DNA of 64,000 bases, taken from positions 124,001-188,000 of the forward strand of contig ONFF01000005.1 of NCBI GenBank assembly GCA_900317055.1, given 5' to 3'. The translations under genes and the position numbers were made by a program. This document shows, piece by piece, positions 1 to 64,000 of the stretch (positions are counted from its first letter, which is position 1; every line of letters starts with the position of its first letter). The DNA is from an uncultured Bacteroidales bacterium (GTDB lineage Bacteria; Bacteroidota; Bacteroidia; Bacteroidales; F082). The notes beneath the pieces are model-generated. The model saw only the letters and a list, made by a program, of their open reading frames with translations, searched no databases and was not told the origin of the DNA.

Positions 1-1
1 C

Positions 2-241
2 ATCGCCTACCTCACCGACTTCTCCAACCAAGCTGGACACAATACCGTGGCCACTTGGAAAGAACTGGACAACTACCTTTTAGTTAAATATCTTGACAGC
101 AATGTCAAGCAAGAGGAAAACGGCCAGTTCAAGCGCAACGGATACGGTTATCCCGCCAAACCGAAACAACCGGGATATCCAGATTCATGGAAAAAGGCTG
201 TGATTGAGGAAACGGGTGATCGTTTCAGAAGGCCTGAATGA
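2..241 (+). CDS. C69-family dipeptidase, C-terminal fragment
   Basis: The frame is open from the left edge and ends with TGA, giving the last 79 residues of a protein that begins outside the window. The stretch ATWKELDNYLLVKYLDSNVK followed by a proline- and glycine-rich PGYPDSWKK segment resembles from memory the C-terminal end of Bacteroidota C69 (PepD-like) dipeptidases, which are secreted or periplasmic N-terminal nucleophile hydrolases. No catalytic residue is visible because the N-terminal cysteine lies upstream. A GTG at position 47 could be mistaken for a start, but coding-like sequence continues upstream of it. Family assignment is by recall and moderately sure. Confidence 0.55.
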   Translation: MAYLTDFSNQAGHNTVATWKELDNYLLVKYLDSNVKQEENGQFKRNGYGYPAKPKQPGYPDSWKKAVIEETGDRFRRPE

Positions 242-296
242 TTGTTTGCGTTAATGCTTGTTGGGCTGTCATGTTATGGCATCCGCTGGAAAATGC

Positions 297-317
297 GGCT
301 GCCACGGTGTGGCAGCC
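297..317. terminator. Hairpin between convergent genes
   Basis: GGCTGCCA and TGGCAGCC form an 8-bp perfect stem with a 5-base loop, placed between the dipeptidase stop and the TAG stop of the convergent MauE-thioredoxin gene. On the minus strand the stem is followed shortly by TTTT, so it may end the minus-strand transcript. The T-run is weak. Confidence 0.4.
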
Positions 318-1235
318 CTACAATCCACCCATATATGCCTTAATCTCCGCCTCATTCATATTACGAAAACCATATTCATGCACTACTTCCCCATCTTCCA
401 AAAACACAATGACAGGGAAGTTTCCGTTGATGGCTTTCAACAGACGCGCCACATCGGGATAAAGCATATCGCGATACCATGCTGACTCTGATTGTTCGTA
501 AAAACTAGCGACACCTTCCTCGTTACCCATAAATAGATAGGTGATGTTTTCTTTAGGGAAGCCATAAAACTGTTGCATCAATGAAAGCTTGTGCGCCGCC
601 ATTTGGCAGTAGTCGCAAGAGGTCGAGAAAAAGCAAACCACCTGCTTGCCCATATGTAGGTTGAGGCTATCCAATGGAGCATCGTCAAGCATAGCATCGA
701 AAAGCTCCACTTGAAGGTTTTGCTCTGGATCAGCGTTTGAAGTCAGATTGTCAGGAGGCGAGATAACGAAAACCGCAATGCTCGATGCCATAACAGCGAG
801 GATGAGTATCAACCAGCGAAATGGTGTCTTCCAGCTTTCCATCCTGTAAATCAGCAGGAAAAACAGCATCAGCACTGCGTTTTTAATAAGGCTTTGCTTA
901 GGATCGAGTTGCAAAAAGTCGCCAAAGCAATGGCAGCTGTCGGTGCGTCCAAGAGTTAGGGCATATATTAATAATAAGGTGTAGCCGCCAAGCATGGCCA
1001 TACTTCCCCACCAATACATCTTATGCAATGTATGGGAAGCCAAGCCGATGCCCAAAACCAGCTCAAGGATGATGGCAAGGCGAGCTACAATGAAAGAGGC
1101 GTTAAGGCTAAAGAAATGGTAACTATAAATGTAAATCTCGAAGGAATCCATGTCGATCAGTTTCAGAACCGCCGACACAATAAACACAAGGCCCAACAGA
1201 ACCTTCAAAACCGATTTACCGAGAGAATATGACAA
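318..1235 (-). CDS. MauE/DoxX-like membrane protein fused to a thioredoxin-like domain
   Basis: 305 residues. The N-terminal half has four to five hydrophobic segments and the motif CHCFGDF, typical of MauE-type membrane proteins linked to disulfide chemistry. The C-terminal part (about residues 190-305) is thioredoxin-like with CDYC in STSCDYCQMA, the expected CxxC redox site, and a later FPVIVFL strand-proline motif. A role in moving reducing equivalents across the membrane to periplasmic thiols is inferred from the family. It starts 6 bases after the stop of the small lipoprotein gene, so the two are probably one transcript. Confidence 0.8.
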   Translation of the reverse strand: MSYSLGKSVLKVLLGLVFIVSAVLKLIDMDSFEIYIYSYHFFSLNASFIVARLAIILELVLGIGLASHTLHKMYWWGSMAMLGGYTLLLIYALTLGRTDSCHCFGDFLQLDPKQSLIKNAVLMLFFLLIYRMESWKTPFRWLILILAVMASSIAVFVISPPDNLTSNADPEQNLQVELFDAMLDDAPLDSLNLHMGKQVVCFFSTSCDYCQMAAHKLSLMQQFYGFPKENITYLFMGNEEGVASFYEQSESAWYRDMLYPDVARLLKAINGNFPVIVFLEDGEVVHEYGFRNMNEAEIKAYMGGL

Positions 1236-1241
1236 CCCCGA

Positions 1242-1553
1242 TTATGGCTTGTTACCGTTATTATTGTTGTTGTTATTATTGTTATTATTGTTGCCGAAGA
1301 TGTCATCCCACCAATGGTGTTCCACACCAGTCACCTCGTACTCTGACACTTCGTAGCAGATGACCTGTCCCCACCCCACGATTTCCTTCGACTTGTCGGA
1401 ACACGAAGAGTTGTCCTCAATAGTGTAATACTCCTCACCCAAATTCACCACTTCCTCATTCTGGACGGTGGTGCAACGGCAATAACGCGTTTTTTTGCAC
1501 GAAGGCAAGACCATTATCGACAAGGCAAGTATGACAAACAATAACTTTTTCAT
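1242..1553 (-). CDS. Small cysteine-rich lipoprotein with poly-asparagine tail
   Basis: 103 residues. A short hydrophobic signal ends in LPSC, a lipobox, so it should be lipidated and anchored in an envelope membrane. The mature part is short and cysteine-containing (CRC, SSC, VIC) and ends with a run of about 12 asparagines encoded by a mixed AAT/AAC tract. I recognise no domain. It is the first gene of a two-gene unit with the MauE-thioredoxin protein, which hints that its cysteines may be a redox client or partner, but that is only inference. Confidence 0.65.
   Translation of the reverse strand: MKKLLFVILALSIMVLPSCKKTRYCRCTTVQNEEVVNLGEEYYTIEDNSSCSDKSKEIVGWGQVICYEVSEYEVTGVEHHWWDDIFGNNNNNNNNNNNNGNKP
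1260..1296. repeat. Trinucleotide microsatellite (Asn codons on minus strand)
   Basis: A run of mixed ATT/GTT triplets on the plus strand encodes the poly-Asn tail of the lipoprotein. Being a triplet tract, copy-number change would lengthen or shorten the tail without shifting the frame. Confidence 0.8.
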
Positions 1554-1573
1554 TCTCTAATCAAATTTCAGCG

Positions 1574-1581
1574 CAAAAGTA
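1574..1581 (-). promoter_or_regulatory. -7 box of lipoprotein/MauE unit
   Basis: CAAAAGTA on the plus strand reads TACTTTTG on the minus strand, matching the Bacteroidota TAnnTTTG box about 20 bases before the start at 1553. No clear TTTG lies at the usual upstream distance. Confidence 0.5.
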
Positions 1582-1633
1582 CAAAATTTTGCTGTTCTTA
1601 TACGAAAACGACAAAAAATAAAGCATATTGCAC

Positions 1634-2389
1634 CTAAGGTTCAGTAAAAAATTCAGGATGCAACTCGGCAAACTTACGGTCATATTGTCGAATACGACTC
1701 AACGAGCGGCGTGTCCAAACAAGGCGCAGCGCATTGCGTTCCTCCTCTGTGAGGTGCCAATTGATATCGGTGGAAGCATGTAGACGGTTAGTAAGCGTGT
1801 ACATCAGCAAAGCCGCCGAAACACTGATATTGTAACTCTCCGTGAAACCATACATCGGGATGCGGACATGCATGTCGGCATGCTCGACGGCATAATCTGA
1901 GAGGCCTAGTTTTTCAGTTCCAAAGGCCAAGGCCACAGGTTGGTCGAGCGGCAGGGTGTCAGGCGTGAAATCATTGCGATGCGGACAAGTGGCCACAATC
2001 TTGTAGCCCTTCTCGTGTAACTGTTGATAGGCATCGGGAGTATTAAACTCACCTTTCTCATAATAGTACATGTTGAGCCACTTGGTGCTGCCCAACACCA
2101 CATCCGGATTGACATCGTAATGGTTGTTGTTCTCCACGATATGCACATCCTGGATGCCTCGGAGCTCACAACTGCGCAACACTGCGCTGGCATTGTGGGG
2201 CTGGAAAATGTCCTCAAGAACGACAGTGATGTGTCTTGTACGGAAATCAAGAATCTCCTCAAAACGCTGCCGCCGTTCATCGGTGATGAACTGCGTGAGG
2301 AACTCAAGCATGGCAATATCAAGGGCTGCATTCTGTTGAAATTCAAGATTCTGCCCCTCCCTTCCGTCATACACGATGGATTTCTTCAT
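1634..2389 (-). CDS. TrmH-family (SpoU) RNA 2'-O-methyltransferase
   Basis: 251 residues from the ATG at 2389. A longer in-frame start exists, but it would run through the -7 box at 2416-2423, so 2389 is preferred. All three SPOUT motifs are visible: motif 1 HNASAVLRSCE, motif 2 AFGTEKLGLS and motif 3 IPMYGFTESYNISVSAA. The family transfers a methyl group from S-adenosylmethionine to a ribose 2'-OH. The length and motifs best fit TrmH, which modifies G18 of tRNA, but an rRNA target cannot be excluded. Confidence 0.85.
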   Translation of the reverse strand: MKKSIVYDGREGQNLEFQQNAALDIAMLEFLTQFITDERRQRFEEILDFRTRHITVVLEDIFQPHNASAVLRSCELRGIQDVHIVENNNHYDVNPDVVLGSTKWLNMYYYEKGEFNTPDAYQQLHEKGYKIVATCPHRNDFTPDTLPLDQPVALAFGTEKLGLSDYAVEHADMHVRIPMYGFTESYNISVSAALLMYTLTNRLHASTDINWHLTEEERNALRLVWTRRSLSRIRQYDRKFAELHPEFFTEP

Positions 2390-2415
2390 GAGCTTTACAA
2401 TTTCATTAAGAGGTG

Positions 2416-2445
2416 CAAAAATACGAAAAAAGAAAAAATTACAAA
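2416..2445 (-). promoter_or_regulatory. Promoter of the TrmH-family gene
   Basis: Minus-strand TATTTTTG at 2416-2423 matches TAnnTTTG, with TTTG (plus-strand CAAA at 2442-2445) 18 bases upstream. It sits 27 bases before the ATG and decides that start. Confidence 0.6.
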
Positions 2446-2474
2446 AAAACGGCTGAAGGTAAGCCGAAAAAGCG

Positions 2475-2482
2475 TACTTTTG
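2475..2482 (+). promoter_or_regulatory. -7 box of the TPR gene
   Basis: TACTTTTG matches TAnnTTTG exactly and lies 21 bases before the ATG at 2504. The gene is divergent from the TrmH gene, whose box lies 52 bases away. No strong upstream TTTG is visible. Confidence 0.55.
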
Positions 2483-2503
2483 CACGCAAAATTTTGAATT
2501 GAT

Positions 2504-3232
2504 ATGGCACAGAACACAAAACAAGGAGATGAAAGGCTCGAAAACGTTGAAGAAGCCTTAAGCAAAACCGAACTTTGGATTGAAAACAACCAGAAAACCC
2601 TGTGGATTATTCTTATTGCCCTGTTGGTCATCGCTTTTTCCATCTATGGCTTCAGCAGGTATAAGGCAAAAAAGAACGAAACTGCCAAGAACCTGAGCTT
2701 CCCGAGCGAAATCAGTTTCGAGGAGAAGGCCACACAAGCCGTTGACTTCGCCTCATATTACATGCAGAACGAAGACTACACCACCGCCCTGAACGGCGAT
2801 GGCGAAAAAGTCGGATTCCTCAACATCGTCAACGAGTATGGTTCCACCAAGGCTGGTAAGCTTGCTGCCTATTACGCGGGCCTTTGCTATCTGAAACAAG
2901 GTGACTACAACAACGCCATCGAATACCTCAAGAAATACACCAATGACGACAAGGTATTGTCTCCTTTGGCTTTAGGTCTCATTGCCGACTGCTATCTTGA
3001 ACTCGGCGACCAGCAAAATGCCGTTGCCTATTACGAAAAGGCCGCCAAGAAGAACGCCAATGATTTCACTTCACCGATGCACCTTGTCAAGTTGGGCATG
3101 ACCTACGAAATCATGGGCAACTATGCCAAGGCCCTGGAGACCTACAAGATCCTGAAAAAAGACTATCCGAACAGCAATGAAGCTTTCGAAATCACGAAGA
3201 CCATTGCCTATCTCGAAGAAAAGATGAAATGA
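2504..3232 (+). CDS. Membrane-anchored tetratricopeptide repeat protein
   Basis: 242 residues. A charged cytoplasmic N-terminus is followed by one transmembrane helix (about residues 33-50, LWIILIALLVIAFSIYGF) and then by TPR units over the rest: AAYYAGLCYLKQGDYNNAIE, LIADCYLELGDQQNAVAYYE and LGMTYEIMGNYAKALETYK. The layout is that of YfgM-like ancillary proteins, which bind partners near the Sec translocon. Function here is unknown beyond a scaffold role. A rho-independent terminator follows directly. Confidence 0.8.
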   Translation: MAQNTKQGDERLENVEEALSKTELWIENNQKTLWIILIALLVIAFSIYGFSRYKAKKNETAKNLSFPSEISFEEKATQAVDFASYYMQNEDYTTALNGDGEKVGFLNIVNEYGSTKAGKLAAYYAGLCYLKQGDYNNAIEYLKKYTNDDKVLSPLALGLIADCYLELGDQQNAVAYYEKAAKKNANDFTSPMHLVKLGMTYEIMGNYAKALETYKILKKDYPNSNEAFEITKTIAYLEEKMK

Positions 3233-3256
3233 TTTAAGGGGGTTAATATAAATAAG

Positions 3257-3289
3257 AATGCCTGGCCCTGAAAGGTCAGGCATTTTTTT
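3257..3289 (+). terminator. Rho-independent terminator of the TPR gene
   Basis: AATGCCTG pairs perfectly with CAGGCATT, extended by an inner GCC/GGT with one wobble, and is followed by a run of seven T. It lies between the TPR stop and the fmt start. Confidence 0.85.
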
Positions 3290-3302
3290 GACAATAAGTT
3301 TT

Positions 3303-4271
3303 ATGGAAAAGAACATCAGAATCGCCTATTTTGGCACGCCCGAGTTTGCCGCATCGCAACTGGAAGCCATTCTCAAAGCTGGCTACGAAGTGGCAGTCGT
3401 AGTCACCATGCCTGACAAACCCGCCGGTCGCGGACGCAAGATCCAGTATTCAGACGTTAAGCTAACCGCTTTGGAACACGGTTTGCCATTACTTCAACCT
3501 GAGAAGTTGAAAAATCCTGAGTTTTTGGAGCAATTGGCTTCATACCAAGCTGACCTTTTCATCGTTGTGGCTTTCAGGATGTTGCCTGCCGTGGTTTGGC
3601 AGATGCCCAAAATGGGCACTTTCAACCTTCACGCTTCCCTCCTGCCCCAATACCGTGGCGCGGCACCCATCAACTTCGCCATCATCAACGGAGAGACCGA
3701 GACGGGACTCACCACCTTCTTCCTCAACGAGGAAATCGACAAGGGCGCCATCATCATGCGTGAGAAAGTCAACATCCGTCCCGACGAAACCGCCGGAGAA
3801 CTCCATGACGAGTTGATGCTGTTAGGCAACAAAGTCGTTGTTGAGACCATTAAGAAGATTGAAAATGATGAAGTCCACGCTTTGCCACAAGAAGAACTGT
3901 CAGAAAACCAGCCCTTGAAACCCGCTCCTAAGATTACCAAGGAGTTTTGCAATATAGATTGGAGCAGTGACTGCCTGACCGTCTACAACCACATTCGCGG
4001 GTTGTCGCCCTACCCTGCCGCACACACCCAACTGCAGTCCGAGAATGGCGAAACCATCGACATGAAAGTTTACGCCGTTGAAATCGAAAGTTGCATCCCG
4101 AATGTTGCCCCAGGCAGCGTGGTCACCGACCACAAAAAATACCTTAAAATCGCATTATCGGACGGATTCATCCATCTGAAACAAGTGCAACAAGCTGGAA
4201 AAAAAGCCATGCCGATTGACGATTTTTTGAGGGGAACACAACTCAACGGCTCTTGGAAAACCACTTTATAA
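3303..4271 (+). CDS. fmt: Methionyl-tRNA formyltransferase
   Basis: 322 residues from ATG 3303. An earlier ATG at 3258 lies inside the preceding terminator and is rejected. The enzyme transfers a formyl group from 10-formyltetrahydrofolate to Met-tRNA for translation start. The N-terminus IRIAYFGTPEFAA, the DKPAGRGRK loop and the SLLP motif in FNLHASLLPQYRGAAPIN are diagnostic. The C-terminal domain (about residues 205-322) is the tRNA-binding OB-like part. Length is normal for the family. Confidence 0.95.
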   Translation: MEKNIRIAYFGTPEFAASQLEAILKAGYEVAVVVTMPDKPAGRGRKIQYSDVKLTALEHGLPLLQPEKLKNPEFLEQLASYQADLFIVVAFRMLPAVVWQMPKMGTFNLHASLLPQYRGAAPINFAIINGETETGLTTFFLNEEIDKGAIIMREKVNIRPDETAGELHDELMLLGNKVVVETIKKIENDEVHALPQEELSENQPLKPAPKITKEFCNIDWSSDCLTVYNHIRGLSPYPAAHTQLQSENGETIDMKVYAVEIESCIPNVAPGSVVTDHKKYLKIALSDGFIHLKQVQQAGKKAMPIDDFLRGTQLNGSWKTTL

Positions 4272-4345
4272 TGAGGAAAATAGTTCCTTTTTCAGTAATT
4301 TTTCGTTTTTTTTGCTAAAAAACGCACATTTTTTTTCAAAAATGC

Positions 4346-4374
4346 TTGTATTTTACAAAAATACATTACTTTTG
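4346..4374 (+). promoter_or_regulatory. Promoter of the HU gene
   Basis: TTG at 4346-4348, an 18-base gap, then TACTTTTG at 4367-4374. This is a close match to the Bacteroidota consensus, 35 bases before the ATG. Confidence 0.7.
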
Positions 4375-4409
4375 TCGGGTAAAAGTTTAACCACTAATTA
4401 TAAACTAAT

Positions 4410-4673
4410 ATGAATAAAGTAGAATTAATCAATGCTATCGCCGAAAAGGCTGGCATGACCAAGGTTGATGCAAGAAAGGCTATCGACGCCATCATGGATG
4501 TCACTAAAGATGAACTGAAGAAGGACGGCAAAATCGCCCTCGTAGGCTTTGGCACACTCTCAGTTACCAAGCGCCCTGCAAGACAAGGCCGCAACCCCAA
4601 AACTGGCAAGACCATTAAGATTGCTGCAAAGAAAGTAGTGAAGTTCAAACCCGCAGCAAACATCCTGAAATAA
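4410..4673 (+). CDS. HU-family DNA-binding protein
   Basis: 87 residues, the normal HU length. MNKVELINAIAEKAGMTK starts the helical dimer body, GFGTLSVTKRPARQGRNP is the conserved turn leading into the DNA-binding beta arm, and VVKFKPAANILK is the usual C-terminus. It binds and bends DNA as a dimer and compacts the nucleoid. It is a single-gene unit with its own promoter and a shared terminator with recQ. Confidence 0.95.
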   Translation: MNKVELINAIAEKAGMTKVDARKAIDAIMDVTKDELKKDGKIALVGFGTLSVTKRPARQGRNPKTGKTIKIAAKKVVKFKPAANILK

Positions 4674-4690
4674 GACAATATTTCAAAAAC

Positions 4691-4722
4691 AAAAAAAGCC
4701 GTCATCACTGACGGCTTTTTTT
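4691..4722. terminator. Bidirectional terminator between HU and recQ
   Basis: GCCGTCA and TGACGGC form a 7-bp stem with a 4-base loop, flanked by seven A on the left and seven T on the right, so it works on both strands. The recQ stop codon (4705-4707) lies in the loop, so the last recQ codons form one arm of the stem. Confidence 0.9.
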
Positions 4723-6627
4723 GTTGCCTTTTCTCCTAATCGTGCCATCCTTTTCATACTGAAGCACATCATTATCGACCAGAAACCGTATCGCATCCAG
4801 CACCTGAGACTCTTCCATATCGCTGCATTTGGATAAGATGTCCTTCACAGGCTGACCCGTCTCACGCATCACGCTCTGGACCCGCTCTTCTATCGAATCG
4901 TATGGGACACGATGTTGACCCTGTTTCAAACACACATCACAACGGCCACAAGTCTTTTTTGTCTTCTCGTTGAAATAGCGCAATAGCTGCACACTTCGGC
5001 ATTCCTCATCGTTATTCACAAAGTCGATGACCGCCTTCACACGCTCCTCAGCATCTTTTTTTCGGTCGTAATAGTTCTCTTTCGACAGGCCAAAGTGCTT
5101 TGCATCAACAAATTCCGATAAAAAGAGCACTTGTGGTTTGTCGTTGCGTGGTGCGTAGGAAAGGAACTGGTAAGATTCCAGCTTTTTCAACTGCTCAACG
5201 ACTTTGTCCGAAGCTAGTCCGGTCTTTTTGGCCAAAACCTCCTCGTTGATTTTAACGAAATCGGTAAGCACACCAGGCAAACTACGCAACATACACTTAA
5301 TCAGTTCGCTGTATTGCGGATTGTTGACCTGAAAGCCATAAATGTCGTCACGCGAGGCCTTGATCATCACCTTGGAAGGTTCATCAAAGCTGTCGGAGAG
5401 CAACAGAAAGCCTTCTTTTTCAAGGATTTTCAAAGTGTGGAACACCTCGACAATGGAAAAACCATAATGATTGGCAAAATCACTCATTACCAAAGGATAA
5501 GAAACATTCTCCCCAGCCCCGATGGGAATATTGAAATAATTTCCCAAAGCACTATAAATCAACTTGATTCGATCCAATTCGGGAAATGACTGGGTCAAAT
5601 TCTCCTGCAACTTGGTGATATCGGCGGGCGAAACAAGCAAGAAAGCCTCGGAAGGCTTGAGGTCTCGGCCTGCGCGACCAGCCTCCTGAAAGTAGGCCTC
5701 GATACTATCGGGTAGGTCCATGTGGATGACAAGGCGCACATCGGGTTTATCAATGCCCATACCGAAGGCATTGGTGGCAGCAATAACCTTCACCTTACCT
5801 TTCATCCATAATTCTTGGCGCTCATCGCGAGTCTTAGCATCCAATCCAGCATGATAAAAGGTGGCAGAGATACCCACCGAGTTGAGCCAATCCGAGATGA
5901 CTTGTGTACGCTTGCGGTTGCGTACATACACGATGGCGCTTCCCTCGGTCATAGCTTCCAACTTGCGGCGCAACACACCGTATTTGTCGGCCTCATGATA
6001 TACATTGTATGTCACATTCTTGCGTTCGAAACTACTTTGAAAGACATTTTTCTGCTTAAAGCCGAGACGGAACTGTATGTCGTCGACCACCTTAGCCGTC
6101 GCCGTGGCAGTCAAAGCCAAAACGGGAGTATTGGGCATATAAGGCCTAATGTCGGCAATCTTCAAATAAGGAGGACGGAAGTCATAACCCCACTGTGAGA
6201 TGCAATGCGACTCATCGACGGCCAGCAAGCATACCTTCATCCGCTTCAGAGCTTCTATAAAGGCATCCGTTTGCAAGCGCTCAGGCGAGACATACAGGAA
6301 CTTCAACCTCCCGTATGCCGCTTGGTTATAAGCCAATTCCAAGGCATCGGGGTGCATCCCTGAATAGATGGCAGCTGCAGGAATGCCTTTGTCCACAAGG
6401 TGTGCCACTTGGTCTTTCATTAGCGCGATGAGCGGTGTGATGACAAGGCACAAACCCTCCATCGCCATGGCAGGTACCTGAAAACAAATGCTCTTGCCAC
6501 CGCCCGTGGGCAACAACGCGAGCGTGTCCTTCCCCTCCATCACCGAGTCGACAATGTCTTCTTGAAGCGGACGGAAGCTCGGGTAGCCCCAATACTGCTG
6601 TAATATGGCTCGAGTGGCGGCGGACAT
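4705..6627 (-). CDS. recQ: ATP-dependent DNA helicase RecQ
   Basis: 640 residues. Walker A is LLPTGGGKSICFQ near residue 40 and Walker B is AVDESHCISQWGYDFRP, the RecQ form with DESH. Motif VI is QEAGRAGRD. A RecQ zinc-binding subdomain follows with cysteines in CRSVQLLRYF and TCGRCDVC, then winged-helix and C-terminal segments. It unwinds DNA 3' to 5' in recombination and fork repair. The start lies 2 bases after the uvrB stop, so the two repair genes are one operon. The stop falls inside the shared terminator. Confidence 0.95.
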   Translation of the reverse strand: MSAATRAILQQYWGYPSFRPLQEDIVDSVMEGKDTLALLPTGGGKSICFQVPAMAMEGLCLVITPLIALMKDQVAHLVDKGIPAAAIYSGMHPDALELAYNQAAYGRLKFLYVSPERLQTDAFIEALKRMKVCLLAVDESHCISQWGYDFRPPYLKIADIRPYMPNTPVLALTATATAKVVDDIQFRLGFKQKNVFQSSFERKNVTYNVYHEADKYGVLRRKLEAMTEGSAIVYVRNRKRTQVISDWLNSVGISATFYHAGLDAKTRDERQELWMKGKVKVIAATNAFGMGIDKPDVRLVIHMDLPDSIEAYFQEAGRAGRDLKPSEAFLLVSPADITKLQENLTQSFPELDRIKLIYSALGNYFNIPIGAGENVSYPLVMSDFANHYGFSIVEVFHTLKILEKEGFLLLSDSFDEPSKVMIKASRDDIYGFQVNNPQYSELIKCMLRSLPGVLTDFVKINEEVLAKKTGLASDKVVEQLKKLESYQFLSYAPRNDKPQVLFLSEFVDAKHFGLSKENYYDRKKDAEERVKAVIDFVNNDEECRSVQLLRYFNEKTKKTCGRCDVCLKQGQHRVPYDSIEERVQSVMRETGQPVKDILSKCSDMEESQVLDAIRFLVDNDVLQYEKDGTIRRKGNKKSRQ

Positions 6628-6629
6628 GG

Positions 6630-8642
6630 TTACTGCATTTTCTCAATCTCAATTTGCAACTGGAGCATTTCATCCCTGAACTTCGCTGCACTAAGGAAGT
6701 CCATCTCCTTGACCGCCTTTTCCATGCTCTTCTTGGCCTGCTGGATGGCTTTCTGGATTTGCTCCTTCGACCTATATTCGGTTCGACCTTCGGCCGCCAT
6801 CGTGGCGTCACCCGATTGCGAATAGGACACAGGTGCAGGCTGGCCTTTCAAAGTACCCAATGAGTTATCAATGGCTTTGACAATGGTCTTGGGCACGATG
6901 CCATGTGCTTCGTTATAGGCCATCTGCTTGGCACGACGACGAGCAGTCTCGTCGATGGTCTTGCGCATCGAATCGGTAATCGTATCGGCATACATGATGA
7001 CCTTGCTCTCGGCATTACGCGCAGCACGGCCTGCGGTCTGCACCAAGGAACGCTCCGAACGAAGAAAACCCTCCTTGTCGGCATCAAGAATAGCCACAAG
7101 GCTAACTTCGGGCAGGTCCAGACCCTCACGCAAAAGGTTCACACCCACCAAGACATCGAAATCGCCCATTCGCAGACCTTGCAAGATCTCCACACGCTCC
7201 ATGGTGTCCACATCAGAGTGAATGTACCGTGTCTTGATTTTCAAGCCGTTGAGATAGGTATTCAGTTCCTCGGCCATGCGTTTCGTCAAGGTGGTGACCA
7301 ATACACGCTGGTTCTTCTCCGTCACTTTGTGGATCTCATCAATGAGGTCATCGACTTGATTCAAACTGGGGCGCACTTCAATCACAGGGTCGAGCAAGCC
7401 TGTGGGGCGAATTAGCTGCTCCACATATACACCATCGCTTTGCTGCAACTCAAAGTCAGCGGGTGTGGCACTGACATAGATGGTCTGCCCCGTAAGCGCC
7501 TCAAACTCATCAAACTGCAAAGGTCTATTATCCAATGCCGATGGCAAACGAAAGCCATATTCCACCAAGGTTTGCTTGCGCGAACGGTCACCACCATGCA
7601 TGCCACGAATCTGTGGAATGGTCACATGGCTCTCATCGATGATGGTGATGAAATCGTCAGGAAAATAATCAAGCAGACAGAATGGTCTCGTCCCTGGACT
7701 GCGTCCGTCAAAATAACGCGAGTAGTTCTCAATGCCAGAGCAATAGCCCAGTTCCTTCATCATCTCAATATCGTAGTTCACACGGTCTTCCAAGCGCTTG
7801 GCTTCCAAGTTCTTCCCAATCTCGCGGAAATACTCGGCCTGCTTGAACATGTCATCTTGGATCTCCGCCACAGCAGTGTTCAACTTACTTTGTGAAGTCA
7901 CAAAGATGTTGGCGGGGAAGATGGTCAGCTCAGAGAGTTCCTCCATCTTTCTCCCTGTCACGGGATTGAGCATCTCCAGGCTGTCGATCTCGTCATCCCA
8001 GAACACGATGCGGTAGGCATAGTCAGCGTAGGCGGGAAACACATCCATTGTCTCGCCTTTCACCCGAAACTTGCCTTGCGTGAACTCAATTTCGTTACGC
8101 ACATACAATGCCCCGACCAAAGCCTTGGCCACCTCATCGCGGCTGATTTTCATTCCACGCTCCAAATAGATGATATTCTTGCCGAAGTCATCTGGATTGC
8201 CAATGCCATAAAGACATGACACAGAAGAAACTACGATAATATCACGCCGGCCCGAAAGCAATGCTGAAGTCGTCGCTAAACGCATCTTGTCGATGTCCAT
8301 ATTGATGGCGAGGTCCTTTTCAATATAGGTATTGGTGGCGGGAATGAACGCTTCTGGCTGGTAATAGTCGTAATAGGAAACGAAATAATTCACCGCGTTC
8401 TCAGGGAAGAACTGCTTGAACTCGCCATAAAGCTGCGCTGCCAAAGTCTTGTTATGGCTCAACACCAAAGCGGGTCGATTCACCTGCGCCAGCACATTGG
8501 CAATAGTGAAGGTCTTGCCCGAACCCGTCACGCCAAGCAATGTCTGTGCATGGTCACCTCGTTGCAATCCGTCCACCAACTGCTTGATGGCTTCGGGCTG
8601 GTCACCAGTAGGCTGAAAATCAGAGACTAGTTTGAAATCCAT
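6630..8642 (-). CDS. uvrB: UvrABC excinuclease subunit B
   Basis: 670 residues from ATG 8642 (MDFKLVSDFQPTGDQPEAI). A longer frame to 8705 would cross the promoter. Walker A is GVTGSGKTFT and the DNA-clamping beta-hairpin is YYDYYQPEAFIP, with DESHVTIPQ as Walker B. A C-terminal UVR motif (about 630-665) would bind UvrC. UvrB verifies DNA lesions delivered by UvrA and prepares incision in nucleotide excision repair. It is the first gene of the uvrB-recQ pair. Confidence 0.95.
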   Translation of the reverse strand: MDFKLVSDFQPTGDQPEAIKQLVDGLQRGDHAQTLLGVTGSGKTFTIANVLAQVNRPALVLSHNKTLAAQLYGEFKQFFPENAVNYFVSYYDYYQPEAFIPATNTYIEKDLAINMDIDKMRLATTSALLSGRRDIIVVSSVSCLYGIGNPDDFGKNIIYLERGMKISRDEVAKALVGALYVRNEIEFTQGKFRVKGETMDVFPAYADYAYRIVFWDDEIDSLEMLNPVTGRKMEELSELTIFPANIFVTSQSKLNTAVAEIQDDMFKQAEYFREIGKNLEAKRLEDRVNYDIEMMKELGYCSGIENYSRYFDGRSPGTRPFCLLDYFPDDFITIIDESHVTIPQIRGMHGGDRSRKQTLVEYGFRLPSALDNRPLQFDEFEALTGQTIYVSATPADFELQQSDGVYVEQLIRPTGLLDPVIEVRPSLNQVDDLIDEIHKVTEKNQRVLVTTLTKRMAEELNTYLNGLKIKTRYIHSDVDTMERVEILQGLRMGDFDVLVGVNLLREGLDLPEVSLVAILDADKEGFLRSERSLVQTAGRAARNAESKVIMYADTITDSMRKTIDETARRRAKQMAYNEAHGIVPKTIVKAIDNSLGTLKGQPAPVSYSQSGDATMAAEGRTEYRSKEQIQKAIQQAKKSMEKAVKEMDFLSAAKFRDEMLQLQIEIEKMQ

Positions 8643-8667
8643 AATCAATATCGTTTTGCAAAGTCTG

Positions 8668-8696
8668 CAAAGATACACATATTTTTCGTAATTTTG
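8668..8696. promoter_or_regulatory. Divergent -7 boxes for uvrB and lolD
   Basis: Minus-strand TATCTTTG (8668-8675) lies 26 bases before uvrB. Plus-strand TAATTTTG (8689-8696) lies 20 bases before the ABC ATPase gene. The two divergent promoters therefore overlap. Confidence 0.55.
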
Positions 8697-8715
8697 CGGC
8701 CTCAAATGACAAGGA

Positions 8716-9363
8716 ATGATTCAAGCGACAGGCATCCATAAATCTTACGGCAACCTCGAAGTGCTCAAAGGCATCGACCTCCACATCAACAAGAAGGAAA
8801 TCGTGAGCATCGTCGGTGCTTCGGGTGCGGGCAAGTCCACCCTACTCCACATCATCGGCACCTTGGACAAGGCCGACCGAGGACAACTCATCATCGACGG
8901 CACCGAAGTAGGCAAACTGAACGATAGCCAATTGGCCGCTTTCCGCAACCAAAAGATCGGTTTCGTGTTCCAGTTCCACCACCTCTTGCCCGAGTTTACG
9001 GCCATTGAAAACATCTGCATTCCTGCCTACATCGGCGGCATGGGCAAAAAAGAAGCCACAGAAAGAGCCGAAAAACTACTTGAATACCTGAATCTTACCG
9101 ACAGAAAGACCCACAAACCTTCCGAACTTTCAGGTGGCGAACAACAGCGTATTGCCGTAGCGCGCGCCCTCATCAACCAACCCGCTGTGGTGCTGGCCGA
9201 CGAGCCTTCGGGGAATCTCGACTCGAAATCGGCAGAAGAACTGCACAAACTTTTCTTCCGCCTCCGCGACGAAATGGACCAAACTTTTGTCATCGTCACA
9301 CACAACCCGACATTGGCCGCCATGTCAGATCGCACTATTACTATCAAAGACGGAAGAATTTAG
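8716..9363 (+). CDS. lolD: LolD-like ABC transporter ATPase
   Basis: 215 residues. Walker A is [10 protein letters not shown], the Q-loop is in [17 protein letters not shown], the signature is [15 protein letters not shown], Walker B is [12 protein letters not shown] and the switch histidine is in VTHN. The [13 protein letters not shown] segment and length fit LolD, which powers release of lipoproteins from the inner membrane to LolA. It could also belong to a MacB/FtsE-type system. A LolC/E-type permease lies about 4 kb away on the other strand, so the complex is not encoded as one operon. Confidence 0.8.
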
Positions 9364-9422
9364 TCTACACCTATAATAAAAAGAGCCTGTTTTCGTTAAC
9401 ACTTAGATTTAGAACGAAGAAA

Positions 9423-11537
9423 ATGAAAAAACACATACTATTCTCCCTTCTTTTTGGTGCCACACTCGCCTTAGGTGTCACCACAGTCCAAGCCCAAAAC
9501 GCAGAGTCGTACGAGTCATTGATGAAAAAAGGCAACGACAAGTTCACGGCCAAGGACTACATCAGTGCGAAGACCTACTACGAGATGGCTTTGAAGCAAA
9601 AGGCGAACGACCCGACAGCCAAAAAGAAGTTGGACGAAACCGTGAAGAAGATTCAGGAAGACGGTGCCCGACAGGAAGTATTCTATGCCCATTTAGATGC
9701 CGGCGACCAATACTATGGTCAACAGAAATACGAAGAAGCTTTGGCGGAATACGAGCAAGCCTTAAAAGTTTTCCCCAACGATAAATATGTTAGCGGTCAG
9801 GCTGAGGCCGTGCGTGCCATTTTGAAAGAGCGTCAGGACAAACAAGACGCCTTCGACACCGCCATGAGCCAAGGTGAGAGTTTGCTGGCCGAGGACAACT
9901 TCGATGCCGCCATCATGCAGTTTGAAACCGCCATCGAGATTTTCCCCAACGACAAACTGCCCAAGGAGAAACTAGCCGAGGCCAGACAGAAAAAACAGCT
10001 CTACACTGAAAAGGTAACCCGGTTCGACAACCTCATGGAGGAAGCCCGACAGTTCGGACTGCGCAAAAATTACGATGCTGCCATCGGCAAACTCGACCAA
10101 GCCCTTGAGTTGTTCCCTGACGACCTCGAAGCCAATGCCAAACGCAATGAATACCAGAGCGCCAAGAGCATTGCCGACCAATACAACGGTATCATTGCAG
10201 TAGCCGACCAACTTTATGAAAACAAAGCCTACAAGGAAGCCAAAGCCCAATATCAAAGTGCCTTGGCCGTAGTGAAAGGTGATGCCTACGCCACTGACAT
10301 GATTGCCCGTCTTGATCCGCTCATCGCGGAACAGGATGCGGAAGAAGCTGCAAGAATTGCTGCTGAACAAGAAGCTGCACGCTTGGCTGCTGAGGCTGAG
10401 GCCGCTCGTATCGCCGCAGAGCAAGAAGCTGCAAGACTTGCCGCAGAAGCGGAAGCTGCAAGGTTAGCCGCTGAAGCCGAAGCCGCTCGTATCGCTGCTG
10501 AACAAGAGGCCGCTCGTATCGCAGCTGAACAAGAAGCCGCACGTTTAGCTGCGGAAGAAGCAGCGCGTATCGCCGCAGAGGAAGAAGCCGCACGTCTGGC
10601 AGCCGAAGCTGAGGCTGCTCGTATCGCGGCAGAAGAGGAAGCTGCCCGTCAGGCCGCTTTGGCCGCTGCCGAAGCAGAACGCCAGGCCACCATCAAGACT
10701 ATGCTAGATGCAGCTGATGCTTTGTTCAACCAAGAGGATTACGTCAGCGCCAAGGTCAAATACCAAGAGGTCGTGAACTTTGATGCTGGCAACGCGATTG
10801 CCACTGCCAAGATACAGGAAATCGACGGTATCTTCGCCCAAAAGGCGGCAGAGTTGGAAGCCAACTTCAACAACGCCATGAACGCCGGCAACAATGCCAT
10901 GAACGCTGAAAAGTTTGCCGAAGCCATCACGCACTATCAGACGGCTTTGGCTTACAAACCCGAAGACCCTACGGCCGCCACACAACTTGCAGCCGCAGAA
11001 AAGGCAGAGAGCGACCGTATCGCTGCCTTGCGCACCCAATACAACGCCTTCATCAAGGAGGGTGATGCCAACTTCAAGACCAACACCTTCGACAAGGCTA
11101 TCGAAGCCTACACCAAAGCCGAGGAACTTGGCCTGGAGACCTACCCCACTGAGATGATAGCCCGCATTGGCGAAATCATCGAACAAAACAAGCTCTATGA
11201 GCTGAACAGCGACTACATTTCACTTGCCGCTGGTGAGGCTCGCCGTTTTGAATTCAACAAGATCGATGTGGCCGTGCGTCGTTCCAACTACATCATCATC
11301 AAGGTGCGCAACCCGCATCCGGAGAAGACCTTCCCAATGATCGTCTCCTTCGGCGGTGCTGGCGGCAAGAACGGTGGTTTCGTGCTACCTATTGCAGCAA
11401 CCGAAGAAGAAAAAACCTTCATCTTCCGCATCGGGTCACAATACAAGTGGTTCAGCGAAGACAACACTTGGATTGAAATCATCTCCGAGAATAATGAGGT
11501 GGAAATCGGGAAACTGGAGGTTTCGAGGAGCAACTGA
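9423..11537 (+). CDS. Secreted TPR protein with long Ala-rich repeat helix
   Basis: 704 residues. A signal peptide (MKKHILFSLL..VQAQN) is followed by TPR-like units to about residue 300, such as KKGNDKFTAKDYISAKTYYE and LLAEDNFDAAIMQFETAIE. Residues about 307-415 are a 9-residue repeat, EAARIAAEQ / EAARLAAEA, predicted to form one long charged helix like that of TolA. More TPR units follow (about 425-590), then a compact C-terminal domain of beta character. The design suggests a periplasmic spacer or scaffold spanning distance in the envelope. I do not recognise a named family. Confidence 0.75.
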   Translation: MKKHILFSLLFGATLALGVTTVQAQNAESYESLMKKGNDKFTAKDYISAKTYYEMALKQKANDPTAKKKLDETVKKIQEDGARQEVFYAHLDAGDQYYGQQKYEEALAEYEQALKVFPNDKYVSGQAEAVRAILKERQDKQDAFDTAMSQGESLLAEDNFDAAIMQFETAIEIFPNDKLPKEKLAEARQKKQLYTEKVTRFDNLMEEARQFGLRKNYDAAIGKLDQALELFPDDLEANAKRNEYQSAKSIADQYNGIIAVADQLYENKAYKEAKAQYQSALAVVKGDAYATDMIARLDPLIAEQDAEEAARIAAEQEAARLAAEAEAARIAAEQEAARLAAEAEAARLAAEAEAARIAAEQEAARIAAEQEAARLAAEEAARIAAEEEAARLAAEAEAARIAAEEEAARQAALAAAEAERQATIKTMLDAADALFNQEDYVSAKVKYQEVVNFDAGNAIATAKIQEIDGIFAQKAAELEANFNNAMNAGNNAMNAEKFAEAITHYQTALAYKPEDPTAATQLAAAEKAESDRIAALRTQYNAFIKEGDANFKTNTFDKAIEAYTKAEELGLETYPTEMIARIGEIIEQNKLYELNSDYISLAAGEARRFEFNKIDVAVRRSNYIIIKVRNPHPEKTFPMIVSFGGAGGKNGGFVLPIAATEEEKTFIFRIGSQYKWFSEDNTWIEIISENNEVEIGKLEVSRSN
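10341..10661 (+). repeat. In-frame 27-bp tandem repeat
   Basis: About 11-12 units of 27 bp encode the 9-residue motif EAARxAAEx, with one unit shortened by one codon. Units differ at synonymous positions (GCC/GCT/GCA/GCG), so the array is selected at protein level rather than freshly amplified. Confidence 0.85.
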
Positions 11538-11551
11538 TCTATTACAACCGC

Positions 11552-11998
11552 TTATGGAGCTACAATCGGCAACTCTGTGGACTCTTTTATTGTACTGACT
11601 GAATAAACGCTGTCGACCACATACTTGCTCATGCCGCGCCAAGGCAAAGTGCCAAGGTATTCCTTATAGTGCAGTTCAACGAACTTGCCAGCACAGCGTT
11701 CCAATTGTTTCGCCACATTCTCATCCTTCACCGAGAAGTTGAATTCGTTAGACTGTATGGTGGCGTTATTGTTTTTGGAGTTATACCCAGCTTGAATGAG
11801 CCGGCCTTCGTAGGTCTTAAAAACATAGCCTTTGTAAACGAACAAGTTGAGCTCGCCAGCCTTCACGCCACTGCCGAAAACAAAATAGAATTTGAAAAAG
11901 ACAAAACTAGCCGCAGCCAGTACGACAACGATAGTTAAAATGGTGACGATTTTCCTTCCAATTCCTCTTTTCTTGGGTTTTCCTAAATTCTCTTCCAT
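11552..11998 (-). CDS. Small membrane-anchored protein, function unknown
   Basis: 148 residues: a basic N-terminus, one transmembrane helix (about 16-42), then an extracytoplasmic domain with YKGYVFKTYEGRLIQ and LPWRGMSKYVVDSV. This pattern belongs to a conserved Bacteroidota family often labelled 6-phosphogluconate dehydrogenase in databases. There is no Rossmann fold or dehydrogenase motif here, so that label should not be copied. The gene starts 2 bases after the nth stop and is probably cotranscribed with it. Confidence 0.7.
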   Translation of the reverse strand: MEENLGKPKKRGIGRKIVTILTIVVVLAAASFVFFKFYFVFGSGVKAGELNLFVYKGYVFKTYEGRLIQAGYNSKNNNATIQSNEFNFSVKDENVAKQLERCAGKFVELHYKEYLGTLPWRGMSKYVVDSVYSVSTIKESTELPIVAP

Positions 11999-12000
11999 AG

Positions 12001-12657
12001 TTATTGCTCTTTTTTCTGTTTCTTCTGATAAAAATCACAAATCGTCGTGATGCCACATTCCTCACATTTGGGCTTGCGCGCCAGACAGACATAGCGTCCG
12101 TGCAGGATCAGCCAATGGTGTGCTTTGGAAATCACCTCTTGGGGCAGATGTGCCACCAAAGTCTTTTCGGTTTCCAGCACATTCTTTGAGTTTTTGGTCA
12201 AGCCGATGCGGTTAGAAACGCGGAAAACATGCGTATCGACGGGCATGGCGGGCTGGTCGAAGGCCACGGCCATCATCACATTGGCAGTCTTACGACCCAC
12301 ACCAGGCAGTTTCTGCAAGTCTTCTAAATTATTGGGAACTATACCATTGAAGTCGCTCATTAAGGTTTGCGCCATCCCCAACAGATTCTTGGCCTTGTTA
12401 TTGGGATAGGAAATGCTTTTGATATAGGTGTAAATCTCATCCTCAGAGGAATTAGCCATATCTTGTGCCGTCGGGAAACGCTGGAACAAAGCCGGTGTGG
12501 TCATGTTCACACGCTTGTCAGTACACTGTGCCGAGAGAATGACCGCAACCAATAGTTGATAAGGGTCTTTATACTCCAACTCCGTCTCAGCCACAGGCAT
12601 ATGCTCCTCAAAATAGGCAACAAAAGCGTTGTATTTTTGCTGTAACTTGGTTTTCAT
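12001..12657 (-). CDS. nth: Endonuclease III
   Basis: 218 residues. The helix-hairpin-helix LPGVGRKTANV carries the catalytic lysine (K123), and the catalytic aspartate is D141 in PVDTHVFRV. The C-terminal iron-sulfur loop is intact: C191, C198, C201 and C207 in the C-x6-C-x2-C-x5-C spacing. It removes oxidised pyrimidines from DNA and nicks the abasic site in base excision repair. All key residues are present, and length is normal. Confidence 0.95.
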   Translation of the reverse strand: MKTKLQQKYNAFVAYFEEHMPVAETELEYKDPYQLLVAVILSAQCTDKRVNMTTPALFQRFPTAQDMANSSEDEIYTYIKSISYPNNKAKNLLGMAQTLMSDFNGIVPNNLEDLQKLPGVGRKTANVMMAVAFDQPAMPVDTHVFRVSNRIGLTKNSKNVLETEKTLVAHLPQEVISKAHHWLILHGRYVCLARKPKCEECGITTICDFYQKKQKKEQ

Positions 12658-12802
12658 CTTTTTTTCTTCACAAAACTTTCAAAACTTACAAAACAATTGT
12701 CCCAGTTAAGGAAAGCACGCCAACCGGCTGCTTTCCTGCGGCAAGGCGGTTGCCGCGCCGCACCACAATCTAAAGTTTAGCCTTGTTTTGAGGGTTTTGT
12801 TC

Positions 12803-13255
12803 TTAAATAATGTCTCCCTGTTCATCTACAAGGACACCCCAGCTGACGGCAGTCATTTTGTCTTCAGTAAAGAAGAAGTCAATCATGGCATCTTCATAGG
12901 AAACACGCAGCTCACCATCTTCAGTCTCTTCCTCCAATTCCTTGAAACCGTTGTCCTTCATCAATTGGATGACTTCGGGTTTCTTAAGTTCAAATACTTT
13001 CTTTCCGTACAGCGTAGCTGCCTCATTTTCAGTCTCAAAGCAAGCCACCACTGATTTGGTGACACCCTCGAAATAGATATTCGTCTGGATGGAATCATAC
13101 TCGTAATAAATGGAGCGGTTGCCCGTTTCTTCCATATCGCTCAGTTCTTCATAAAAATCGGGCATGTTCAGCATTTTGACTGTCTCGTCAAGGGTCATTC
13201 CGAAAGGGATCTCGCCGTAGCCTTTCAACGGCACAATGGTAAAGTCTTTCATCAT
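12803..13255 (-). CDS. Uncharacterised acidic cytoplasmic protein
   Basis: 150 residues (or 149 from the second ATG at 13252). Acidic, no signal peptide or membrane segment. The opening GYGEIPFGMTLDETVKMLNMP resembles small proteins that begin with a short P-F-G-M-T hairpin and have an alpha/beta fold, some of them immunity-like, but I cannot assign a family. It is monocistronic, between nth and the permease gene. Coding character is clear from composition. Confidence 0.55.
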   Translation of the reverse strand: MMKDFTIVPLKGYGEIPFGMTLDETVKMLNMPDFYEELSDMEETGNRSIYYEYDSIQTNIYFEGVTKSVVACFETENEAATLYGKKVFELKKPEVIQLMKDNGFKELEEETEDGELRVSYEDAMIDFFFTEDKMTAVSWGVLVDEQGDII

Positions 13256-13323
13256 AGTTTAGTGATTTGGCCGCTAAGATAGGCAATTTATTGGAATGGC
13301 AAGATAAAAAACAGAAATTTTAC

Positions 13324-14547
13324 TTATTCAAACCTTATCGACTTGGTGGGAGTGATGCGATTGATGACCGAGGTCGGAATGAGCAGCATCAAGACCCAGA
13401 GCAGGAATGTGCCCAAATTGACGAAAATCACAGTGCTGAGATGCAACTCAATGGGCACAGCGGAGAGATAATAGGTGGCAGCATCCAGTTTGATAAAGCC
13501 CGTGTATTGCTGCAAGAAGCAAAAGCCTAAACCGATGAGATTACCAATGAGCATTCCGATGAGCAGGATGCGTAATGAGCGGCGCAAAAACACTTCACGG
13601 ACAAACTTGTTACTCGCACCCATGGCCTTCAACAATCCTATGGTTGATGTACGTTCAATAATGATAATCAGCAACATACTTATTACCGTAATGCCTGCCA
13701 CCAACAACATCAAAGCCATAATGAGCCAGACATTAGTGTCTAACAGGTCAAGCCAATCGAAAATTTGAGGATTGCTTTGTCGGGCAGTGTAGGAAGCCAA
13801 TTCAGAGGGCAATGTATAGTAAAGTTTCTCATTGACTTGATTCACATCGGCATCATCGTTCAATGCAATTTCCAAAAGTCCGGCTTCATTATCTTCCCAT
13901 CCGTTTAACTTGCGAATTTGGTTGAGGTCGGCGAAGACAAAACGCTCGTCGAATTCATAGAGTCCCGTCTCAAAGATGCCTGAAACCGTGAATTTTCGTC
14001 CTCGTGCCTGCTGGTCCTTGTCGATGAACCACACACGGACATCGTCGCCTACATCGAGCAGCATTTTGTTGGCAATCACTTTGGAAACCAGCACCTCGTT
14101 GGAGCGTTCATCAGCATGATACACAGGTATTTTACCTTCCAGCAGACAGTTGCTGAAATAGGTCCAATCATAATTCTCGTCCACGCCCTTCAGCACCACA
14201 CCCTGAATCTCGTCATCGGTCTTAATCATGCCCGCCTTGTTGGCTACCTTCTGGTAATGACTGATGCCTTCAACAGAGTTCAACCTGCTGATGAGCAACG
14301 AATCCAACACAAATGGCGTCTCTTCCACCGACTCGTTCTTGTCCAACGACTGCACATGTATCGGAGCCACAAAGCCAATCACCTTGTCGCGAATCTGGTT
14401 CTTGAAGCCAACCACTACCGCCCAAGCGATAAGCATCACGATGATGGCCAAAGCCACGCTTGTGACGGCCAAGCGCATCACTGTCGAAGAAAGATTTTCC
14501 TTCGAAAGCGAAAAAATTCGGTCTGCTATGAATTTTGGGCCCGACAT
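13324..14547 (-). CDS. LolC/LolE-type ABC transporter permease
   Basis: 407 residues from ATG 14547 (MSGPKFIADRIFSLSKENLS). The longer frame to 14604 crosses the promoter. One transmembrane helix near residues 25-48 is followed by a large periplasmic domain (MacB core type, about 50-270) and three C-terminal helices with the FtsX signature ERTSTIGLLKAMGASN. That is the four-helix plan of LolC/E, partners of LolD in lipoprotein release. The ATPase gene at 8716 is the likely partner but is transcribed separately. Confidence 0.8.
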   Translation of the reverse strand: MSGPKFIADRIFSLSKENLSSTVMRLAVTSVALAIIVMLIAWAVVVGFKNQIRDKVIGFVAPIHVQSLDKNESVEETPFVLDSLLISRLNSVEGISHYQKVANKAGMIKTDDEIQGVVLKGVDENYDWTYFSNCLLEGKIPVYHADERSNEVLVSKVIANKMLLDVGDDVRVWFIDKDQQARGRKFTVSGIFETGLYEFDERFVFADLNQIRKLNGWEDNEAGLLEIALNDDADVNQVNEKLYYTLPSELASYTARQSNPQIFDWLDLLDTNVWLIMALMLLVAGITVISMLLIIIIERTSTIGLLKAMGASNKFVREVFLRRSLRILLIGMLIGNLIGLGFCFLQQYTGFIKLDAATYYLSAVPIELHLSTVIFVNLGTFLLWVLMLLIPTSVINRITPTKSIRFE

Positions 14548-14562
14548 TTGCAGGTTTTTCAA

Positions 14563-14578
14563 TAATTTTGCAAAAGTA
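14563..14578. promoter_or_regulatory. Abutting divergent -7 boxes (permease and namZ)
   Basis: Plus-strand TAATTTTG at 14563-14570 serves namZ. Minus-strand TACTTTTG at 14571-14578 serves the permease. The two boxes touch, so RNA polymerase should not occupy both at once, and expression of the two genes may be mutually exclusive. Confidence 0.55.
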
Positions 14579-14592
14579 AAAATAAAACCGAA

Positions 14593-15795
14593 ATGAAAAG
14601 ACAATTCTTTGCCATCGCTTTCTTCTTTCTGACCCTAATAGTGCCTGCGTCGGCGCAAATCTTCAAGATGGACGACGAACCCAAGCTTGCTTTTGTAGAC
14701 AAGGCGCATTATGTCAGTGCCGCCATGCAAATGGATGACTACCTGCCACTTCTGCAAGGAAAACGCGTAGGCGTGGTAGGCAACCAAACCAGCATCATCG
14801 GCAACACGCATTTGGTGGACACCTTGCTTTCTTTGGGTGTAGACATCAAGAAGATCTACACGCCCGAACACGGTTTCCGTGGCACTGCCGACGCGGGTGC
14901 CAAAGTCAACAGCGGCAAAGATGAAAAGACCGGCATTCCTATCGTCTCACTATACGGCAAGAACAAGAAGCCCACAGCAGAGATGCTGCAAGGCATCGAC
15001 ATCATTCTCTTTGATTTACAAGATGTCGGCGTGCGTTTCTATACCTACATCTCCACCATGAGCTATGTGATGGAGGCCGCAGCCGAAAACGGGCTCCCAG
15101 TCATTGTCCTTGACCGTCCCAACCCGAACGGTTTTTATGTGGACGGACCCGTGTTGAAATCTGAGAATAAGTCCTTTGTGGGAATGCACCAAGTGCCCGT
15201 GGTCTACGGTATGACCATCGGTGAATATGCCAAAATGGTGAATGGCGAAGGCTGGCTGAAAGGCGGCATTACCTGCAACCTCTCTGTCATACCTATTAAT
15301 AATTACAATCGTAACGCCATATACGAGCTGCCCGTGAAGCCGTCGCCCAACCTACCCAACTGGGAATCGGTCTATCTTTACCCTACCCTTTGCTTCTTTG
15401 AAGGCAGCATTGTCAGCATCGGTCGCGGAACAGAGACACCTTTCCAGATATATGGCCATCCCGATATGCGCGGCAGCTACACCTTCACGCCCAAAAGCAC
15501 GAGTGGTGCCTCCAAACCTTTGCTTGAAGGCCAACGCTGCCGTGGCGAGAACCTCGTCGAGTTTGCCCACGATTACCTTAACAACACCGACCAGCTCCAA
15601 CTTGAATGGTTCATCGAGGCCTACCTGCAACTGAAGAACAAAGGCTTCTTCAAGGATTACTTCCGTCTGCTTTCAGGCGACAAACAGATGCAACGCGACA
15701 TAGAAAACGGAAAAAGCGCGGAACAAATCCGCGCTTCATGGGAAAACGACCTTGAAGCATTCAAAGCCGTCAGGGCAAAATACCTGATGTATTGA
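14593..15795 (+). CDS. namZ: NamZ-type exo-beta-N-acetylmuramidase (DUF1343, GH171)
   Basis: 400 residues with a signal peptide ending VPASA. Family marks include KRVGVVGNQTS, IYTPEHGFRG, LFDLQDVGVRFYTYISTM and DRPNPNGFYVDGP. Proteins of this family remove terminal N-acetylmuramic acid from peptidoglycan fragments and serve in cell-wall recycling or MurNAc scavenging. A periplasmic place follows from the signal peptide. It ends directly against the aminotransferase stop with no spacer between the convergent genes. Confidence 0.85.
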   Translation: MKRQFFAIAFFFLTLIVPASAQIFKMDDEPKLAFVDKAHYVSAAMQMDDYLPLLQGKRVGVVGNQTSIIGNTHLVDTLLSLGVDIKKIYTPEHGFRGTADAGAKVNSGKDEKTGIPIVSLYGKNKKPTAEMLQGIDIILFDLQDVGVRFYTYISTMSYVMEAAAENGLPVIVLDRPNPNGFYVDGPVLKSENKSFVGMHQVPVVYGMTIGEYAKMVNGEGWLKGGITCNLSVIPINNYNRNAIYELPVKPSPNLPNWESVYLYPTLCFFEGSIVSIGRGTETPFQIYGHPDMRGSYTFTPKSTSGASKPLLEGQRCRGENLVEFAHDYLNNTDQLQLEWFIEAYLQLKNKGFFKDYFRLLSGDKQMQRDIENGKSAEQIRASWENDLEAFKAVRAKYLMY

Positions 15796-17013
15796 TTATC
15801 TCAACCTTCCAGGATACACCTTCAAGGCCTCTTCGAGGCACTTGATAGCAGCCTTCAGGTCATCAATGCAGATGCAGTAGGTGATACGAGCCTGATGACG
15901 TCCCTTTTCAGGGTCGGCATAGAAGCCTGTGGCGGGAGCCAACATTACAGTGGCACCGTTGTAGCTGAAGTCGGTGAGCAACCATTGGCAGAACTTGTCG
16001 CTATCGTCAATGGGCAGGTCGATGACGGTGTAGAAAGCACCCTTTGGCATTGGGCAGAAGCATCCAGGAATTCTGTTGACGCCTTCGACGATGACATTAC
16101 GGCGGGCAATGTATTCGTTATACACACCATCAAAGTATGACTGCGGGGTTTCGACAGCGGCTTCAGCAAAGATCTGACCAAAGCTCGGTGGCGACAGACG
16201 GGCCTGAGCCAGACGCATAGCGATGGCATAGACCTCACTGTTACGGGTCACCATGCAACCTACACGGGCACCACAAGCGCTGTAACGCTTGGAGACCGAG
16301 TCGAACAGGACAGTGTTACGCTCCAATCCTTCAAGCTGCATCACGCTGAAGTGCTTGTGACCATCATAGCAGAACTCACGATACACCTCATCAGCAAATA
16401 GATAAAGGTCGTACTTCTTGACCAAACCTGCCACCTTCAGCAACTCCTCGTGGGTGTAAAGATAACCCGTGGGGTTATTGGGGTTACAAATCATGATGGC
16501 TCTAGTGCGAGGTGTGATGACTTTCTCGAATTCCTCAATGGGAGGCAGGGCAAAGCCCGTCTTGATGTCGCTAGGGATAGTGACAATCTTGGCATCGCAC
16601 AGCTTGGCGAAGGTGTTATAGTTGGTGTAGTAAGGTTCCGGGATGATGATTTCGTCGCCAGGATTGAGGCACACGGTGAAAGCCATTTGCAAAGCCTCGC
16701 TACCGCCAGTGGTGACGATAATTTGGTTCGGGGTCACATCGATGCCGTGACGGTGGTAATAGTTGCACAGAGCGCGACGATAGCTCGGAATACCGGCCGA
16801 GTGGCTGTATTCCAACACACCATGACTGGCTGGAAGATCCTTCGCAGTCTCAGCCAAAGCCTTCAAAGCTCCCTTAGGAGTTTCAATGTCAGGCTGACCG
16901 ATGTTGAGGTGATACACATGGATGCCACGCTCTTTGGCGGCATCAGCAAAAGGAACAAGTTTACGAATTGCCGACTGCGGCAATTCCAGACCTTTTTTGG
17001 ATATTTGTGGCAT
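15796..17013 (-). CDS. PLP-dependent aminotransferase, class I (aspartate-type)
   Basis: 405 residues. The pyridoxal-phosphate lysine is K242 in DSVSKRYSACGARVG. NPNNPTGY and FADEVYREF are the conserved cofactor-binding segments, with Arg late in the chain. It fits the AspB-like group that moves the amino group between aspartate or aromatic amino acids and 2-oxoglutarate. Exact substrate cannot be read from sequence. A hairpin with a T-run sits just upstream (17030-17062), so expression may depend on read-through or on a promoter I cannot see in the 24-base leader. Confidence 0.85.
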   Translation of the reverse strand: MPQISKKGLELPQSAIRKLVPFADAAKERGIHVYHLNIGQPDIETPKGALKALAETAKDLPASHGVLEYSHSAGIPSYRRALCNYYHRHGIDVTPNQIIVTTGGSEALQMAFTVCLNPGDEIIIPEPYYTNYNTFAKLCDAKIVTIPSDIKTGFALPPIEEFEKVITPRTRAIMICNPNNPTGYLYTHEELLKVAGLVKKYDLYLFADEVYREFCYDGHKHFSVMQLEGLERNTVLFDSVSKRYSACGARVGCMVTRNSEVYAIAMRLAQARLSPPSFGQIFAEAAVETPQSYFDGVYNEYIARRNVIVEGVNRIPGCFCPMPKGAFYTVIDLPIDDSDKFCQWLLTDFSYNGATVMLAPATGFYADPEKGRHQARITYCICIDDLKAAIKCLEEALKVYPGRLR

Positions 17014-17029
17014 AAGTTGTTGTTTTTGA

Positions 17030-17062
17030 ATAAAAAGCCATCTAACGTAAACATTAGACGGC
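17030..17062 (-). terminator. Terminator/attenuator between DUF1573 gene and aminotransferase
   Basis: On the minus strand GCCGTCTAA pairs with TTAGATGGC (one mismatch) around an 8-base loop and is followed by TTTTTATT. It could end the DUF1573 transcript or attenuate entry into the aminotransferase. Confidence 0.7.
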
Positions 17063-17089
17063 TTCTATAATCTTACTAAATCACTTTCA

Positions 17090-17548
17090 TTATTGTTTGT
17101 TGACAGGTGAGCCCTTGCCAAAATCGTTCTTTTTCTCTGGCATGGCTTCGTTGGCTTGTTCAAGCACGCGACCCTTAATACGCAACACCACGGTTGAGTT
17201 CTTGAGAGCATTGGAAGTAACAGTCACGGTCTTGTTAATGTTGCCGACACGATTGGTCTTGTAGGTCACCTTGATGACATCCGATTCACCAGGAAGGATG
17301 GGCTCATTGGGCCATGAAGGGATGGTGCATCCGCAACTCGACTTGGGCTTCTGAATGAGAAGAGGCTCGTTACCCGTGTTGGTGAAACGGAACTCGCATT
17401 CACCATTGCCGTTAAAAGGAACATCGCCATAGTCGTGAACCAATTTTTCAAACTCAATTTCAGGTCCAATGGCAGCCTTGCTGTCTTGCGCCTTGGCAAC
17501 TCCAACCATAAGGAACATAATGCCAAGCAGATAAATGATTTTCTTCAT
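17090..17548 (-). CDS. DUF1573 periplasmic protein
   Basis: 152 residues with a signal peptide (MKKIIYLLG..VAKA). The core is an immunoglobulin-like DUF1573 domain: HDYGDVPFNG, FRFTNTGNEPLLI, the paired cysteines SSCGCTIPSWP, then GESDVIKVTYKTN and IKGRVL. Such proteins are abundant in Bacteroidota and resemble MSP/ASPM-type domains. No enzymatic role is known. It has its own promoter and a downstream hairpin. Confidence 0.85.
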   Translation of the reverse strand: MKKIIYLLGIMFLMVGVAKAQDSKAAIGPEIEFEKLVHDYGDVPFNGNGECEFRFTNTGNEPLLIQKPKSSCGCTIPSWPNEPILPGESDVIKVTYKTNRVGNINKTVTVTSNALKNSTVVLRIKGRVLEQANEAMPEKKNDFGKGSPVNKQ

Positions 17549-17572
17549 TTCGTAATGATTTTAAAATTGTTG

Positions 17573-17580
17573 CAAAATTA
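17573..17580 (-). promoter_or_regulatory. -7 box of the DUF1573 gene
   Basis: Plus-strand CAAAATTA reads TAATTTTG on the minus strand, 24 bases before the ATG, with a CAA (TTG) 22 bases further upstream. Confidence 0.5.
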
Positions 17581-17652
17581 TGAATTATTTTTGTTCGTTG
17601 TTCAATTATGCCATTTTTTCCAACATTTTTTCTCTTTGTCAAAAACCGTACC

Positions 17653-17693
17653 AAAAAAAAGCAATCCCCCAAGAAAAGCCTCGAGGGATTGCT
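17653..17693 (-). terminator. Rho-independent terminator of hppA
   Basis: On the minus strand AGCAATCCC pairs with GGGATTGCT (9 bp) around a 16-base loop, followed by a T-run of about eight. It lies 64 bases past the hppA stop. Confidence 0.8.
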
Positions 17694-17756
17694 ATACTTA
17701 CTATGTCAGTCTTTTCTGTCCATAGGAATGACCTGGACAGAATGGACCAAGCATCT

Positions 17757-19979
17757 TTACAGCAGGTGGCAGGTAACCGTCAAACCAGCCATCACGATGC
17801 TCACCATGCTCATCAGCTTGATGAGGATGTTCAGTGATGGACCAGATGTATCCTTGAACGGGTCACCAACAGTGTCACCGACGACAGTGGCCTTGTGGTT
17901 TTCAGAACCCTTGCCACCGAAATTGCCTTCTTCGACATACTTCTTGGCATTGTCCCAAGCACCGCCCGAGTTGGCCATGAAGACAGCCAGGACAAAACCA
18001 GTGGCCAGACCTCCAATCAACAGACCGAGGACACCAGGCACACCGAGGATGACACCCGTCAAGATCGGGACGAGGATGGCGAGGATGGAAGGCACCAGCA
18101 TCTCATGTTGAGCACCCTTCGTGGAGATGGCCACGCAACGCTCGTAGTCGGGTTCGGCCTTACCTTCAAGGATACCCTTGATGGTGCTGAACTGACGGCG
18201 GACTTCCTCCACCATCTTCTGGGCGGCACGCCCCACGGCATTCATCGTCATGCCGCAGAACACGAAGGCCATCATGGCACCGATGAATACTCCAACGAGA
18301 ACGACGGGGTTCATCAAGTTCACATTGTAGGCTTCCATGAAATCAACCAAAGTAGCCTTGGCAGCTTCGACTCCATTGGGGAGATCTTGTCCGATACGGA
18401 TCAAAGCGATCTTGATTTCCTCAACGTAGGAGGCCAACAGTGCAAGAGCAGTCAAAGCAGCCGAACCGATGGCGAAGCCCTTACCGGTGGCAGCAGTGGT
18501 GTTACCAAGAGCATCAAGGGCGTCAGTGCGCTTACGCACTTCAGGTTCCAGACCACTCATCTCTGCATTACCGCCAGCATTGTCGGCGATAGGACCGTAA
18601 GCGTCGGTAGCCAGGGTGATACCCAAGGTGGAGAGCATACCCACAGCAGCAATACCGATACCGTAAAGACCTCTCGAAAGGTTAGCGGCAGTAAACTCAA
18701 TATTGAAGCCATTGGCGCAGAGATAGGCCAACACGATGGCCACACCCACTGTAACGACAGGGATGGCAGTAGAAAGCATACCCAAGCCCAAGCCTGAAAT
18801 GATGACCGTGGCAGGACCTGTCTTCGAGCTCTCGGCTACCTTTTGCGTAGGCTTGTAGCTCTGCGAGGTGTAGTATTCAGTAGCTTTACCAATGATAACG
18901 CCAGCCAGCAAACCGACCACCACGGAGAGTGAAGTCTGCCACCACATATTGGCGTATTCGCCCGTCTCTTTTCCAAAGAGGAAATACATAATGCCGAAAG
19001 TAGCAGCAGCAATCAAGACGGCGGCAGTATTAGTGCCACGGCTCAAAGCGCCAAGAAGTTCCTTCATGCCAGCGTTTTCCTTGGTGCGCACCATGAAGAT
19101 ACCAATCAAGGAAAGCAACACACCGACAGCTGCGATAAGCATAGGAGCAAGCACGGCCTTAAACTGCATGCCTTCAACGGCAGCAGTGGCGAAAGCAGAA
19201 GCACCAAGTGCCATGGTAGCCAAGATGGAGCCAGCATATGACTCGTAAAGGTCGGCACCCATGCCAGCCACATCACCAACATTATCACCGACATTATCGG
19301 CGATGGTGGCAGGATTACGCGGGTCGTCCTCTGGAATGTTGTACTCAGTCTTACCGACCAGGTCAGCGCCGACATCAGCAGCCTTGGTGTAGATACCGCC
19401 ACCCACACGGGCGAACAGAGCCTGTGTGGAAGCACCCATACCGAAGGTCAGCATGGTTGTGGTGATGGTGATGAGGTCGTTTTCGGCTCCGACAGCCGCA
19501 AGCAAACCTGTTCCATTCAACACAAGGAACCACACGGACACGTCAAGCAGGGCAAGACCTACCACGACGAGACCCATGACGGCACCAGAACGGAAAGCCA
19601 CTTGGAGTCCGCTATTGAGCGACTTGCGTGCTGCATTTGCGGTACGCGCCGAAGCGTAGGTGGCCGTCTTCATACCGAAGAAGCCCGCCAAGCCCGAGAA
19701 GAAACCGCCCGTGAGGAAGGCAAACCACACGACGCCGTTCTGCAACTTGAAGTAGGCCATGATACCGAAAATGGCTGCCAAGATGATGAACACAATGATC
19801 ACTACCTTGTACTGCTGTTTCAGGTAAGCCATGGCTCCCTTACGGACATGCGCAGCGATTTTCTTCATCAGGTCAGTACCTTCGTCTTGTTTCATCATCT
19901 GCTTGTAGAAGATGAAAGCAAATGCCAGGGCCAAGATTGAGGCCGCCAGCACAATGTAAATAATACTGTTGCTAATCAT
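17757..19979 (-). CDS. hppA: Membrane-bound ion-pumping pyrophosphatase, K+-dependent type
   Basis: 740 residues with about 16 transmembrane helices. The pyrophosphate site shows DVGADLVGKTE, NIPEDDPRNPATIADNVG and DNVGDVAGMGAD. GNTTAATGKGFAIGSAALT carries Ala where potassium-independent enzymes have Lys, so the enzyme should need K+. It couples hydrolysis of pyrophosphate to export of Na+ and/or H+ across the inner membrane. K+-dependent enzymes of Bacteroides include pumps of both ions, but the ion cannot be fixed here. Single gene with its own promoter and terminator. Confidence 0.93.
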   Translation of the reverse strand: MISNSIIYIVLAASILALAFAFIFYKQMMKQDEGTDLMKKIAAHVRKGAMAYLKQQYKVVIIVFIILAAIFGIMAYFKLQNGVVWFAFLTGGFFSGLAGFFGMKTATYASARTANAARKSLNSGLQVAFRSGAVMGLVVVGLALLDVSVWFLVLNGTGLLAAVGAENDLITITTTMLTFGMGASTQALFARVGGGIYTKAADVGADLVGKTEYNIPEDDPRNPATIADNVGDNVGDVAGMGADLYESYAGSILATMALGASAFATAAVEGMQFKAVLAPMLIAAVGVLLSLIGIFMVRTKENAGMKELLGALSRGTNTAAVLIAAATFGIMYFLFGKETGEYANMWWQTSLSVVVGLLAGVIIGKATEYYTSQSYKPTQKVAESSKTGPATVIISGLGLGMLSTAIPVVTVGVAIVLAYLCANGFNIEFTAANLSRGLYGIGIAAVGMLSTLGITLATDAYGPIADNAGGNAEMSGLEPEVRKRTDALDALGNTTAATGKGFAIGSAALTALALLASYVEEIKIALIRIGQDLPNGVEAAKATLVDFMEAYNVNLMNPVVLVGVFIGAMMAFVFCGMTMNAVGRAAQKMVEEVRRQFSTIKGILEGKAEPDYERCVAISTKGAQHEMLVPSILAILVPILTGVILGVPGVLGLLIGGLATGFVLAVFMANSGGAWDNAKKYVEEGNFGGKGSENHKATVVGDTVGDPFKDTSGPSLNILIKLMSMVSIVMAGLTVTCHLL

Positions 19980-20011
19980 AAGATTGTTATTTAGTTAAAC
20001 TTGTTTTGATT

Positions 20012-20019
20012 CAAAAATA
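20012..20019 (-). promoter_or_regulatory. -7 box of hppA
   Basis: CAAAAATA reads TATTTTTG on the minus strand, 32 bases before the ATG. A second identical box lies at 20057-20064. Which one is used cannot be told. Confidence 0.45.
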
Positions 20020-20124
20020 ACAGTTCTTCTAGCTGTTTTCAGTTGCTTTGAGGGGACAAAAATAAGGACAAATTATATTGAAATGAAAATTTTTTGTAGA
20101 GTTTTTTTCATAAAAACAACTTTT

Positions 20125-20156
20125 TTTGCTCGTTTCCAAAAAAGTCCTTACTTTTG
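20125..20156 (+). promoter_or_regulatory. Promoter of the bifunctional-nuclease-family gene
   Basis: TTTG at 20125-20128, exactly 20 bases, then TACTTTTG at 20149-20156: a full consensus match. It leaves a leader of roughly 90 bases before the ATG. The 272-base gap to hppA holds only these divergent promoters. Confidence 0.75.
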
Positions 20157-20252
20157 ACGATTGAAGGAAAAAGGGGTTGTTCTTTAATTGAGACTTGAAA
20201 ATCAATTTTTTAGCATAGCTGGACCTCACCTACCTTCCCAAAACGAGCAAAA

Positions 20253-20840
20253 ATGAACAAAGTCAGTTTGGAAATCATGGGCTTGACCTACAGCGAATCC
20301 TCGACAGGGGCGTATGTCTTGATTTTGGGTGACAAGAATTCCCAACGCCGTCTCCCCATCGTCATCGGGAGTGCCGAAGCCGAGTCCATCGCAGTGGGCA
20401 TTGAGAAACACAAGAACGGCCGTCCCCACACCCACGACCTCTTTCTGAGGTTTGCCCATGAGTTCGGCATAGAGATCATGGAGGTGGTCATCAACCGCTT
20501 CCGCGACGGTGTATATTATGCCATGCTGGTATGCAAACAGGGCGACGACTTGACGATGGTCGACGCGCGTCCCTCCGATGCCATTGCCATAGCCGTGCGT
20601 ATAGGCTGCGAGATTTATGCATACGAAAGCGTCATGGAGGAGGCAGGCATCATCATGGAAGACCTTGAGAAACAAGATGTCGATGAGCCAGAAGACAACC
20701 CTATTAATATAGGTGCAAGCAAGGCAAGCCTTGACCTGCTCGACCTCGAAGCCTTAGAGAACCTCCTGCAGGAAGCCATCGACAATGAGGACTACCAGAA
20801 AGCGGCGGAGATTAGGGATGAGATCAATAGGAGGAAATAA
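20253..20840 (+). CDS. Bifunctional nuclease family (DUF151) protein with UVR motif
   Basis: 195 residues. Residues 1-135 form the BFN/DUF151 domain, with GSAEAESIAVGIE, FRDGVYYAMLV and DARPSDAIAIAVRIG. A C-terminal UVR-like helical hairpin (about 165-193) contains NEDYQKAAEIRDEINRRK. DUF151 domains have been reported to cleave nucleic acids in plants, but the bacterial role is unclear. The UVR motif suggests contact with UvrB/UvrC- or Clp-type partners. Own promoter upstream. Confidence 0.8.
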   Translation: MNKVSLEIMGLTYSESSTGAYVLILGDKNSQRRLPIVIGSAEAESIAVGIEKHKNGRPHTHDLFLRFAHEFGIEIMEVVINRFRDGVYYAMLVCKQGDDLTMVDARPSDAIAIAVRIGCEIYAYESVMEEAGIIMEDLEKQDVDEPEDNPINIGASKASLDLLDLEALENLLQEAIDNEDYQKAAEIRDEINRRK

Positions 20841-20878
20841 GTTTAAAGTTTAGTGTTGAGAGTTTAGAGTTTAGAGTT
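20841..20878 (+). repeat. TTTAGAG heptamer tract
   Basis: Imperfect tandem copies of GTTTAGA / GTTTAAA directly after the stop codon. The same heptamer follows dnaX at 63553-63577. It is low-complexity intergenic sequence with no obvious coding or hairpin role. Confidence 0.6.
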
Positions 20879-20998
20879 GCTCCGCTCATGTCATTCCTGC
20901 GGAGATTGCGCGAGAGATGGAATCTCTGAGCGGAAGAAGTTAAAAGTTGGAATTATGGAATATTTAATTTTGAATATTAAATCTTTAAATCAGATACA

Positions 20999-22270
20999 AT
21001 GAAAGCAATTAAATTCAGACTTATTGTGATGAACTTCCTCATCTTTGCGGTGTGGGGAGCTTATCTTTGCTCTTTGGGCATCTATCTGGGCCGTATCGGC
21101 ATGGGTGCCAACATCGGGAAATTCTTCGCCATCCAAGGCATCGTCTCACTCTTCATGCCCGCTTTGATGGGCATCGTGGCTGACCGTTGGATTCCCGCAC
21201 AAAAGCTTTTGGGCATTTGCCACTTCTTGGCTGCTGTCTTTATGGCATTGGCAGGCTATATGGGCATGAAATACGGCGCCGATGTCACCTTTGGGCAACT
21301 ATTCCCCTATTATGCCGTCAGCGTGGCTTTCTTTATGCCGACCATCGCCTTGGGTAACTCTGTGTCATACAATGCCTTGAACCAAGCTGGACTCGACACC
21401 GTGAAGGCCTTCCCTCCTATCCGTGTGTTTGGCACTATCGGCTTCATCCTTTCCATGTGGATCGTCAATTTCACGGGATATAAGAACGGCTACGAGCAAC
21501 TGTTTGTGTCCGCAGCCTGGGGCATCATTTTAGCCATCTATGCCTTCACCCTGCCGAACTGCCCCGTCAACAAGAATGTAGAGAGCAAGTCGTTCGTCGA
21601 CACTTTCGGTCTACGGGCTTTTGGCTTGTTCAAGGACGCTCGCATGGCCGTGTTCTTCATCTTCTCGTTTCTCTTAGGCATGTGCTTGCAAGTGACTAAC
21701 GGCTTCGCCACGCCTTTCTTGGATGCTTTCGGTCAGTCGCCAGAATATGCCGATGCTTTCGCGGTGAAAAACAACGTATTCCTCTCGTCCATTTCACAAG
21801 TATCGGAGACACTCTGCATATTGCTCATCCCCTTCTTCCTGAAGAAATTCGGTATCAAGAAAGTGATGCTCATCGCCTTTGGTGCTTGGGCTTTGCGTTT
21901 CTTCTTCCTTGGCGCAGGGGGCCCAACAGGCTTCGGCCTCGTACTCTTCATACTTTCGATGATTGTCTACGGTGTGGCTTTCGATTTCTTCAACATCAGC
22001 GGATCACTCTTCGTCGACCAAAACACAGACGAGAAGATTCGCAGCAGTGCGCAAGGCGTGTTCATGATGATGACCAACGGCCTTGGTGCCACCATCGGTT
22101 CGTTCTGCGCCCAGGCTGTGGTCAACCACTTCACCCTCGGCAAGGCAGATTTCAACGAACTCATGACTGGCTGGTCAAATGCATGGTATGTGTTTGCCGC
22201 CTTCGCTCTTGTGGTGGGCATTCTGTTCGCCATCTTGTTCAAGTACAAGCACGAGCCTGAGAGAAAATGA
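20999..22270 (+). CDS. Nucleoside:H+ symporter, NupG/XapB type MFS permease
   Basis: 423 residues, 12 hydrophobic segments. The N-terminus [19 protein letters not shown], the loop [13 protein letters not shown] and the [15 protein letters not shown] segment are typical of the NHS family, which imports nucleosides with protons. Its stop overlaps the thyA start (ATGA), and folA follows, so nucleoside uptake and thymidylate synthesis share one transcript. A TAATTTTG -7 box lies at 20965-20972. The 158-base gap before it holds the heptamer tract and no gene. Confidence 0.88.
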
Positions 22271-23094
22271 AGCAATATCTAGACCTACTGCAATATATCC
22301 TTGACCACGGTCATCAGAAAGGCGACCGCACGGGTACGGGCACCATCAGCGTGTTCGGCTACCAAATGCGGTTTGACCTCTCTGAAGGCTTCCCCTTGGT
22401 GACGACAAAGAAGGTGCACCTGAAAAGTATCATCCATGAGTTGTTGTGGCTCCTCAGCGGCGACACCAACATCAAATACCTACATGACAACAAAGTCACG
22501 ATTTGGGACGAGTGGGCCGACCCCAACGGTGACCTGGGTCCCGTTTATGGCGCCCAGTGGCGCAACTGGAACAACGAAGGCATCGACCAAATTGCCGAGG
22601 TGGTGAAAAGCATCAAAGAGAATCCCAACAGCCGCCGACACATCGTCACAGCCTGGAATCCAAGCGTGCTACCCGACGAACATGAAAAGAACTTTGCTGC
22701 CAATGTGGCAGCCGGCAAAGCCGCCCTTCCACCCTGCCATGCCTTCTTCCAGTTCTATGTGGCCGATGGCAAACTATCATGTCAACTCTACCAGCGCAGT
22801 GCAGACGTATTCCTCGGTGTGCCCTTCAACATCGCCTCCTATGCTCTCCTGACCATGATGATGGCACAGGTATGCGACCTCCAGCTTGGCGAGTTTGTCC
22901 ACACCTTCGGTGATGTGCACATCTATAACAACCTCATCGAACAGGTGAAGACACAGCTGTCGCGCACTCCACGTCCACTGCCTACAATGAAAATCAACCC
23001 AGAGGTCAAAGACATTTTTGGCTTCAAATTTGATGACTTCATACTTGAGAACTACGACCCTTGGCCTGCGATTAAGGGCGAGGTGTCGGTATAA
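22267..23094 (+). CDS. thyA: Thymidylate synthase
   Basis: 275 residues. The nucleophile is C157 in [48 protein letters not shown] and FGDVHIYNN are canonical, and a short insert (about residues 138-152) precedes the active site. It methylates dUMP with methylene-tetrahydrofolate, giving dTMP and dihydrofolate, which the downstream folA product recycles. It starts inside the last codons of the transporter gene, indicating translational coupling. Confidence 0.97.
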
Positions 23095-23097
23095 ATC

Positions 23098-23121
23098 GGC
23101 CCTTCGACAGGCTCAGGGACC
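23098..23121. repeat. TTCGACAGGCTCA-family palindromic repeat, copy 1
   Basis: GGCCCTTCGACAGGCTCAGG and flanks, in the thyA-folA gap. The same core recurs at 56199, 56706, 62956 and 63053, with a degraded copy at 60178, some of them inside genes. Confidence 0.85.
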
Positions 23122-23151
23122 TTAACTGACAACTAAGAACCGACAACTGAA

Positions 23152-23652
23152 ATGACAATTTCCATCATCGTAGCCATGGCCGAAAACCGCGCCATCGGGC
23201 GGGACGGCGACCTTATCTGGCACAACTCGCGCGACTTGAAGCAATTCAAGAAAATCACTTCGGGACATACCGTCATCATGGGTTACAAGACCTATATGTC
23301 GCTACCTGGTCAGAAAGCCTTGCCGAACCGTCGGAACATCATCCTTTCCACCCGACTCGACGAAGCGCCCGAAGGCTTTGAGGTGGTTTCGTCCATTGCT
23401 CAGGCTTTGGATGCAGTGAAAGACGAAGAAGAAGTGTTCATCATGGGTGGCGGAATGGTTTACGAGCAATTCCTCCCCTATGCCGACCGGCTCTACCTCA
23501 CCCGTATCGGCAAGTGTTTTGAAGCCGACACCTATTTCCCATACATCAACTTCGAAGAATGGAATCTCGTAGACCTTGAGGTCGTTGACGATGACCCACA
23601 AGTGGATTATTCTTACCGCTTCGAAGTATGGGAGCGCGCTGAAGAGCAATAA
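23152..23652 (+). CDS. folA: Dihydrofolate reductase
   Basis: 166 residues. IVAMAENRAIGRDGDLIWH carries the Met20-type loop, followed by TVIMGYKTYMSLP (NADPH binding) and FIMGGGMVYEQFLPYADRLY. It reduces dihydrofolate to tetrahydrofolate with NADPH, closing the cycle opened by ThyA, the adjacent upstream gene. Length and motif order are normal. Confidence 0.95.
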   Translation: MTISIIVAMAENRAIGRDGDLIWHNSRDLKQFKKITSGHTVIMGYKTYMSLPGQKALPNRRNIILSTRLDEAPEGFEVVSSIAQALDAVKDEEEVFIMGGGMVYEQFLPYADRLYLTRIGKCFEADTYFPYINFEEWNLVDLEVVDDDPQVDYSYRFEVWERAEEQ

Positions 23653-23671
23653 GTTCTATTCACAAAACAAC

Positions 23672-23708
23672 AAAAAAAACGGTTGCCCATACGAGGCAAC
23701 CGTTTTTG
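23672..23708. terminator. Bidirectional terminator between folA and the first C10 protease
   Basis: ACGGTTGCC and GGCAACCGT form a 9-bp stem with a 7-base loop, with eight A on the left and five T on the right. It serves both convergent transcripts. Confidence 0.88.
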
Positions 23709-23728
23709 GTTTTGTCACAAGTCTCAGC

Positions 23729-26335
23729 TTATCTGATGACCGTGACGCGCTTAGTGACTTCACCATTGGCGGTGGAGATGCGCACCATGTAGATACCCGT
23801 CTCAACATCGCTCAAGTTGATGTCGACAGACTCGCCACGGCATTCCATTTCATAAACCTTTTGACCCACCAGGTTGTAAACCGCCACATGGTTCAAGCCT
23901 TGACCTTCCACGGTGAAGAGGCTTGTGGTAGGATTCGGGAAGATAGAGATGCTGTTGTCTGCTTGTTCATTGATACCGTCAGAGGAATAATAGACGTGCA
24001 AATAGAATTGGTTGGGGTCATAGATCCAAGCAGCTGGAGCCGAGAAGCAATCCATGCCTTGATAATAGGCGTAAATCTTATAATAATAGTGACCTTCTTG
24101 AACGGCTGTATTATCAGTGAAGTTAGTTGCATTGGCATTCAACAGCTTAATTCTCTCATAGTTGGCATCTTCACCATACTTTCTGTAAATATAGTAACCC
24201 GAAAGGCCATCATGAGGTTCAGGCTTTTGCCACAGCAACTTGATCTTGTAGGCATCACCAACATATTCAAACGTGAAATCTGTCGGGGCATAGCAACTAC
24301 CTGAAGTTGCGCACGACTCGTTGGAATACAAGCCGTTTTCACCGCCATAATAGAAATAGCTGACCAAATAGCAATGTCCGCCCATCTCAGTATCTTCATC
24401 GACAAAGGAATGTCCCTCAGGGATAAGACGATGCAACATACCGTCACGATACACTGAGTAGCCATAGCCTTCTGCGTCAATAGGATCCCATGAAACATGG
24501 ATGTTGTTTGGATTCTCATCATCCACGACAGCGACAAGGTTGAATGGGCAACCATCGCCTATTTCATTACCGCAATTGTTGTTGCCTTCGAAGAAGACAC
24601 CTTCGGTCAAATCAGCTGAGGGGCCTGAATAGGTATAAACCGTATTGTTTTGCGAATCCTTGATGGCAAAGCCCATATTGAAGGAATCCCCATACACTTG
24701 GGCGCTCCAGCCGAATGAAACACGACCAATCGGCACATCAACAGGAATAGACTGAACGGCCGAGGCAGTGGTGGTAATTTGGGTGATTTCCTTACCGGTA
24801 GCATTATAAACATGGATAGCGCCACCACGCCAGCCATTCATTGCAGCCTGGGTGATGTTAACCGTCCAACCACAAGTGGGGCCGACACTGACTTTATCGG
24901 CATAGCAGATTCTGCCATGTTTACCATCGCTGACAGCATAAATTTCATATTGGAAGATATCAAAACGAGGAACCTCGTTATCCATAACGGTCATTGTGGC
25001 ACCAGGAGTGACATTATCTTCAGTGTAAATAATGCGACCATCGCGAACTACAACAATCTGGTCAATAGTAGTAAGGTCAGTGTTATTCAAGGTTTTTGAA
25101 GGGTTGGTCCAAGTCATTGTAGCTTTGAGCTCATTGTTGGCAGCAGGGGTCACGGTGAAATTGGTAGGAGCCTTAGGTGTGCCATTGTAGTAATCAGCGG
25201 GAACGAAGTTGAAAACGGCTGCATCACGTGATGCCGAGTATTCAATTTCATCGAAATCGATGAAGGTGTCGCCAACACCGCCCCAACCGAAGTTCCAGTG
25301 CATCAAACCGGCATCGTCATAACCATCGCATACAAAGGCATGGCAGCCAGGATAAGGAGTACCAGCGTCGCATCCCGAATAATAAATAGGCCAACCCATA
25401 TCAATATGTTCTTTCAACATCCTAAACCAGTCGTCATAGGAAAAATTGCTTCTTTCACGATGCACAGCATCGGTGGCATACTTGAAATAAGTTCTAATGG
25501 CACCAGGCACATCGGTGGATTGGGCGCCACTACCATCGGGGGCATAGTTCATGTGAACAGAAACTCCACAATGGTACATCAATGTTCCAACAGCTTCTTT
25601 TTCAACCTGCGCAGATGAGCCAGACAAAGAAATAGGCATATTATCCCAGTCGTAGGTAGTTGCACCGAAATTGGCATTGAGACCCGGGAAAAATGGATAG
25701 CCTGAGGAACCTCCTGAATTGTAAGTAACAGAACCTTGTCCCTGTAAAGGATGATTCCAATACTTCATAATCTGGCTCATGGCCGTAGCCACGCAGCCTG
25801 CATAGCAACGACCGCCAGGACCGCCAGCATATTCAGGGCAGTACAGATTGTAAGGAGAATCTTGGTTCCATTTGGTGGTCACCAAATATTCGCTACTCTT
25901 GCCACCAAATCTCGACATCAGACGGCCAGTGTTGGTGACCAATTCCCATTCGGCTGCCACTTGAGAAGTAGCATTACCTGAACGGCCCGTTCTGCCATCA
26001 ATGATTGCATTAAGACGATATCTCAAACCATCAGGCATGTTGTCAACAGGGAACACCCCTTCCATGGAATAACCCAAAATGGGACGGAAGTAATCATCGG
26101 CCGAAACCATAACAAAACCATTGTCGCCCACATTGTACACATAGAAGCATGCCTCACCACGGTAGGAAGTACCCGTATAAACCAATGTCAGGTCATTGCT
26201 TTGGCGCGACTGCTCAAATCTGGCTTGGACAAACTGTTGTCCGACATACTTGGCTTGACTCTCGCTGACCGGATTGGCATTCACCATACCGATACCAAGA
26301 GCCAAAGCGAGTAAACTCATTAAATACTTTTTCAT
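23729..26335 (-). CDS. C10-family cysteine protease with T9SS sorting domain (1 of 3)
   Basis: 868 residues. Signal peptide to about residue 20, a Spi-like propeptide (about 22-140) that should keep the enzyme inactive, then the streptopain-like catalytic domain. The nucleophile is C181 in CYAGCVATAMSQIMKYW and the histidine is H332 in GCHAFVCDGYD, with WNFGWGG completing the site. Several beta modules follow (fibronectin-like, with a GWRGGAIHVYN lectin-like unit). The tail SISIFPNPTTSLFTVEG to VTVIR is a type A T9SS sorting signal, so it should be secreted across the outer membrane. Confidence 0.88.
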   Translation of the reverse strand: MKKYLMSLLALALGIGMVNANPVSESQAKYVGQQFVQARFEQSRQSNDLTLVYTGTSYRGEACFYVYNVGDNGFVMVSADDYFRPILGYSMEGVFPVDNMPDGLRYRLNAIIDGRTGRSGNATSQVAAEWELVTNTGRLMSRFGGKSSEYLVTTKWNQDSPYNLYCPEYAGGPGGRCYAGCVATAMSQIMKYWNHPLQGQGSVTYNSGGSSGYPFFPGLNANFGATTYDWDNMPISLSGSSAQVEKEAVGTLMYHCGVSVHMNYAPDGSGAQSTDVPGAIRTYFKYATDAVHRERSNFSYDDWFRMLKEHIDMGWPIYYSGCDAGTPYPGCHAFVCDGYDDAGLMHWNFGWGGVGDTFIDFDEIEYSASRDAAVFNFVPADYYNGTPKAPTNFTVTPAANNELKATMTWTNPSKTLNNTDLTTIDQIVVVRDGRIIYTEDNVTPGATMTVMDNEVPRFDIFQYEIYAVSDGKHGRICYADKVSVGPTCGWTVNITQAAMNGWRGGAIHVYNATGKEITQITTTASAVQSIPVDVPIGRVSFGWSAQVYGDSFNMGFAIKDSQNNTVYTYSGPSADLTEGVFFEGNNNCGNEIGDGCPFNLVAVVDDENPNNIHVSWDPIDAEGYGYSVYRDGMLHRLIPEGHSFVDEDTEMGGHCYLVSYFYYGGENGLYSNESCATSGSCYAPTDFTFEYVGDAYKIKLLWQKPEPHDGLSGYYIYRKYGEDANYERIKLLNANATNFTDNTAVQEGHYYYKIYAYYQGMDCFSAPAAWIYDPNQFYLHVYYSSDGINEQADNSISIFPNPTTSLFTVEGQGLNHVAVYNLVGQKVYEMECRGESVDINLSDVETGIYMVRISTANGEVTKRVTVIR

Positions 26336-26375
26336 TTTGTAGTTAGATTTAGATTAGATTCTGAATTTTAGGCTG

Positions 26376-26407
26376 CAAATATATACATTTTTCCAAAACA
26401 CAACAAA
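26376..26407 (-). promoter_or_regulatory. Promoter of C10 protease 1
   Basis: Minus-strand TATATTTG (26376-26383) with TTTG (CAAA at 26404-26407) 20 bases upstream. It is 41 bases before the ATG, so this gene can be expressed apart from its two upstream paralogues. Confidence 0.65.
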
Positions 26408-26410
26408 TAA

Positions 26411-28681
26411 TCAGTGGATAACCGAGAATCGTTTCGTCATCGTGCCTTGGTTGGTCCTCACACTGATGGTGTAGATGCCTGAGACAAGGTCGGCCGTATT
26501 GATAACCACACCGTCTTCATTGCAACGCTGCATTTTCACCACCTGACCCATTACATTGCAGATGGTCACCTGTTGCAAACCCTCAGCCTCAACACTCATC
26601 AAAGTGTTGGCAGGATTGGGATAGACACTAAGGCCTGCTTCACCGTTTTCGCTGACCGAGGTCACTTCCACATGGATATAGTCCGTTTCGTCGTCAACCC
26701 AAGCGGGAGTGGATTCGCAATAGCTACGGAAGGCAGTAACCTGATAGTAATAGTCGCCAGCATCCACAATGTCGAGGTATTCGCGCAAGGTCTTGTCGAC
26801 AGTTGCAACCATTTGGTAATCAACTCCATCCTCGCTACGATAGACCTTAAATGACTGAGGCTCACCCTCGTAATCCCAAGAAAGCAAAGTGCCGAAGCCT
26901 TCGTTGGTCCACTGGTATTCGCCAGTGAGGTTGGTCGGAGGCTGGCAGCCTGCACAATCATTGTTGCCCGTATAAAGCGTAGCAGGAACCTGATTGGAAT
27001 TGCCAGTGAAAGTGTACACTGAACTATTGGATGAATCTTTGATATTGATGGTCATGTTAGTAACAGCCGTATTGGGTGCCACCCAAGTGAAGGTGACATC
27101 GCCTTCAGGCATGGCAATTTGTTGGCTGATAGGCGTCGAGCCAGTCATAGTGACTTCCTGAATGACCGAGCCAAACCTGTTCTTCACCTGAATCTTACCG
27201 CCGTTCCATCCTTGGAAGTTGGTAGTTTGCCCAACGACCTTCCAAGTACATGTGGGACCATACTGATACCTGAACTCAGCTGCACGACCTTTGGCGCCGT
27301 TGGACACGAAATAGATGCGATAGGTGTAGCAATCGTAATCCGGCACATTGTCCTCAAAAGTCATGACCTCACCCGGAGTCACATTGGCTTGGCTAAAGAT
27401 TTCCTGATCATTACGAAGCAGAACAACTTGCTCAATGTTTTCCAAAGTAGATCCATCTAATGATGTAGTAGGATTGGTCCAGCTGACCACACCCACATTT
27501 GAATGGGCATTTTCCGCGACAACTTCAAGGTCGGTGACAGCGGGAATGAGTCCGTCGTAGACATAATCGGGAATCATGTCAATGATGACGCCTTGGTAAT
27601 CGTTGAAGTTGCCTGAATAGGTATTCAGAGCGTCAATAGCAAAATAGTTGTTGTTGAATCCGCTCCAACCCCAGTTGAAATAGAACTTGCGATCGCTCTC
27701 ACGATAGCCGCAGCAAACAAATGCGTGACCCGAATTGCCTTCGGCTCCTGAATAATACATGGGGAAGCCTTCCTGCAAATTGGAAATCAAGATTTCTTCC
27801 CATTCATTTCTGGTATAAAGATCGCGGTCCAGACGATTGGCGTTCTTGGTATAACGGAAATAATTAAAGATGGCATCAGGCACATCCTGCGAATGGGCTC
27901 CCGAGCCTTGAGGACCATATTGCATATCAACAGCCACACCGCAATGGTACATCAACATGGCAATAGCCTGATAGTTGCTGTTGTTCACAATGTTGGGCAT
28001 GTTGTTCCACTGATAGTAAGCATTCTCAAAGTCAACTGTTTGTGTGGCATAGCCTGAAGGAGTATAGCTATGTGAACCTTGACCATGGTCGGGCCAGTTC
28101 CAACGCTTCATCACCATCGACATAGCAGTGGCCACACAGCCAGCGTAAGCACGACCGCCAGGACCGCCTTGACCCGTAGGACAATAGGCGTTGAACGGGC
28201 TGTCTTGGTTCCAATTGGTTGAAATCAAAGGAGCCACATCACCACGAGTGGCGCGTTCGCTTCTGATGACACCGTATCTTCTAATTTGTTCCCATTGCTC
28301 TGCAATCTCAGGTGTAGCCGTCATGTTGTTGGTCACAGCATACTCGATTTGACGGGCATAATGACGGAGATAATAGGCCAAACCGTCAGGGATGTTGTTT
28401 GCATCGAAGCAGCCTTCCTCGCCGAAAGCCAAAATTGGTTGAGCCACGTCATCGGCAGCCATAATCAAGTATCCGCCTTCAAAATTGAAGACATAGAGGG
28501 CATTGGCGCCGTTTTCTGTCGTTTGGGTATAGGCAAGGTCAAGATTAGCCACTTTTTTGGTAGCATTTCCCTGTGCATACTTCAAGCTCAGCTGACGGGC
28601 TGTGTTCACATCAACAGGCGAAGCGATGAGTTGACCTACGAACAAGGCCAACATCAACATAATAGATAGTGTTTTTTTCAT
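26411..28681 (-). CDS. C10-family cysteine protease with T9SS sorting domain (2 of 3)
   Basis: 756 residues. Signal peptide (to about 20), propeptide, catalytic domain with C182 in AYAGCVATAMSMVMKRW and H319 in SGHAFVCCGYRE, and NWGWSGFNN as the Trp/Asn segment. Downstream are a fibronectin-like module, a WNGGKIQVKN unit related to the one in copy 1, and one further beta module, then the sorting domain LSVYPNPANTLMSVEAEG to RFSVIH. It is the shortest of the three. The 39-base gap to copy 3 shows no clear promoter, so the two are probably cotranscribed. Confidence 0.88.
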   Translation of the reverse strand: MKKTLSIMLMLALFVGQLIASPVDVNTARQLSLKYAQGNATKKVANLDLAYTQTTENGANALYVFNFEGGYLIMAADDVAQPILAFGEEGCFDANNIPDGLAYYLRHYARQIEYAVTNNMTATPEIAEQWEQIRRYGVIRSERATRGDVAPLISTNWNQDSPFNAYCPTGQGGPGGRAYAGCVATAMSMVMKRWNWPDHGQGSHSYTPSGYATQTVDFENAYYQWNNMPNIVNNSNYQAIAMLMYHCGVAVDMQYGPQGSGAHSQDVPDAIFNYFRYTKNANRLDRDLYTRNEWEEILISNLQEGFPMYYSGAEGNSGHAFVCCGYRESDRKFYFNWGWSGFNNNYFAIDALNTYSGNFNDYQGVIIDMIPDYVYDGLIPAVTDLEVVAENAHSNVGVVSWTNPTTSLDGSTLENIEQVVLLRNDQEIFSQANVTPGEVMTFEDNVPDYDCYTYRIYFVSNGAKGRAAEFRYQYGPTCTWKVVGQTTNFQGWNGGKIQVKNRFGSVIQEVTMTGSTPISQQIAMPEGDVTFTWVAPNTAVTNMTINIKDSSNSSVYTFTGNSNQVPATLYTGNNDCAGCQPPTNLTGEYQWTNEGFGTLLSWDYEGEPQSFKVYRSEDGVDYQMVATVDKTLREYLDIVDAGDYYYQVTAFRSYCESTPAWVDDETDYIHVEVTSVSENGEAGLSVYPNPANTLMSVEAEGLQQVTICNVMGQVVKMQRCNEDGVVINTADLVSGIYTISVRTNQGTMTKRFSVIH

Positions 28682-28720
28682 TGATTTATTAAAATATTTA
28701 ATTCTTTGATTTTAAATTAT

Positions 28721-31700
28721 TTACATCTTAACAACACGCTGCACAACTGAACCATTGGCAGTAGTAACCTTGACGAAGTAGATGCCGTTTTGCAACTGGC
28801 TCATATCAAGAGTCGCTTGACTGTCTTTGGCAGGCATCTGCATGACACATTGACCTACAAGGTCATACACGCTGACCAATGTCATATCCACAGCTTCAAT
28901 GCTCAGCTGACCAGAAGTAGGATTGGGATAGAGTTTCAAATTCATCTGACACTCATCGACGGAAAGATTGGTGACACGGATGAAATCCTCACCGTTGGCG
29001 TTCATGGCAAACTCTGACTCACATTCCTCATACACAGCTTTCACCTTATAGGATTTGTCGGTTATGTCGATAGAGATAGCCTCTTCATAAAACAGTTCTG
29101 TCAGACCCGTCACATACGTGGTGTCGTTAAGCTGATGATTGATGATGACAACGGTGTAGCTATCTGGCACACGGTCTTCGGGAGCATCCCAAGCAATATG
29201 TGCCATCCCCCACGGTTCTTCCCTACGCAAATTCGACGGAGCCGAGCAGGGCAAGACGGGAGCAGGTATAGTAACACAAGCTTCGTTGGAACTGGTTTCA
29301 AATTCCTCGCCATGGGCAACGATTTGATAGCAATAGGATGCGCCTATCTCCAGATTATCATCCTCAAAAACGACACCAGTCACTTCACCGATCTTCTCGC
29401 CATTACGCATGATATCGTATGCTGTTGCTTGGTAGGCAGGTTTCCAGCGCAGGTTGACCTGATAGGTTCCCTCCTCTTCAACCAACTCGGCTTGCAAATC
29501 CTTGGGCGTATTCGACCAGTCCACATTGATAAAGAACTTATCGCTGTCAAAAAGGTCATTGGCATAGGCAGAAGAGCAGTCAGTAGCTCTGTAATAAGCC
29601 TCAACGACATATTGGTACTCTGTGCCAGGAACAGCACCTTGATCCCTGAAGGTTGTCGTGTTGGCCGAGGTCACCTTGACGCGCTTATATGGCAGGTCGT
29701 CATTCTTGCGATAGGCAATATAACCTGAAACAGAAGTGTTTCCAGTGGCTGACCAGGTCAATTGCAGATAGTCTCCATTATAGTTGAAATAAAAATCTTT
29801 CGGAGGTTCGCAGCCTTCGCCAGAAGTGGCGCAATACTCATTGGAATTGGCTGTCTCACCGCCATTGCAAAGAGCGGTCACATAGTAACAGTGTCCACCA
29901 ATGTCAGTGTTCTCATCAACATAACGAAGCTCATGGGCCATATTGAACAGGAAACCGTCGCGATAGATACAGTAGCCGAACTCGGGATCGTGTTCGCTAT
30001 CCCAGGTAAGGACAATGGTCTGGTTGTTTTCAGGGTCGACTGTAGCCCTCAAATTATAGGGTGATTCGCAAGTATTTTCGTTGCCACAAGAATTGTTCAA
30101 GGTGCGCAGCAATCCTGCCTCCAATTCAGATGACGGTCCATTATATTCATAAACCACCTGATTCTGCGGATCCTTCACCTTAAAGGAGATGTTTCCAATG
30201 GAAGAACTGGGCTCCGTCCAGTAAAGGTTATTGTTGCCAAGAGCCATTTGGAACCTTTGCAACTGGGCAGCCGATGTGTTTGTGGTCAAAAAGTCGATAT
30301 AAGAACCTGCAGCGTTCTGCACTGTAATGCCGCCACCATTCCAACCGTGGAAGTCAGAAGAGGTCATGATGACCGTCCATTCGCAATAGGGACCAAAGAC
30401 AGCCTTGGTATGTGTAGTGCGGCCATAAGAAGACCCATTCACCGCCATAACGGAATAGTCGTACTGGTCGAAGAAAGGCACTTCGTCATCGCATGTCATG
30501 GCTTGGCCGGGCTGAACATTCTCGATCTCGTGAACGATAATGCCATTGCGCAGAACGACAACCTTATCAATATTGGTCAACGGTTCACCTGTCTCAGCCT
30601 TGGTGGGATTGGTCCAAGTGAGATGACCTGTCAACGAGACATCACTATCGATGGTCACTGCAAGATCTTCAGCAGCTTGGGGCATGGCATTGTAAACATA
30701 ATCAGGGACAAAATCCACAACAACGCCTTGGCTACCAGAATATTCGAAATTCTCGCCATCGATGAGGAGGTAATTGTTGGAGGAACCACCCCAACCAAAA
30801 TTGAAGTGGAACAAGCCATCGGCATCGTAACCGTCACAAATGAAGGCGTGTCCACCATCTTCACTATGGCCCGAATAGTACATTGGGATACGTTGGTCGA
30901 TGTTTGACTTCAAAAGGGTAATCCATTCGTCGTAGTTGCCACCTTTTGAAATGAAATACGACTTGTCGGTATAAGAAAAATAACTGCTGATGGCAGCTGG
31001 GACATCCCCTGAATAAGCTCCACTACCGCTCGGTTCATAATTCATGTCGACCGAAACGCCGCAATGGTACATCAATGTCGCAACAGCCTCTCTCTCCTCC
31101 TGACTCGAACCATTGCCATAATAATCAATCATATTCGCCCAATCGTATGTGGTAGCTCCGAAATTGGCATACTGTTGACCATAAAGAGGTGCGTAATAGC
31201 TATGTTCACCCGTTCCCGTCACCGGCCATTCCCAATACTTCATGAGTTGCGCCATGGCAGTAGCCACACAGCCTGACGGACATCCGTTCGGAACATACAT
31301 ATTGAATGGCGAACCTTGGTCCCAACGCTGTTGAACTAAAGGCTCAACAACGGGAAGGCCTTTGTTGGCTTGCAAGTAACCGTATGCTTCAAGGTTCTTC
31401 CAACGGGAGACGATGTCGCTCGAAACGGGACGGCCTTGTTCAACCACAGTGACAATACCTCTCGAGAGCTCATCAAGCATGAAGTGCAGACCATCGGGAG
31501 CGTTTTCATAAACGAAATTGCCTTGGTCGGAATAGCCGAGAATGGGTGAAAAGCTGTCGTCGGCAGCCACAATCACATAACCTCCATCGAAGTTGAAGAC
31601 ATACAGGGTCGCCATTCCGTTGTCAGCATATTGTGTGTAAGCAAGTTGCAGGTCCTGCACCGCTTTTTTGGCAAACAAAGCCTTATGCTGGACGAAATTC

Positions 31701-31798
31701 AGTCCCAAGCGTTCCGCCTTAGCCACATCAACGGGCTTGGCTTGAAGTGTTGTGATGCCCAAAAGCAGGGCAAGGATAACGAGTAGATTTCTTCTCAT
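28721..31798 (-). CDS. C10-family cysteine protease with T9SS sorting domain (3 of 3)
   Basis: 1025 residues, the longest copy. Signal peptide to about 20, Spi-like propeptide, catalytic C177 in CPSGCVATAMAQLMKYW and H317 in GGHAFICDGYD, then FNFGWGGSSNN. The C-terminal half has at least two more fibronectin-type units than copy 2 (for example LRWKPAYQATAYDIMRNG), ending in NLKLYPNPTSGQLSIEA and a type A sorting signal. Catalytic residues are intact in all three, so the array is likely functional, with specificity differing through the appended modules. Confidence 0.88.
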   Translation of the reverse strand: MRRNLLVILALLLGITTLQAKPVDVAKAERLGLNFVQHKALFAKKAVQDLQLAYTQYADNGMATLYVFNFDGGYVIVAADDSFSPILGYSDQGNFVYENAPDGLHFMLDELSRGIVTVVEQGRPVSSDIVSRWKNLEAYGYLQANKGLPVVEPLVQQRWDQGSPFNMYVPNGCPSGCVATAMAQLMKYWEWPVTGTGEHSYYAPLYGQQYANFGATTYDWANMIDYYGNGSSQEEREAVATLMYHCGVSVDMNYEPSGSGAYSGDVPAAISSYFSYTDKSYFISKGGNYDEWITLLKSNIDQRIPMYYSGHSEDGGHAFICDGYDADGLFHFNFGWGGSSNNYLLIDGENFEYSGSQGVVVDFVPDYVYNAMPQAAEDLAVTIDSDVSLTGHLTWTNPTKAETGEPLTNIDKVVVLRNGIIVHEIENVQPGQAMTCDDEVPFFDQYDYSVMAVNGSSYGRTTHTKAVFGPYCEWTVIMTSSDFHGWNGGGITVQNAAGSYIDFLTTNTSAAQLQRFQMALGNNNLYWTEPSSSIGNISFKVKDPQNQVVYEYNGPSSELEAGLLRTLNNSCGNENTCESPYNLRATVDPENNQTIVLTWDSEHDPEFGYCIYRDGFLFNMAHELRYVDENTDIGGHCYYVTALCNGGETANSNEYCATSGEGCEPPKDFYFNYNGDYLQLTWSATGNTSVSGYIAYRKNDDLPYKRVKVTSANTTTFRDQGAVPGTEYQYVVEAYYRATDCSSAYANDLFDSDKFFINVDWSNTPKDLQAELVEEEGTYQVNLRWKPAYQATAYDIMRNGEKIGEVTGVVFEDDNLEIGASYCYQIVAHGEEFETSSNEACVTIPAPVLPCSAPSNLRREEPWGMAHIAWDAPEDRVPDSYTVVIINHQLNDTTYVTGLTELFYEEAISIDITDKSYKVKAVYEECESEFAMNANGEDFIRVTNLSVDECQMNLKLYPNPTSGQLSIEAVDMTLVSVYDLVGQCVMQMPAKDSQATLDMSQLQNGIYFVKVTTANGSVVQRVVKM

Positions 31799-31836
31799 AG
31801 TCTATGATTTTTGCGAATTAATTCAGTTTAAAGCGG

Positions 31837-31844
31837 CAAATATA
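31837..31844 (-). promoter_or_regulatory. -7 box of C10 protease 3
   Basis: CAAATATA reads TATATTTG on the minus strand, 39 bases before the ATG. No upstream TTTG is visible at 19-21 bases. Confidence 0.5.
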
Positions 31845-31851
31845 CACATTT

Positions 31852-33114
31852 TCAGGTTTTCTGCTCTTTTTTCTTTGCCGCAGGGAACAAAATGTTGTTC
31901 AAAATGAGGCGATAACCCGGTGAATTGGGGTGCATGTCAAGCTCTGTGGGCGGGTCGCCAACAATATGCTGGTAGTCCTCGGGGTCGTGGCCGCCAAGGA
32001 AGGTCCAGAATCCGTTGCCAAAATTGCCGTGGATGTAACGGTCCTCGTTCAAGGCACCATTATCGCCCAAGACAACCACTGACGGCTTCACATAGTTCTT
32101 GTTGAAAGCCGTAGTCTGACCCATGAAACCTTTCACCAGCTTTTCGTGGCATTGGGTGAGCATGGTCGGCACAGGATCCCATTTGGCCGAGAAGTCGAAG
32201 AGCAGGAAATAGTCGTTCTGCTCGTTCACCAGACGCGATCGGCCTTGGGTGACATCAATATTGGAGACTTCGTATTCCTGTGGATTGATCGAAACCGAAA
32301 AGTCAGTGAAAGCGAAACAGTTTTCGTAGTTCAAGCGTTGCGGGTCGCCGCTGCGGATGGGGTCGCCGTCGAACATATAGTCGCAGATGTCGAGGCCGTC
32401 GGCGGCGAGGGCAATATCGAAGCTGTCGGGTGCTGAGCACATGGAGAACATGTAACCGCCACCTGCCACAAACTCACGGATTTTCTTCACTACTGCAAGC
32501 TTCAACTGAGAAACCTTGCTGAAACCCCAGCGTTGCGCAGTGGCTTCCTGCATCCGCACATCCTCCTGATACCATGGGTAGTTGCGATAGCGTGCCCAGA
32601 ACTTGCCGTATTGTCCCGTGAAGTCTTCGTGGTGAAGGTGGAGCCAGTCGTAGGTGGGCAGCACGCCCTGCAGCACCTCGTCATCGTAGACCACATCGTA
32701 AGGAATCTCGGCGTAGGTCAGCACGAGGGTGACGGCATCATCCCAAGGCAAGTTGTTCTTAGGTGCATAGACCGCGATACGTGGCACCTTTTGGAGTTTC
32801 ATTTCGTCCATGTTGACGCCTGGGTCGGCGATTTCGGCGAGGATGGCGTCGGCTTGCGCGTCGGCGATGACATTGTACGAAACATTGCGCATCTTACACT
32901 CACGCTCAAACATCTCGTGATAAGGAATGAGATAACTCCCTCCCCTATAGTTCAGTAGCCAGCTGATCTCCACCTCGCGTTGCAGCACCCAATAGGCCAC
33001 GCCGTAGGCTTTCAGGTGGTTGGTCTGTGTGTTGTCCATGGGGATGAGGAGGTAGGCCGCCCGAGAAGGCATAGCCAAGACCAAAAACAGAAGGATAAGA
33101 TATAGTTTGCGCAT
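31852..33114 (-). CDS. Conserved secreted protein, often mislabelled asparagine synthetase B
   Basis: 420 residues with a signal peptide (MRKLYLILL..MPSRAA). GVAYWVLQREVEISWLLNYR and FVAGGGYMFSMCSAPDSFD recall the elbow around a class I amidotransferase-like cysteine. The family in Bacteroidota is commonly named asparagine synthetase B, but an exported protein without the N-terminal Cys glutaminase or the PP-loop SGGxDS motif cannot be that enzyme. Likely envelope-located; true function unknown. It lies directly downstream of the accessory island and upstream of the protease array, on the same strand. Confidence 0.7.
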   Translation of the reverse strand: MRKLYLILLFLVLAMPSRAAYLLIPMDNTQTNHLKAYGVAYWVLQREVEISWLLNYRGGSYLIPYHEMFERECKMRNVSYNVIADAQADAILAEIADPGVNMDEMKLQKVPRIAVYAPKNNLPWDDAVTLVLTYAEIPYDVVYDDEVLQGVLPTYDWLHLHHEDFTGQYGKFWARYRNYPWYQEDVRMQEATAQRWGFSKVSQLKLAVVKKIREFVAGGGYMFSMCSAPDSFDIALAADGLDICDYMFDGDPIRSGDPQRLNYENCFAFTDFSVSINPQEYEVSNIDVTQGRSRLVNEQNDYFLLFDFSAKWDPVPTMLTQCHEKLVKGFMGQTTAFNKNYVKPSVVVLGDNGALNEDRYIHGNFGNGFWTFLGGHDPEDYQHIVGDPPTELDMHPNSPGYRLILNNILFPAAKKKEQKT

Positions 33115-33218
33115 GGCGGGATACTCCTAAATTAATAGGGCGCAAAAATAAGAAAAAAGTGGGATTGTATCCTACTTTTGAAATATTGAAGATTATTCAA
33201 GTGCGAAAGAGTAAGTCC

Positions 33219-33262
33219 TCACGCCGCAAGAGCCAAAGTCTCCTGCTGCTGGACTTTGATGG
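33219..33262 (-). pseudogene. Remnant of the 3' end of a 74-aa family gene
   Basis: Read on the minus strand this gives KVQQQETLALAA followed by TGA, nearly identical to the last residues (KVQQQEPLALAA) of the intact small gene at 34672-34896. Only the last 14 or so codons remain. It sits just beyond repeat R1 copy 1. Confidence 0.75.
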
Positions 33263-33276
33263 CGTAAAGGTTTAAA

Positions 33277-33363
33277 AACGGCATCCCAAGACCTTTTTAC
33301 TACAGGATAAGAAGGATGTCTGCCAGCCTCCGGCCCATAAAGAGGCTATCTACGGCTGGTTCT
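33277..33363. repeat. Dispersed 87-bp repeat R1, copy 1
   Basis: Shares about 85 percent identity by eye with 35834-35921. It contains CATCCCAAGACCTTTTTAC, then CCAGCC and GGCTGG as a 6-bp inverted pair near its other end. It starts 17 bases past the stop of the sigma-like gene. The 265-base gap here holds this copy and the gene remnant, and nothing else recognisable. Confidence 0.85.
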
Positions 33364-33380
33364 GTTGTTGAGTCTTGGAA

Positions 33381-34553
33381 TTATTCGTCTACTGCAATTC
33401 CAGCTTCTCCAAAACCATTGCCATCGATCAAGCAATTTACCTCAATTTGTGGATAATACTGCCTAAGAGCATACAGCAAAGGCTCGCTCATGCTACTCTC
33501 GGCATGAAATAGAAGGTTATTAGCAGCCACACGTCTCATTTTCGTAATGTTGCCCTCATAATAGGCCGATCCGACCATCTTCTTGAAAAGGATGTCGAAA
33601 GGCACGTACATCCCGCCCATACCATCATCAGGAACGCCGTACTTTTCGGCCAAAACCTGCATGTCATGTTCTACTTTGTCGAGTTCGGCAGGATCTCCTT
33701 GGAGACAATAATCACTCTCAACGACCTCACATTCAACATCGCTTCCTTCTTTGGGGTCGTAATCATCCCATCCTGCAAGGTCGTATAGTTCTTTCGCCTG
33801 TTTTTTGTCGACGAAGACACCATGCTCCTCGTCGCCAGATGCATAACGGTAAGCCAGATAAAAAGCTGCATCTTTATCGCCTTTTTGAACCATTTCCCAA
33901 AGACGGTCAATATCGTTCAAGGCATCAGTAGCAGGCACATCGCCTCGGTCGCTGAGCTCTTGAAGAACGGGAAGGATGTCGTCGTCAGAAAAGCCACTCG
34001 TTTCGTGCCAAAAAGCATTCAGGTCTTCAATATTGGCTTCTTTTGCCCCATTGCAGATTTGTTTAAGGATTTCCTTTTCTTCGGCGGCGGGTTCTGCAAC
34101 TAACAATTCGCTGCGTTCCACAGACACTATTTCTCCAGTGTCCTCGTTTTCAAAATCATCCATCCAGAAACGGTATCTCTTTCTCTGGAGTTCGGCGAAT
34201 TGCTCAACAAGATTGTGGATTTGTTCTTTTACGGCTTCTTCCAAACACTGCCGCATCACCGAAACAGCGTGCTTTTTGAAGCCAATATTGCTTTCGAAGT
34301 CGTAGGTCATTGTGGCCTTTTTCACGCCTTCGATACCGATAGAAATCAGTTCTTCCAATGTCAGTCCACGATTTTGGTACTGTACCGCCAAGGCAACCAC
34401 AAACCTCATGTTCGATTGGCACAGTTGTTCCATCTCGTCGCATTCAAAGCCTTTTTCACGAATGGCTTTGAGCAGTTCCAATTCCTGGTCTGCACTCAAT
34501 AGAGGTGCGTGGCCAATCTCTTGCAGGAATTTGTCTAGGTTTTCGATTTTCAT
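33381..34553 (-). CDS. Sigma-70 region 1.2/2 protein with Sel1-like C-terminus, lacking region 4
   Basis: 390 residues from ATG 34553 (MKIENLDKFLQEIGHAPLL). Residues 1-34 match region 1.2 and about 40-110 match region 2: NMRFVVALAVQYQNRGLTLE, ELISIGIEGVKKA, then YDFESNIGFKKHAVSVMRQC. There is no region 3 or 4. Residues about 195-390 instead form an acidic part with a Sel1/TPR-like unit (DAAFYLAYRYASGDEEHGVF, KKQAKELYDLAG). Region 2 binds the beta' clamp helices and melts the -10 element, so the protein may bind RNA polymerase without contacting a -35 box. Regulatory role is inferred. Confidence 0.7.
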   Translation of the reverse strand: MKIENLDKFLQEIGHAPLLSADQELELLKAIREKGFECDEMEQLCQSNMRFVVALAVQYQNRGLTLEELISIGIEGVKKATMTYDFESNIGFKKHAVSVMRQCLEEAVKEQIHNLVEQFAELQRKRYRFWMDDFENEDTGEIVSVERSELLVAEPAAEEKEILKQICNGAKEANIEDLNAFWHETSGFSDDDILPVLQELSDRGDVPATDALNDIDRLWEMVQKGDKDAAFYLAYRYASGDEEHGVFVDKKQAKELYDLAGWDDYDPKEGSDVECEVVESDYCLQGDPAELDKVEHDMQVLAEKYGVPDDGMGGMYVPFDILFKKMVGSAYYEGNITKMRRVAANNLLFHAESSMSEPLLYALRQYYPQIEVNCLIDGNGFGEAGIAVDE

Positions 34554-34671
34554 AGTTTTTCCAGTTTTATCGTTGTTTTTGAAAAGTTGATTATTGATGC
34601 GTTTCAAAGGGCGTTGTTTTAATACTATAGAAAGGTTTATACAATTTTTAAACCTCAGACGAAACAAAAAC

Positions 34672-34896
34672 TCAGGCAGCAAGAGCCAAAGGCTCCTGCT
34701 GCTGGACTTTGGTGAGGTGGTTGGTTTTGATGAAGTCTTTGATGAACTTTTCCAGTTCTTTGGGTTTGAGTCCAAAGAGTGTGATGATGAAGAGATTGTT
34801 TTCTTCGGTGATGGTGTTGTGGATTTTGTTTTTCTTGATGAAACGACGGATTTGTGTGAATTGCTTTTCTGAGGAGGTTTTGATGGTTGTGTTCAT
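34672..34896 (-). CDS. Small basic protein of unknown function (74 aa)
   Basis: 74 residues: KQFTQIRRFIKKNKI and LFGLKPKELEKFIKDFIKTN are amphipathic lysine-rich helices, and the tail is KVQQQEPLALAA. No known family. The tail exists as a second, orphaned copy at 33219-33262, so the gene has been duplicated and lost locally. A member of the island promoter family lies at 34926-34957. Confidence 0.6.
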   Translation of the reverse strand: MNTTIKTSSEKQFTQIRRFIKKNKIHNTITEENNLFIITLFGLKPKELEKFIKDFIKTNHLTKVQQQEPLALAA

Positions 34897-34925
34897 AAGG
34901 ATGTTGTTTTAAGGGGTTAGGCCTT

Positions 34926-34957
34926 AAAATAGTTCTTTTTTGCCGAAAATTTGAAGA
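34926..34957 (-). promoter_or_regulatory. Island promoter family, degenerate copy
   Basis: Minus strand: TTCA in place of TTTG, then AATTTTCGGCAAAAAAG and CTATTTTAA in place of CTATATTTG. Spacing is the same 20 bases as the stronger copies. 30 bases before the 74-aa gene. Confidence 0.5.
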
Positions 34958-34986
34958 TTGGGGCAAAAATATTTTTCAAAACAGTT

Positions 34987-35751
34987 TTATTCGAACTCTT
35001 GAATCGTCTCAAAACCGCACCATGGCTCGGCTTTTTCGAAGGCTTGACAGCTGCCCTTTGGCACAAAGAGCCGGTCGTTCCAATTTGCGGGCCAGCCCGT
35101 CGACTCGTCGTCGAGCATCTCCACCTGGCATTGGGCAGGGTCGGTGAAATGGACGTAGATGTCCCTTCCCTCGTAGGGGCCGTCATCGAAGGCCAAGCCA
35201 AGCTTGCGCAAAGAGGCTGGCAGGTGAACCTCTGTGAGGCTGGTGCATTCGTCGAAAGCCCCGCTGCCAATCTCTATTACCGAGTCAGGGATGACAACTT
35301 TGGTCAGGTTGGCGCAGGCGCAGAAGGCTTCCTTGCCGATTTTCTTGACCGAATTAGGGACAACGACTTCTTCCAGTTCTTCGCAGCAGCAGAATGCCTG
35401 CTCGCCGATTTCAGTCACCATATCCGGGATGGCTTCGCCCGCAGTACCATGTACTAATACGTTGCCTTCAATAACCATCTCTTTGGCTTCTTCAGCAACT
35501 GCATCCCAGTGTGCCATCATGGCTTCGAAATCGGCATGGGCTTGCGCTGTCCGTTGCTTCTTGATACGCATAGCTTTAGGCCAAACGAACGGCAAAATGA
35601 AAGGCCAGAAAAGGACACACCAAACGCTCCATTTTTCAGAGGATTCACTGCCGTATTTGGCATCGAAATAGTTTCTGTTCATCCAAAGGACGATGAAAAC
35701 GCCGCCGATGATATAGGCGGCAATAATGAGGGCAAAAAGATAATCGTTCAT
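34987..35751 (-). CDS. BspA-type leucine-rich repeat protein with N-terminal membrane anchor
   Basis: 254 residues. Two hydrophobic segments near the N-terminus (about 5-24 and 43-58), a basic linker, then LRR_5 units: VTEIGEQAFCCCEELEEVVV, SVKKIGKEAFCACANL and SVIEIGSGAFDECTSL. The C-terminus FVPKGSCQAFEKAEPWCGF is a recurring ending in this family. BspA-like repeats mediate binding to proteins or surfaces; here the anchor suggests an inner-membrane or envelope place. A damaged relative lies at 44796-45078 and a tail fragment at 43269-43303. Confidence 0.75.
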   Translation of the reverse strand: MNDYLFALIIAAYIIGGVFIVLWMNRNYFDAKYGSESSEKWSVWCVLFWPFILPFVWPKAMRIKKQRTAQAHADFEAMMAHWDAVAEEAKEMVIEGNVLVHGTAGEAIPDMVTEIGEQAFCCCEELEEVVVPNSVKKIGKEAFCACANLTKVVIPDSVIEIGSGAFDECTSLTEVHLPASLRKLGLAFDDGPYEGRDIYVHFTDPAQCQVEMLDDESTGWPANWNDRLFVPKGSCQAFEKAEPWCGFETIQEFE

Positions 35752-35778
35752 ATTGATGCTGTTTTAGTTGAAAACAGC

Positions 35779-35810
35779 ATAATATAATACGATTAGCCCG
35801 AAAATTTGTA
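35779..35810 (-). promoter_or_regulatory. Island promoter family, degenerate copy
   Basis: Minus strand TACA, then AATTTTCGGGC, and TATATTAT as the -7 equivalent with 20-base spacing. 28 bases before the leucine-rich repeat gene. Confidence 0.45.
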
Positions 35811-35833
35811 AATCGGGGTAGAAAAAGTTTAAT

Positions 35834-35921
35834 AACGTCATCCCAAGACCTTTTTACTACAGGATAAGAAGGATACCTGCCAGCCTCCGGCCTCATGATG
35901 GAGCTATCTACGGCTGGTTCT
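35834..35921. repeat. Dispersed 88-bp repeat R1, copy 2
   Basis: Second copy of the element at 33277-33363, in the same orientation and again about 20 bases past the stop of a minus-strand gene (here 35942). Differences cluster in the loop between CTCCGGCC and CTATCTACGG. Confidence 0.85.
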
Positions 35922-35941
35922 ATAACTATCTTGTTAACTTA

Positions 35942-36307
35942 TTATTCATCTTTAACCTTTATCAGTATTTGTTTACGTTTAGAACCAAGTGCTCTGTAGG
36001 CATTGATTTTCTTGCAAATACCACCTCTGCCAGACACCACACCGTTTCTGCGTAGGATTGTCGATTTGTCATCAAGAATGACTATCTTGGTTGCTTCGTC
36101 AACATGGCTTTGATACCATTCGGTGAATAGCCAATCGGAATGTGGAGCGCCTTGGTCGCTGGTTATGACAACAAGGTCAGGATTCACACAATAGTCGTAG
36201 AATTCATCGTCGTTGTCGAAGTAGAGGATGTTTTTTTCTTCATCGATGTTCATTGCTTCATAAGATTTGCCTATGCATCGCGAGGTTTTTAGGTTATATT
36301 CAATCAT
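35942..36307 (-). CDS. Hypothetical acidic protein (121 or 103 aa)
   Basis: 121 residues from 36307, or 103 from the inner ATG at 36253 (MNIDEEKNILYFDND). The first 18 codons overlap the CCTCGCGATG motif that elsewhere lies upstream of genes, and the distance from motif to ATG (22 bases) matches the one before the 42699 start (23 bases). The shorter start is therefore likely. The body includes LVVITSDQGAPHSDWLFTEW and a basic C-terminus. No family recognised. Confidence 0.5.
   Translation of the reverse strand: MIEYNLKTSRCIGKSYEAMNIDEEKNILYFDNDDEFYDYCVNPDLVVITSDQGAPHSDWLFTEWYQSHVDEATKIVILDDKSTILRRNGVVSGRGGICKKINAYRALGSKRKQILIKVKDE
36273..36293 (-). repeat. CCTCGCGATG leader motif, copy 1
   Basis: Minus-strand AAAACCTCGCGATGCATAGG. 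Two more copies lie at 42718-42737 and 45095-45114. All are close to the starts of minus-strand island genes or their remains. Confidence 0.65.
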
Positions 36308-36365
36308 TTTTGTGATAAGTCATTTTAGAGAGAAATCAAGATCAGTATCAAAAACCAATCCTCTG

Positions 36366-36806
36366 CTATTTGATTTTTTCCCATGCATTTTCATATTGCG
36401 CAACCATGCTTCGTTTCACGTTGTCACACCCAATAACTTTTTTCCATTCTGTCATTCTGTTCATTTCCATTTGTGCTCTTCCCATTTCTTCATGACTGAG
36501 AATGTAATAATGTGAGATGTTCTCAGAATCAATGAAAACTAAAACCCAGAAATCGGGATGATCGTTTCGACTTTTATCATAGTACTTTTGGAAGAATCCA
36601 GTAACAAATTTATTACTTCGTGTGGTCTTCACTTCAATTCTTCTAAAATATCCATCATTAAGATGGACGAAAATGTCGACAGCCTTAGCGTTACCCATAG
36701 TAATGCTGACGTCAAATCCTCGTTTGGATAGTTCTGAACAGACGCCATACTCGCCTGCCATACTTATTTTTAGTTTTTCGCTCGATGTTGTTTTCATAAT
36801 TAACAC
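36366..36806 (-). CDS. PD-(D/E)XK-like nuclease protein (146 aa)
   Basis: 146 residues (or from the second ATG at 36797). The pattern GEYGVCSELSKRGFDVS, then AVDIFVHLNDGYFRRIEVKT has the D...E-x-K arrangement and the preceding helix found in small PD-(D/E)XK nucleases such as archaeal-type resolvases and restriction enzymes. A nuclease role is inferred from this motif alone. AT-rich and set among other nuclease genes. Confidence 0.55.
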   Translation of the reverse strand: MLIMKTTSSEKLKISMAGEYGVCSELSKRGFDVSITMGNAKAVDIFVHLNDGYFRRIEVKTTRSNKFVTGFFQKYYDKSRNDHPDFWVLVFIDSENISHYYILSHEEMGRAQMEMNRMTEWKKVIGCDNVKRSMVAQYENAWEKIK

Positions 36807-36863
36807 ATTTTGAGATGATTATAAAATGAATAAAAGTTTGTTTACAATTTCATAATATTTATA

Positions 36864-38438
36864 TCAACTGCAAATCATTTTCAGCCTCTCCCAAACCTTC
36901 ACCATGGCCCAAGTGTCAAGCTCGCAATAGCGGAGCAGGGCTTCGCGGCTGGCTTTGGCTTCTTCGGGCGACATGTCTTGGATTTTTGGGAAGAGCGTCA
37001 TCGCATTGCCACCGTTTTGGCAACGTTCGTCGAGGTTGTGGTAATTGAGTTCCGCATCATCAGGGAAGAGCGCAGGCAGCACGCTCTTGATGCTGAACGA
37101 GCCACCCATGGCGGGCACATAATAATCTCCGGCACGGAATGGATCGATGAGGTCGACGATGTGGTCGGCAATATTCAGCAGATGTTGGTTTAGGTCTGGA
37201 TAAATCGAAGCCAGTTCCTTGATGCGACCACACTCGAAGCCTTTGTTGTAGGCCAGGGTACATACGTTCAATGGAATGTCCTTGCAAAGCTGCTCGGCCA
37301 ATTTACGACGTGGGTCAGAGCCGTCGCTGGGTGCCAGAAACTCCTTGTGTTGGTAGGGCGCAGAGGCACTCTCCTTAATGTGGAGCGAGTATTGGAAGGT
37401 AATCTGTTGGTATGGCTTCTGTCCGTCAAATTGGGGAATGGCTTGCTGTAGAGTCTCAAAGTCAAGGAAATAGAGTGGATAACTCAGGCCGGAAAGAAAC
37501 TTGCGGATGCCCGCAACATTGATGTGTTCCGTTTTGTTCAGCGCGCATCCCACCTGCATCAGCTGTAAGGGCAACGTCTTGTTGGGTTTCTTGATATATT
37601 TCGGGTCAGATGTCTTGTTTTGTAGCTCTACCAACACATCCTCAAACGAAATGTGTCCGGCCTTATAGTATTTCAGCTTTTCTGAGAAGTTCATGCTGTA
37701 TATGTCGAACACCGTCGGCTCGTCCTCGGGCACGCCATGAAGCCGCTTGCAATAGTCAAAGAAGGCGCATTTATAGGGCTTCGTGCAGTGCTTTTCAAGG
37801 TCAATGTCGGGCTCGTTGCAGTCACACAGCACCTTCATCGCCCGTTTCACTTGGGTCGGCACTTTCAGGTATTCGTTATCCACCAACTTCTCCATGTCGA
37901 CGATGACGAACAACTGTTGCAAGTCAAGCGCTCCCTTTCGCACATAGTTGCTGTTGAGGCATACCAGGAAGGTGTTGATGACTTTGAGGCCGCATTTTTC
38001 AAGCAGCCATTTCTGGTAAGCGATATCGGGCGCATACTTTTCGAGTTCGGTCTCCTTACCATCATACTCCGGGAAACTTGTGCTCTTCACCTCATAAATA
38101 TCCCAGCCGTCGCCGTTGCGACGCAGGATGTCGACAGCACAGTAGTGGCCGTCGAGGGCAAACGAGGCCTCGCAGATGTTGTCAGTGCCGCGGTCCATCT
38201 CCTGTCGGGTCAGGTCTACCATGGCGTTGAGGTCGAGGCTGCCGTCAGGGTTTTTGGTGGTCACATCGATGTACGTGCCGAAGAGTTGCATGGCGAGGTC
38301 ACCGACCTCATTGCCTTGTTCGAAGCGGGCTTGCAAAGCCGGGTCTTCTGTTGCTGCTTCTGGTTTAAACACCTTCAGCCAGAGGATCTTAGGGCATTGG
38401 CAGAAGGCCGTGTAGCGTGATTTGGAGAGTCCTTTCAT
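36864..38438 (-). CDS. DUF2779 protein: Cas4-like nuclease plus DEDD exonuclease-like domain
   Basis: 524 residues from ATG 38438 (MKGLSKSRYTAFCQCPKILW). A start at 38462 overlaps the -7 box and is rejected. The N-terminal half is RecB/Cas4-like: C in FCQCPK, YEVKSTSFPE as the E-x-K nuclease strand, and cysteines in HCTKPYKCAFFDYCKRL that could bind an iron-sulfur cluster. The C-terminal half begins with YFLDFETLQQAIP, an RNase H-like DEDD exonuclease start, and later CTLAYNKGFE and YCELDTWAMV. Known members occur with mobile elements and defence genes; the substrate is unknown. Confidence 0.8.
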   Translation of the reverse strand: MKGLSKSRYTAFCQCPKILWLKVFKPEAATEDPALQARFEQGNEVGDLAMQLFGTYIDVTTKNPDGSLDLNAMVDLTRQEMDRGTDNICEASFALDGHYCAVDILRRNGDGWDIYEVKSTSFPEYDGKETELEKYAPDIAYQKWLLEKCGLKVINTFLVCLNSNYVRKGALDLQQLFVIVDMEKLVDNEYLKVPTQVKRAMKVLCDCNEPDIDLEKHCTKPYKCAFFDYCKRLHGVPEDEPTVFDIYSMNFSEKLKYYKAGHISFEDVLVELQNKTSDPKYIKKPNKTLPLQLMQVGCALNKTEHINVAGIRKFLSGLSYPLYFLDFETLQQAIPQFDGQKPYQQITFQYSLHIKESASAPYQHKEFLAPSDGSDPRRKLAEQLCKDIPLNVCTLAYNKGFECGRIKELASIYPDLNQHLLNIADHIVDLIDPFRAGDYYVPAMGGSFSIKSVLPALFPDDAELNYHNLDERCQNGGNAMTLFPKIQDMSPEEAKASREALLRYCELDTWAMVKVWERLKMICS

Positions 38439-38459
38439 GTCATTTGTGGTTTTCAACTG

Positions 38460-38491
38460 CAAAGATAAAACTATTTTGAAGAAAATTCAAA
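38460..38491 (-). promoter_or_regulatory. Island promoter family, upstream of DUF2779 gene
   Basis: TTTG (CAAA at 38488-38491), 20 bases, then TATCTTTG at 38460-38467 on the minus strand. The spacer starts AATTTTC, like the other island promoters. It fixes the downstream start at 38438. Confidence 0.8.
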
Positions 38492-38526
38492 AAAAGTGGC
38501 GCAAGCCATGAAAAACCCGCGCCACT
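38488..38526 (-). terminator. Terminator abutting the DUF2779 promoter
   Basis: On the minus strand AGTGGCGC pairs with GCGCCACT around a 16-base loop, followed by a T-run that merges into the -33 box of the next promoter. It ends the 38545-39195 gene. Confidence 0.8.
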
Positions 38527-38544
38527 CAATCCGTCATCGTCAGA

Positions 38545-39195
38545 TTAATACAACCTTACCAATTTATTGTCTTCCTCCGATTCCATGAGGCCACCGATGT
38601 TGGGTTCGGTTGGAAAAGCACTGTTGAGGGCAACAGCCCAAAGGTTGTCGGTGGGTCCAACGCCTTCTAGCGTCCCGAGGATGTCGCGGAACGACCATGA
38701 GGAAAGTAAGCCCTCGCTATTGAGTCCCTTCATGACATGGAAATCGGTGCTGCCGAGGGCTTTTTCTAATTTTTGAAAACCTGTATCCATGTCTTGCACG
38801 ATATCGATGACATCCACTTTGTTTATGGTCTCGAAGAGGGCAATCAAGTCTGTTTTGGCCTTTTCGATGCCATCGTAGTCAACATCATTACCGCTTTTGC
38901 CCAGTTCATGGCACCACTGATTCGCTTCTTCCCAGATATAGTGGCCGAAGCCGTAGAGCGAGCGCAGCTTGAGGTAGTTCACCAAGGTGTTTATTGCCTT
39001 TTCCGATTGCCACTTTTCGGTGTCGCCAGACAGGTGGTCATGAAAGACGGGTAGCATCTCCAACATCATCTCTTGAACAGCGTACGCACGACGGATACTC
39101 TCATTGGCGGCATTCCAGAAGTCTGGATAGTCGATTTCTACGATTTCTTTGTAGGTGTAGGGCAATCTCTTGCCATGGTCATTGATTGTCAGCAT
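38545..39195 (-). CDS. Hypothetical helical protein (216 aa)
   Basis: 216 residues, mostly alpha-helical and acidic, with RRAYAVQEMMLEMLPVFHDH, YGFGHYIWEEANQWCHELG and a C-terminal SFRDILGTLEGVGPTDNLW segment. No motif I can name. It has its own promoter and terminator from the island set and lies between McrC and the DUF2779 nuclease. Confidence 0.55.
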   Translation of the reverse strand: MLTINDHGKRLPYTYKEIVEIDYPDFWNAANESIRRAYAVQEMMLEMLPVFHDHLSGDTEKWQSEKAINTLVNYLKLRSLYGFGHYIWEEANQWCHELGKSGNDVDYDGIEKAKTDLIALFETINKVDVIDIVQDMDTGFQKLEKALGSTDFHVMKGLNSEGLLSSWSFRDILGTLEGVGPTDNLWAVALNSAFPTEPNIGGLMESEEDNKLVRLY

Positions 39196-39223
39196 ATTTG
39201 AATTGTTTTAGGGGTTTGCCGAC

Positions 39224-39255
39224 ATAATATAGACATTTTGGGCGGGAAATTCAAA
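39224..39255 (-). promoter_or_regulatory. Island promoter family, upstream of 216-aa gene
   Basis: TTTG (CAAA at 39252-39255), spacer AATTTCCCGCCCAAAATGTC, then TATATTAT, a two-base departure from TATATTTG. 29 bases before the ATG. Confidence 0.6.
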
Positions 39256-39291
39256 GATCAGAGGAAAAAAAACCATGAAGCATTTTTCTAT

Positions 39292-40842
39292 TTATTCAGC
39301 AATTGTATTTTCCCCTACAATCAAATCATTAACTCCAGTGACAAACTTTTCTTCCCTATCATTCATCGTGTCACGGAATTTTTTCCATGCGTCATCTAAC
39401 TTTGTTTTCTTTTCAGCTTTATCGCCCACGGTTTTTTGTGTGACATTATCCGCTACAACCAAACCTAATTTATAAAGATGACAGTCGGGACGGCCTTTAA
39501 TAGTATAATCATTATCAACATATGGACGATCATCAACGGCAACAATTTCACCGGTTTCCTCATCCATTTTTTTGGAAACAGGGTGAAACAAGAACCCTTT
39601 GTTCGCATTAAATCGATACATATACATGATGGTCTTGTAATATACCGGAGCGGCCTTTTCAGCAGAGAGTTCGTCCTTTATCAATGGGATGTATTTGGCA
39701 TCGGCCACAATCTTATTCTCTTCGTCGAAATAGTCGGGGATGATTGGTTGGAATTGCTTATTACCTTTTAAAAACAGACGATATGGACTGTTCTTGCGTG
39801 TATAATGCTTCAACATTGAGCCTTTTTCCGCCAGCACTTTCGCCACATACTCCTCCCACAGCCAGGCGGCATCGATGAGGACGCCATGGATCTTGTCGCC
39901 GTTTTCGCCATAACTCAGTTTCTCGTGGCGCAGGATGCGCAAGCAGAGTTTTTGCAAGGCGGCATATTTCGTGTAATAAGGATGGGCAACGGGACGCAAG
40001 TTCTCGTTAATGACAGACTGCATCTGCCTCGGTTGAAACGAGGGTGTGGCTTGGATGATTTGCTGCACATAGCCCTCTGTGTCAGGGTCGTTATGCAGGA
40101 CGGCTTTCCCGAAAGGCTTGCGACGGATGAACTCTATCGTATGCCTGATGAGTTGGGTGACAGGATTGTCGTAGCTGAATTCACGCGTACGGTAGGCGAT
40201 CTTTCCGTTGGCGGGAATGTTGCGCCGTATGTGCCGGTTGATGTCGATCACACCACGCACATTGGCATCGTTGTACTCGTGATAGACATATTTCTTGTAC
40301 ATGCCTTGCGACATGGCTTCTTTCAGCAGTTTTGGGAAAAAGAACAGCAGGAAGTCGAAGACCTGTGGCGCGTTGGAGCCCGCCGACGACGTAAATGAGA
40401 ACATGTTGATGGCCAACACCTTTTCCAACATATAATAAAGAAAGAAGTCGTCATCCTTCCCATCTTTGTCGATTGAAGAGAATCGGGAATGAATGCGGAT
40501 GTTAGTTCCTCTTTTCTCTGGACCTTTACCTATAAAGCCCACAACATTGCCAGTAGTGATAGAATCTATACCTTTCCCATCCTTCTCCGTAATCCTAAAG
40601 ATATATTGGTCTTTCAGTCCCTCATAGCCTTCGTTGAACGAATTAGGCCACACCAGCAACTCGCCACCTTCGGATTTCATTAGTTCACCGATGGTGGAGG
40701 AAGATAGTGCTCGAAGATTTTCCGAATTACCTCTACCCAAGTCTAGTTTTTTGGGCTTTCTTCCATACTGATCTCGCCTGGAATCGTCGGAGGCTGAATC
40801 TACTACATGCCATGTATTATCTTTGAGATGGATGGTGCTCAT
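39292..40842 (-). CDS. mcrC: McrC-like nuclease subunit of a modification-dependent restriction system
   Basis: 516 residues. The N-terminal part is a beta-rich McrC domain. YNDANVRGVIDINRHIR and YRTREFSYDNPVTQLIRHTI are typical of the LlaJI/McrC family. The PD-(D/E)XK site is IIPDYFDEENKIVADAKYI. McrC docks on an McrB ring and supplies cleavage of DNA bearing modified cytosine. It starts 12 bases after the mcrB-like stop, on one transcript. Confidence 0.85.
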   Translation of the reverse strand: MSTIHLKDNTWHVVDSASDDSRRDQYGRKPKKLDLGRGNSENLRALSSSTIGELMKSEGGELLVWPNSFNEGYEGLKDQYIFRITEKDGKGIDSITTGNVVGFIGKGPEKRGTNIRIHSRFSSIDKDGKDDDFFLYYMLEKVLAINMFSFTSSAGSNAPQVFDFLLFFFPKLLKEAMSQGMYKKYVYHEYNDANVRGVIDINRHIRRNIPANGKIAYRTREFSYDNPVTQLIRHTIEFIRRKPFGKAVLHNDPDTEGYVQQIIQATPSFQPRQMQSVINENLRPVAHPYYTKYAALQKLCLRILRHEKLSYGENGDKIHGVLIDAAWLWEEYVAKVLAEKGSMLKHYTRKNSPYRLFLKGNKQFQPIIPDYFDEENKIVADAKYIPLIKDELSAEKAAPVYYKTIMYMYRFNANKGFLFHPVSKKMDEETGEIVAVDDRPYVDNDYTIKGRPDCHLYKLGLVVADNVTQKTVGDKAEKKTKLDDAWKKFRDTMNDREEKFVTGVNDLIVGENTIAE

Positions 40843-40854
40843 GATCTTAGTCCA

Positions 40855-42171
40855 TTAATCATCAGAACCATTGTTATAGGCATCTTTGAGAATATTCATT
40901 TTGTCCTCAATATCTTTTGATGGCAATCCTCGGAAATACTCATAAAGAGTTCCTTTGAGGTAGTATTCCCAAAGGTCATCAAAATTGAAATCGACATCCT
41001 TGAGTTTTAAGAAATATGCTCCACCAATTTGATATTGTTCCGAAAGACCACATTTTGTTGTTATTGCCTTGTTTAAACTCTCCATCCTATCAACAGCCGC
41101 TTGCCTATTATTATCATCCCATTTAAATTGATCTTCATCATCACTACTTGCTGCATAGATCATCGCCTCACTATCAACCGCAGAAACCTCATAGAATGCA
41201 AAACGGCGACGGAATGCGAAATCCATACTCTCAACACTGCGGTCAATATCGTTCATCGTGCCAATTACATAAACATTGTTTGGAACATAAAAACCAGCTT
41301 TAAACTCATCATTATCTGGTACAAGGTTTTGATATTGAGTGTTCACTCTGTTGCTGAAATTATCTTTTTTATCTTTTTCGCCTCTGTATCCAGGATCAAT
41401 AGAAAAGAATAGTTCACCAAATATTTTTGAAATTTCACCACGATTTATTTCATCAATAACAAAAACATATAATCGTTCAACACAATTTTCATTTGTTTTT
41501 TTACTTTCCTCATCTTCCTTTTCTGCATTTGCAGCTTTTTTACAGAACTCCTTAAAAACACCATCTTGCCGTTTGAAGACCACTGTTTTGTCAACTGCTT
41601 CATTCTCTTCATTTACCTTTTCACCATATTCATCTGGTCTTAAACCTTCTACAAAATCCGTGTAATCATAGGATGGATGAAATTGAACAAATTTATATTG
41701 GTCTTTATTATTGCTCATTAAATCATCCACTTTACATCCAATTGTTTTAGCCGCAACCTTTCGTGCAAGATATGTTTTTCCAGTTCCAGGTGCACCTGTC
41801 AGGATAATATTCTTTTGCTTTTTTAATCTTTCGCTAAGATTCATAATATTTTCTTCTCCCCTAAGTGCCATAAGCGTTTCCCATGGATAGTTCTTGTACT
41901 TCCACCCATTATCCGTTGAATTCAATAACTCCCCAAAATAGTTTTGAACAGCTGCGCTTTTATAGTACCACGACATCCTTTCATCAACTAATTTTTTACC
42001 ACAAGCTAGTTTCCATTGCTTTTGCAGAGTATCCCATGCCTTCCCCCCTTTAAAAACTAAAGCATTATCTATAATACTATCTTTGTTCTCTTGTTTTTCT
42101 GTTTGATTTTGCTGTTGTCCAACATTGATACTCTTATGCGCTTCATTAAGCTTTTTATACAATTCATTCAA
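40855..42171 (-). CDS. mcrB: McrB-like AAA+ GTPase, motor part
   Basis: 438 residues if started at TTG 42171; no good ATG is near. Walker A is LTGAPGTGKTYLARKVA, Walker B is VFVIDEINRGEISKIFGE and the McrB signature is VIGTMNDIDRSVESMDFAFR. The ring translocates DNA using GTP and activates McrC. The same frame continues upstream without a break except one TAG at 42208-42210, then runs on as the 163-residue frame, so this may be the larger part of one interrupted McrB. Clearly AT-richer than the core genes, a sign of transfer. Confidence 0.85.
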   Translation of the reverse strand: MNELYKKLNEAHKSINVGQQQNQTEKQENKDSIIDNALVFKGGKAWDTLQKQWKLACGKKLVDERMSWYYKSAAVQNYFGELLNSTDNGWKYKNYPWETLMALRGEENIMNLSERLKKQKNIILTGAPGTGKTYLARKVAAKTIGCKVDDLMSNNKDQYKFVQFHPSYDYTDFVEGLRPDEYGEKVNEENEAVDKTVVFKRQDGVFKEFCKKAANAEKEDEESKKTNENCVERLYVFVIDEINRGEISKIFGELFFSIDPGYRGEKDKKDNFSNRVNTQYQNLVPDNDEFKAGFYVPNNVYVIGTMNDIDRSVESMDFAFRRRFAFYEVSAVDSEAMIYAASSDDEDQFKWDDNNRQAAVDRMESLNKAITTKCGLSEQYQIGGAYFLKLKDVDFNFDDLWEYYLKGTLYEYFRGLPSKDIEDKMNILKDAYNNGSDD

Positions 42172-42207
42172 ATTATTTTCTGTTACAATTGTACAAAAAA
42201 CATCTGA

Positions 42208-42699
42208 CTATAAAGCCACTATCATAGCATGAATTGCTGCCCAAGGTTTATGCTCTTCCACTTCTACTTCCTTGCCATCTTTATTTATTGTAGTTTTACA
42301 AAAAGAAACTAACTTGTCTTGTAAACTTTTACAAGCATTTTTCAAATACGATTTCTCGTTAACCTTATATTCACCTTGATTAGAGTTTTCCCCCGTCTTA
42401 GTTTCTTTTATAAACAAATCGTTTTGTTTATTTAACACCGTTTTTAATAGTTCAACTATCTCTTTCCAATTCTCGTCTTTTTTCAGTTTTTCTTTTGTTA
42501 TGTTTGAGAAACGTCCTTGCCCAACTCCAGCCACATTTATCCCTCCCAAGAATTGATCAAACAAGGTTTTATAAGTGATTTTCGTGTCGGTAATTATTGT
42601 ATCATCAATCTTACCTTCCTCTGCCGAAATCCACCTTTGGATTAAACTAGACTGTTTTTCAAAATTATCTTCACAACCAGACTTAATAACAATTTTCAT
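42208..42699 (-). CDS. N-terminal part of McrB-like protein, cut by an in-frame TAG
   Basis: 163 residues in the same frame as the McrB motor, separated from it by one TAG and 12 sense codons that read SDVFCTIVTENN. It ends in HKPWAAIHAMIVAL. McrB proteins carry a variable N-terminal DNA-recognition region, and this would be it. Either the gene has a nonsense change, or it is two polypeptides, or the stop is read through. AT-rich like the motor part. Confidence 0.6.
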   Translation of the reverse strand: MKIVIKSGCEDNFEKQSSLIQRWISAEEGKIDDTIITDTKITYKTLFDQFLGGINVAGVGQGRFSNITKEKLKKDENWKEIVELLKTVLNKQNDLFIKETKTGENSNQGEYKVNEKSYLKNACKSLQDKLVSFCKTTINKDGKEVEVEEHKPWAAIHAMIVAL

Positions 42700-42717
42700 A
42701 ATTGAAATAGCGATTCC

Positions 42718-42737
42718 CTACACATCGCGAGGTTTTG
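42718..42737 (-). repeat. CCTCGCGATG leader motif, copy 2
   Basis: Minus-strand AAAACCTCGCGATGTGTAGG, about 23 bases before the ATG at 42699. No TAnnTTTG box is seen close by, so the motif may stand in a leader rather than a promoter. Confidence 0.6.
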
Positions 42738-42775
42738 ACTATTTATATTTCTGTTTTATTTCTTTCTTTCCAAAC

Positions 42776-43003
42776 TCATTTCCTCCTCACTCCCCCACTA
42801 TACTCCCGGATATAGATCCCATAGTCGGTGTAGACCTCGATGTCGCGGCCGTTGGGGGCCAGGAGGAGGTCGAGGATGTGGTGGCCGTTGAACTCGGTGA
42901 CGCGACTCCAGCTGTTGCTACCCATAGTGGCTCTTTGCAACTGCCGGTCGTCGTTGGGGTTGATGCGGTAGATGAAACCGCCTATCTTTACTGCTTGCGC
43001 CAT
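42776..43003 (-). CDS. Hypothetical small beta-rich protein (75 aa)
   Basis: 75 residues from ATG 43003 (MAQAVKIGGFIYRINPNDDR). A start at 43108 would read through the promoter at 43026-43057. The sequence GRDIEVYTDYGIYIREYSGG looks like small beta strands. No family known. Confidence 0.5.
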   Translation of the reverse strand: MAQAVKIGGFIYRINPNDDRQLQRATMGSNSWSRVTEFNGHHILDLLLAPNGRDIEVYTDYGIYIREYSGGVRRK

Positions 43004-43025
43004 GGTTCCATTGTGTTTTGCACGG

Positions 43026-43057
43026 CAAAGATAAGGGTATTTATTTATTTTTCCAAA
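43026..43057 (-). promoter_or_regulatory. Promoter of the 75-aa gene
   Basis: TTTG (CAAA at 43054-43057), 20 bases, then TATCTTTG (43026-43033). Boxes and spacing match the consensus, but the spacer is unlike that of the island promoter family. Confidence 0.7.
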
Positions 43058-43143
43058 AAAAAGAAATGCTTGGTTTCCTTCGACCTCTTCCTTGTGTTTT
43101 TCCTTCACCCAATCAGTATAATCATAGTATCACACTACTCTAA

Positions 43144-43236
43144 AAGCCTCATCGCGGGCGCAGACCCGCGATCTCATAAAGCGGCGTGTACCCCTAAAGC
43201 GCAGGAGATCGCGGATGTTCCTCCGCGATGAGGCTT
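43144..43236. repeat. Nested palindromic element, 93 bp
   Basis: Outer arms AAGCCTCATCGCGG (43144-43157) and CCGCGATGAGGCTT (43223-43236) are perfect 14-bp inverted repeats. Inside, CGCGATCTC and GAGATCGCG form a second 9-bp pair, and each half can also fold on itself (GCGGG/CCCGC, ATCGCGGA/TCCGCGAT). It lies between two minus-strand genes and is far more GC-rich than its surroundings. It resembles a REP/BIME-type or non-autonomous mobile element. Confidence 0.8.
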
Positions 43237-43268
43237 AAGGCGTGAGTGTAGTACATGGGTGATTGATG

Positions 43269-43303
43269 CTAAAACTCCTTGTTCGTCACAAAATAGCACC
43301 AAG
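43269..43303 (-). pseudogene. Tail remnant of a leucine-rich repeat gene
   Basis: 35 bases match the last codons of the damaged gene at 44796 (33 of 35 identical by eye), encoding a WCYF..KEF ending and stop. Nothing else of the gene is left. Confidence 0.65.
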
Positions 43304-43316
43304 CCCGACCAACTTT

Positions 43317-44627
43317 CTACATATCCTCTATGGACAGGCCTTGAAGCGAGAATTGGTATCGTCCGAATTCAGACGGCAAAACCTTGACTTTTTCACCAAG
43401 TTCAACAAGGCTGATCTTTCGAGGATTGCGCTTGATTTCGGCCACAACGCCAGTGTGGTTGAACTCATTCAAAGCTATCATGTCAATCTCGTTGCCCCCT
43501 TTGCGATCCCACCAATTGCCTGCTATCGTGCATTGTCCCGACTCCATCGCCTTGGCTTGGAAATACTGCTCTAAAGTCCTACCAGAGAACTGATCATAAC
43601 CCTGCCCCATATTTTGGCGAAGTGCGGTCATCTGCTGACGTTCGATCAGCGACTGATAGGGCCAGATGAATCTGAACCAGAATCTCAAGAATTGGTCAGA
43701 TATTTCATAGGCTGTAGTTTTGCTGTTCGGCTTGGACAACAGAGGCTTCAGTCGCGTTACAATACGATAGTTTTTCTCCAGGTTTTGAAGATATACGCCC
43801 ATGTCCTTCTGCATGGCTCCGTCAATTTCACTACGTTTTGTCAAACCACAAGCAATCAGTTGAAGTACAGAAAAATAAGTATTACTTTCATCTCCGAACT
43901 CTTGATTCATCAAGTCACGTCCTTCCGAAAGGAAATACGAATCGGGTCGGCATATATAGTTGAGCATTTTTTCCTTGGTATAGCATTGTGCATCCATCAG
44001 AAGCTCTACATATTTAGCCACACCTCCAGTAATCATGTATAGGCAAAGCAGGTCTTCGTTCTTATAGTTGGGGCAATGATCCCGAAAGATTTGTTTCAAG
44101 ACGTCAATCCTGAACGGTAGTAGTGTATATTTCGAGGTGGGCCTTCCGTATAACGGTTCGTTTTCGTCCTCGAAGATGCGTTTCATCAGCGACTGTATGC
44201 TGCCTGACGCAACCAAATGGAGGTGTGAATCGCGATGATAACGATCCCAGAGGTCTTGAATTTCGCTAAAAATAGCGGGATTTACCTTGTACAAGTTTTG
44301 AAACTCGTCGAAAAACACTGTGAAGTGCCTGTCGACAGAGGTTTTCATGATGATTTCGAACAGGTCGCGAAAGTGTGCGATTTGGCCAAAAACTTGAATA
44401 CCCAACTGTTCTTCGATGGCCTTCTGAAACTTATGGCACAAAACGGCTTCACCATCTTTTGAGACAAACAGGTAGGCAACCTCCTTGCCTTCAAGGGCTT
44501 TGGTAATCAACGACGTCTTTCCTACGCGTCGTCGGCCCGTCAGAACAGTAAAGACCGCTGCACGTTCGGCTTGTCGTTCGTTCAAGACAAGCATTTCCAT
44601 TTCTGTTTCCCTGTCGTAAAACTTCAT
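43317..44627 (-). CDS. Archaeal-type ATPase with DUF234 nuclease-like C-terminus
   Basis: 436 residues. Walker A is LTGRRRVGKTSLITKAL, Walker B is FTVFFDEFQNLYK and the sensor region is LVASGSIQSLMKRIF. The C-terminal DUF234 part has the nuclease-like strand NEIDMIALNEFNHTGVVAEI with E/D and E-x-K residues. These STAND-like ATPases are frequent in mobile and defence regions; some act as toxins or regulators, but the function of this one is unknown. Less AT-rich than the McrB gene. Confidence 0.82.
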   Translation of the reverse strand: MKFYDRETEMEMLVLNERQAERAAVFTVLTGRRRVGKTSLITKALEGKEVAYLFVSKDGEAVLCHKFQKAIEEQLGIQVFGQIAHFRDLFEIIMKTSVDRHFTVFFDEFQNLYKVNPAIFSEIQDLWDRYHRDSHLHLVASGSIQSLMKRIFEDENEPLYGRPTSKYTLLPFRIDVLKQIFRDHCPNYKNEDLLCLYMITGGVAKYVELLMDAQCYTKEKMLNYICRPDSYFLSEGRDLMNQEFGDESNTYFSVLQLIACGLTKRSEIDGAMQKDMGVYLQNLEKNYRIVTRLKPLLSKPNSKTTAYEISDQFLRFWFRFIWPYQSLIERQQMTALRQNMGQGYDQFSGRTLEQYFQAKAMESGQCTIAGNWWDRKGGNEIDMIALNEFNHTGVVAEIKRNPRKISLVELGEKVKVLPSEFGRYQFSLQGLSIEDM

Positions 44628-44673
44628 AATATTAATCGCAATTTATATTAATTGTCATTTATATTTTTCGGTG

Positions 44674-44681
44674 CAAAGATA
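44674..44681 (-). promoter_or_regulatory. -7 box of the DUF234 ATPase gene
   Basis: CAAAGATA reads TATCTTTG on the minus strand, 46 bases before the ATG. Only a weak upstream box. Confidence 0.5.
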
Positions 44682-44795
44682 AGAATAGTTTTAATTGATG
44701 AAAATTTTTGTGGTGTTTTTATAGTCATTTGATTTTTATCAATCTTCAAAAAGGCATTTTGCCCTTAAATAAATGGAAATAGCAGTCCGCCCTCC

Positions 44796-45078
44796 CTAAA
44801 ACTCCTTGATCGTCTCAAAATAGCACCAAGGCTCGGTCTTCTCGTAGAGGGCGCGGCTGCCTTTGGGCACATATTCCGATTTCCGTCACCGAGTTGGGGA
44901 TAACGACGCTCGTCAGTCCCGTGCAATCCTTGAATGCGAAGTCCCCGATTGTCTTCACCGAGTCGGGGATGACGATGCTTGTCAATTCCTTGCAATCTTG
45001 GAACGCACGAGCCTCAACACAAGTGGTTCTTTTAGAAATAATTCCCTCTCCGTCCTTGATTTCATATTTTGCAATAGT
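44796..45078 (-). pseudogene. Broken BspA-type leucine-rich repeat gene
   Basis: One minus-strand frame reads AFQDCKELTSIVIPDSVKTI, GDFAFKDCTGLTSVVIPNSV and TEIG, two clear repeats. After TEIG the frame is lost, and the ending YVPKGSRALYEKTEPWCYF continues in another frame to TAG at 44796, so a shift or deletion joined them. The 5' side has no usable start (TGA directly before the frame). It is a decayed relative of the gene at 34987-35751. Confidence 0.8.
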
Positions 45079-45094
45079 TCATCGCGATTCGCCT

Positions 45095-45114
45095 TCACAT
45101 CGCGAGGTTTTTAT
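45095..45114 (-). repeat. CCTCGCGATG leader motif, copy 3
   Basis: Minus-strand AAAACCTCGCGATGTGAAGG, followed by AATCGCGATG, so CGCGAT..ATCGCG can pair. It precedes the broken leucine-rich repeat gene. Confidence 0.6.
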
Positions 45115-45320
45115 GGTTTAACAAATGATAATATTCGAGCGGCCCACACGCATCGCGCACGGGCAAAGTTGTTGTCAAAAAATCAGTTAGAAAATTGATT
45201 GTCAGAGATTTATAAGGGGGGGGGCATGGCTCCGCAACGGCAAACCTGCGCGGGCAAGTCGGCGGTCGGACGGTCCTGCCGAGAATCTCGGCGAATCATC
45301 GTGGTGAGGTTATTACGCCA

Positions 45321-45352
45321 CAAAGATAGAAACATTTTCGGGGAAATTCAAA
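45321..45352 (-). promoter_or_regulatory. Island promoter family, upstream of the broken LRR gene
   Basis: TTTG (45349-45352), spacer AATTTCCCCGAAAATGTTTC, then TATCTTTG (45321-45328). The -33 box overlaps the stop of the preceding gene. An intact promoter thus faces a pseudogene, with about 240 bases of non-coding sequence between, including a run of nine G near 45215. Confidence 0.8.
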
Positions 45353-46094
45353 AAAGATCAGACGGCAATTCGATTTTCATTTTCCTGCTGCTGTGCGATT
45401 TGGCTGCGGCAAGCAGGGCTTCCTGGCTGGTGTATTGCTCGTAAAGCGTGCATTGCGTGACGATGCCTTGCGTCGAGCATCGCTCACCGTCAACCAACAC
45501 CAATGCCCAGCCTTTGTTAAGGTCGGCAAACTCCTCTCCCACCAACGCGACACCTCCTGCCGTCTCCACAAGCTCACTTGTCTTCACCTTCCTGAATTTG
45601 AACTTCACTCTCGGCAAGCTATCCTCCCCATGTTGCTCGGCCGTGTAAAGCAGCAACTCCATACCTTGGCGGATGTCTTTTTTATCCAGGTTGGCGATGA
45701 GCGCCGCAACGCCATCCACCTCGCCAAGCTGCTGCCTTACCGTAAGCAGCTTGCCTTCGCTCACCGGAATATCGGGCATCAGAAATGAAGCATAACTATC
45801 CATAAAGCTTTTTTCGATAAAAACCGCTGGCAGCCTATTGGCAAGCGCCACAAAGCCGTTGTAGGCCGACTGGTGCTCGGTGAACATCGTATCACAAAGC
45901 GACAATCCATGCCATAGTGCGATGGAATGCCTCATCCGCTGTCGTTGTACGAATTGTTTTAGGGTGCACCGACGCGGCCTTGAACTGTTGTGCGCAGTCC
46001 GTACTACTGTTTTCCCCTGTTTCTCATAGATGGTTACTCCCGATTGTGGCATTCTCCCAATCAGCGATAAACCTTTGACTTGTCTTTTTCCCAT
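45348..46094 (-). CDS. Hypothetical protein (248 aa), DUF6266-like
   Basis: 248 residues, basic N-terminus (MGKRQVKGLSLIGRMPQSG) with RPRRCTLKQFVQRQRMRHSI and a beta-rich C-terminal half. The layout recalls DUF6266-type proteins of unknown function in Bacteroidota, by recall only. It has an island promoter 210 bases upstream, and a long perfect palindrome lies in the leader. Confidence 0.55.
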   Translation of the reverse strand: MGKRQVKGLSLIGRMPQSGVTIYEKQGKTVVRTAHNSSRPRRCTLKQFVQRQRMRHSIALWHGLSLCDTMFTEHQSAYNGFVALANRLPAVFIEKSFMDSYASFLMPDIPVSEGKLLTVRQQLGEVDGVAALIANLDKKDIRQGMELLLYTAEQHGEDSLPRVKFKFRKVKTSELVETAGGVALVGEEFADLNKGWALVLVDGERCSTQGIVTQCTLYEQYTSQEALLAAAKSHSSRKMKIELPSDLF

Positions 46095-46173
46095 ATCAGC
46101 TTCGTTTTAATCAGGTGGCAGCTTCGGAGTAACCTCGTAGTTGCGCCCTCTTTTACTCTATTCTTTCAGGTCT

Positions 46174-46220
46174 GTTATTCGATTGTTATTCGATTTAATA
46201 TCGAATAACAATCGAATAAC
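46174..46220. repeat. 47-bp perfect palindrome in a leader region
   Basis: Arms of 21 bases (46174-46194 and 46200-46220) are exact reverse complements around TTAAT. Each arm is itself a direct repeat of GTTATTCGAT, giving four half-sites. It lies between the promoter at 46306 and the ATG at 46094. It could be a multi-site operator or a strong RNA hairpin in the leader. Confidence 0.85.
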
Positions 46221-46305
46221 AATACAATAACAATAGAGCGTTTAATATGTTTGATAAGGCGCAACTCCGAGGCAAATCCTTGCTTGCTTCTATGTTGTTG
46301 GATTG

Positions 46306-46337
46306 CAAATATAGAAACTTTTGTCAGGAAATTCAAA
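46306..46337 (-). promoter_or_regulatory. Island promoter family, upstream of 248-aa gene
   Basis: TTTG (46334-46337), spacer AATTTCCTGACAAAAGTTTC, then TATATTTG (46306-46313). Best match of the family. Confidence 0.85.
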
Positions 46338-46349
46338 AAACAAGCGAAA

Positions 46350-46383
46350 ATAAAGCGAAGCGACTCCATATTTACGGGTCGCT
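46350..46383 (-). terminator. Weak hairpin behind the PDDEXK_4 gene
   Basis: On the minus strand AGCGAC and GTCGCT pair around a 13-base loop, followed by a mixed T-rich stretch and then the next promoter. It takes the same place as the stronger hairpins at 38488, 48434 and 53965. Confidence 0.45.
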
Positions 46384-46431
46384 CATTTCCCACAGCAAAT
46401 CATCCATGTTGTCGCTTTCATAATAAATCCT

Positions 46432-48336
46432 TTAAGATCGTATGATTTGCAACTTTTTGCCAAACTCACTTTCGTTTATATGTTTGATAAGACTTTCCAC
46501 CTCCACTTCATGCCACATTTTGAGCATTGTGACTTCTGTACCATTAACATTAAAATGGTGTCCAATACGAGAATCCGGCTTGTAAAAATCCCAATTAGCT
46601 TGCACCTCTCCTTCTAACTTATCATCATATTCATATTTTCCATCCGATCTATATTTATAAATGAGTTGTTTAAACCATTTCCCCCTCTCATAATAGCTGT
46701 TAATTTCCCGAGGAAAAGCTTCATTCAATTTTTTTAGAACTTGTTCAGAGTCACCGGTCAACTCACTCCTATTTTCTGTTGCCCATAACTTCACGATAGC
46801 AAAAGCTGTAGCAGTGTAACCCATATTAGCGCCAATACATTTGTTATCATAGAATATTGTGTATTTAGTTCTATCTTTCTTGTCCAGATAATTGAAGAAA
46901 CATTCTATCTTTTTCCTCTCTTCCTCTTTGATGGCATTCATAAAAGCAAAGATAAAATTGCCATTTTCCTCATAAAAAGACCTTAAAAGATTACCTTCTT
47001 CCGAAGTTGAAGAAAAGCCTAATTCTAACCCTTTTTCTTCCCCTTTTGTCACAATGCCGTTTTCCCTCGCTAAAGAAGTAATACTAGAATAGCGGATTCC
47101 CTTTCTAAACAATAGGCTATCATCTAACTCACTATATACCTTTTCATCGTAGCCAGCGTATTTGTCAACCAACCAAGGGTCACTTTTATCATCACTCATA
47201 ATGCTAAATAGACCCTTGACATAAAGCATCTTCAATAATTCCAATCTTGGCTGGTGATCGTAATAGGTTCCGTCTATTATCCAAAAATTTGTTGTCGTAT
47301 TATTGTCAGTTAAGGTACTTGCCATTATAGAGTCAAGTATCAAGTCTCTATATTTCCCCCATAATTTTGTAATGGTATCAGAAGTCTCTTGACTAATTGC
47401 AATACAAGACTGTTCATTGAAATCTTCGATATTTGGAAACATCAGTTCATTCTTAAACTCTTCCAAGAAGAAACGGTTTCGAGTTGTTAAAGAAGGTGAA
47501 CTGAGCAATGGAATAACAATTCCATCAAGAATATCCTGGTAATTAATTTGAACAAAGTGATCGTCTTCTCGTAAAATCCGTATTTTGTTTTTCCTCTTTT
47601 TTTCTTTGTTATATTGACATTGCTCTTCTTTGAGTTTCTCGAAATTCGAAAGCCTATGAGAGACAAGTGGCGTCAGATAAGTATAGATTTGACAAATATC
47701 CTTTGTGTCAGTACGGTGAGTGCCAATATAATAGCGTGTAGTTTGGGGTTTGTCAAAGTATGCGGTTTTCAAATTATTTGGAATATTTTTCTTTGCTGCA
47801 TTTGCTCCACCCTCAGTTGAGTCTATTTTGTTCTCAATAATAATTTGTAGTTTTTTAGAAACACCATCTAATTCAACATTGCACTCAATAAAGATATCAA
47901 TGCGGTCTTGACAATATGTCTTAATACCTTCGAGGATTTCTTTGTCGGTATCGTTCCGATACCCAATGGCTTCTTCGGCTAACAAGCTAACTTGTTTTTC
48001 CGTCTCCACATGGACATTACTTATTTTTATCTTACGTGACAACACGGCTCTACGCATGTCCGAATCAATAAGCTTAGGATCTTGTTGGAAACTACGCTTA
48101 ACTAGTATATCCAAAAGCATCATTACAGGTGATACAATTTCTTTATGAGGTTTTTTTATCTCAAACAGCCACTTAAGAAAAGAACTATAAATTGTTTCAC
48201 TCCTTGTTTTAGAGATTATCTCAAAAAACGAAGGCTCATCGTATTGCTCTTGTAGGGCAATAAGTTCTTTATCACTGTTAAACTCAACTATCTTATTAAG
48301 ATAATACTGATAATCTTTTGTTTCCATAAACTGCAT
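46432..48336 (-). CDS. PDDEXK_4-type nuclease protein
   Basis: 634 residues (or 631 from the inner ATG). FFEIISKTRSETIYSSFLKW opens the domain and the catalytic set is QDRIDIFIECNVE, then LQIIIENKID (D, E and E-x-K). Such proteins are common in defence and mobile regions; cleavage targets are unknown. The long C-terminal part (about 300-634) has no domain I know. AT-rich, with its own promoter and a weak terminator. Confidence 0.75.
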   Translation of the reverse strand: MQFMETKDYQYYLNKIVEFNSDKELIALQEQYDEPSFFEIISKTRSETIYSSFLKWLFEIKKPHKEIVSPVMMLLDILVKRSFQQDPKLIDSDMRRAVLSRKIKISNVHVETEKQVSLLAEEAIGYRNDTDKEILEGIKTYCQDRIDIFIECNVELDGVSKKLQIIIENKIDSTEGGANAAKKNIPNNLKTAYFDKPQTTRYYIGTHRTDTKDICQIYTYLTPLVSHRLSNFEKLKEEQCQYNKEKKRKNKIRILREDDHFVQINYQDILDGIVIPLLSSPSLTTRNRFFLEEFKNELMFPNIEDFNEQSCIAISQETSDTITKLWGKYRDLILDSIMASTLTDNNTTTNFWIIDGTYYDHQPRLELLKMLYVKGLFSIMSDDKSDPWLVDKYAGYDEKVYSELDDSLLFRKGIRYSSITSLARENGIVTKGEEKGLELGFSSTSEEGNLLRSFYEENGNFIFAFMNAIKEEERKKIECFFNYLDKKDRTKYTIFYDNKCIGANMGYTATAFAIVKLWATENRSELTGDSEQVLKKLNEAFPREINSYYERGKWFKQLIYKYRSDGKYEYDDKLEGEVQANWDFYKPDSRIGHHFNVNGTEVTMLKMWHEVEVESLIKHINESEFGKKLQIIRS

Positions 48337-48394
48337 TCTTATGTTAATACTAGAATTTCATCTATTCTATCACTTTTTCATTCTTGCGACTCTG

Positions 48395-48426
48395 CAAATA
48401 TAGGAACTTTTGTCGGAAAATTCAAA
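48395..48426 (-). promoter_or_regulatory. Island promoter family, upstream of the PDDEXK_4 gene
   Basis: TTTG (48423-48426), spacer AATTTTCCGACAAAAGTTCC, then TATATTTG (48395-48402). The leader is about 55 bases. Confidence 0.85.
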
Positions 48427-48433
48427 AAGCAGG

Positions 48434-48470
48434 CAAAAAAAGTGGAGCAACTTCGCTAGTCGCTCCACTT
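48434..48470 (-). terminator. Terminator of the 48489-49786 unit
   Basis: On the minus strand AAGTGGAGC pairs with GCTCCACTT around a 13-base loop, followed by five T. The next promoter's -33 box begins only a few bases later. Confidence 0.85.
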
Positions 48471-48488
48471 TAGATAATTACGCCATCT

Positions 48489-48953
48489 TCATTCCTGGCT
48501 TTTCTTCACCTCCACCTTGATGCTGCCATCCTTGAGGCCGCGGATGAAGCGGACTTGCGCCTGCTCCTTTTCCTCGGTCATCAGTTCATAGGGATGGCCG
48601 TCGGTTTCGGTTTCAGGGAAGTATTTGCCCTCGGCATCGTTCTTCAGATAGACTTCGCAGCCGGGTTCCACGGCCTTGTAGAAGATGCGGAGCGAGGGAT
48701 AGGCTTCCTTCAGCAAGTTCGTCACCTCGTAGCAAGGCGTCCAAGCCGTCTCGAAGGTCACGCAAAGGGTGTCGCCTTGGTGCTCAAGGCCTATCCACTC
48801 GCCTCGGCACTCCACCTCTTCAGGGTTCTTGCCCAGCGTTTTCACCAGACAGCCCAAAAGATTCTCTTGCTGTTCTTTCATCGTTTGACACAGTGCATCG
48901 AGTTCTTCCTTTTCGCCCTCGATGACGTAGTTCGTAGTGCAAATGTTTGCCAT
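48489..48953 (-). CDS. YubB/DUF1281-like ferredoxin-fold protein
   Basis: 154 residues. The opening MANICTTNYVIEGEKEELDA resembles the YubB/Api92-type N-terminus (MAN-x-C-x-N-x-V). The middle LEHQGDTLCVTFETAWTPC and YPSLRIFYKAVEPGCEVYL fits that ferredoxin-like fold, found on plasmids and phages. Function unknown. It starts 2 bases after the stop of the paralogue gene at 48956, so the two are cotranscribed. Confidence 0.65.
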   Translation of the reverse strand: MANICTTNYVIEGEKEELDALCQTMKEQQENLLGCLVKTLGKNPEEVECRGEWIGLEHQGDTLCVTFETAWTPCYEVTNLLKEAYPSLRIFYKAVEPGCEVYLKNDAEGKYFPETETDGHPYELMTEEKEQAQVRFIRGLKDGSIKVEVKKSQE

Positions 48954-48955
48954 TA

Positions 48956-49786
48956 TTATTCTCCCTTAATTGACTTGTATGACTCTGTTACTTTTGCTTT
49001 CAGGTTGTCAAGCGTATCCTTGTATTTCGGCATCAGTTTCACATATTTGGCGATGGCGTTCAAAGTGAGCATACTGAATGGGATATGGTAGTTGTCATAT
49101 ACAGGATATTTTGCATTGAAGAATGAATCTTTTTCTTCTGCGTATGGGTAGAAATAGCATTGGTATGGTGACGGTGCCCAAAGAGCCTCTTTCAGCAGTA
49201 ACTGGCAATCTTGAAATTCGATGATGATGAGCGCCTTTCCCCGTTCATGTACATAGGCCTTCGCATCCTGCAATCCCTGTGCATCCAGATAGGGACGAAG
49301 GACATTCTTGACATAGTCCTCTGGAGGTGCGACATAAAAGCCGCTCGAATTGCGAAGCCAAGGCTTGAAAACCGGATCACCCATACCTAAGCCTGCCTGT
49401 GTAGCATTCACCATCAACTTCTTGACGGCAGCCATCCAAGGCTTCAGCGCCGCACTTATGGCTGAATCCTCATTAAAAGATGATGATCTGCGGATACAAG
49501 ACTCCAACTTTTTTGGTATCATCGCATCATCCCACAGTTTGAAATCGATGTCATCGGCACTTATACCATCCATGACGGCAAGTTTGTATCCTTTGACGTA
49601 GAAGGCGTATTCTTCCTCAACTTCTTTATAAAGTTCGTAGTCATCAAGCCCTTCGTCAAAGGCTTTGAAAAGGTCTTGCCGAATATATTCAAGTGAGGTG
49701 TGGTGCTCAAGGTAGCGGGCGAGTTTTGCCTCCCATGTCATGTTTCTTTTCCGCCCATTCTTCCAATATGATTTATACTCCTTCAT
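48956..49786 (-). CDS. Uncharacterised protein, short member of the MoxR-linked paralogue pair
   Basis: 276 residues. It matches the C-terminal two thirds of the 532-residue protein at 52280-53878 in order: YWK N-terminus, Y-A-x-x-G-x-K/R-L-x-M/T-D-G-I, a K-PW-x-AVKK segment (LKPWMAAVKKLM), then VLRPYLDAQGLQ and a YFYP segment. No known family. Both genes flank the MoxR-VWA pair. In a two-gene unit with the YubB-like gene. Confidence 0.65.
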   Translation of the reverse strand: MKEYKSYWKNGRKRNMTWEAKLARYLEHHTSLEYIRQDLFKAFDEGLDDYELYKEVEEEYAFYVKGYKLAVMDGISADDIDFKLWDDAMIPKKLESCIRRSSSFNEDSAISAALKPWMAAVKKLMVNATQAGLGMGDPVFKPWLRNSSGFYVAPPEDYVKNVLRPYLDAQGLQDAKAYVHERGKALIIIEFQDCQLLLKEALWAPSPYQCYFYPYAEEKDSFFNAKYPVYDNYHIPFSMLTLNAIAKYVKLMPKYKDTLDNLKAKVTESYKSIKGE

Positions 49787-49807
49787 TTATTCCCTATACT
49801 TAGTGGT

Positions 49808-49839
49808 TTAATATAGTAACATCCTGTCAGAAATTCAAA
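49808..49839 (-). promoter_or_regulatory. Island promoter family, degenerate copy
   Basis: TTTG (49836-49839), spacer AATTTCTGACAGGATGTTAC, then TATATTAA in place of TATATTTG. 22 bases before the ATG at 49786. Confidence 0.6.
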
Positions 49840-49854
49840 AAACGGTCTATCTTT

Positions 49855-51213
49855 TTACACTTGCATCAGGCAGACGCGACCCGTCTTGCGCAAGGCTTTG
49901 CCATTTCGTTGGTATGATGCTTCGTTGTCGATAATCCAAAGGAGTTTGGCTCGGCAATGAGGCGGTATCTCCGGCACAGGGGCATAGCCGTCGGTAATGA
50001 CAATCATGCCGTCGTAATCAGGATGCTTTGCCAAGTAATCGACAGGCGCCTGAAAGTTGGTGCCGCCACGCCCTTGAACCTTAAACTCCTGCTTCCGCTT
50101 CTTGGCTTCGTCCAGTTTCATGACGTCACCTTGAACGCAAGCATCGAACATGAGGACATCCACCTGCTGGATGCCATACTTGAAGAAGGTGGTGATGACG
50201 TTGAAATAGCGACCCAGTTCCTCTGAACCTACCGATCCGCTGGTGTCGACTGCCACAAGGATACGAGTGATGAAGTCATAACGGCTGCCCATCTGCTCGA
50301 ACCCGAAGCGACGGCTGGGGCGCATCCTTGTGAGGCGACGTTTCTCAGACAAGATGCTGGCACGGAACCCCCGCAGGGCACTGCGGAAGTCAATCTTTCC
50401 CTCTGCGGCTTTCTTGATGAGTTCGATCATGCCACCGGGCATGCTGCCCCAACTGGTCGTGCTTTGGATGAGGTCGGTAATCAAACGCGACTGGAACTGG
50501 TCTTCCTCCCAAAGGGCTGTGTAGTCGCCCTCGGCCTGTGTTTTGCTATTGTTCTTGCCATAATCAGTTTCGCTCATTCTAGCCTCACCCGAAGCGTTTC
50601 CTTGTCCCGTGTCGGAGCCCTTCATTTTTCCTGTTCCTAACCCAGAACTTTGTCCCTTCTCTACACCTTGGCCATTTTCTTTGCTTCTTTCTGACGAGGT
50701 ATCTTGGCCACTTTGTTCCTGTTGGGAATCACTCCCTTTGCCACCTCCACCGGCGTCGCCACTTCCTCCCGAGTCACCCTCGCTGGGAGCATTTCCATCA
50801 ACATGAATAGTCATATCATTCAGGCGCGTCGCATACCATTCGTAGTGCTGTCCCATAGGCAAGCCAAAATCTTCGGGCTTTGTCAATTCAATCCATGCCA
50901 ACTTGTAGGCAGGCGAGATGACCATGTCGCTGGCCGCATGCTGAACGAGGGGCTTGCAACCCAAAGGCTGGCGTGCGTAGGGATGTTGCAGCAGGATACG
51001 GATCATCTCCACCTTCAGCAACTCATTCAACTGGTTGTCCTGCAAGGCATCGATAACGGTCGGGTTGTACTCGATGCGTCCCTGCCCGGTGCGCAACGGG
51101 CACTGCATATTGGCGTTCATCGTCAGGCGATGGCTGCAATATACGGCGAAAAACACCGGCTCCGTCAGGAACCATTGCTCCGCAACTTGTTGTATGCGCT
51201 CTTGTGAAGTCAT
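49855..51213 (-). CDS. DUF2201/VWA-domain partner of a MoxR ATPase
   Basis: 452 residues. Residues 1-130 match the DUF2201 N-terminal (putative metallopeptidase-like) domain with KVEMIRILLQHPYARQPLG. Residues 140-235 are a Gly/Ser/Gln-rich linker. The VWA-like domain begins near 305 with ILVAVDTSGSVGSEELGRYF, the MIDAS DxSxS, and continues GRGGTNFQAPVDYL and DGMIVITDGYAP. VWA proteins of this sort are the substrate adaptors of MoxR AAA+ rings. It overlaps the MoxR stop by 4 bases. Confidence 0.85.
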   Translation of the reverse strand: MTSQERIQQVAEQWFLTEPVFFAVYCSHRLTMNANMQCPLRTGQGRIEYNPTVIDALQDNQLNELLKVEMIRILLQHPYARQPLGCKPLVQHAASDMVISPAYKLAWIELTKPEDFGLPMGQHYEWYATRLNDMTIHVDGNAPSEGDSGGSGDAGGGGKGSDSQQEQSGQDTSSERSKENGQGVEKGQSSGLGTGKMKGSDTGQGNASGEARMSETDYGKNNSKTQAEGDYTALWEEDQFQSRLITDLIQSTTSWGSMPGGMIELIKKAAEGKIDFRSALRGFRASILSEKRRLTRMRPSRRFGFEQMGSRYDFITRILVAVDTSGSVGSEELGRYFNVITTFFKYGIQQVDVLMFDACVQGDVMKLDEAKKRKQEFKVQGRGGTNFQAPVDYLAKHPDYDGMIVITDGYAPVPEIPPHCRAKLLWIIDNEASYQRNGKALRKTGRVCLMQV

Positions 51214-52274
51214 AAGGTTTGGATGAATTCGACAATTTTCTTGTAAGTGTCGGGCATTTCCTTATTGATAAGAAGTAGCATCTTCTTATAGCCCGTGCCA
51301 TCGATGAGCGATACAAAATGGGCGTAGGCTTCGCGGTTGTTCTTGAGCAGGTAGTCGTGGTACGCCTTTAGGTTTTTACGCGCCATTTCGCGGTCGAGGG
51401 TGTCGGCCTTGTCGGTCTCGAAAAAGCGCGCCAAGGCATCGTTGAGCAACGAGAGTTGATGCAACTCGTATTTGTCGAGCGATTTCTTGGCTTTCTTGAA
51501 GTCGGTGAGCAGGTCGATGGGCGAAAGGTCGTCCTTGCGGAACGAAAGGAACAACTGTGCTGCCGCCTGAACGCCGATGATGCCGGCCACCACCTTCTGA
51601 TGCACGGGCAAGGGGCTGGGGATATTCTCCATCAGTCGGGCCACCTTCTCCCAGGCGCGGCGGTCGGGATCTTTGTCAAGGCCTTGGTCTTCCTTGGTGT
51701 CGGCGCTGCGGTCGAGCAACTCGGGATTGGCACCGATGAAATTGAGGATACGCTCGTCGAGACCTGTACGCGTCGCCCACAGCAACCAATCCTCCACCGT
51801 GGGACGGAAGGTATAGATATTGAAGCGCGACACCAATGCCGGGTCGAGGTCGGTGAGTTGATACTCCTCGCCGTCGTTACCCGCCGCGATGATACGGCTG
51901 CCTTCGGGCAATTCGCGACCAGCCAGCTTGCGGTTCAGCACGAGGTCCATCACCGTCTGCAAGATTTCGGGACGGGCGCGGTTGATCTCGTCCAAGAAAA
52001 GCACGATGGGTTGGCCGTCGACAGGGAACCAATAAGGTGGCATGAAAACGGTCTTGCCCGTTTTCTCGTCCTTATTGGGCAGTCCCAGTAAGTCGCCAGG
52101 GTCGCTCATCTGTCCGAGGAACAAGGTCTTCACCGGTATGCCTTTTTCCTTAAAATACCTAGTCAGAATTTGCGACTTGCCGATGCCGTGACGGCCGGTC
52201 AGCATGATGTTTTGCCATGTGGGCGTGACCTCCAAAAGGGTCATCAGTTCGGTTTCGTTAATTGCTATGGCCAT
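51210..52274 (-). CDS. MoxR-type AAA+ ATPase
   Basis: 354 residues. Walker A is LTGRHGIGKSQILTRYF, Walker B is VLFLDEINRARPEILQTVMD, then sensor 1 GSRIIAAGNDGEEYQL and the arginine segment DPALVSRFNIYTF. MoxR ATPases act as chaperones that load or remodel client complexes with a VWA partner, here the next gene, whose start overlaps this stop. The partner pair plus the flanking paralogues argue for one machine. Confidence 0.88.
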   Translation of the reverse strand: MAIAINETELMTLLEVTPTWQNIMLTGRHGIGKSQILTRYFKEKGIPVKTLFLGQMSDPGDLLGLPNKDEKTGKTVFMPPYWFPVDGQPIVLFLDEINRARPEILQTVMDLVLNRKLAGRELPEGSRIIAAGNDGEEYQLTDLDPALVSRFNIYTFRPTVEDWLLWATRTGLDERILNFIGANPELLDRSADTKEDQGLDKDPDRRAWEKVARLMENIPSPLPVHQKVVAGIIGVQAAAQLFLSFRKDDLSPIDLLTDFKKAKKSLDKYELHQLSLLNDALARFFETDKADTLDREMARKNLKAYHDYLLKNNREAYAHFVSLIDGTGYKKMLLLINKEMPDTYKKIVEFIQTL

Positions 52275-52279
52275 ATTGT

Positions 52280-53878
52280 TTATAGTTTTTGTTCGATGAA
52301 ATCAATCGCAAGGATGGGTTCGGGATCAGAATGACCATATTGTCTAATGAACTCTTGAACCGTCCTGGAAGGTAACCGTTTGCCTTCAACAGATGTCGCA
52401 ACAGGGTCTCTGGCATATACATTATGGCAATCGGCATCAACCCATCCCATTACTTCTTCTTGACTAACGATGCCACCAAATCTTTTTTCTTCTACGAAAC
52501 TAAATGCGTTATCGCTGACTACCCTAATTGTTGGTATCAAGGGTATCCGGTATCCACCATTTATTAATCGGCCGGCCTCCCAGCGGAGATACTTCATCAT
52601 TTTTCCGATAGGCTTGCCCGCATACTGCTGGGCCAATGCCTCCAATTGCTCTACGGCAGCATGATACTTTTCGTTCTGTTGCATCTGTTGGTCGTAGATG
52701 TGCAGGACTTTCAGAATCGTCTCATCCATCTTTTGGTTGACGGCGGACATCATCTTCAGATAATCAGCGAAGGCACTTAAGGGAGTGTTCTCCGTCAAAA
52801 CCAAAAAGCATTCATCATAACAGGAGTTGGGATAAAAGAAGAATTTATTAAAATGAGCTAACAAACGGGAGTTAGCACCTTGGTACTTCAATATGACATC
52901 GGTTTTTCCTAAAACCACCAACTCCACTTCCTGCAATCCGACACTTTCCAAATAAGGGCGTAAGCACTCTTCCACAAATTTATCAGAGCAGGAGTGCCTG
53001 ACGCTAAACTTCTCCAATGTCTCAGTTTGATCCCTCAACGACCGCTCCTGGGCGGCATCGAAAAATTTCTTGACAGCCGACTTCCAAGGGCGGCTCACCT
53101 GCTCAATGATTTTGTCAACGTTATAGTCCTTGGTGATGTATTCCGGGATTTTCTTCTGCAACTTCTTCTCGTTCCAGGGTTCAAACTCAATGCCGTCAAC
53201 CAGAGCGGCCTCCATGGTGCGGAGTCTCAGTTTCTTGGCATAGTAGTTGAATTCTTCCTGCCGCAGTTCCCATTCGGCAGCCATTTCCATCAACAGCGTG
53301 GCAATGTTCAGGGTGCTGAAACCTGTCTCCTCCAATCTCAAATCGGAAATGGACAGTTGCTTGCAAGGCACGAGTTCATACAGGGCAAAAGGCTGCTGTA
53401 GATAAGTATAGCGGTAGATAGCCATCGTTACCTCTCGGTAATTGATGGTGCAGGTTTCCAAATCGGTAAACTTTTCATATAAATCACGACGATTTTTGGC
53501 AACGTCAAGCATGTCTCCGTATGCTATTTCAAGTGGTTGCTGACCAACGATATTCTTCTTGCTTATTGTCATCGTTAAAGAACTGACATCGGCACCCTCT
53601 GCTTGCATGGCCTCAATAAGTCCTTGTTCTGAAAAAGAGAAGTGCATATTAGAACCCCATCGTGCTATGGGATTCTGAACAGTCCGATGCTCATCCAGAA
53701 GGCTGCGCACCTCATCTCTTTTCATATGGCCATAGACAATCTCGCTTCGAATTGCCTCCAACTGCATGTGCTTTTGGGCAAAGCGTTTGGCTTTGGCCGC
53801 CCACGACTTTTTGCTTTTGGCGGTTTTTTCTTTCCAATATTCGGTGAAACTCCTCTTAGAATTGTTATTGCGTTGCAA
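52280..53878 (-). CDS. Uncharacterised protein, long member of the MoxR-linked paralogue pair
   Basis: 532 residues, soluble and alpha/beta. The N-terminus YWKEKTAKSKKSWAAKAKRF matches the start of the 276-residue paralogue. The middle carries WKSAVKKFFDAAQ, ECLRPYLESVGLQEVELVVL and KFFFYPNSCYDECFLV, all collinear with it. The first 200 residues hold extra sequence the short protein lacks. First gene of the operon that continues into MoxR (5-base gap) and VWA. No known family. Confidence 0.65.
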   Translation of the reverse strand: MQRNNNSKRSFTEYWKEKTAKSKKSWAAKAKRFAQKHMQLEAIRSEIVYGHMKRDEVRSLLDEHRTVQNPIARWGSNMHFSFSEQGLIEAMQAEGADVSSLTMTISKKNIVGQQPLEIAYGDMLDVAKNRRDLYEKFTDLETCTINYREVTMAIYRYTYLQQPFALYELVPCKQLSISDLRLEETGFSTLNIATLLMEMAAEWELRQEEFNYYAKKLRLRTMEAALVDGIEFEPWNEKKLQKKIPEYITKDYNVDKIIEQVSRPWKSAVKKFFDAAQERSLRDQTETLEKFSVRHSCSDKFVEECLRPYLESVGLQEVELVVLGKTDVILKYQGANSRLLAHFNKFFFYPNSCYDECFLVLTENTPLSAFADYLKMMSAVNQKMDETILKVLHIYDQQMQQNEKYHAAVEQLEALAQQYAGKPIGKMMKYLRWEAGRLINGGYRIPLIPTIRVVSDNAFSFVEEKRFGGIVSQEEVMGWVDADCHNVYARDPVATSVEGKRLPSRTVQEFIRQYGHSDPEPILAIDFIEQKL

Positions 53879-53924
53879 AGATGTATGCGGTTATTAAAAG
53901 TTAGTATGATTCAATTTGACGCTA

Positions 53925-53955
53925 CAAATATAGTACTATTGTCTAAAAATTCAAA
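53925..53955 (-). promoter_or_regulatory. Island promoter family, upstream of the MoxR operon
   Basis: TTTG (53952-53955), spacer AATTTTTAGACAATAGTAC, then TATATTTG (53925-53932). Spacing is 19 bases. 47 bases before the ATG. Confidence 0.8.
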
Positions 53956-53964
53956 AATTGCAGC

Positions 53965-53995
53965 AAAAAAGTGGAGCGGATTCCCACCGCTCCAC
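53965..53995 (-). terminator. Terminator of the AAA+ gene
   Basis: On the minus strand GTGGAGCGG pairs with CCGCTCCAC (9 bp) around a 7-base loop, followed by six T. It shares GTGGAGC with the terminator at 48434 and is 10 bases from the next promoter. Confidence 0.88.
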
Positions 53996-54005
53996 CTGTG
54001 ACAGT

Positions 54006-55673
54006 TTAAAACCCAATCCTCTTTCGCGTAACGCCATTGTTCAGCTGTTCGCAGCGGCAGTAGCTTTCAAGCACAGGAAGCATCTCGTCAGCGGTGCCAT
54101 AGAGGATGCTGTTGATGGCGTGCTTTCGGGCCACGTTCTCGATTTGGCCACCGCTGAAGTCGAAGTGCTCGGCCAGGATGGCAGCATCGCTGGCGTTCAA
54201 CTCAGGGATCATCTGTTGCCAGATCTTGCCGCGCACCGTGGCATCAGGCTTGTCGAACCTGATCTTGTAGAGGAATCGACGCTCAAAGGCACTGTCGAGG
54301 TTCTCGGTGAGGTTGGTGGTGGCAATCATGATGCCGTCCAAGGTCTCCATCTCCTGCAGGATGATGTTCTGGATGGTGTTCTCCATCTTGTCCACCGCGT
54401 CTTCGGCACCAGCCTTGCGGATGCCAATGATGGCGTCGGCCTCGTTGAAGAGCAGTATTGGGGCTTTCTCGGCACGCTGCACGAGGCTGCGGTAACGGTC
54501 GAACAAGGCCTTGATGTTCTTCTCCGAGTCACCCACCCACTTGCTCTTGATGCTCGGCACATCGACAGTCATGATGGAACGTCCCGTAAGGCGGGCCAGC
54601 TGATAGACGGTCTCGGTCTTTCCCGTGCCCGGACCGCCATGAAACAGACAGGTGAAGCCCTGTCGGAAACCGCGCTGCTGCATGCGCTCACGGATCTTGG
54701 TATATTGCTCCGGCTCAAAGAAACGGTTGAGTTCCTCCACCTGATGCTGAACGGTCTCAGTGTAGTACATGGTCTTAGGCGTGAGTTGGTCAGGCTCAAT
54801 CACATCGGCGAGGTGTTCCTCCGTGGTAGTGTTGATTTTCAGCTCGGCAAGCAAATCGCGCTTGGCCTCCTCGGTCAGTTTGAATTGCGTGTTGTTGACG
54901 ATACCATCCTCGCAGCGGAACTCGATAAGTTTGGCCATTTGAAGCGTGTGACTGTCGCTGCGCAAAGCGGCCTTGGCGTTGTTGAAGTCGGCACTGTTGT
55001 TGAAGACGTCCTCCATTTGTCCGAAACGGATGTCATCGTCGCACTTACAGATCAGATAGTAGCAAAACAACACGAGGAGCAATTCATCGGTCTCCTGAAG
55101 ATGCAGCCGCTTCACCTTTTGGCCGAAGGCCACCTGCGGGTTGTCGTCGAACAGCCTGTTCATCTCCTCATACAGCTCTTGTGGACTGATGGCATTGTCA
55201 TCAAGGTCGTTGAACCATTGTTCCAGCATCTCGAACATGCCGGCACAGTCAAGGCCTTTGTGGACGGGCAGCTGATACACTTCGTTGTGCTTCAGGCAGC
55301 GAATCACAGGTGCAGGCACATCGAAGTCATCCTCGTCCTTCACGTCACGGAAACGCAGCAGGCGGCGATGCACCAATGTGTCGATGTCGTTGGCGAAAGC
55401 CAACACGGCGATGTTGCCAAGGTCGAGGTGACGGGCCAAGTCGCGGTAATCCACACGATAAGGACCTTCGTCCATGCAGATGGCAAAAATGACGGCTTGC
55501 CGCTCGCTGATGCCGTATTGTTCAGCGAGGAACTTGATTTCCGCCTCGGAGGCTTTCAAGAAGTCTACGCTCATCTTGGAGTCCCTGGAGCGTTCAGCAA
55601 CGGTCTCGATGGCCTGAAGGAGAGTTAGGTTTTGATTTTTACGGGTCTTGGTGGTGGCGTTTTTCTTTTCCAT
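54006..55673 (-). CDS. AAA+ ATPase with unknown N-terminal domain
   Basis: 555 residues. Residues 1-300 are a helical, acidic N-terminal region without a name. The AAA module has Walker A LFHGGPGTGKTETVY, Walker B ILLFNEADAIIG (Asn in place of the usual Asp, which some bacterial relatives share), SRH-type NLDSAFERRFLYKIRF and a small C-terminal helical lid. It looks like an FtsH/ATAD-type unfoldase core without a protease. Own promoter and terminator; it lies at the head of the MoxR module. A partner role is inferred from position only. Confidence 0.78.
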   Translation of the reverse strand: MEKKNATTKTRKNQNLTLLQAIETVAERSRDSKMSVDFLKASEAEIKFLAEQYGISERQAVIFAICMDEGPYRVDYRDLARHLDLGNIAVLAFANDIDTLVHRRLLRFRDVKDEDDFDVPAPVIRCLKHNEVYQLPVHKGLDCAGMFEMLEQWFNDLDDNAISPQELYEEMNRLFDDNPQVAFGQKVKRLHLQETDELLLVLFCYYLICKCDDDIRFGQMEDVFNNSADFNNAKAALRSDSHTLQMAKLIEFRCEDGIVNNTQFKLTEEAKRDLLAELKINTTTEEHLADVIEPDQLTPKTMYYTETVQHQVEELNRFFEPEQYTKIRERMQQRGFRQGFTCLFHGGPGTGKTETVYQLARLTGRSIMTVDVPSIKSKWVGDSEKNIKALFDRYRSLVQRAEKAPILLFNEADAIIGIRKAGAEDAVDKMENTIQNIILQEMETLDGIMIATTNLTENLDSAFERRFLYKIRFDKPDATVRGKIWQQMIPELNASDAAILAEHFDFSGGQIENVARKHAINSILYGTADEMLPVLESYCRCEQLNNGVTRKRIGF

Positions 55674-55701
55674 AGGTATCCTTAAGTTTAGTGGTTTAGG
55701 A

Positions 55702-55732
55702 TACTTATAGTAACTTTTTGCCGAAAATTAAA
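55702..55732 (-). promoter_or_regulatory. Island promoter family, degenerate copy
   Basis: TTTA (55729-55732), AATTTTCGG..AAAAGTTAC-like sequence follows with shifts, then TATAAGTA. It is the last and weakest copy, 29 bases before the AAA+ gene, marking the right edge of the island. Confidence 0.45.
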
Positions 55733-55765
55733 AAAAAGTAGCAACTTTTTTTTCAGGAGTGCTCC
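55733..55765 (-). terminator. Hairpin and T-run after the ComEA-like gene
   Basis: On the minus strand AGGAG-CA-CTCCT is followed by a second small hairpin and a run of eight T. It separates the ComEA-like gene from the island. Confidence 0.6.
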
Positions 55766-56692
55766 TCAATACTTCACATACTGCTCCAAAAGCGGGTTCA
55801 CCTCCCCTTCTTCCTTGAGCAATGCCTCCAGTTGCGCCCAGTTTTTGATCATGCCACGCTTCTCGCGTTGGTTGACTATGCGCTTCACCTGCTCGTAGCT
55901 GAGGTAAGGATGATGCACTAAGGTCTTGAAATCCGCACGGTTGACATCGACTTTCCGAATCTCAATGGCACCTAAATTAATATAAGGTTGTATGGCTGCA
56001 AAACGCGCATCGTCCATGCCTTTTACATCGCGGAGTTGCTCCTTGTCGACGAAACCGCCCAACTTCTCGCGGAACTCGATGATGCGCACTGCCGTGTAAG
56101 GGCCTATCTGCGGCAACTCCACCAAGGTGGTCGAGTCTACCGTATTCAAGTCGACGATGGGAATGGCTTTCTTTTCGGAAGGAGTGGATGCTGCGGTCGT
56201 TGAGCCTGTCGAAACGCCGCTTTGAGATGTAGCTTTAGTATTGGTGTTTTTCCCTCTTGAAACCTCAGGCAACACAATGAAAGGTTCCAGCTGCGCAAAC
56301 TCTTCCTCGCTGATGGTGTAAAGCTTGCCCAAGTCGTTTTTCGAATAAAACTTGCCGCCTTTGGCCTTGTAGTTCATGATGTTGCGCACCTGACGGTCAG
56401 TGAGACCCATTTGCAGCCATTCCTCTTCCGTGAGGGTATTGGGATTGAAGGGAAAAGGATGCAGCTCCGCCTCCTCTTGAGGCTTCTCAGCTTGTTGCTG
56501 TTGTTGCTGCTCGATGGCCGCCTGGCGCAATGCCAACAAAGAATCCAGGTTGTGCAAGGAGGCATCACTCAGCGACTTGCGCGACGGACGAAACAGACAG
56601 GCCAAAATCAATACCAGTATCACTGCCAGTATCGTAATGATGGCAACGCGCTCGCCTTTGCTGAAGGAAAACCATTTGCGCAAGGAATCCAT
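55766..56692 (-). CDS. ComEA-like helix-hairpin-helix protein
   Basis: 308 residues. One N-terminal transmembrane helix (about 17-34) and a Q-rich linker precede repeated HhH units: WLQMGLTDRQVRNIMNYKAK, VDLNTVDSTTLVELPQIGPY, VDVNRADFKTLVHHPYLSY. Proteins of this type bind double-stranded DNA in the periplasm during uptake or serve in envelope DNA contact. The linker GVSTGST near residue 161 is encoded by a copy of the TTCGACAGGCTCA repeat. The next gene upstream is an NSS transporter, separated by a double repeat. Confidence 0.8.
   Translation of the reverse strand: MDSLRKWFSFSKGERVAIITILAVILVLILACLFRPSRKSLSDASLHNLDSLLALRQAAIEQQQQQQAEKPQEEAELHPFPFNPNTLTEEEWLQMGLTDRQVRNIMNYKAKGGKFYSKNDLGKLYTISEEEFAQLEPFIVLPEVSRGKNTNTKATSQSGVSTGSTTAASTPSEKKAIPIVDLNTVDSTTLVELPQIGPYTAVRIIEFREKLGGFVDKEQLRDVKGMDDARFAAIQPYINLGAIEIRKVDVNRADFKTLVHHPYLSYEQVKRIVNQREKRGMIKNWAQLEALLKEEGEVNPLLEQYVKY
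56199..56218. repeat. TTCGACAGGCTCA-family repeat inside the ComEA-like gene
   Basis: GTTGAGCCTGTCGAAACGCC on the plus strand lies in frame within a Ser/Thr-rich linker between HhH units, coding GVSTGST. Confidence 0.8.
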
Positions 56693-56705
56693 ATTCTTTG
56701 GTTTC

Positions 56706-56757
56706 GGGCCCTTCGACAGGCTCAGGGTCTCTCGGCCGTTGAGCCTGTCGAAACGCC
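56706..56757. repeat. Inverted pair of TTCGACAGGCTCA repeats
   Basis: TTCGACAGGCTCA (56712-56724) and TGAGCCTGTCGAA (56740-56752) form a 13-bp perfect inverted pair with a 15-base loop. Outer GGC/GCC can also pair. It sits between the transporter stop and the ComEA-like start, on the transcript path, and could act like a REP/BIME hairpin. Confidence 0.88.
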
Positions 56758-56762
56758 GACTT

Positions 56763-58115
56763 TTAGTTAATCAATCCTCTGATGAACACAATCGTGATGG
56801 CAATGGGAGCCAGATATCGAATAATAAAGAAGATAATCTTTTTCAACGATGCCTTGATGGTACCCTCGTTGGTCACCTCCTCGAAGAACTTGGCCTTGCC
56901 CAATCGCCAACCCACGAAGATGACAATCAACACGCCACCGAGGGGCAAGAGGATATTGGATGAGACAAAATCCATGAGGTCGAAGACCGTTCTGCCGCCA
57001 ATGACAAAGGGCGTGTTCTCCATCAGGCTCAACGAAGCAAAACTACCGATGAATAGCGTGGCTACACAAGCCCATACCGTCGACCACTTGCGGTTAATAT
57101 GAAGTTCCTCGGAGAGGTAGGCCACCACAACCTCAAGTAGCGAAATCGTGGAAGTCAGCGCGGCAATGGCCAACAGCACGAAGAAGATGATGCAGAAGAT
57201 ATAGCCTCCTGTCATCTGGTTGAAAATCATCGGTATCGTGTTGAACACCAGCCCCATGCCTGCTGTCGGGCGGATGCCAAACGAGAAAGCCGCAGGGAAG
57301 ATGACGAGACCCGCCAACACCGCAATCAAGGTGTCGGCAAGCACCACGGAAAAGGCGGTGGAAGTCAAGTTGTCTTTTTTCTTGATGTATGAACCATAAG
57401 TAATGAGTGCTCCCATGCCGAGACTCAACGAGAAGAAGCCTTGGCCCAAAGCACTGATAAGGACATTTCCATCGATTTTAGAGAAATCCGGATGGAATAG
57501 GAACGACAATCCTTCTTTGGCCCCTGGTAGCGTAACAGAGCGTATACCCAAGACAATCAGGATGACCAAAAGCAGCGGCATAAGGATTTTTGCGTATCTC
57601 TCAATGCCATTTTGCACTCCTTTGAAGACCACAAAGCCGGTCAGGAATATGAAGATGGCCTGCCACATCACATTGCGCCAGCCCATATTGTGGAAGTCGG
57701 CAAAGTCTTGCTCCATGGCTGCCAAATCCTTGCCTTGGAACGAGTTGGACACTGCCTTGATGATGTATTCCAAAGTCCAGCCCGACACGGTGGAATAGAA
57801 CGCAAAAATGATGAAACCACACAACACACCCATATAGCCAACAATCGACCACGCCGACTTAGGCGCCAGCTTCTTGAAGGCTCCGACGGCATTGCTTTGT
57901 GAGCGGCGACCGATGACCAACTCCGACAGCATCACGGGGATGCCGAGGAAGATGACCACGGCGAGATAGACCAACAAGAAGGCCGCACCTCCGTTGTTGC
58001 CCAACTCGCAAGGGAAACGGTAGATATTGCCCAATCCGATGGCCGAGCCAGCAGCAGCGGCAATAATGCCTATTTTCGAGCCAAAGCCATCGCGTTTCTT
58101 TTTTTCTTCAGCCAT
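56763..58115 (-). CDS. Sodium-dependent NSS-family transporter
   Basis: 450 residues, 11-12 transmembrane helices. The start GSKIGIIAAAAGSAIGLGNI with the unwound TM1 and YRFPCELGNNGGAAF, then IPVMLSELVIGRRSQ, is the NSS hallmark. It imports amino acids or related compounds with Na+; the substrate cannot be told. It begins 3 bases after the upp stop, an unusual pairing, as uracil carriers belong to other families. Confidence 0.9.
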   Translation of the reverse strand: MAEEKKKRDGFGSKIGIIAAAAGSAIGLGNIYRFPCELGNNGGAAFLLVYLAVVIFLGIPVMLSELVIGRRSQSNAVGAFKKLAPKSAWSIVGYMGVLCGFIIFAFYSTVSGWTLEYIIKAVSNSFQGKDLAAMEQDFADFHNMGWRNVMWQAIFIFLTGFVVFKGVQNGIERYAKILMPLLLVILIVLGIRSVTLPGAKEGLSFLFHPDFSKIDGNVLISALGQGFFSLSLGMGALITYGSYIKKKDNLTSTAFSVVLADTLIAVLAGLVIFPAAFSFGIRPTAGMGLVFNTIPMIFNQMTGGYIFCIIFFVLLAIAALTSTISLLEVVVAYLSEELHINRKWSTVWACVATLFIGSFASLSLMENTPFVIGGRTVFDLMDFVSSNILLPLGGVLIVIFVGWRLGKAKFFEEVTNEGTIKASLKKIIFFIIRYLAPIAITIVFIRGLIN

Positions 58116-58118
58116 GGC

Positions 58119-58778
58119 TTAACGCTTTTCACCATACGCAAGGTCACCCACATCGCCGATGCCAGGGACGACATAGGCACGGGCCGTCAGCTCCTCGTCG
58201 ATGCTGCCCACCCAGATGGTGACGGGCAGGCGCGACATGGTACGCTCCACATAGTCCAAACCATCCTGGCTAGCTACAGCAACAGCGATATGGATCTCCT
58301 TAGGCATCATATCCTCCATCAGACCGTTCAAAGTCTTCACGATAGACTCGCCCGTCGCCAATAGCGGATCACAGACAATCAGGACACGGTCCTCAATATC
58401 GGGAGAAGAGAAATATTCAACGCGTATCTCAGAGTCCTCCTCGTTCTTGTCATATTTGCGGTAGGCCGCGATGAAGGCGCTGTCCGCTTGGTCAAACATG
58501 CTGAGCATTCCATTGTGGAACGGCAAGCCAGCACGCAAGATGGTAGCGATAACGGGTTGCTCGTGCATCGTCCGTATCTGCTTTATTCCCAAAGGGGTAG
58601 TCACCTCTTCATCATCGTATTCAAAGGCTTTGCTGATTTCGTAAGCCATGACTTCGCCAATGCGTTCGAGGTTGCGGCGGAAGCGCATACGGTCCTGCTG
58701 AATGACAGCATCTCGGAGTTCAGCCATATATTGGTTGAAGACACTGTCGGTTTTCTCTAAATTGTGAATTTCTATCAT
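58119..58778 (-). CDS. upp: Uracil phosphoribosyltransferase
   Basis: 219 residues from ATG 58778 (MIEIHNLEKTDSVFNQYMAE). A frame to 58817 crosses the -7 box and is rejected. The PRPP loop is VLIVCDPLLATGESI and the uracil-binding end is YVVPGIGDVGDLAYG. It makes UMP from uracil and PRPP for pyrimidine salvage. First gene of a unit with the NSS transporter. Confidence 0.92.
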   Translation of the reverse strand: MIEIHNLEKTDSVFNQYMAELRDAVIQQDRMRFRRNLERIGEVMAYEISKAFEYDDEEVTTPLGIKQIRTMHEQPVIATILRAGLPFHNGMLSMFDQADSAFIAAYRKYDKNEEDSEIRVEYFSSPDIEDRVLIVCDPLLATGESIVKTLNGLMEDMMPKEIHIAVAVASQDGLDYVERTMSRLPVTIWVGSIDEELTARAYVVPGIGDVGDLAYGEKR

Positions 58779-58795
58779 AGTGTTGGTATTTGCCA

Positions 58796-58829
58796 CAAAG
58801 ATAGAGAAAAGAAACAAATCATTCGCAAA
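58796..58829 (-). promoter_or_regulatory. Promoter of upp
   Basis: TATCTTTG at 58796-58803 on the minus strand with TTTG (58826-58829) 22 bases upstream. It fixes the start at 58778. Confidence 0.6.
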
Positions 58830-58856
58830 TCTGTCATTATTTTTTTTCAGATGCTA

Positions 58857-58885
58857 TTGCGCGTTACAAAATTTACCTATTTTTG
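58857..58885 (+). promoter_or_regulatory. Promoter of the small charged protein gene
   Basis: TTG (58857-58859), 18 bases, then TATTTTTG (58878-58885). 55 bases before the ATG. Confidence 0.6.
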
Positions 58886-58940
58886 CATTACTAAAACTCT
58901 AAAACATTTACACGAAAAATAAAAGAAAGGGACAAACACC

Positions 58941-59141
58941 ATGGCAGGAGACTTGAAAGAAAACTGGAAAAAAGTCGGTAAAGACTGGGCTTCGTTGGGT
59001 GAGGATTTAGGCAAATCGCTCATCAAATCGGTGAAGGCCGGAGTGAGTGCGGCAACCAAATGGGCAGAAGACGAGCCTGAAAAAGAAGCTGAAGACAAGG
59101 CCGAGGAAACCAAAGAAGAAGAGCCCAAGGCTGAAAAATAA
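58941..59141 (+). CDS. Small charged protein of unknown function (66 aa)
   Basis: 66 residues. An amphipathic N-terminal half (WKKVGKDWASLGEDLGKSLI) is followed by a strongly acidic Glu/Lys tail (EDEPEKEAEDKAEETKEEEP). No family named, but similar short proteins with a helix and charged tail occur in many Bacteroidota. Own promoter; stands alone between upp and the acyltransferase gene. A 7-bp hairpin CACAGAC/GTCTGTG at 59197-59217 lies after it, without a T-run. Confidence 0.6.
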   Translation: MAGDLKENWKKVGKDWASLGEDLGKSLIKSVKAGVSAATKWAEDEPEKEAEDKAEETKEEEPKAEK

Positions 59142-59223
59142 CAGCACTTTAACGCTATCGCTTCACAACAACCAAGTTAGTTGAAATGCTTTGGAACACA
59201 GACAAGTTGCGTCTGTGCGTTGT

Positions 59224-60153
59224 TTATTTGTGCTTTTTCCAAACCTTAAGCAAAGCTTTACCGATGGGCGAAAGCCGATTGAAAGTATAGGATGGGTATT
59301 TGGCCTCCGTACCGCCAAAGCCAAGATAAAAACGAGCCAAATTCTCATCATCTGAGCCCTCGAAATCAAAAGTCATCGGTTGGTTGGCATATTTTTGTAT
59401 CACCTGATCCAAGAGATAGGTCATGGCTTGGCGTTGCTTGCCTTCCACGGTGAGACCTGAAAACAGGAAAGTGATGCGATCCTTGGTTTTCATGAAGATG
59501 GCGGCACAAATCAACTGTCCTATTCCTTTTTCGTTCACCCCCAACATAAAGGCGGCATTCCGTTGCTGGGCCACCTGAGCCAAACGCGTCAGCACACCGT
59601 ACTCGGCATCACCCCACTTATCGAGCAAAGCTCCACGGTTGTCGCGGAACAAGGCCACCACATGGTAGGGAATCACCGATGTGACCAATTGCAGATTATT
59701 GTCTTCCGCCTTGGCCAAATTGCGCTTTGTGTTTTGGTGATAACCTGCACGAATAGCCTCATAGTCCTTATTCAAGTCAAGCAGCACATTTCTATGATAT
59801 TCAACACCTTGAACATCGTTGTCGAAAATATTGTTTTCATTCAACCTGATCTCGGCAAAACGGTATTTATTAGGAATGGCATTCAAAAACTCATTAGTCT
59901 TTTCGGGTGTCACGGGCTCTTTGGAAAACACGCCCAACTGTTGAACGAAATATGGCTGATAGAGGTAGTTGATACCGAATTTTTTACCGCCCGTCAAAGG
60001 CATCACCGACTGGTAGTCATCCTCAACGAGGGCTTCCCACTGGGGATGAACCATATCGAGATACCATGAAAAAGCGTAGATGTTGCCACATTCAGCGATG
60101 GTGGCGTCCCATTTTGATTTGTCGATTTGGTTATGTTGCAGATACTGTATCAT
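59224..60153 (-). CDS. FemAB/GNAT-like acyltransferase
   Basis: 309 residues. YHQNTKRNLAKAEDNNLQLV and DFEGSDDENLARFYLGFGGT are typical of GNAT_6/FemAB-type proteins, which transfer acyl or aminoacyl groups to surface polymers or sugars. Starts 15 bases after the deacetylase stop, so both probably modify one cell-surface glycan. Substrate unknown. Confidence 0.75.
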   Translation of the reverse strand: MIQYLQHNQIDKSKWDATIAECGNIYAFSWYLDMVHPQWEALVEDDYQSVMPLTGGKKFGINYLYQPYFVQQLGVFSKEPVTPEKTNEFLNAIPNKYRFAEIRLNENNIFDNDVQGVEYHRNVLLDLNKDYEAIRAGYHQNTKRNLAKAEDNNLQLVTSVIPYHVVALFRDNRGALLDKWGDAEYGVLTRLAQVAQQRNAAFMLGVNEKGIGQLICAAIFMKTKDRITFLFSGLTVEGKQRQAMTYLLDQVIQKYANQPMTFDFEGSDDENLARFYLGFGGTEAKYPSYTFNRLSPIGKALLKVWKKHK

Positions 60154-60168
60154 AGAATGAATTCAAAG

Positions 60169-61530
60169 TTAAACCGGCCCTTCGACCCTTCGATTGGCCT
60201 CAGGGACCGCAGGCTCAGAGGCCTTGGTGATATATTCTAATAGTTGGCGGTATATCTCGGGCCAGCCGACCCATCGTTTCTCGCCGCCAAGGGTTTCATT
60301 GTGTGTAAGATAGATAAATGTCCCTCCTACCGCTTTCACCTCGTCAACAAGTTGCGTGGCAAGATTGAACGAGGTTTCCACATCGAGGTTGAGGTAGTCG
60401 CGCATGGTGCCGTCCATCAAGGCAAAAGGATGCACGCGAAGGTTGGTCACCATGTCGTTTTCAAGGTCGTAAAACCGAAATGTGTCGGCAATGCCTGCAC
60501 GGAAACCTGCCTGCGAGGCAAAACCCATGGTGTAGTCATCACTGATGTCCAACTCGATGAGTTTCTGATAACTACGAGGGAGGTTCATCCTCAGGAAATG
60601 CTGTCGACTCTTGGTCAAGGGTCGATGTAGCACTTCGGAAAGATTGTCGATTTCCATTCTCAATTTATCGATGTCGAGATAAGAAGAAAACGAAGGATGG
60701 ATGCCCACATCGGCATAGTCGCCCAAGCGCTTAATTAGTGCTTGGAAAGCAGGTTTGCGAATGGAGATGTTCTTGTCGTTGGTGTCGTAGTCGCCGCAAA
60801 GGATGAAATAGATCGGCTTGAGTTTGAACTCTTTTTGTAACTCAAACTGGAAGTCAAAGGAATCAAATGGGTCTTTGCGTTTGCCTCGCAACACCTGATG
60901 GCGTTCACGAATGCGCTCACGGTCGCCTGAAGTCAAATCCTTCAAAAAACCGCCCACCGTGCGGTACAACCCCTTGCATTTATAAGCCCAGGCCGCATCC
61001 ACATCGTAGGTCGGGATGAAAGTAAACTTAGTCCGTTTAAGGTCAAGATTGGGATAGATGGATTTCAACTTGTTTCCCAAAGCCAAAGCCCAAATGTTCA
61101 CCAAAGGTTTTTGAAGCATGCCATTCTCGAACATCCATGTCGACTCGGCACGAAAACGGCCATACTGGTCGCGCACCTGCGAAAGGTATTCCTCATAGCG
61201 CGAGACGAGGAAAAAAGAAGCGGCAAAGACATCGAAAGGCAACAAATTACCCTGTCCATAGACCGCATATGGCGCCACAGTACCTTCAAACTCCACCGTG
61301 CGGAACGACTGCTCATGAATATGCCGTTCAAAAAGAATGTCAACAGCCTTCACAAAAGGCTCATCACCAAGGCGTTGCATTCCATAATGCAATTTGGGTT
61401 CTTCAAAAGCCTTGAATTGCTCGGCATCGGTAGTCAAATCGTATTCAATGCCCAGCAACTGCTTGAGCACCAAATCGAAGACATACATCACACGGCCTGT
61501 GACCTTCGGAACAAGAACCAGCATTTTCAT
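60169..61530 (-). CDS. Polysaccharide deacetylase-family protein (DUF7033-like)
   Basis: 453 residues from ATG 61530. Longer frames cross the promoter. The NodB-like half shows FIPTYDVDAAWAYKCKG (metal Asp), YADVGIHPSFSSYLD (metal His) and a C-terminal FIYLTHNETL. An N-terminal domain of about 170 residues is of the DUF7033 kind. No signal peptide. The tail EPAVPEANRRVEGPV is encoded by a degraded TTCGACAGGCTCA repeat, so the repeat has probably extended the protein. Confidence 0.78.
   Translation of the reverse strand: MKMLVLVPKVTGRVMYVFDLVLKQLLGIEYDLTTDAEQFKAFEEPKLHYGMQRLGDEPFVKAVDILFERHIHEQSFRTVEFEGTVAPYAVYGQGNLLPFDVFAASFFLVSRYEEYLSQVRDQYGRFRAESTWMFENGMLQKPLVNIWALALGNKLKSIYPNLDLKRTKFTFIPTYDVDAAWAYKCKGLYRTVGGFLKDLTSGDRERIRERHQVLRGKRKDPFDSFDFQFELQKEFKLKPIYFILCGDYDTNDKNISIRKPAFQALIKRLGDYADVGIHPSFSSYLDIDKLRMEIDNLSEVLHRPLTKSRQHFLRMNLPRSYQKLIELDISDDYTMGFASQAGFRAGIADTFRFYDLENDMVTNLRVHPFALMDGTMRDYLNLDVETSFNLATQLVDEVKAVGGTFIYLTHNETLGGEKRWVGWPEIYRQLLEYITKASEPAVPEANRRVEGPV
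60178..60224. repeat. Degraded TTCGACAGGCTCA repeat at the deacetylase 3' end
   Basis: CCCTTCGACCCTTCGATTGG, then CTCAGGGACCGCAGGCTCAG: a broken double copy of the family, spanning the last codons of the deacetylase. Confidence 0.6.
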
Positions 61531-61535
61531 AGGCA

Positions 61536-61543
61536 CAAAAATA
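61536..61543 (-). promoter_or_regulatory. -7 box of the deacetylase gene
   Basis: CAAAAATA reads TATTTTTG, just 6 bases before the ATG, so the transcript may be near-leaderless, or ATG 61524 may be used. Confidence 0.4.
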
Positions 61544-61615
61544 GGACGATTTTCGATACAAAAGGTAAAAAACCGAAAAATGTTGCAACTTCGCCAAAGC
61601 GACACCGAAAAGTTG

Positions 61616-61623
61616 TAATTTTG
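61616..61623 (+). promoter_or_regulatory. -7 box of dnaX
   Basis: TAATTTTG, 26 bases before the ATG. No upstream TTTG at the normal distance. Confidence 0.45.
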
Positions 61624-61648
61624 TCGGTTTAAACAAAGGCTTCCCGAT

Positions 61649-63553
61649 ATGGAAAATTTCGTCGTATCCGCTAGAAAATACAGGCCGATGACCTTCGACA
61701 CCGTTGTGGGTCAAGGCTCCATCACCAACACCTTGAAGAACGCCATCCGCAACAACACCTTGGCACAAGCCTTCCTGTTTTGCGGTCCACGAGGCGTGGG
61801 CAAGACCACCTGCGCCCGTATCATGGCCAAGACCATCAACTGCCTCCACCCCACCGAGAACCTTGAGGCATGCAACGAATGCGAGTCGTGCCGTGCCTTC
61901 AACAACAACGCCTCGTTCAATATCTACGAGTTGGACGCTGCTTCCAACAACTCGGTGGAAGACATCCGCAGTCTGGTCGATCAGGTGAGGATTCCCCCAC
62001 AAATCGGACAATACAAAGTCTACATCATCGATGAGGTCCACATGCTGTCGGCGGCGGCTTTCAACGCTTTCTTGAAGACCTTGGAAGAGCCGCCTGCGTA
62101 CGCCAAATTCATCTTGGCCACCACCGAGAAGCACAAAATCATACCAACCATCCTTTCTCGCTGTCAGATCTTTGACTTCAAGCGGATTACGGTTGATGAT
62201 ATTGCCAAACATTTGGCCTTTGTGGCCCAAAGTGAAGGCGTAACAGCTGAACCAGAAGCCTTGAACATCATTGCGCAAAAGGCCGACGGCGCCTTGCGCG
62301 ATGCCCTCTCCATCTTCGACCAAATGGTCAGCTTCTCCGGCAAAAATATTACCTACAAAGATGTCATCGACAACTTGAATGTTTTGGATTACGACTATTA
62401 TTTCCAAATCGTCGATCACATCCTTCATGGCAACACGAGCGACATCCTGCTCATTCTCAACGACATCATCAGCAAGGGCTTTGAGCCCCAGCATTTCATA
62501 AACGGCTTAGGCAACCATTTGAGAAGCCTCATGGTGTGCAAAGACCCGATTACTGTACAGCTCTTGGAGGTAAGCGAGCAACTACGGCAGCGTTATTTGA
62601 CGCAGTCGCAGGCCTGCCCTATGCCTTTCCTCATCAGAGCTCTGGAAATCAACAACAAGTGTGACATTGACTACCGTGCTGCCAATAACAAGCGCCTGCA
62701 TCTAGAGATTGCCTTGTTGAAGATGTGCGCCTTGTGCAGCCAGGCCTTGAATATGCCTACTGCGCAAGCACAACCTGTGCAGATGCCGCAGAATAGGCCA
62801 GCAATGCAACCCACAAATCAAGCAAATACGGCTGGTGGAATCCCCCCTACCCCCTTAAAAGGGGGAGTGGCTTCCACCAGCCCTTTAACTCAAACGGCTA
62901 AGGCTATTGAGCCCGCTGTTACTGCCAAGGGTCCTGAGCCCGTGGTTACCGTCAAGGTCCCTGAGCCTGTCGAAGGGCCAACCACTGCACAAAAACCTCA
63001 ACAGCCTCAACCTACACAATCCGTAAACCCACCAGTTACAGGCGGCGTTTCGACTCCTTCGACAAGCTCAGGAACCGCAACGGCCGCCGAACCTGTTGTT
63101 CGTCCGCGGGGTGCCACGAGCAGCATCAGCATCAACAAGGCCATGCAACAGGCTGGACAGAAAGCCGAGGAAAAAGAAGAAACTTGGGACACGCCGTTCA
63201 CACAAGAGCAACTCACAACAGCATGGGCTGACTTTGTCAACCGATATAAAAATGTGTCGCCCAACTTCGCGGCTGCATTGGGCAAATACACTCCTAAATT
63301 AATGGGCAGCGCCGAAATCCACTTCAGTGTCGACAACCTGCTTTTTGAGCATGACACAGAAGGCATGACTGCCTTGAAACACCATTTGAAGAACAGCCTG
63401 CACAACAACCAATACCAACTCAAGCCCGAGTTGATGGAGCGCCCCGCCGAAATCGAGGCCTATACCGACAAAGATAAGTTTGAGAAGATGGTGGAAGAAA
63501 GGCCGTATTTGAGGACTTTGCAGACGGAACTGAAACTGGAAGGGGATCTTTAG
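61649..63553 (+). CDS. dnaX: DNA polymerase III subunit gamma/tau with repeat-invaded linker
   Basis: 634 residues. AAA+ domains I-III: Walker A FCGPRGVGKTTCARIMAK, zinc cysteines ACNECESC, Walker B YIIDEVHMLSAAAFNAFLKT, and the SRC finger SRCQIFDFKRI. It forms the clamp-loader ring of the replicase. Residues about 394-477 are a Pro/Thr-rich linker largely made from intergenic palindromic repeats: GGIPPTPLKGGV, VPEPVEGP and GGVSTPSTSSGT. A tau-like C-terminal domain (about 510-634) follows. The repeats are all in frame and keep the protein intact. Confidence 0.93.
   Translation: MENFVVSARKYRPMTFDTVVGQGSITNTLKNAIRNNTLAQAFLFCGPRGVGKTTCARIMAKTINCLHPTENLEACNECESCRAFNNNASFNIYELDAASNNSVEDIRSLVDQVRIPPQIGQYKVYIIDEVHMLSAAAFNAFLKTLEEPPAYAKFILATTEKHKIIPTILSRCQIFDFKRITVDDIAKHLAFVAQSEGVTAEPEALNIIAQKADGALRDALSIFDQMVSFSGKNITYKDVIDNLNVLDYDYYFQIVDHILHGNTSDILLILNDIISKGFEPQHFINGLGNHLRSLMVCKDPITVQLLEVSEQLRQRYLTQSQACPMPFLIRALEINNKCDIDYRAANNKRLHLEIALLKMCALCSQALNMPTAQAQPVQMPQNRPAMQPTNQANTAGGIPPTPLKGGVASTSPLTQTAKAIEPAVTAKGPEPVVTVKVPEPVEGPTTAQKPQQPQPTQSVNPPVTGGVSTPSTSSGTATAAEPVVRPRGATSSISINKAMQQAGQKAEEKEETWDTPFTQEQLTTAWADFVNRYKNVSPNFAAALGKYTPKLMGSAEIHFSVDNLLFEHDTEGMTALKHHLKNSLHNNQYQLKPELMERPAEIEAYTDKDKFEKMVEERPYLRTLQTELKLEGDL
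62830..62882. repeat. Nested palindromic repeat inside dnaX
   Basis: GGCTGGTGGAA (62830-62840) and TTCCACCAGCC (62872-62882) are perfect 11-bp arms. Inside lie CCCCCTT and AAGGGGG. Read in frame it codes AGGIPPTPLKGGVASTSP. Confidence 0.88.
62956..62979. repeat. TTCGACAGGCTCA-family repeat inside dnaX
   Basis: GGTCCCTGAGCCTGTCGAAG and flanks, reverse complement of the copy at 23098-23121, coding VPEPVEGP. A degraded neighbour lies at about 62928-62946. Confidence 0.88.
63053..63076. repeat. Second TTCGACAGGCTCA-family repeat inside dnaX
   Basis: CCTTCGACAAGCTCAGGAAC with one change in the core, coding STPSTSSGT. Confidence 0.75.
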
Positions 63554-63577
63554 TTTAGAGTTTAGAGTTTAGAGTTG
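63553..63577 (+). repeat. TTTAGAG heptamer tract after dnaX
   Basis: Three tandem copies beginning at the dnaX stop, like the tract at 20841. Confidence 0.65.
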
Positions 63578-63621
63578 AAGGAACCTTACAAAAGAAATTT
63601 TGAATTACAATACAATAAACA

Positions 63622-64000
63622 ATGAAGAAAAAACACCTTATCGCCATGATGACATTATGTACATTGGCAACGGGCTGCGGAGAGAAAGCAGCAGAAACAA
63701 AAACGGCCGAGCCTTCAAAAAGTGAAAAGCTGGAAGTTGAATCAACAACGGTGTCAGAGATGGTTCCAGCCATCGAGCTGAGCAACATGGACACTACCAT
63801 CAATCCCGCGGAGGATTTCTTCCGTTATGCCAACAACAACTGGCTGAAAAACAATCCGATTCCTGAAGAATACTCCAGATACGGAGCCTTCACCGAGATT
63901 GACCAACGCACTGAGAAGCTGATTCAAGACATCATCAAGGAGGTATCACAAGATACCAATGCCACGCAAGGTAGCGAAGCACAAAAAATCCGCGACTTCT
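63622..64000 (+). CDS. M13-family metallopeptidase, N-terminal part (PepO-like)
   Basis: Starts at ATG 63622 and runs off the window after 126 codons. A lipobox (LATGC) gives a lipoprotein signal, followed by a charged linker and the M13 N-terminal mark INPAEDFFRYANNNWLKNNP with YSRYGAFTEID. Neprilysin-like zinc peptidases of this kind cut short peptides in the periplasm; the HExxH site lies beyond the edge. Confidence 0.85.
   Translation, partial: MKKKHLIAMMTLCTLATGCGEKAAETKTAEPSKSEKLEVESTTVSEMVPAIELSNMDTTINPAEDFFRYANNNWLKNNPIPEEYSRYGAFTEIDQRTEKLIQDIIKEVSQDTNATQGSEAQKIRDF

What the first reader, a model, noticed from the sequence alone, without database searches (positions are those of the whole stretch)
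48489..55673. MoxR ATPase / DUF2201-VWA / AAA+ module flanked by two paralogous proteins of unknown family
The order on the minus strand is AAA+ (54006), long paralogue (52280), MoxR (51210), VWA (49855), short paralogue (48956), YubB-like (48489). The long and short proteins share a collinear set of segments (YWK start, PW-x-AVKK, LRPYL-x-x-x-GLQ, YFYP). MoxR and VWA overlap by 4 bases. MoxR-VWA pairs are known chaperone systems (RavA-ViaA), and MoxR/VWA ternary conflict systems have been proposed from comparative genomics. The paralogue pair and the protease-free AAA+ with NEAD Walker B do not match any set I know. Position among nuclease genes suggests a defence or stress role.
Basis: partly seen in the sequence, partly recalled or inferred. 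Interest (0 to 1): 0.8.

Follow-up and report, generated by a model that had tools for sequence, protein, structure and literature searches.

The report
Motor-protein module with interchangeable partner proteins
A Bacteroidales bacterium, probably from the rumen, carries a compact gene set in which a conserved ATP-driven motor pair (MoxR plus a VWA protein) is linked to fast-changing partner proteins of an undescribed family, and some related bacteria pair the same kind of motor with a different undescribed family, which suggests one motor that works on exchangeable clients or sensors.

Summary
LONG and SHORT are real paralogues without a family match above cut-off. The conserved cassette, however, is LONG-MoxR-VWA-YubB (5 of 5 complete loci); SHORT is an optional extra copy (2 of 5), and the AAA+ gene heads a hypervariable region and is not part of the module. 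The cassette was found only in a few Bacteroidales genomes. MoxR is nearly invariant; LONG evolves faster and is a segmental mosaic (two segments, two alleles each, all four combinations in four genomes). The AAA gene also recombines and another neighbour has a similar dN/dS, so these signs are not specific to LONG.

The wider result: related Bacteroidales DUF2201-VWA/MoxR loci lack LONG. Instead 13 of 18 such genomes, against 0 of 30 of the same order without the VWA, encode one or more proteins sharing a second undescribed C-terminal domain (called TCD here), beside the pair or on other contigs, some fused to WGR domains. This VWA clade has lost the metallopeptidase HExxH motif.

I read it as a MoxR-VWA ternary system: an ATP-driven remodeller with dedicated, exchangeable partners, perhaps in a conflict role (inferred). 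New variant of a known kind.

The parts
52280..53878 (-). LONG: 532-aa third-component protein of an undescribed family (N-terminal YWK helical motif, three alpha/beta stretches in the model); segmental mosaic
51210..52274 (-). MoxR-type AAA_5 ATPase, 354 aa, intact Walker A and B; 98-99% identical in the two closest relatives with a whole gene
49855..51213 (-). DUF2201 protein: N-terminal zincin-like domain with VEMIR in place of HExxH, low-complexity linker, C-terminal VWA with intact MIDAS
48956..49786 (-). SHORT: 276-aa paralogue of LONG (N-terminal motif plus the LONG 207-395 region); optional, present in 2 of 5 complete loci
48489..48953 (-). YubB/DUF1281-like small protein, 154 aa (Pfam match below cut-off); follows the VWA or paralogues in 5 of 5 loci
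53925..53955 (-). Bacteroidetes-type promoter-like element in front of LONG (consensus match only)
49810..49842 (-). similar promoter-like element in the VWA/SHORT gap (consensus match only)
48439..48471 (-). terminator-like hairpin with T-run after the YubB gene (consensus match only)
53969..53997 (-). terminator-like hairpin between the AAA+ gene and LONG (consensus match only)
54006..55673 (-). AAA+ ATPase with weak similarity to IetA; head of the hypervariable region, NOT part of the cassette

Best explanation
The cassette LONG-MoxR-VWA-(SHORT)-YubB is a MoxR-VWA ternary system. MoxR (a presumed hexamer) and the DUF2201 VWA protein, whose metallopeptidase part looks dead, form an ATP-driven remodeller. 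The VWA part docks the dedicated third component, LONG or its paralogues, and MoxR pulls or twists it between states. LONG carries conserved segments plus exchangeable segments that fall largely in predicted beta-sheets, which I read as the sensing or specificity surface. SHORT and MED are extra, shorter partners handled by the same motor. In related Bacteroidales the same motor clade goes with a second, sequence-unrelated family marked by a C-terminal domain (TCD), in arrays next to the pair and on other contigs. The likely use is detection of, or response to, phages or other invaders. SHOWN here: the cassette, the paralogy, the loss of HExxH, the two partner families, the co-occurrence, the mosaicism. 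INFERRED: physical contact, remodelling, sensing, defence.
For: LONG-MoxR-VWA-YubB is contiguous in 5 of 5 complete loci, apart from SHORT/MED insertions. LONG is found in 1 of 295 order genomes (the own one), and its profile in 1 of 395 phylum genomes. Close VWA (over 70% identity) occurs in 3 of 99 genus genomes, all with LONG; the fourth VWA genome, G328, has a 42% VWA, no LONG, and a TCD gene overlapping the VWA end. TCD is in 13 of 18 genomes with the VWA and 0 of 30 without (p 4e-8); leaving out the seven genomes that seeded the profile, 6 of 11 versus 0 of 30, p 1e-4. TCD genes sit next to the pair, up to four overlapping paralogues. Of 25 loci compared, none has both LONG family and TCD. 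LONG dN/dS is 0.23-0.36 between window and relatives, against 0.03-0.08 for MoxR. All four segment-allele combinations are seen. HExxH is lost in 5 of 5 LONG-linked and 9 of 9 TCD-adjacent VWAs.
Against: No interaction, complex or phenotype was tested. No effector domain was recognised. Fold searches of both models gave no match at E<=0.001. The AAA gene next door is also mosaic (79 of 126 quartets with two or more strong topologies) and the neighbouring gene 45348-46094 has dN/dS 0.26-0.31, as high as LONG, so neither sign singles out LONG. HExxH is also lost in related VWAs of genomes without TCD (L062, L064, L065), so the loss belongs to the clade, not to the partners. LONG family and TCD are not related by sequence; their equivalence rests on position and exclusivity. 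Two genomes with a close pair have no TCD (G293, G111), and G036 has TCD but no MoxR seen beside its VWA. Nearly all named relatives are metagenome bins, where chimaeras are possible. The empty TCD search of two LONG genomes had no positive control in it.
Confidence: 0.57

Rival explanations
1. A dedicated assembly or cofactor-insertion chaperone of the NorQD/RavA-ViaA kind: LONG is a metabolic or structural protein that needs MoxR-VWA for maturation; no conflict role.
For: Studied MoxR-VWA pairs act on enzyme complexes (NorQD: PMC13036017, abstract and outline seen; RavA-ViaA: abstracts in the listing). LONG lies 5 bases from MoxR in 5 of 5 loci; the motor is strongly conserved.
Against: LONG has no enzyme or cofactor-binding domain above cut-off, is rare and patchy (4 of 99 genus genomes), sits in a hypervariable region with nuclease genes and its family comes in 1-3 diverged copies.
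Confidence: 0.24
2. Domesticated or cargo version of the phage MoxR/metallopeptidase-vWA virion-assembly chaperone, kept as a selfish or superinfection-interfering gene set.
For: 518 viral-contig stretches encode relatives of the VWA; a jumbo-phage paper proposes a virion-assembly role (PMC7824862, passages seen). PHROG 1297 and 1314 match MoxR and VWA.
Against: LONG was not found in viral contigs or phage records; TCD was found in only one (L129) of the 80 viral loci held, and the viral collection at large could not be scanned for it. The LONG-bearing rows form a starred clade apart from the four viral rows in the trees, though the viral group L130/L131 also lacks HExxH. None of eight proteins of the cassette and its surroundings scanned against PHROGs looked structural.
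Confidence: 0.1
3. The paralogues are unrelated hitch-hikers in a recombination hotspot and MoxR-VWA works on something else.
For: The region is hypervariable and recombines; SHORT has its own promoter-like element; L014 shows a MED-like fragment without MoxR or YubB on its visible side.
Against: LONG lies 5 bases from MoxR in 5 of 5 loci although LONG falls to 61% and MoxR to 81% identity with the window. Searches of 99 genus, 173 family and 395 phylum genomes found the LONG family only in four genomes, each with MoxR next to LONG. A second family shows a comparable link to the same VWA clade.
Confidence: 0.09

Closest known systems
MoxR-vWA-centric ternary systems (VMAP, iSTAND, FtsH, beta-propeller; eLife 2020, PMC7159879, passages seen)
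   Same: A MoxR and a vWA gene plus a distinctive third conserved component, partner copies in adjacent genes, patchy distribution.
   Different: Third component has no Pfam match, of these types or any other; VWA is the DUF2201 (pseudo-zincin) type without C-terminal effector domain; the doubling involves whole proteins or the TCD domain; host not known to be multicellular.
Jumbo-phage MoxR plus metallopeptidase-vWA pair (PMC7824862, passages seen)
   Same: MoxR and an N-terminal metallopeptidase-like plus vWA architecture; PHROG 1297/1314 match the window's pair.
   Different: HExxH lost; third component present; bacterial hypervariable region.
NorQ-NorD and RavA-ViaA (PMC13036017 abstract and outline; RavA-ViaA from the listing)
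   Same: MoxR AAA+ with a VWA cochaperone; plausible remodelling mechanics.
   Different: VWA architecture, partners and genome context differ; no metal enzyme client found.
IetAS (PADLOC IetA and NCBIfam IteA models)
   Same: The neighbouring AAA+ gene has weak similarity to the ATPase (NCBIfam 105 bits, cut-off 510; PADLOC 108 bits).
   Different: No protease gene adjacent; the AAA+ gene is not part of the cassette.

Membership tests
MoxR-vWA ternary conflict system (as a general kind) | Adjacent MoxR AAA+ and vWA genes | tested here: met
   4-base overlap, Pfam AAA_5 and DUF2201, intact Walker and MIDAS motifs
MoxR-vWA ternary conflict system (as a general kind) | Third conserved protein exclusive to the system | tested here: met
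   LONG with MoxR-VWA in 5 of 5 complete loci; the four genus genomes with LONG all have MoxR beside it; L014 fragment undecided
MoxR-vWA ternary conflict system (VMAP, iSTAND, FtsH or beta-propeller subtype) | Third component of one of the four published types | tested here: not met
   No Pfam or NCBIfam match for LONG or SHORT above cut-off; whether these libraries hold all four types was not checked, and remote homology is not excluded
MoxR-vWA ternary conflict system (as a general kind) | Variable effector domains on the vWA component or partners | tested here: not met
   VWA ends with its MIDAS domain; no effector family found
MoxR-vWA ternary conflict system (as a general kind) | Function against invaders | not testable with these tools
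   needs phage challenge
IetAS | AAA+ IetA above family cut-off plus serine protease IetS (definition recalled) | tested here: not met
   105 bits against cut-off 510; no protease among the adjacent proteins scanned
Active DUF2201 metallopeptidase | HExxH zinc motif | tested here: not met
   VEMIR in its place
LONG family as a diverged member of the TCD family | Significant profile match | tested here: not met
   hhalign probability 0.1-0.2%, hmmsearch --max best E 0.22

The most novel reading that the evidence does not exclude
In Bacteroidales a pseudo-peptidase MoxR-VWA motor acts as a hub for a set of tagged client or sensor proteins. A conserved C-terminal tag domain (TCD), with one to ten matches per genome and fused to variable N-terminal parts including WGR domains, or in one lineage the unrelated LONG/SHORT family, addresses each protein to the motor. 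This would be an ATP-gated, swappable immune or stress receptor repertoire.
Probability: 0.3. Interest if true: 0.88.

Novelty: new variant of a known kind. Interest (0 to 1): 0.65.

Why it matters
MoxR-VWA chaperones are widespread but few clients are known. The finding names two undescribed protein families whose presence tracks one motor clade, and so gives a handle on how a MoxR-VWA pair chooses clients and whether some pairs run a diversified receptor set. The loss of the peptidase motif across this clade suggests a switch from processing to pure remodelling, though it is not confined to loci with partners. No account of DUF2201-type pairs with such partners turned up in the paper searches made. 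The four papers that hold the word DUF2201 were seen as listings only, and most subscription papers are not held, so this is weak evidence of novelty.

Tried and rejected
AAA+ as a module member: rejected. Orthologues at 85-91% identity head LONG-less variable regions in six other genus genomes that I read (L098, L100-L104); the cassette in L012 has no AAA in the roughly 7 kb held on each side; terminator- and promoter-like elements separate the two genes.

LONG as a YbjN or type III chaperone-like fold: my impression from the model's topology, recalled, not supported by Foldseek.

LONG homologous to TCD: not supported. The high B-versus-C score is an artefact of overlapping cuts and was discarded.

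Mosaicism and dN/dS as proof of diversifying selection on LONG: weakened by the AAA control and by gene 45348-46094.

PDDEXK_4 gene as a partner nuclease: rejected as a constant member; its position and presence vary.

LONG in viral contigs, phage records and plasmids: none found. A viral scan with the MoxR protein found no close relative. A phylum search with the VWA profile found only the own genome at E<=1e-30 in 395.

Full report
WHAT IS THERE. On the minus strand the window encodes an AAA+ protein (54006-55673), LONG (52280-53878), MoxR (51210-52274), a DUF2201/VWA protein (49855-51213), SHORT (48956-49786) and a YubB-like protein (48489-48953). Pfam gives AAA for the first, AAA_5 for MoxR, DUF2201_N plus DUF2201 for the VWA, sub-threshold DUF1281_C for YubB and nothing above cut-off for LONG or SHORT. 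NCBIfam, PADLOC and PHROGs add only weak hits for LONG and SHORT. LONG and SHORT are true paralogues (shuffle control). SHORT is LONG's N-terminal motif plus the region 207-395. A third, intermediate paralogue (MED, 390 aa) exists in a relative (L011 14932-16104).

THE CONSERVED UNIT. LONG occurs in 1 of 295 genomes of the order sample, the own one, and in 4 of 99 genomes of the genus; its profile occurs in 4 of 173 of the family and 1 of 395 of a phylum sample. A scan of the public genome collection gave 7 loci from metagenome bins titled Bacteroidales, Bacteroidaceae, Prevotellaceae or Bacteroidia, whose isolate names (RUG, RUI) I know from recall as rumen studies. The five loci with complete context (window, L009, L010, L011, L012) all read LONG-MoxR-VWA-(SHORT)(MED)-YubB, with 5 bases between LONG and MoxR. 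SHORT is in two of them and MED in one. L008 is cut off inside MoxR and L013 inside LONG. L014 is a MED-like fragment at a contig end whose visible side holds neither MoxR nor YubB. These three were not used for the count of five. Within the genus, YubB proteins at 70% identity or more occur in three genomes, all with the cassette; ten others have relatives at 43% or less. No YubB relative was found in the 20 LONG-less MoxR/VWA loci examined (tblastn, E 0.01). A Bacteroidetes-type promoter-like element precedes LONG, and terminator-like hairpins lie between AAA and LONG and after YubB. Similar promoter-like elements precede SHORT and AAA. These are consensus matches only.

THE AAA+ GENE. Its family occurs in 39 of 99 genus genomes at E<=1e-60, often in several copies. 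Orthologues head hypervariable regions in six genomes without LONG. Genes seen in these regions and in those of the LONG loci include PDDEXK_4, AAA_21, DUF2779, LRR_5 and sigma-70-like genes. The downstream stretch of the window holds a McrB-like ATPase, McrBC, DUF2779 and LRR genes. The NEAD Walker B is shared by 11 of 11 relatives checked.

EVOLUTION OF THE CASSETTE. MoxR is 98-99% identical among window, L009 and L011, with dN/dS 0.03-0.05. LONG is 77-87% identical among window, L008, L009 and L011, with dN/dS 0.23-0.36. Other genes, same call, window, L009 and L011: 45348-46094 0.26-0.31, AAA 0.11-0.12, the gene 55766-56692 0.06-0.13, the gene 56763-58115 (a sodium symporter by recall, not scanned) 0.03-0.05. 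So LONG is fast but not the only fast gene. LONG is a patchwork: codons 330-390 come in two alleles (window and L009 against L008 and L011; 97% within, 74-75% between at nucleotide level), and codons 445-480 come in two alleles (window and L011 against L008 and L009; 98-99% within, 73-76% between). All four combinations are present, and informative sites back three different topologies in different stretches with up to 31:0:0 support. A block of about 2.3-2.5 kb covering the 3' end of MoxR, VWA and most of SHORT is nearly identical between window and L011 while LONG upstream is not; the VWA there has dS 0 against 0.55 for gene 56763-58115. Controls: gene 56763-58115 shows no significant heterogeneity along its length, MoxR a little, and AAA, the gene 55766-56692 and gene 45348-46094 do in at least some pairs; 79 of 126 AAA quartets show two or more strong topologies. 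Recombination is therefore a property of the region. Chimaeric metagenome assemblies are a possible contaminant of this result.

THE SAME MOTOR WITH OTHER PARTNERS. VWA relatives occur in 18 of 295 order genomes, of which only the own one has LONG; one further genus genome (G328) has a VWA without LONG. Reading 18 loci of the other 17 order genomes showed small divergent paralogues near the VWA or MoxR in 7 of 18: two in L053, L055, L056 (one of them broken into pieces) and L057, one in L061, four overlapping ones in L050, and one in L052, 2.5 kb away on the other strand. The genus locus L128 has one overlapping the VWA end, and the viral-collection contig L129, which may be cellular, has two. 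MoxR was not seen beside the VWA in L054 (G036) and L060 (G211, which has a second locus with MoxR). The paralogues share a C-terminal domain of roughly 80-110 aa, which looks alpha-beta-beta-beta-alpha by eye (TCD, alignment A7). No Pfam match above cut-off covers it in the members scanned, and no solved structure matches below E 0.16; NCBIfam and PADLOC were not tried for it. Searched in 48 genomes, A7 matched 13 of the 18 with the VWA (17 plus G328) and 0 of 30 without. Seven of the 13 seeded the profile; without them it is 6 of 11 against 0 of 30, and 5 of 10 if G181, a near-twin of a seed, is also left out. The five misses are G293, G111 and the three most distant VWAs (G255, G195, G167). 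Of the 52 matches, 31 lie on contigs other than that of the VWA (my count from the listing; several genomes are fragmented). In G194 and G092 the domain occurs in 13 proteins of 309-826 aa, twice in 7 of them at domain E<=0.05; the start of the 826-aa frame looks wrong. Of six such proteins scanned, four have a WGR domain above Pfam's cut-off. The two LONG genomes searched with A7 gave nothing, without a positive control. LONG family and TCD are not related by sequence. In MoxR and VWA trees the LONG-bearing rows form a starred clade.

DEAD PEPTIDASE. In 5 of 5 LONG-linked and 9 of 9 TCD-adjacent VWAs the HExxH position reads xExxR. The other Bacteroidales rows do too (L051, L054, L058-L060, L062-L065), including genomes without TCD. 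L066 and L067, the most distant, have HExxH. Of 31 viral rows checked (L130-L160 of the 80 held), 20 have HExxH and 11, mostly the closest ones, do not. MIDAS DxSxS shows in every row except L057, whose printed list was cut at three other matches.

STRUCTURE. LONG: mean pLDDT 69.7, pTM 0.56, good from about residue 220 to 490. SHORT: 72.7 and 0.66. Both have a helix, a small sheet and a long helix in the shared region. The exchangeable LONG segments (330-390, 445-480) fall largely in strands of the predicted middle and C-terminal sheets. Foldseek gave no match at E<=0.001 (LONG against pdb and viral, SHORT against pdb).

MECHANISM. For NorQD a motor is described in which the VWA protein inserts into the AAA+ ring and is remodelled to act on its target (PMC13036017, abstract seen). 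The ternary-system paper (PMC7159879, passages seen) proposes that a third component coordinates sensing with a MoxR-vWA threshold switch, and that shared adaptor domains recruit further proteins. The present system fits that logic with different parts. I give 0.57 to the dedicated-partner reading as a whole; the defence part alone I would put near 0.4. Membership in any of the four published subtypes is not claimed, because no third component of those types was recognised and no effector domain is present.

Noticed in passing
window 33381-46094: Defence-like neighbourhood: McrB-like AAA_5 ATPase and McrBC (39292-42171), DUF2779 (36864-38462), LRR_5 gene (34987-35751), sigma-70-like gene (33381-34775), ATPase_2 gene (43317-44627) matching PADLOC PDC-S27.
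   Followed up: partly
window 38460-38491, 45321-45352, 46306-46337, 48395-48426, 49810-49842, 53925-53955, 55704-55736: Similar promoter-like elements (TTTGAATTT...TANNTTTG or near it) in front of successive genes of the variable region; 13 TTTG/TANNTTTG matches in the window against 2.8 expected. Could be the homology used for gene exchange, or just the usual promoter of the genus.
   Followed up: partly
L239-L248 (G194, G092): Small genomes (1.3-1.4 Mb, 68-74% complete) with several WGR proteins carrying one or two TCD-like domains.
   Followed up: partly
L050 12193-15072: Four overlapping paralogous TCD genes in a row upstream of MoxR-VWA.
   Followed up: partly
L130, L131, L143: Viral contigs (L131 and L143 about 364 kb) with a MoxR-DUF2201 pair whose HExxH is also lost, without TCD or LONG in the stretch held.
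   Followed up: no
L062 5895-7064, L064 5650-6849: Serpin genes directly upstream of MoxR-VWA pairs that lack TCD.
   Followed up: no
window 48555-49091 and 53958-55628, plus strand: Long antisense ORFs opposite SHORT/YubB and the AAA+ gene; judged non-coding shadows without a test.
   Followed up: no
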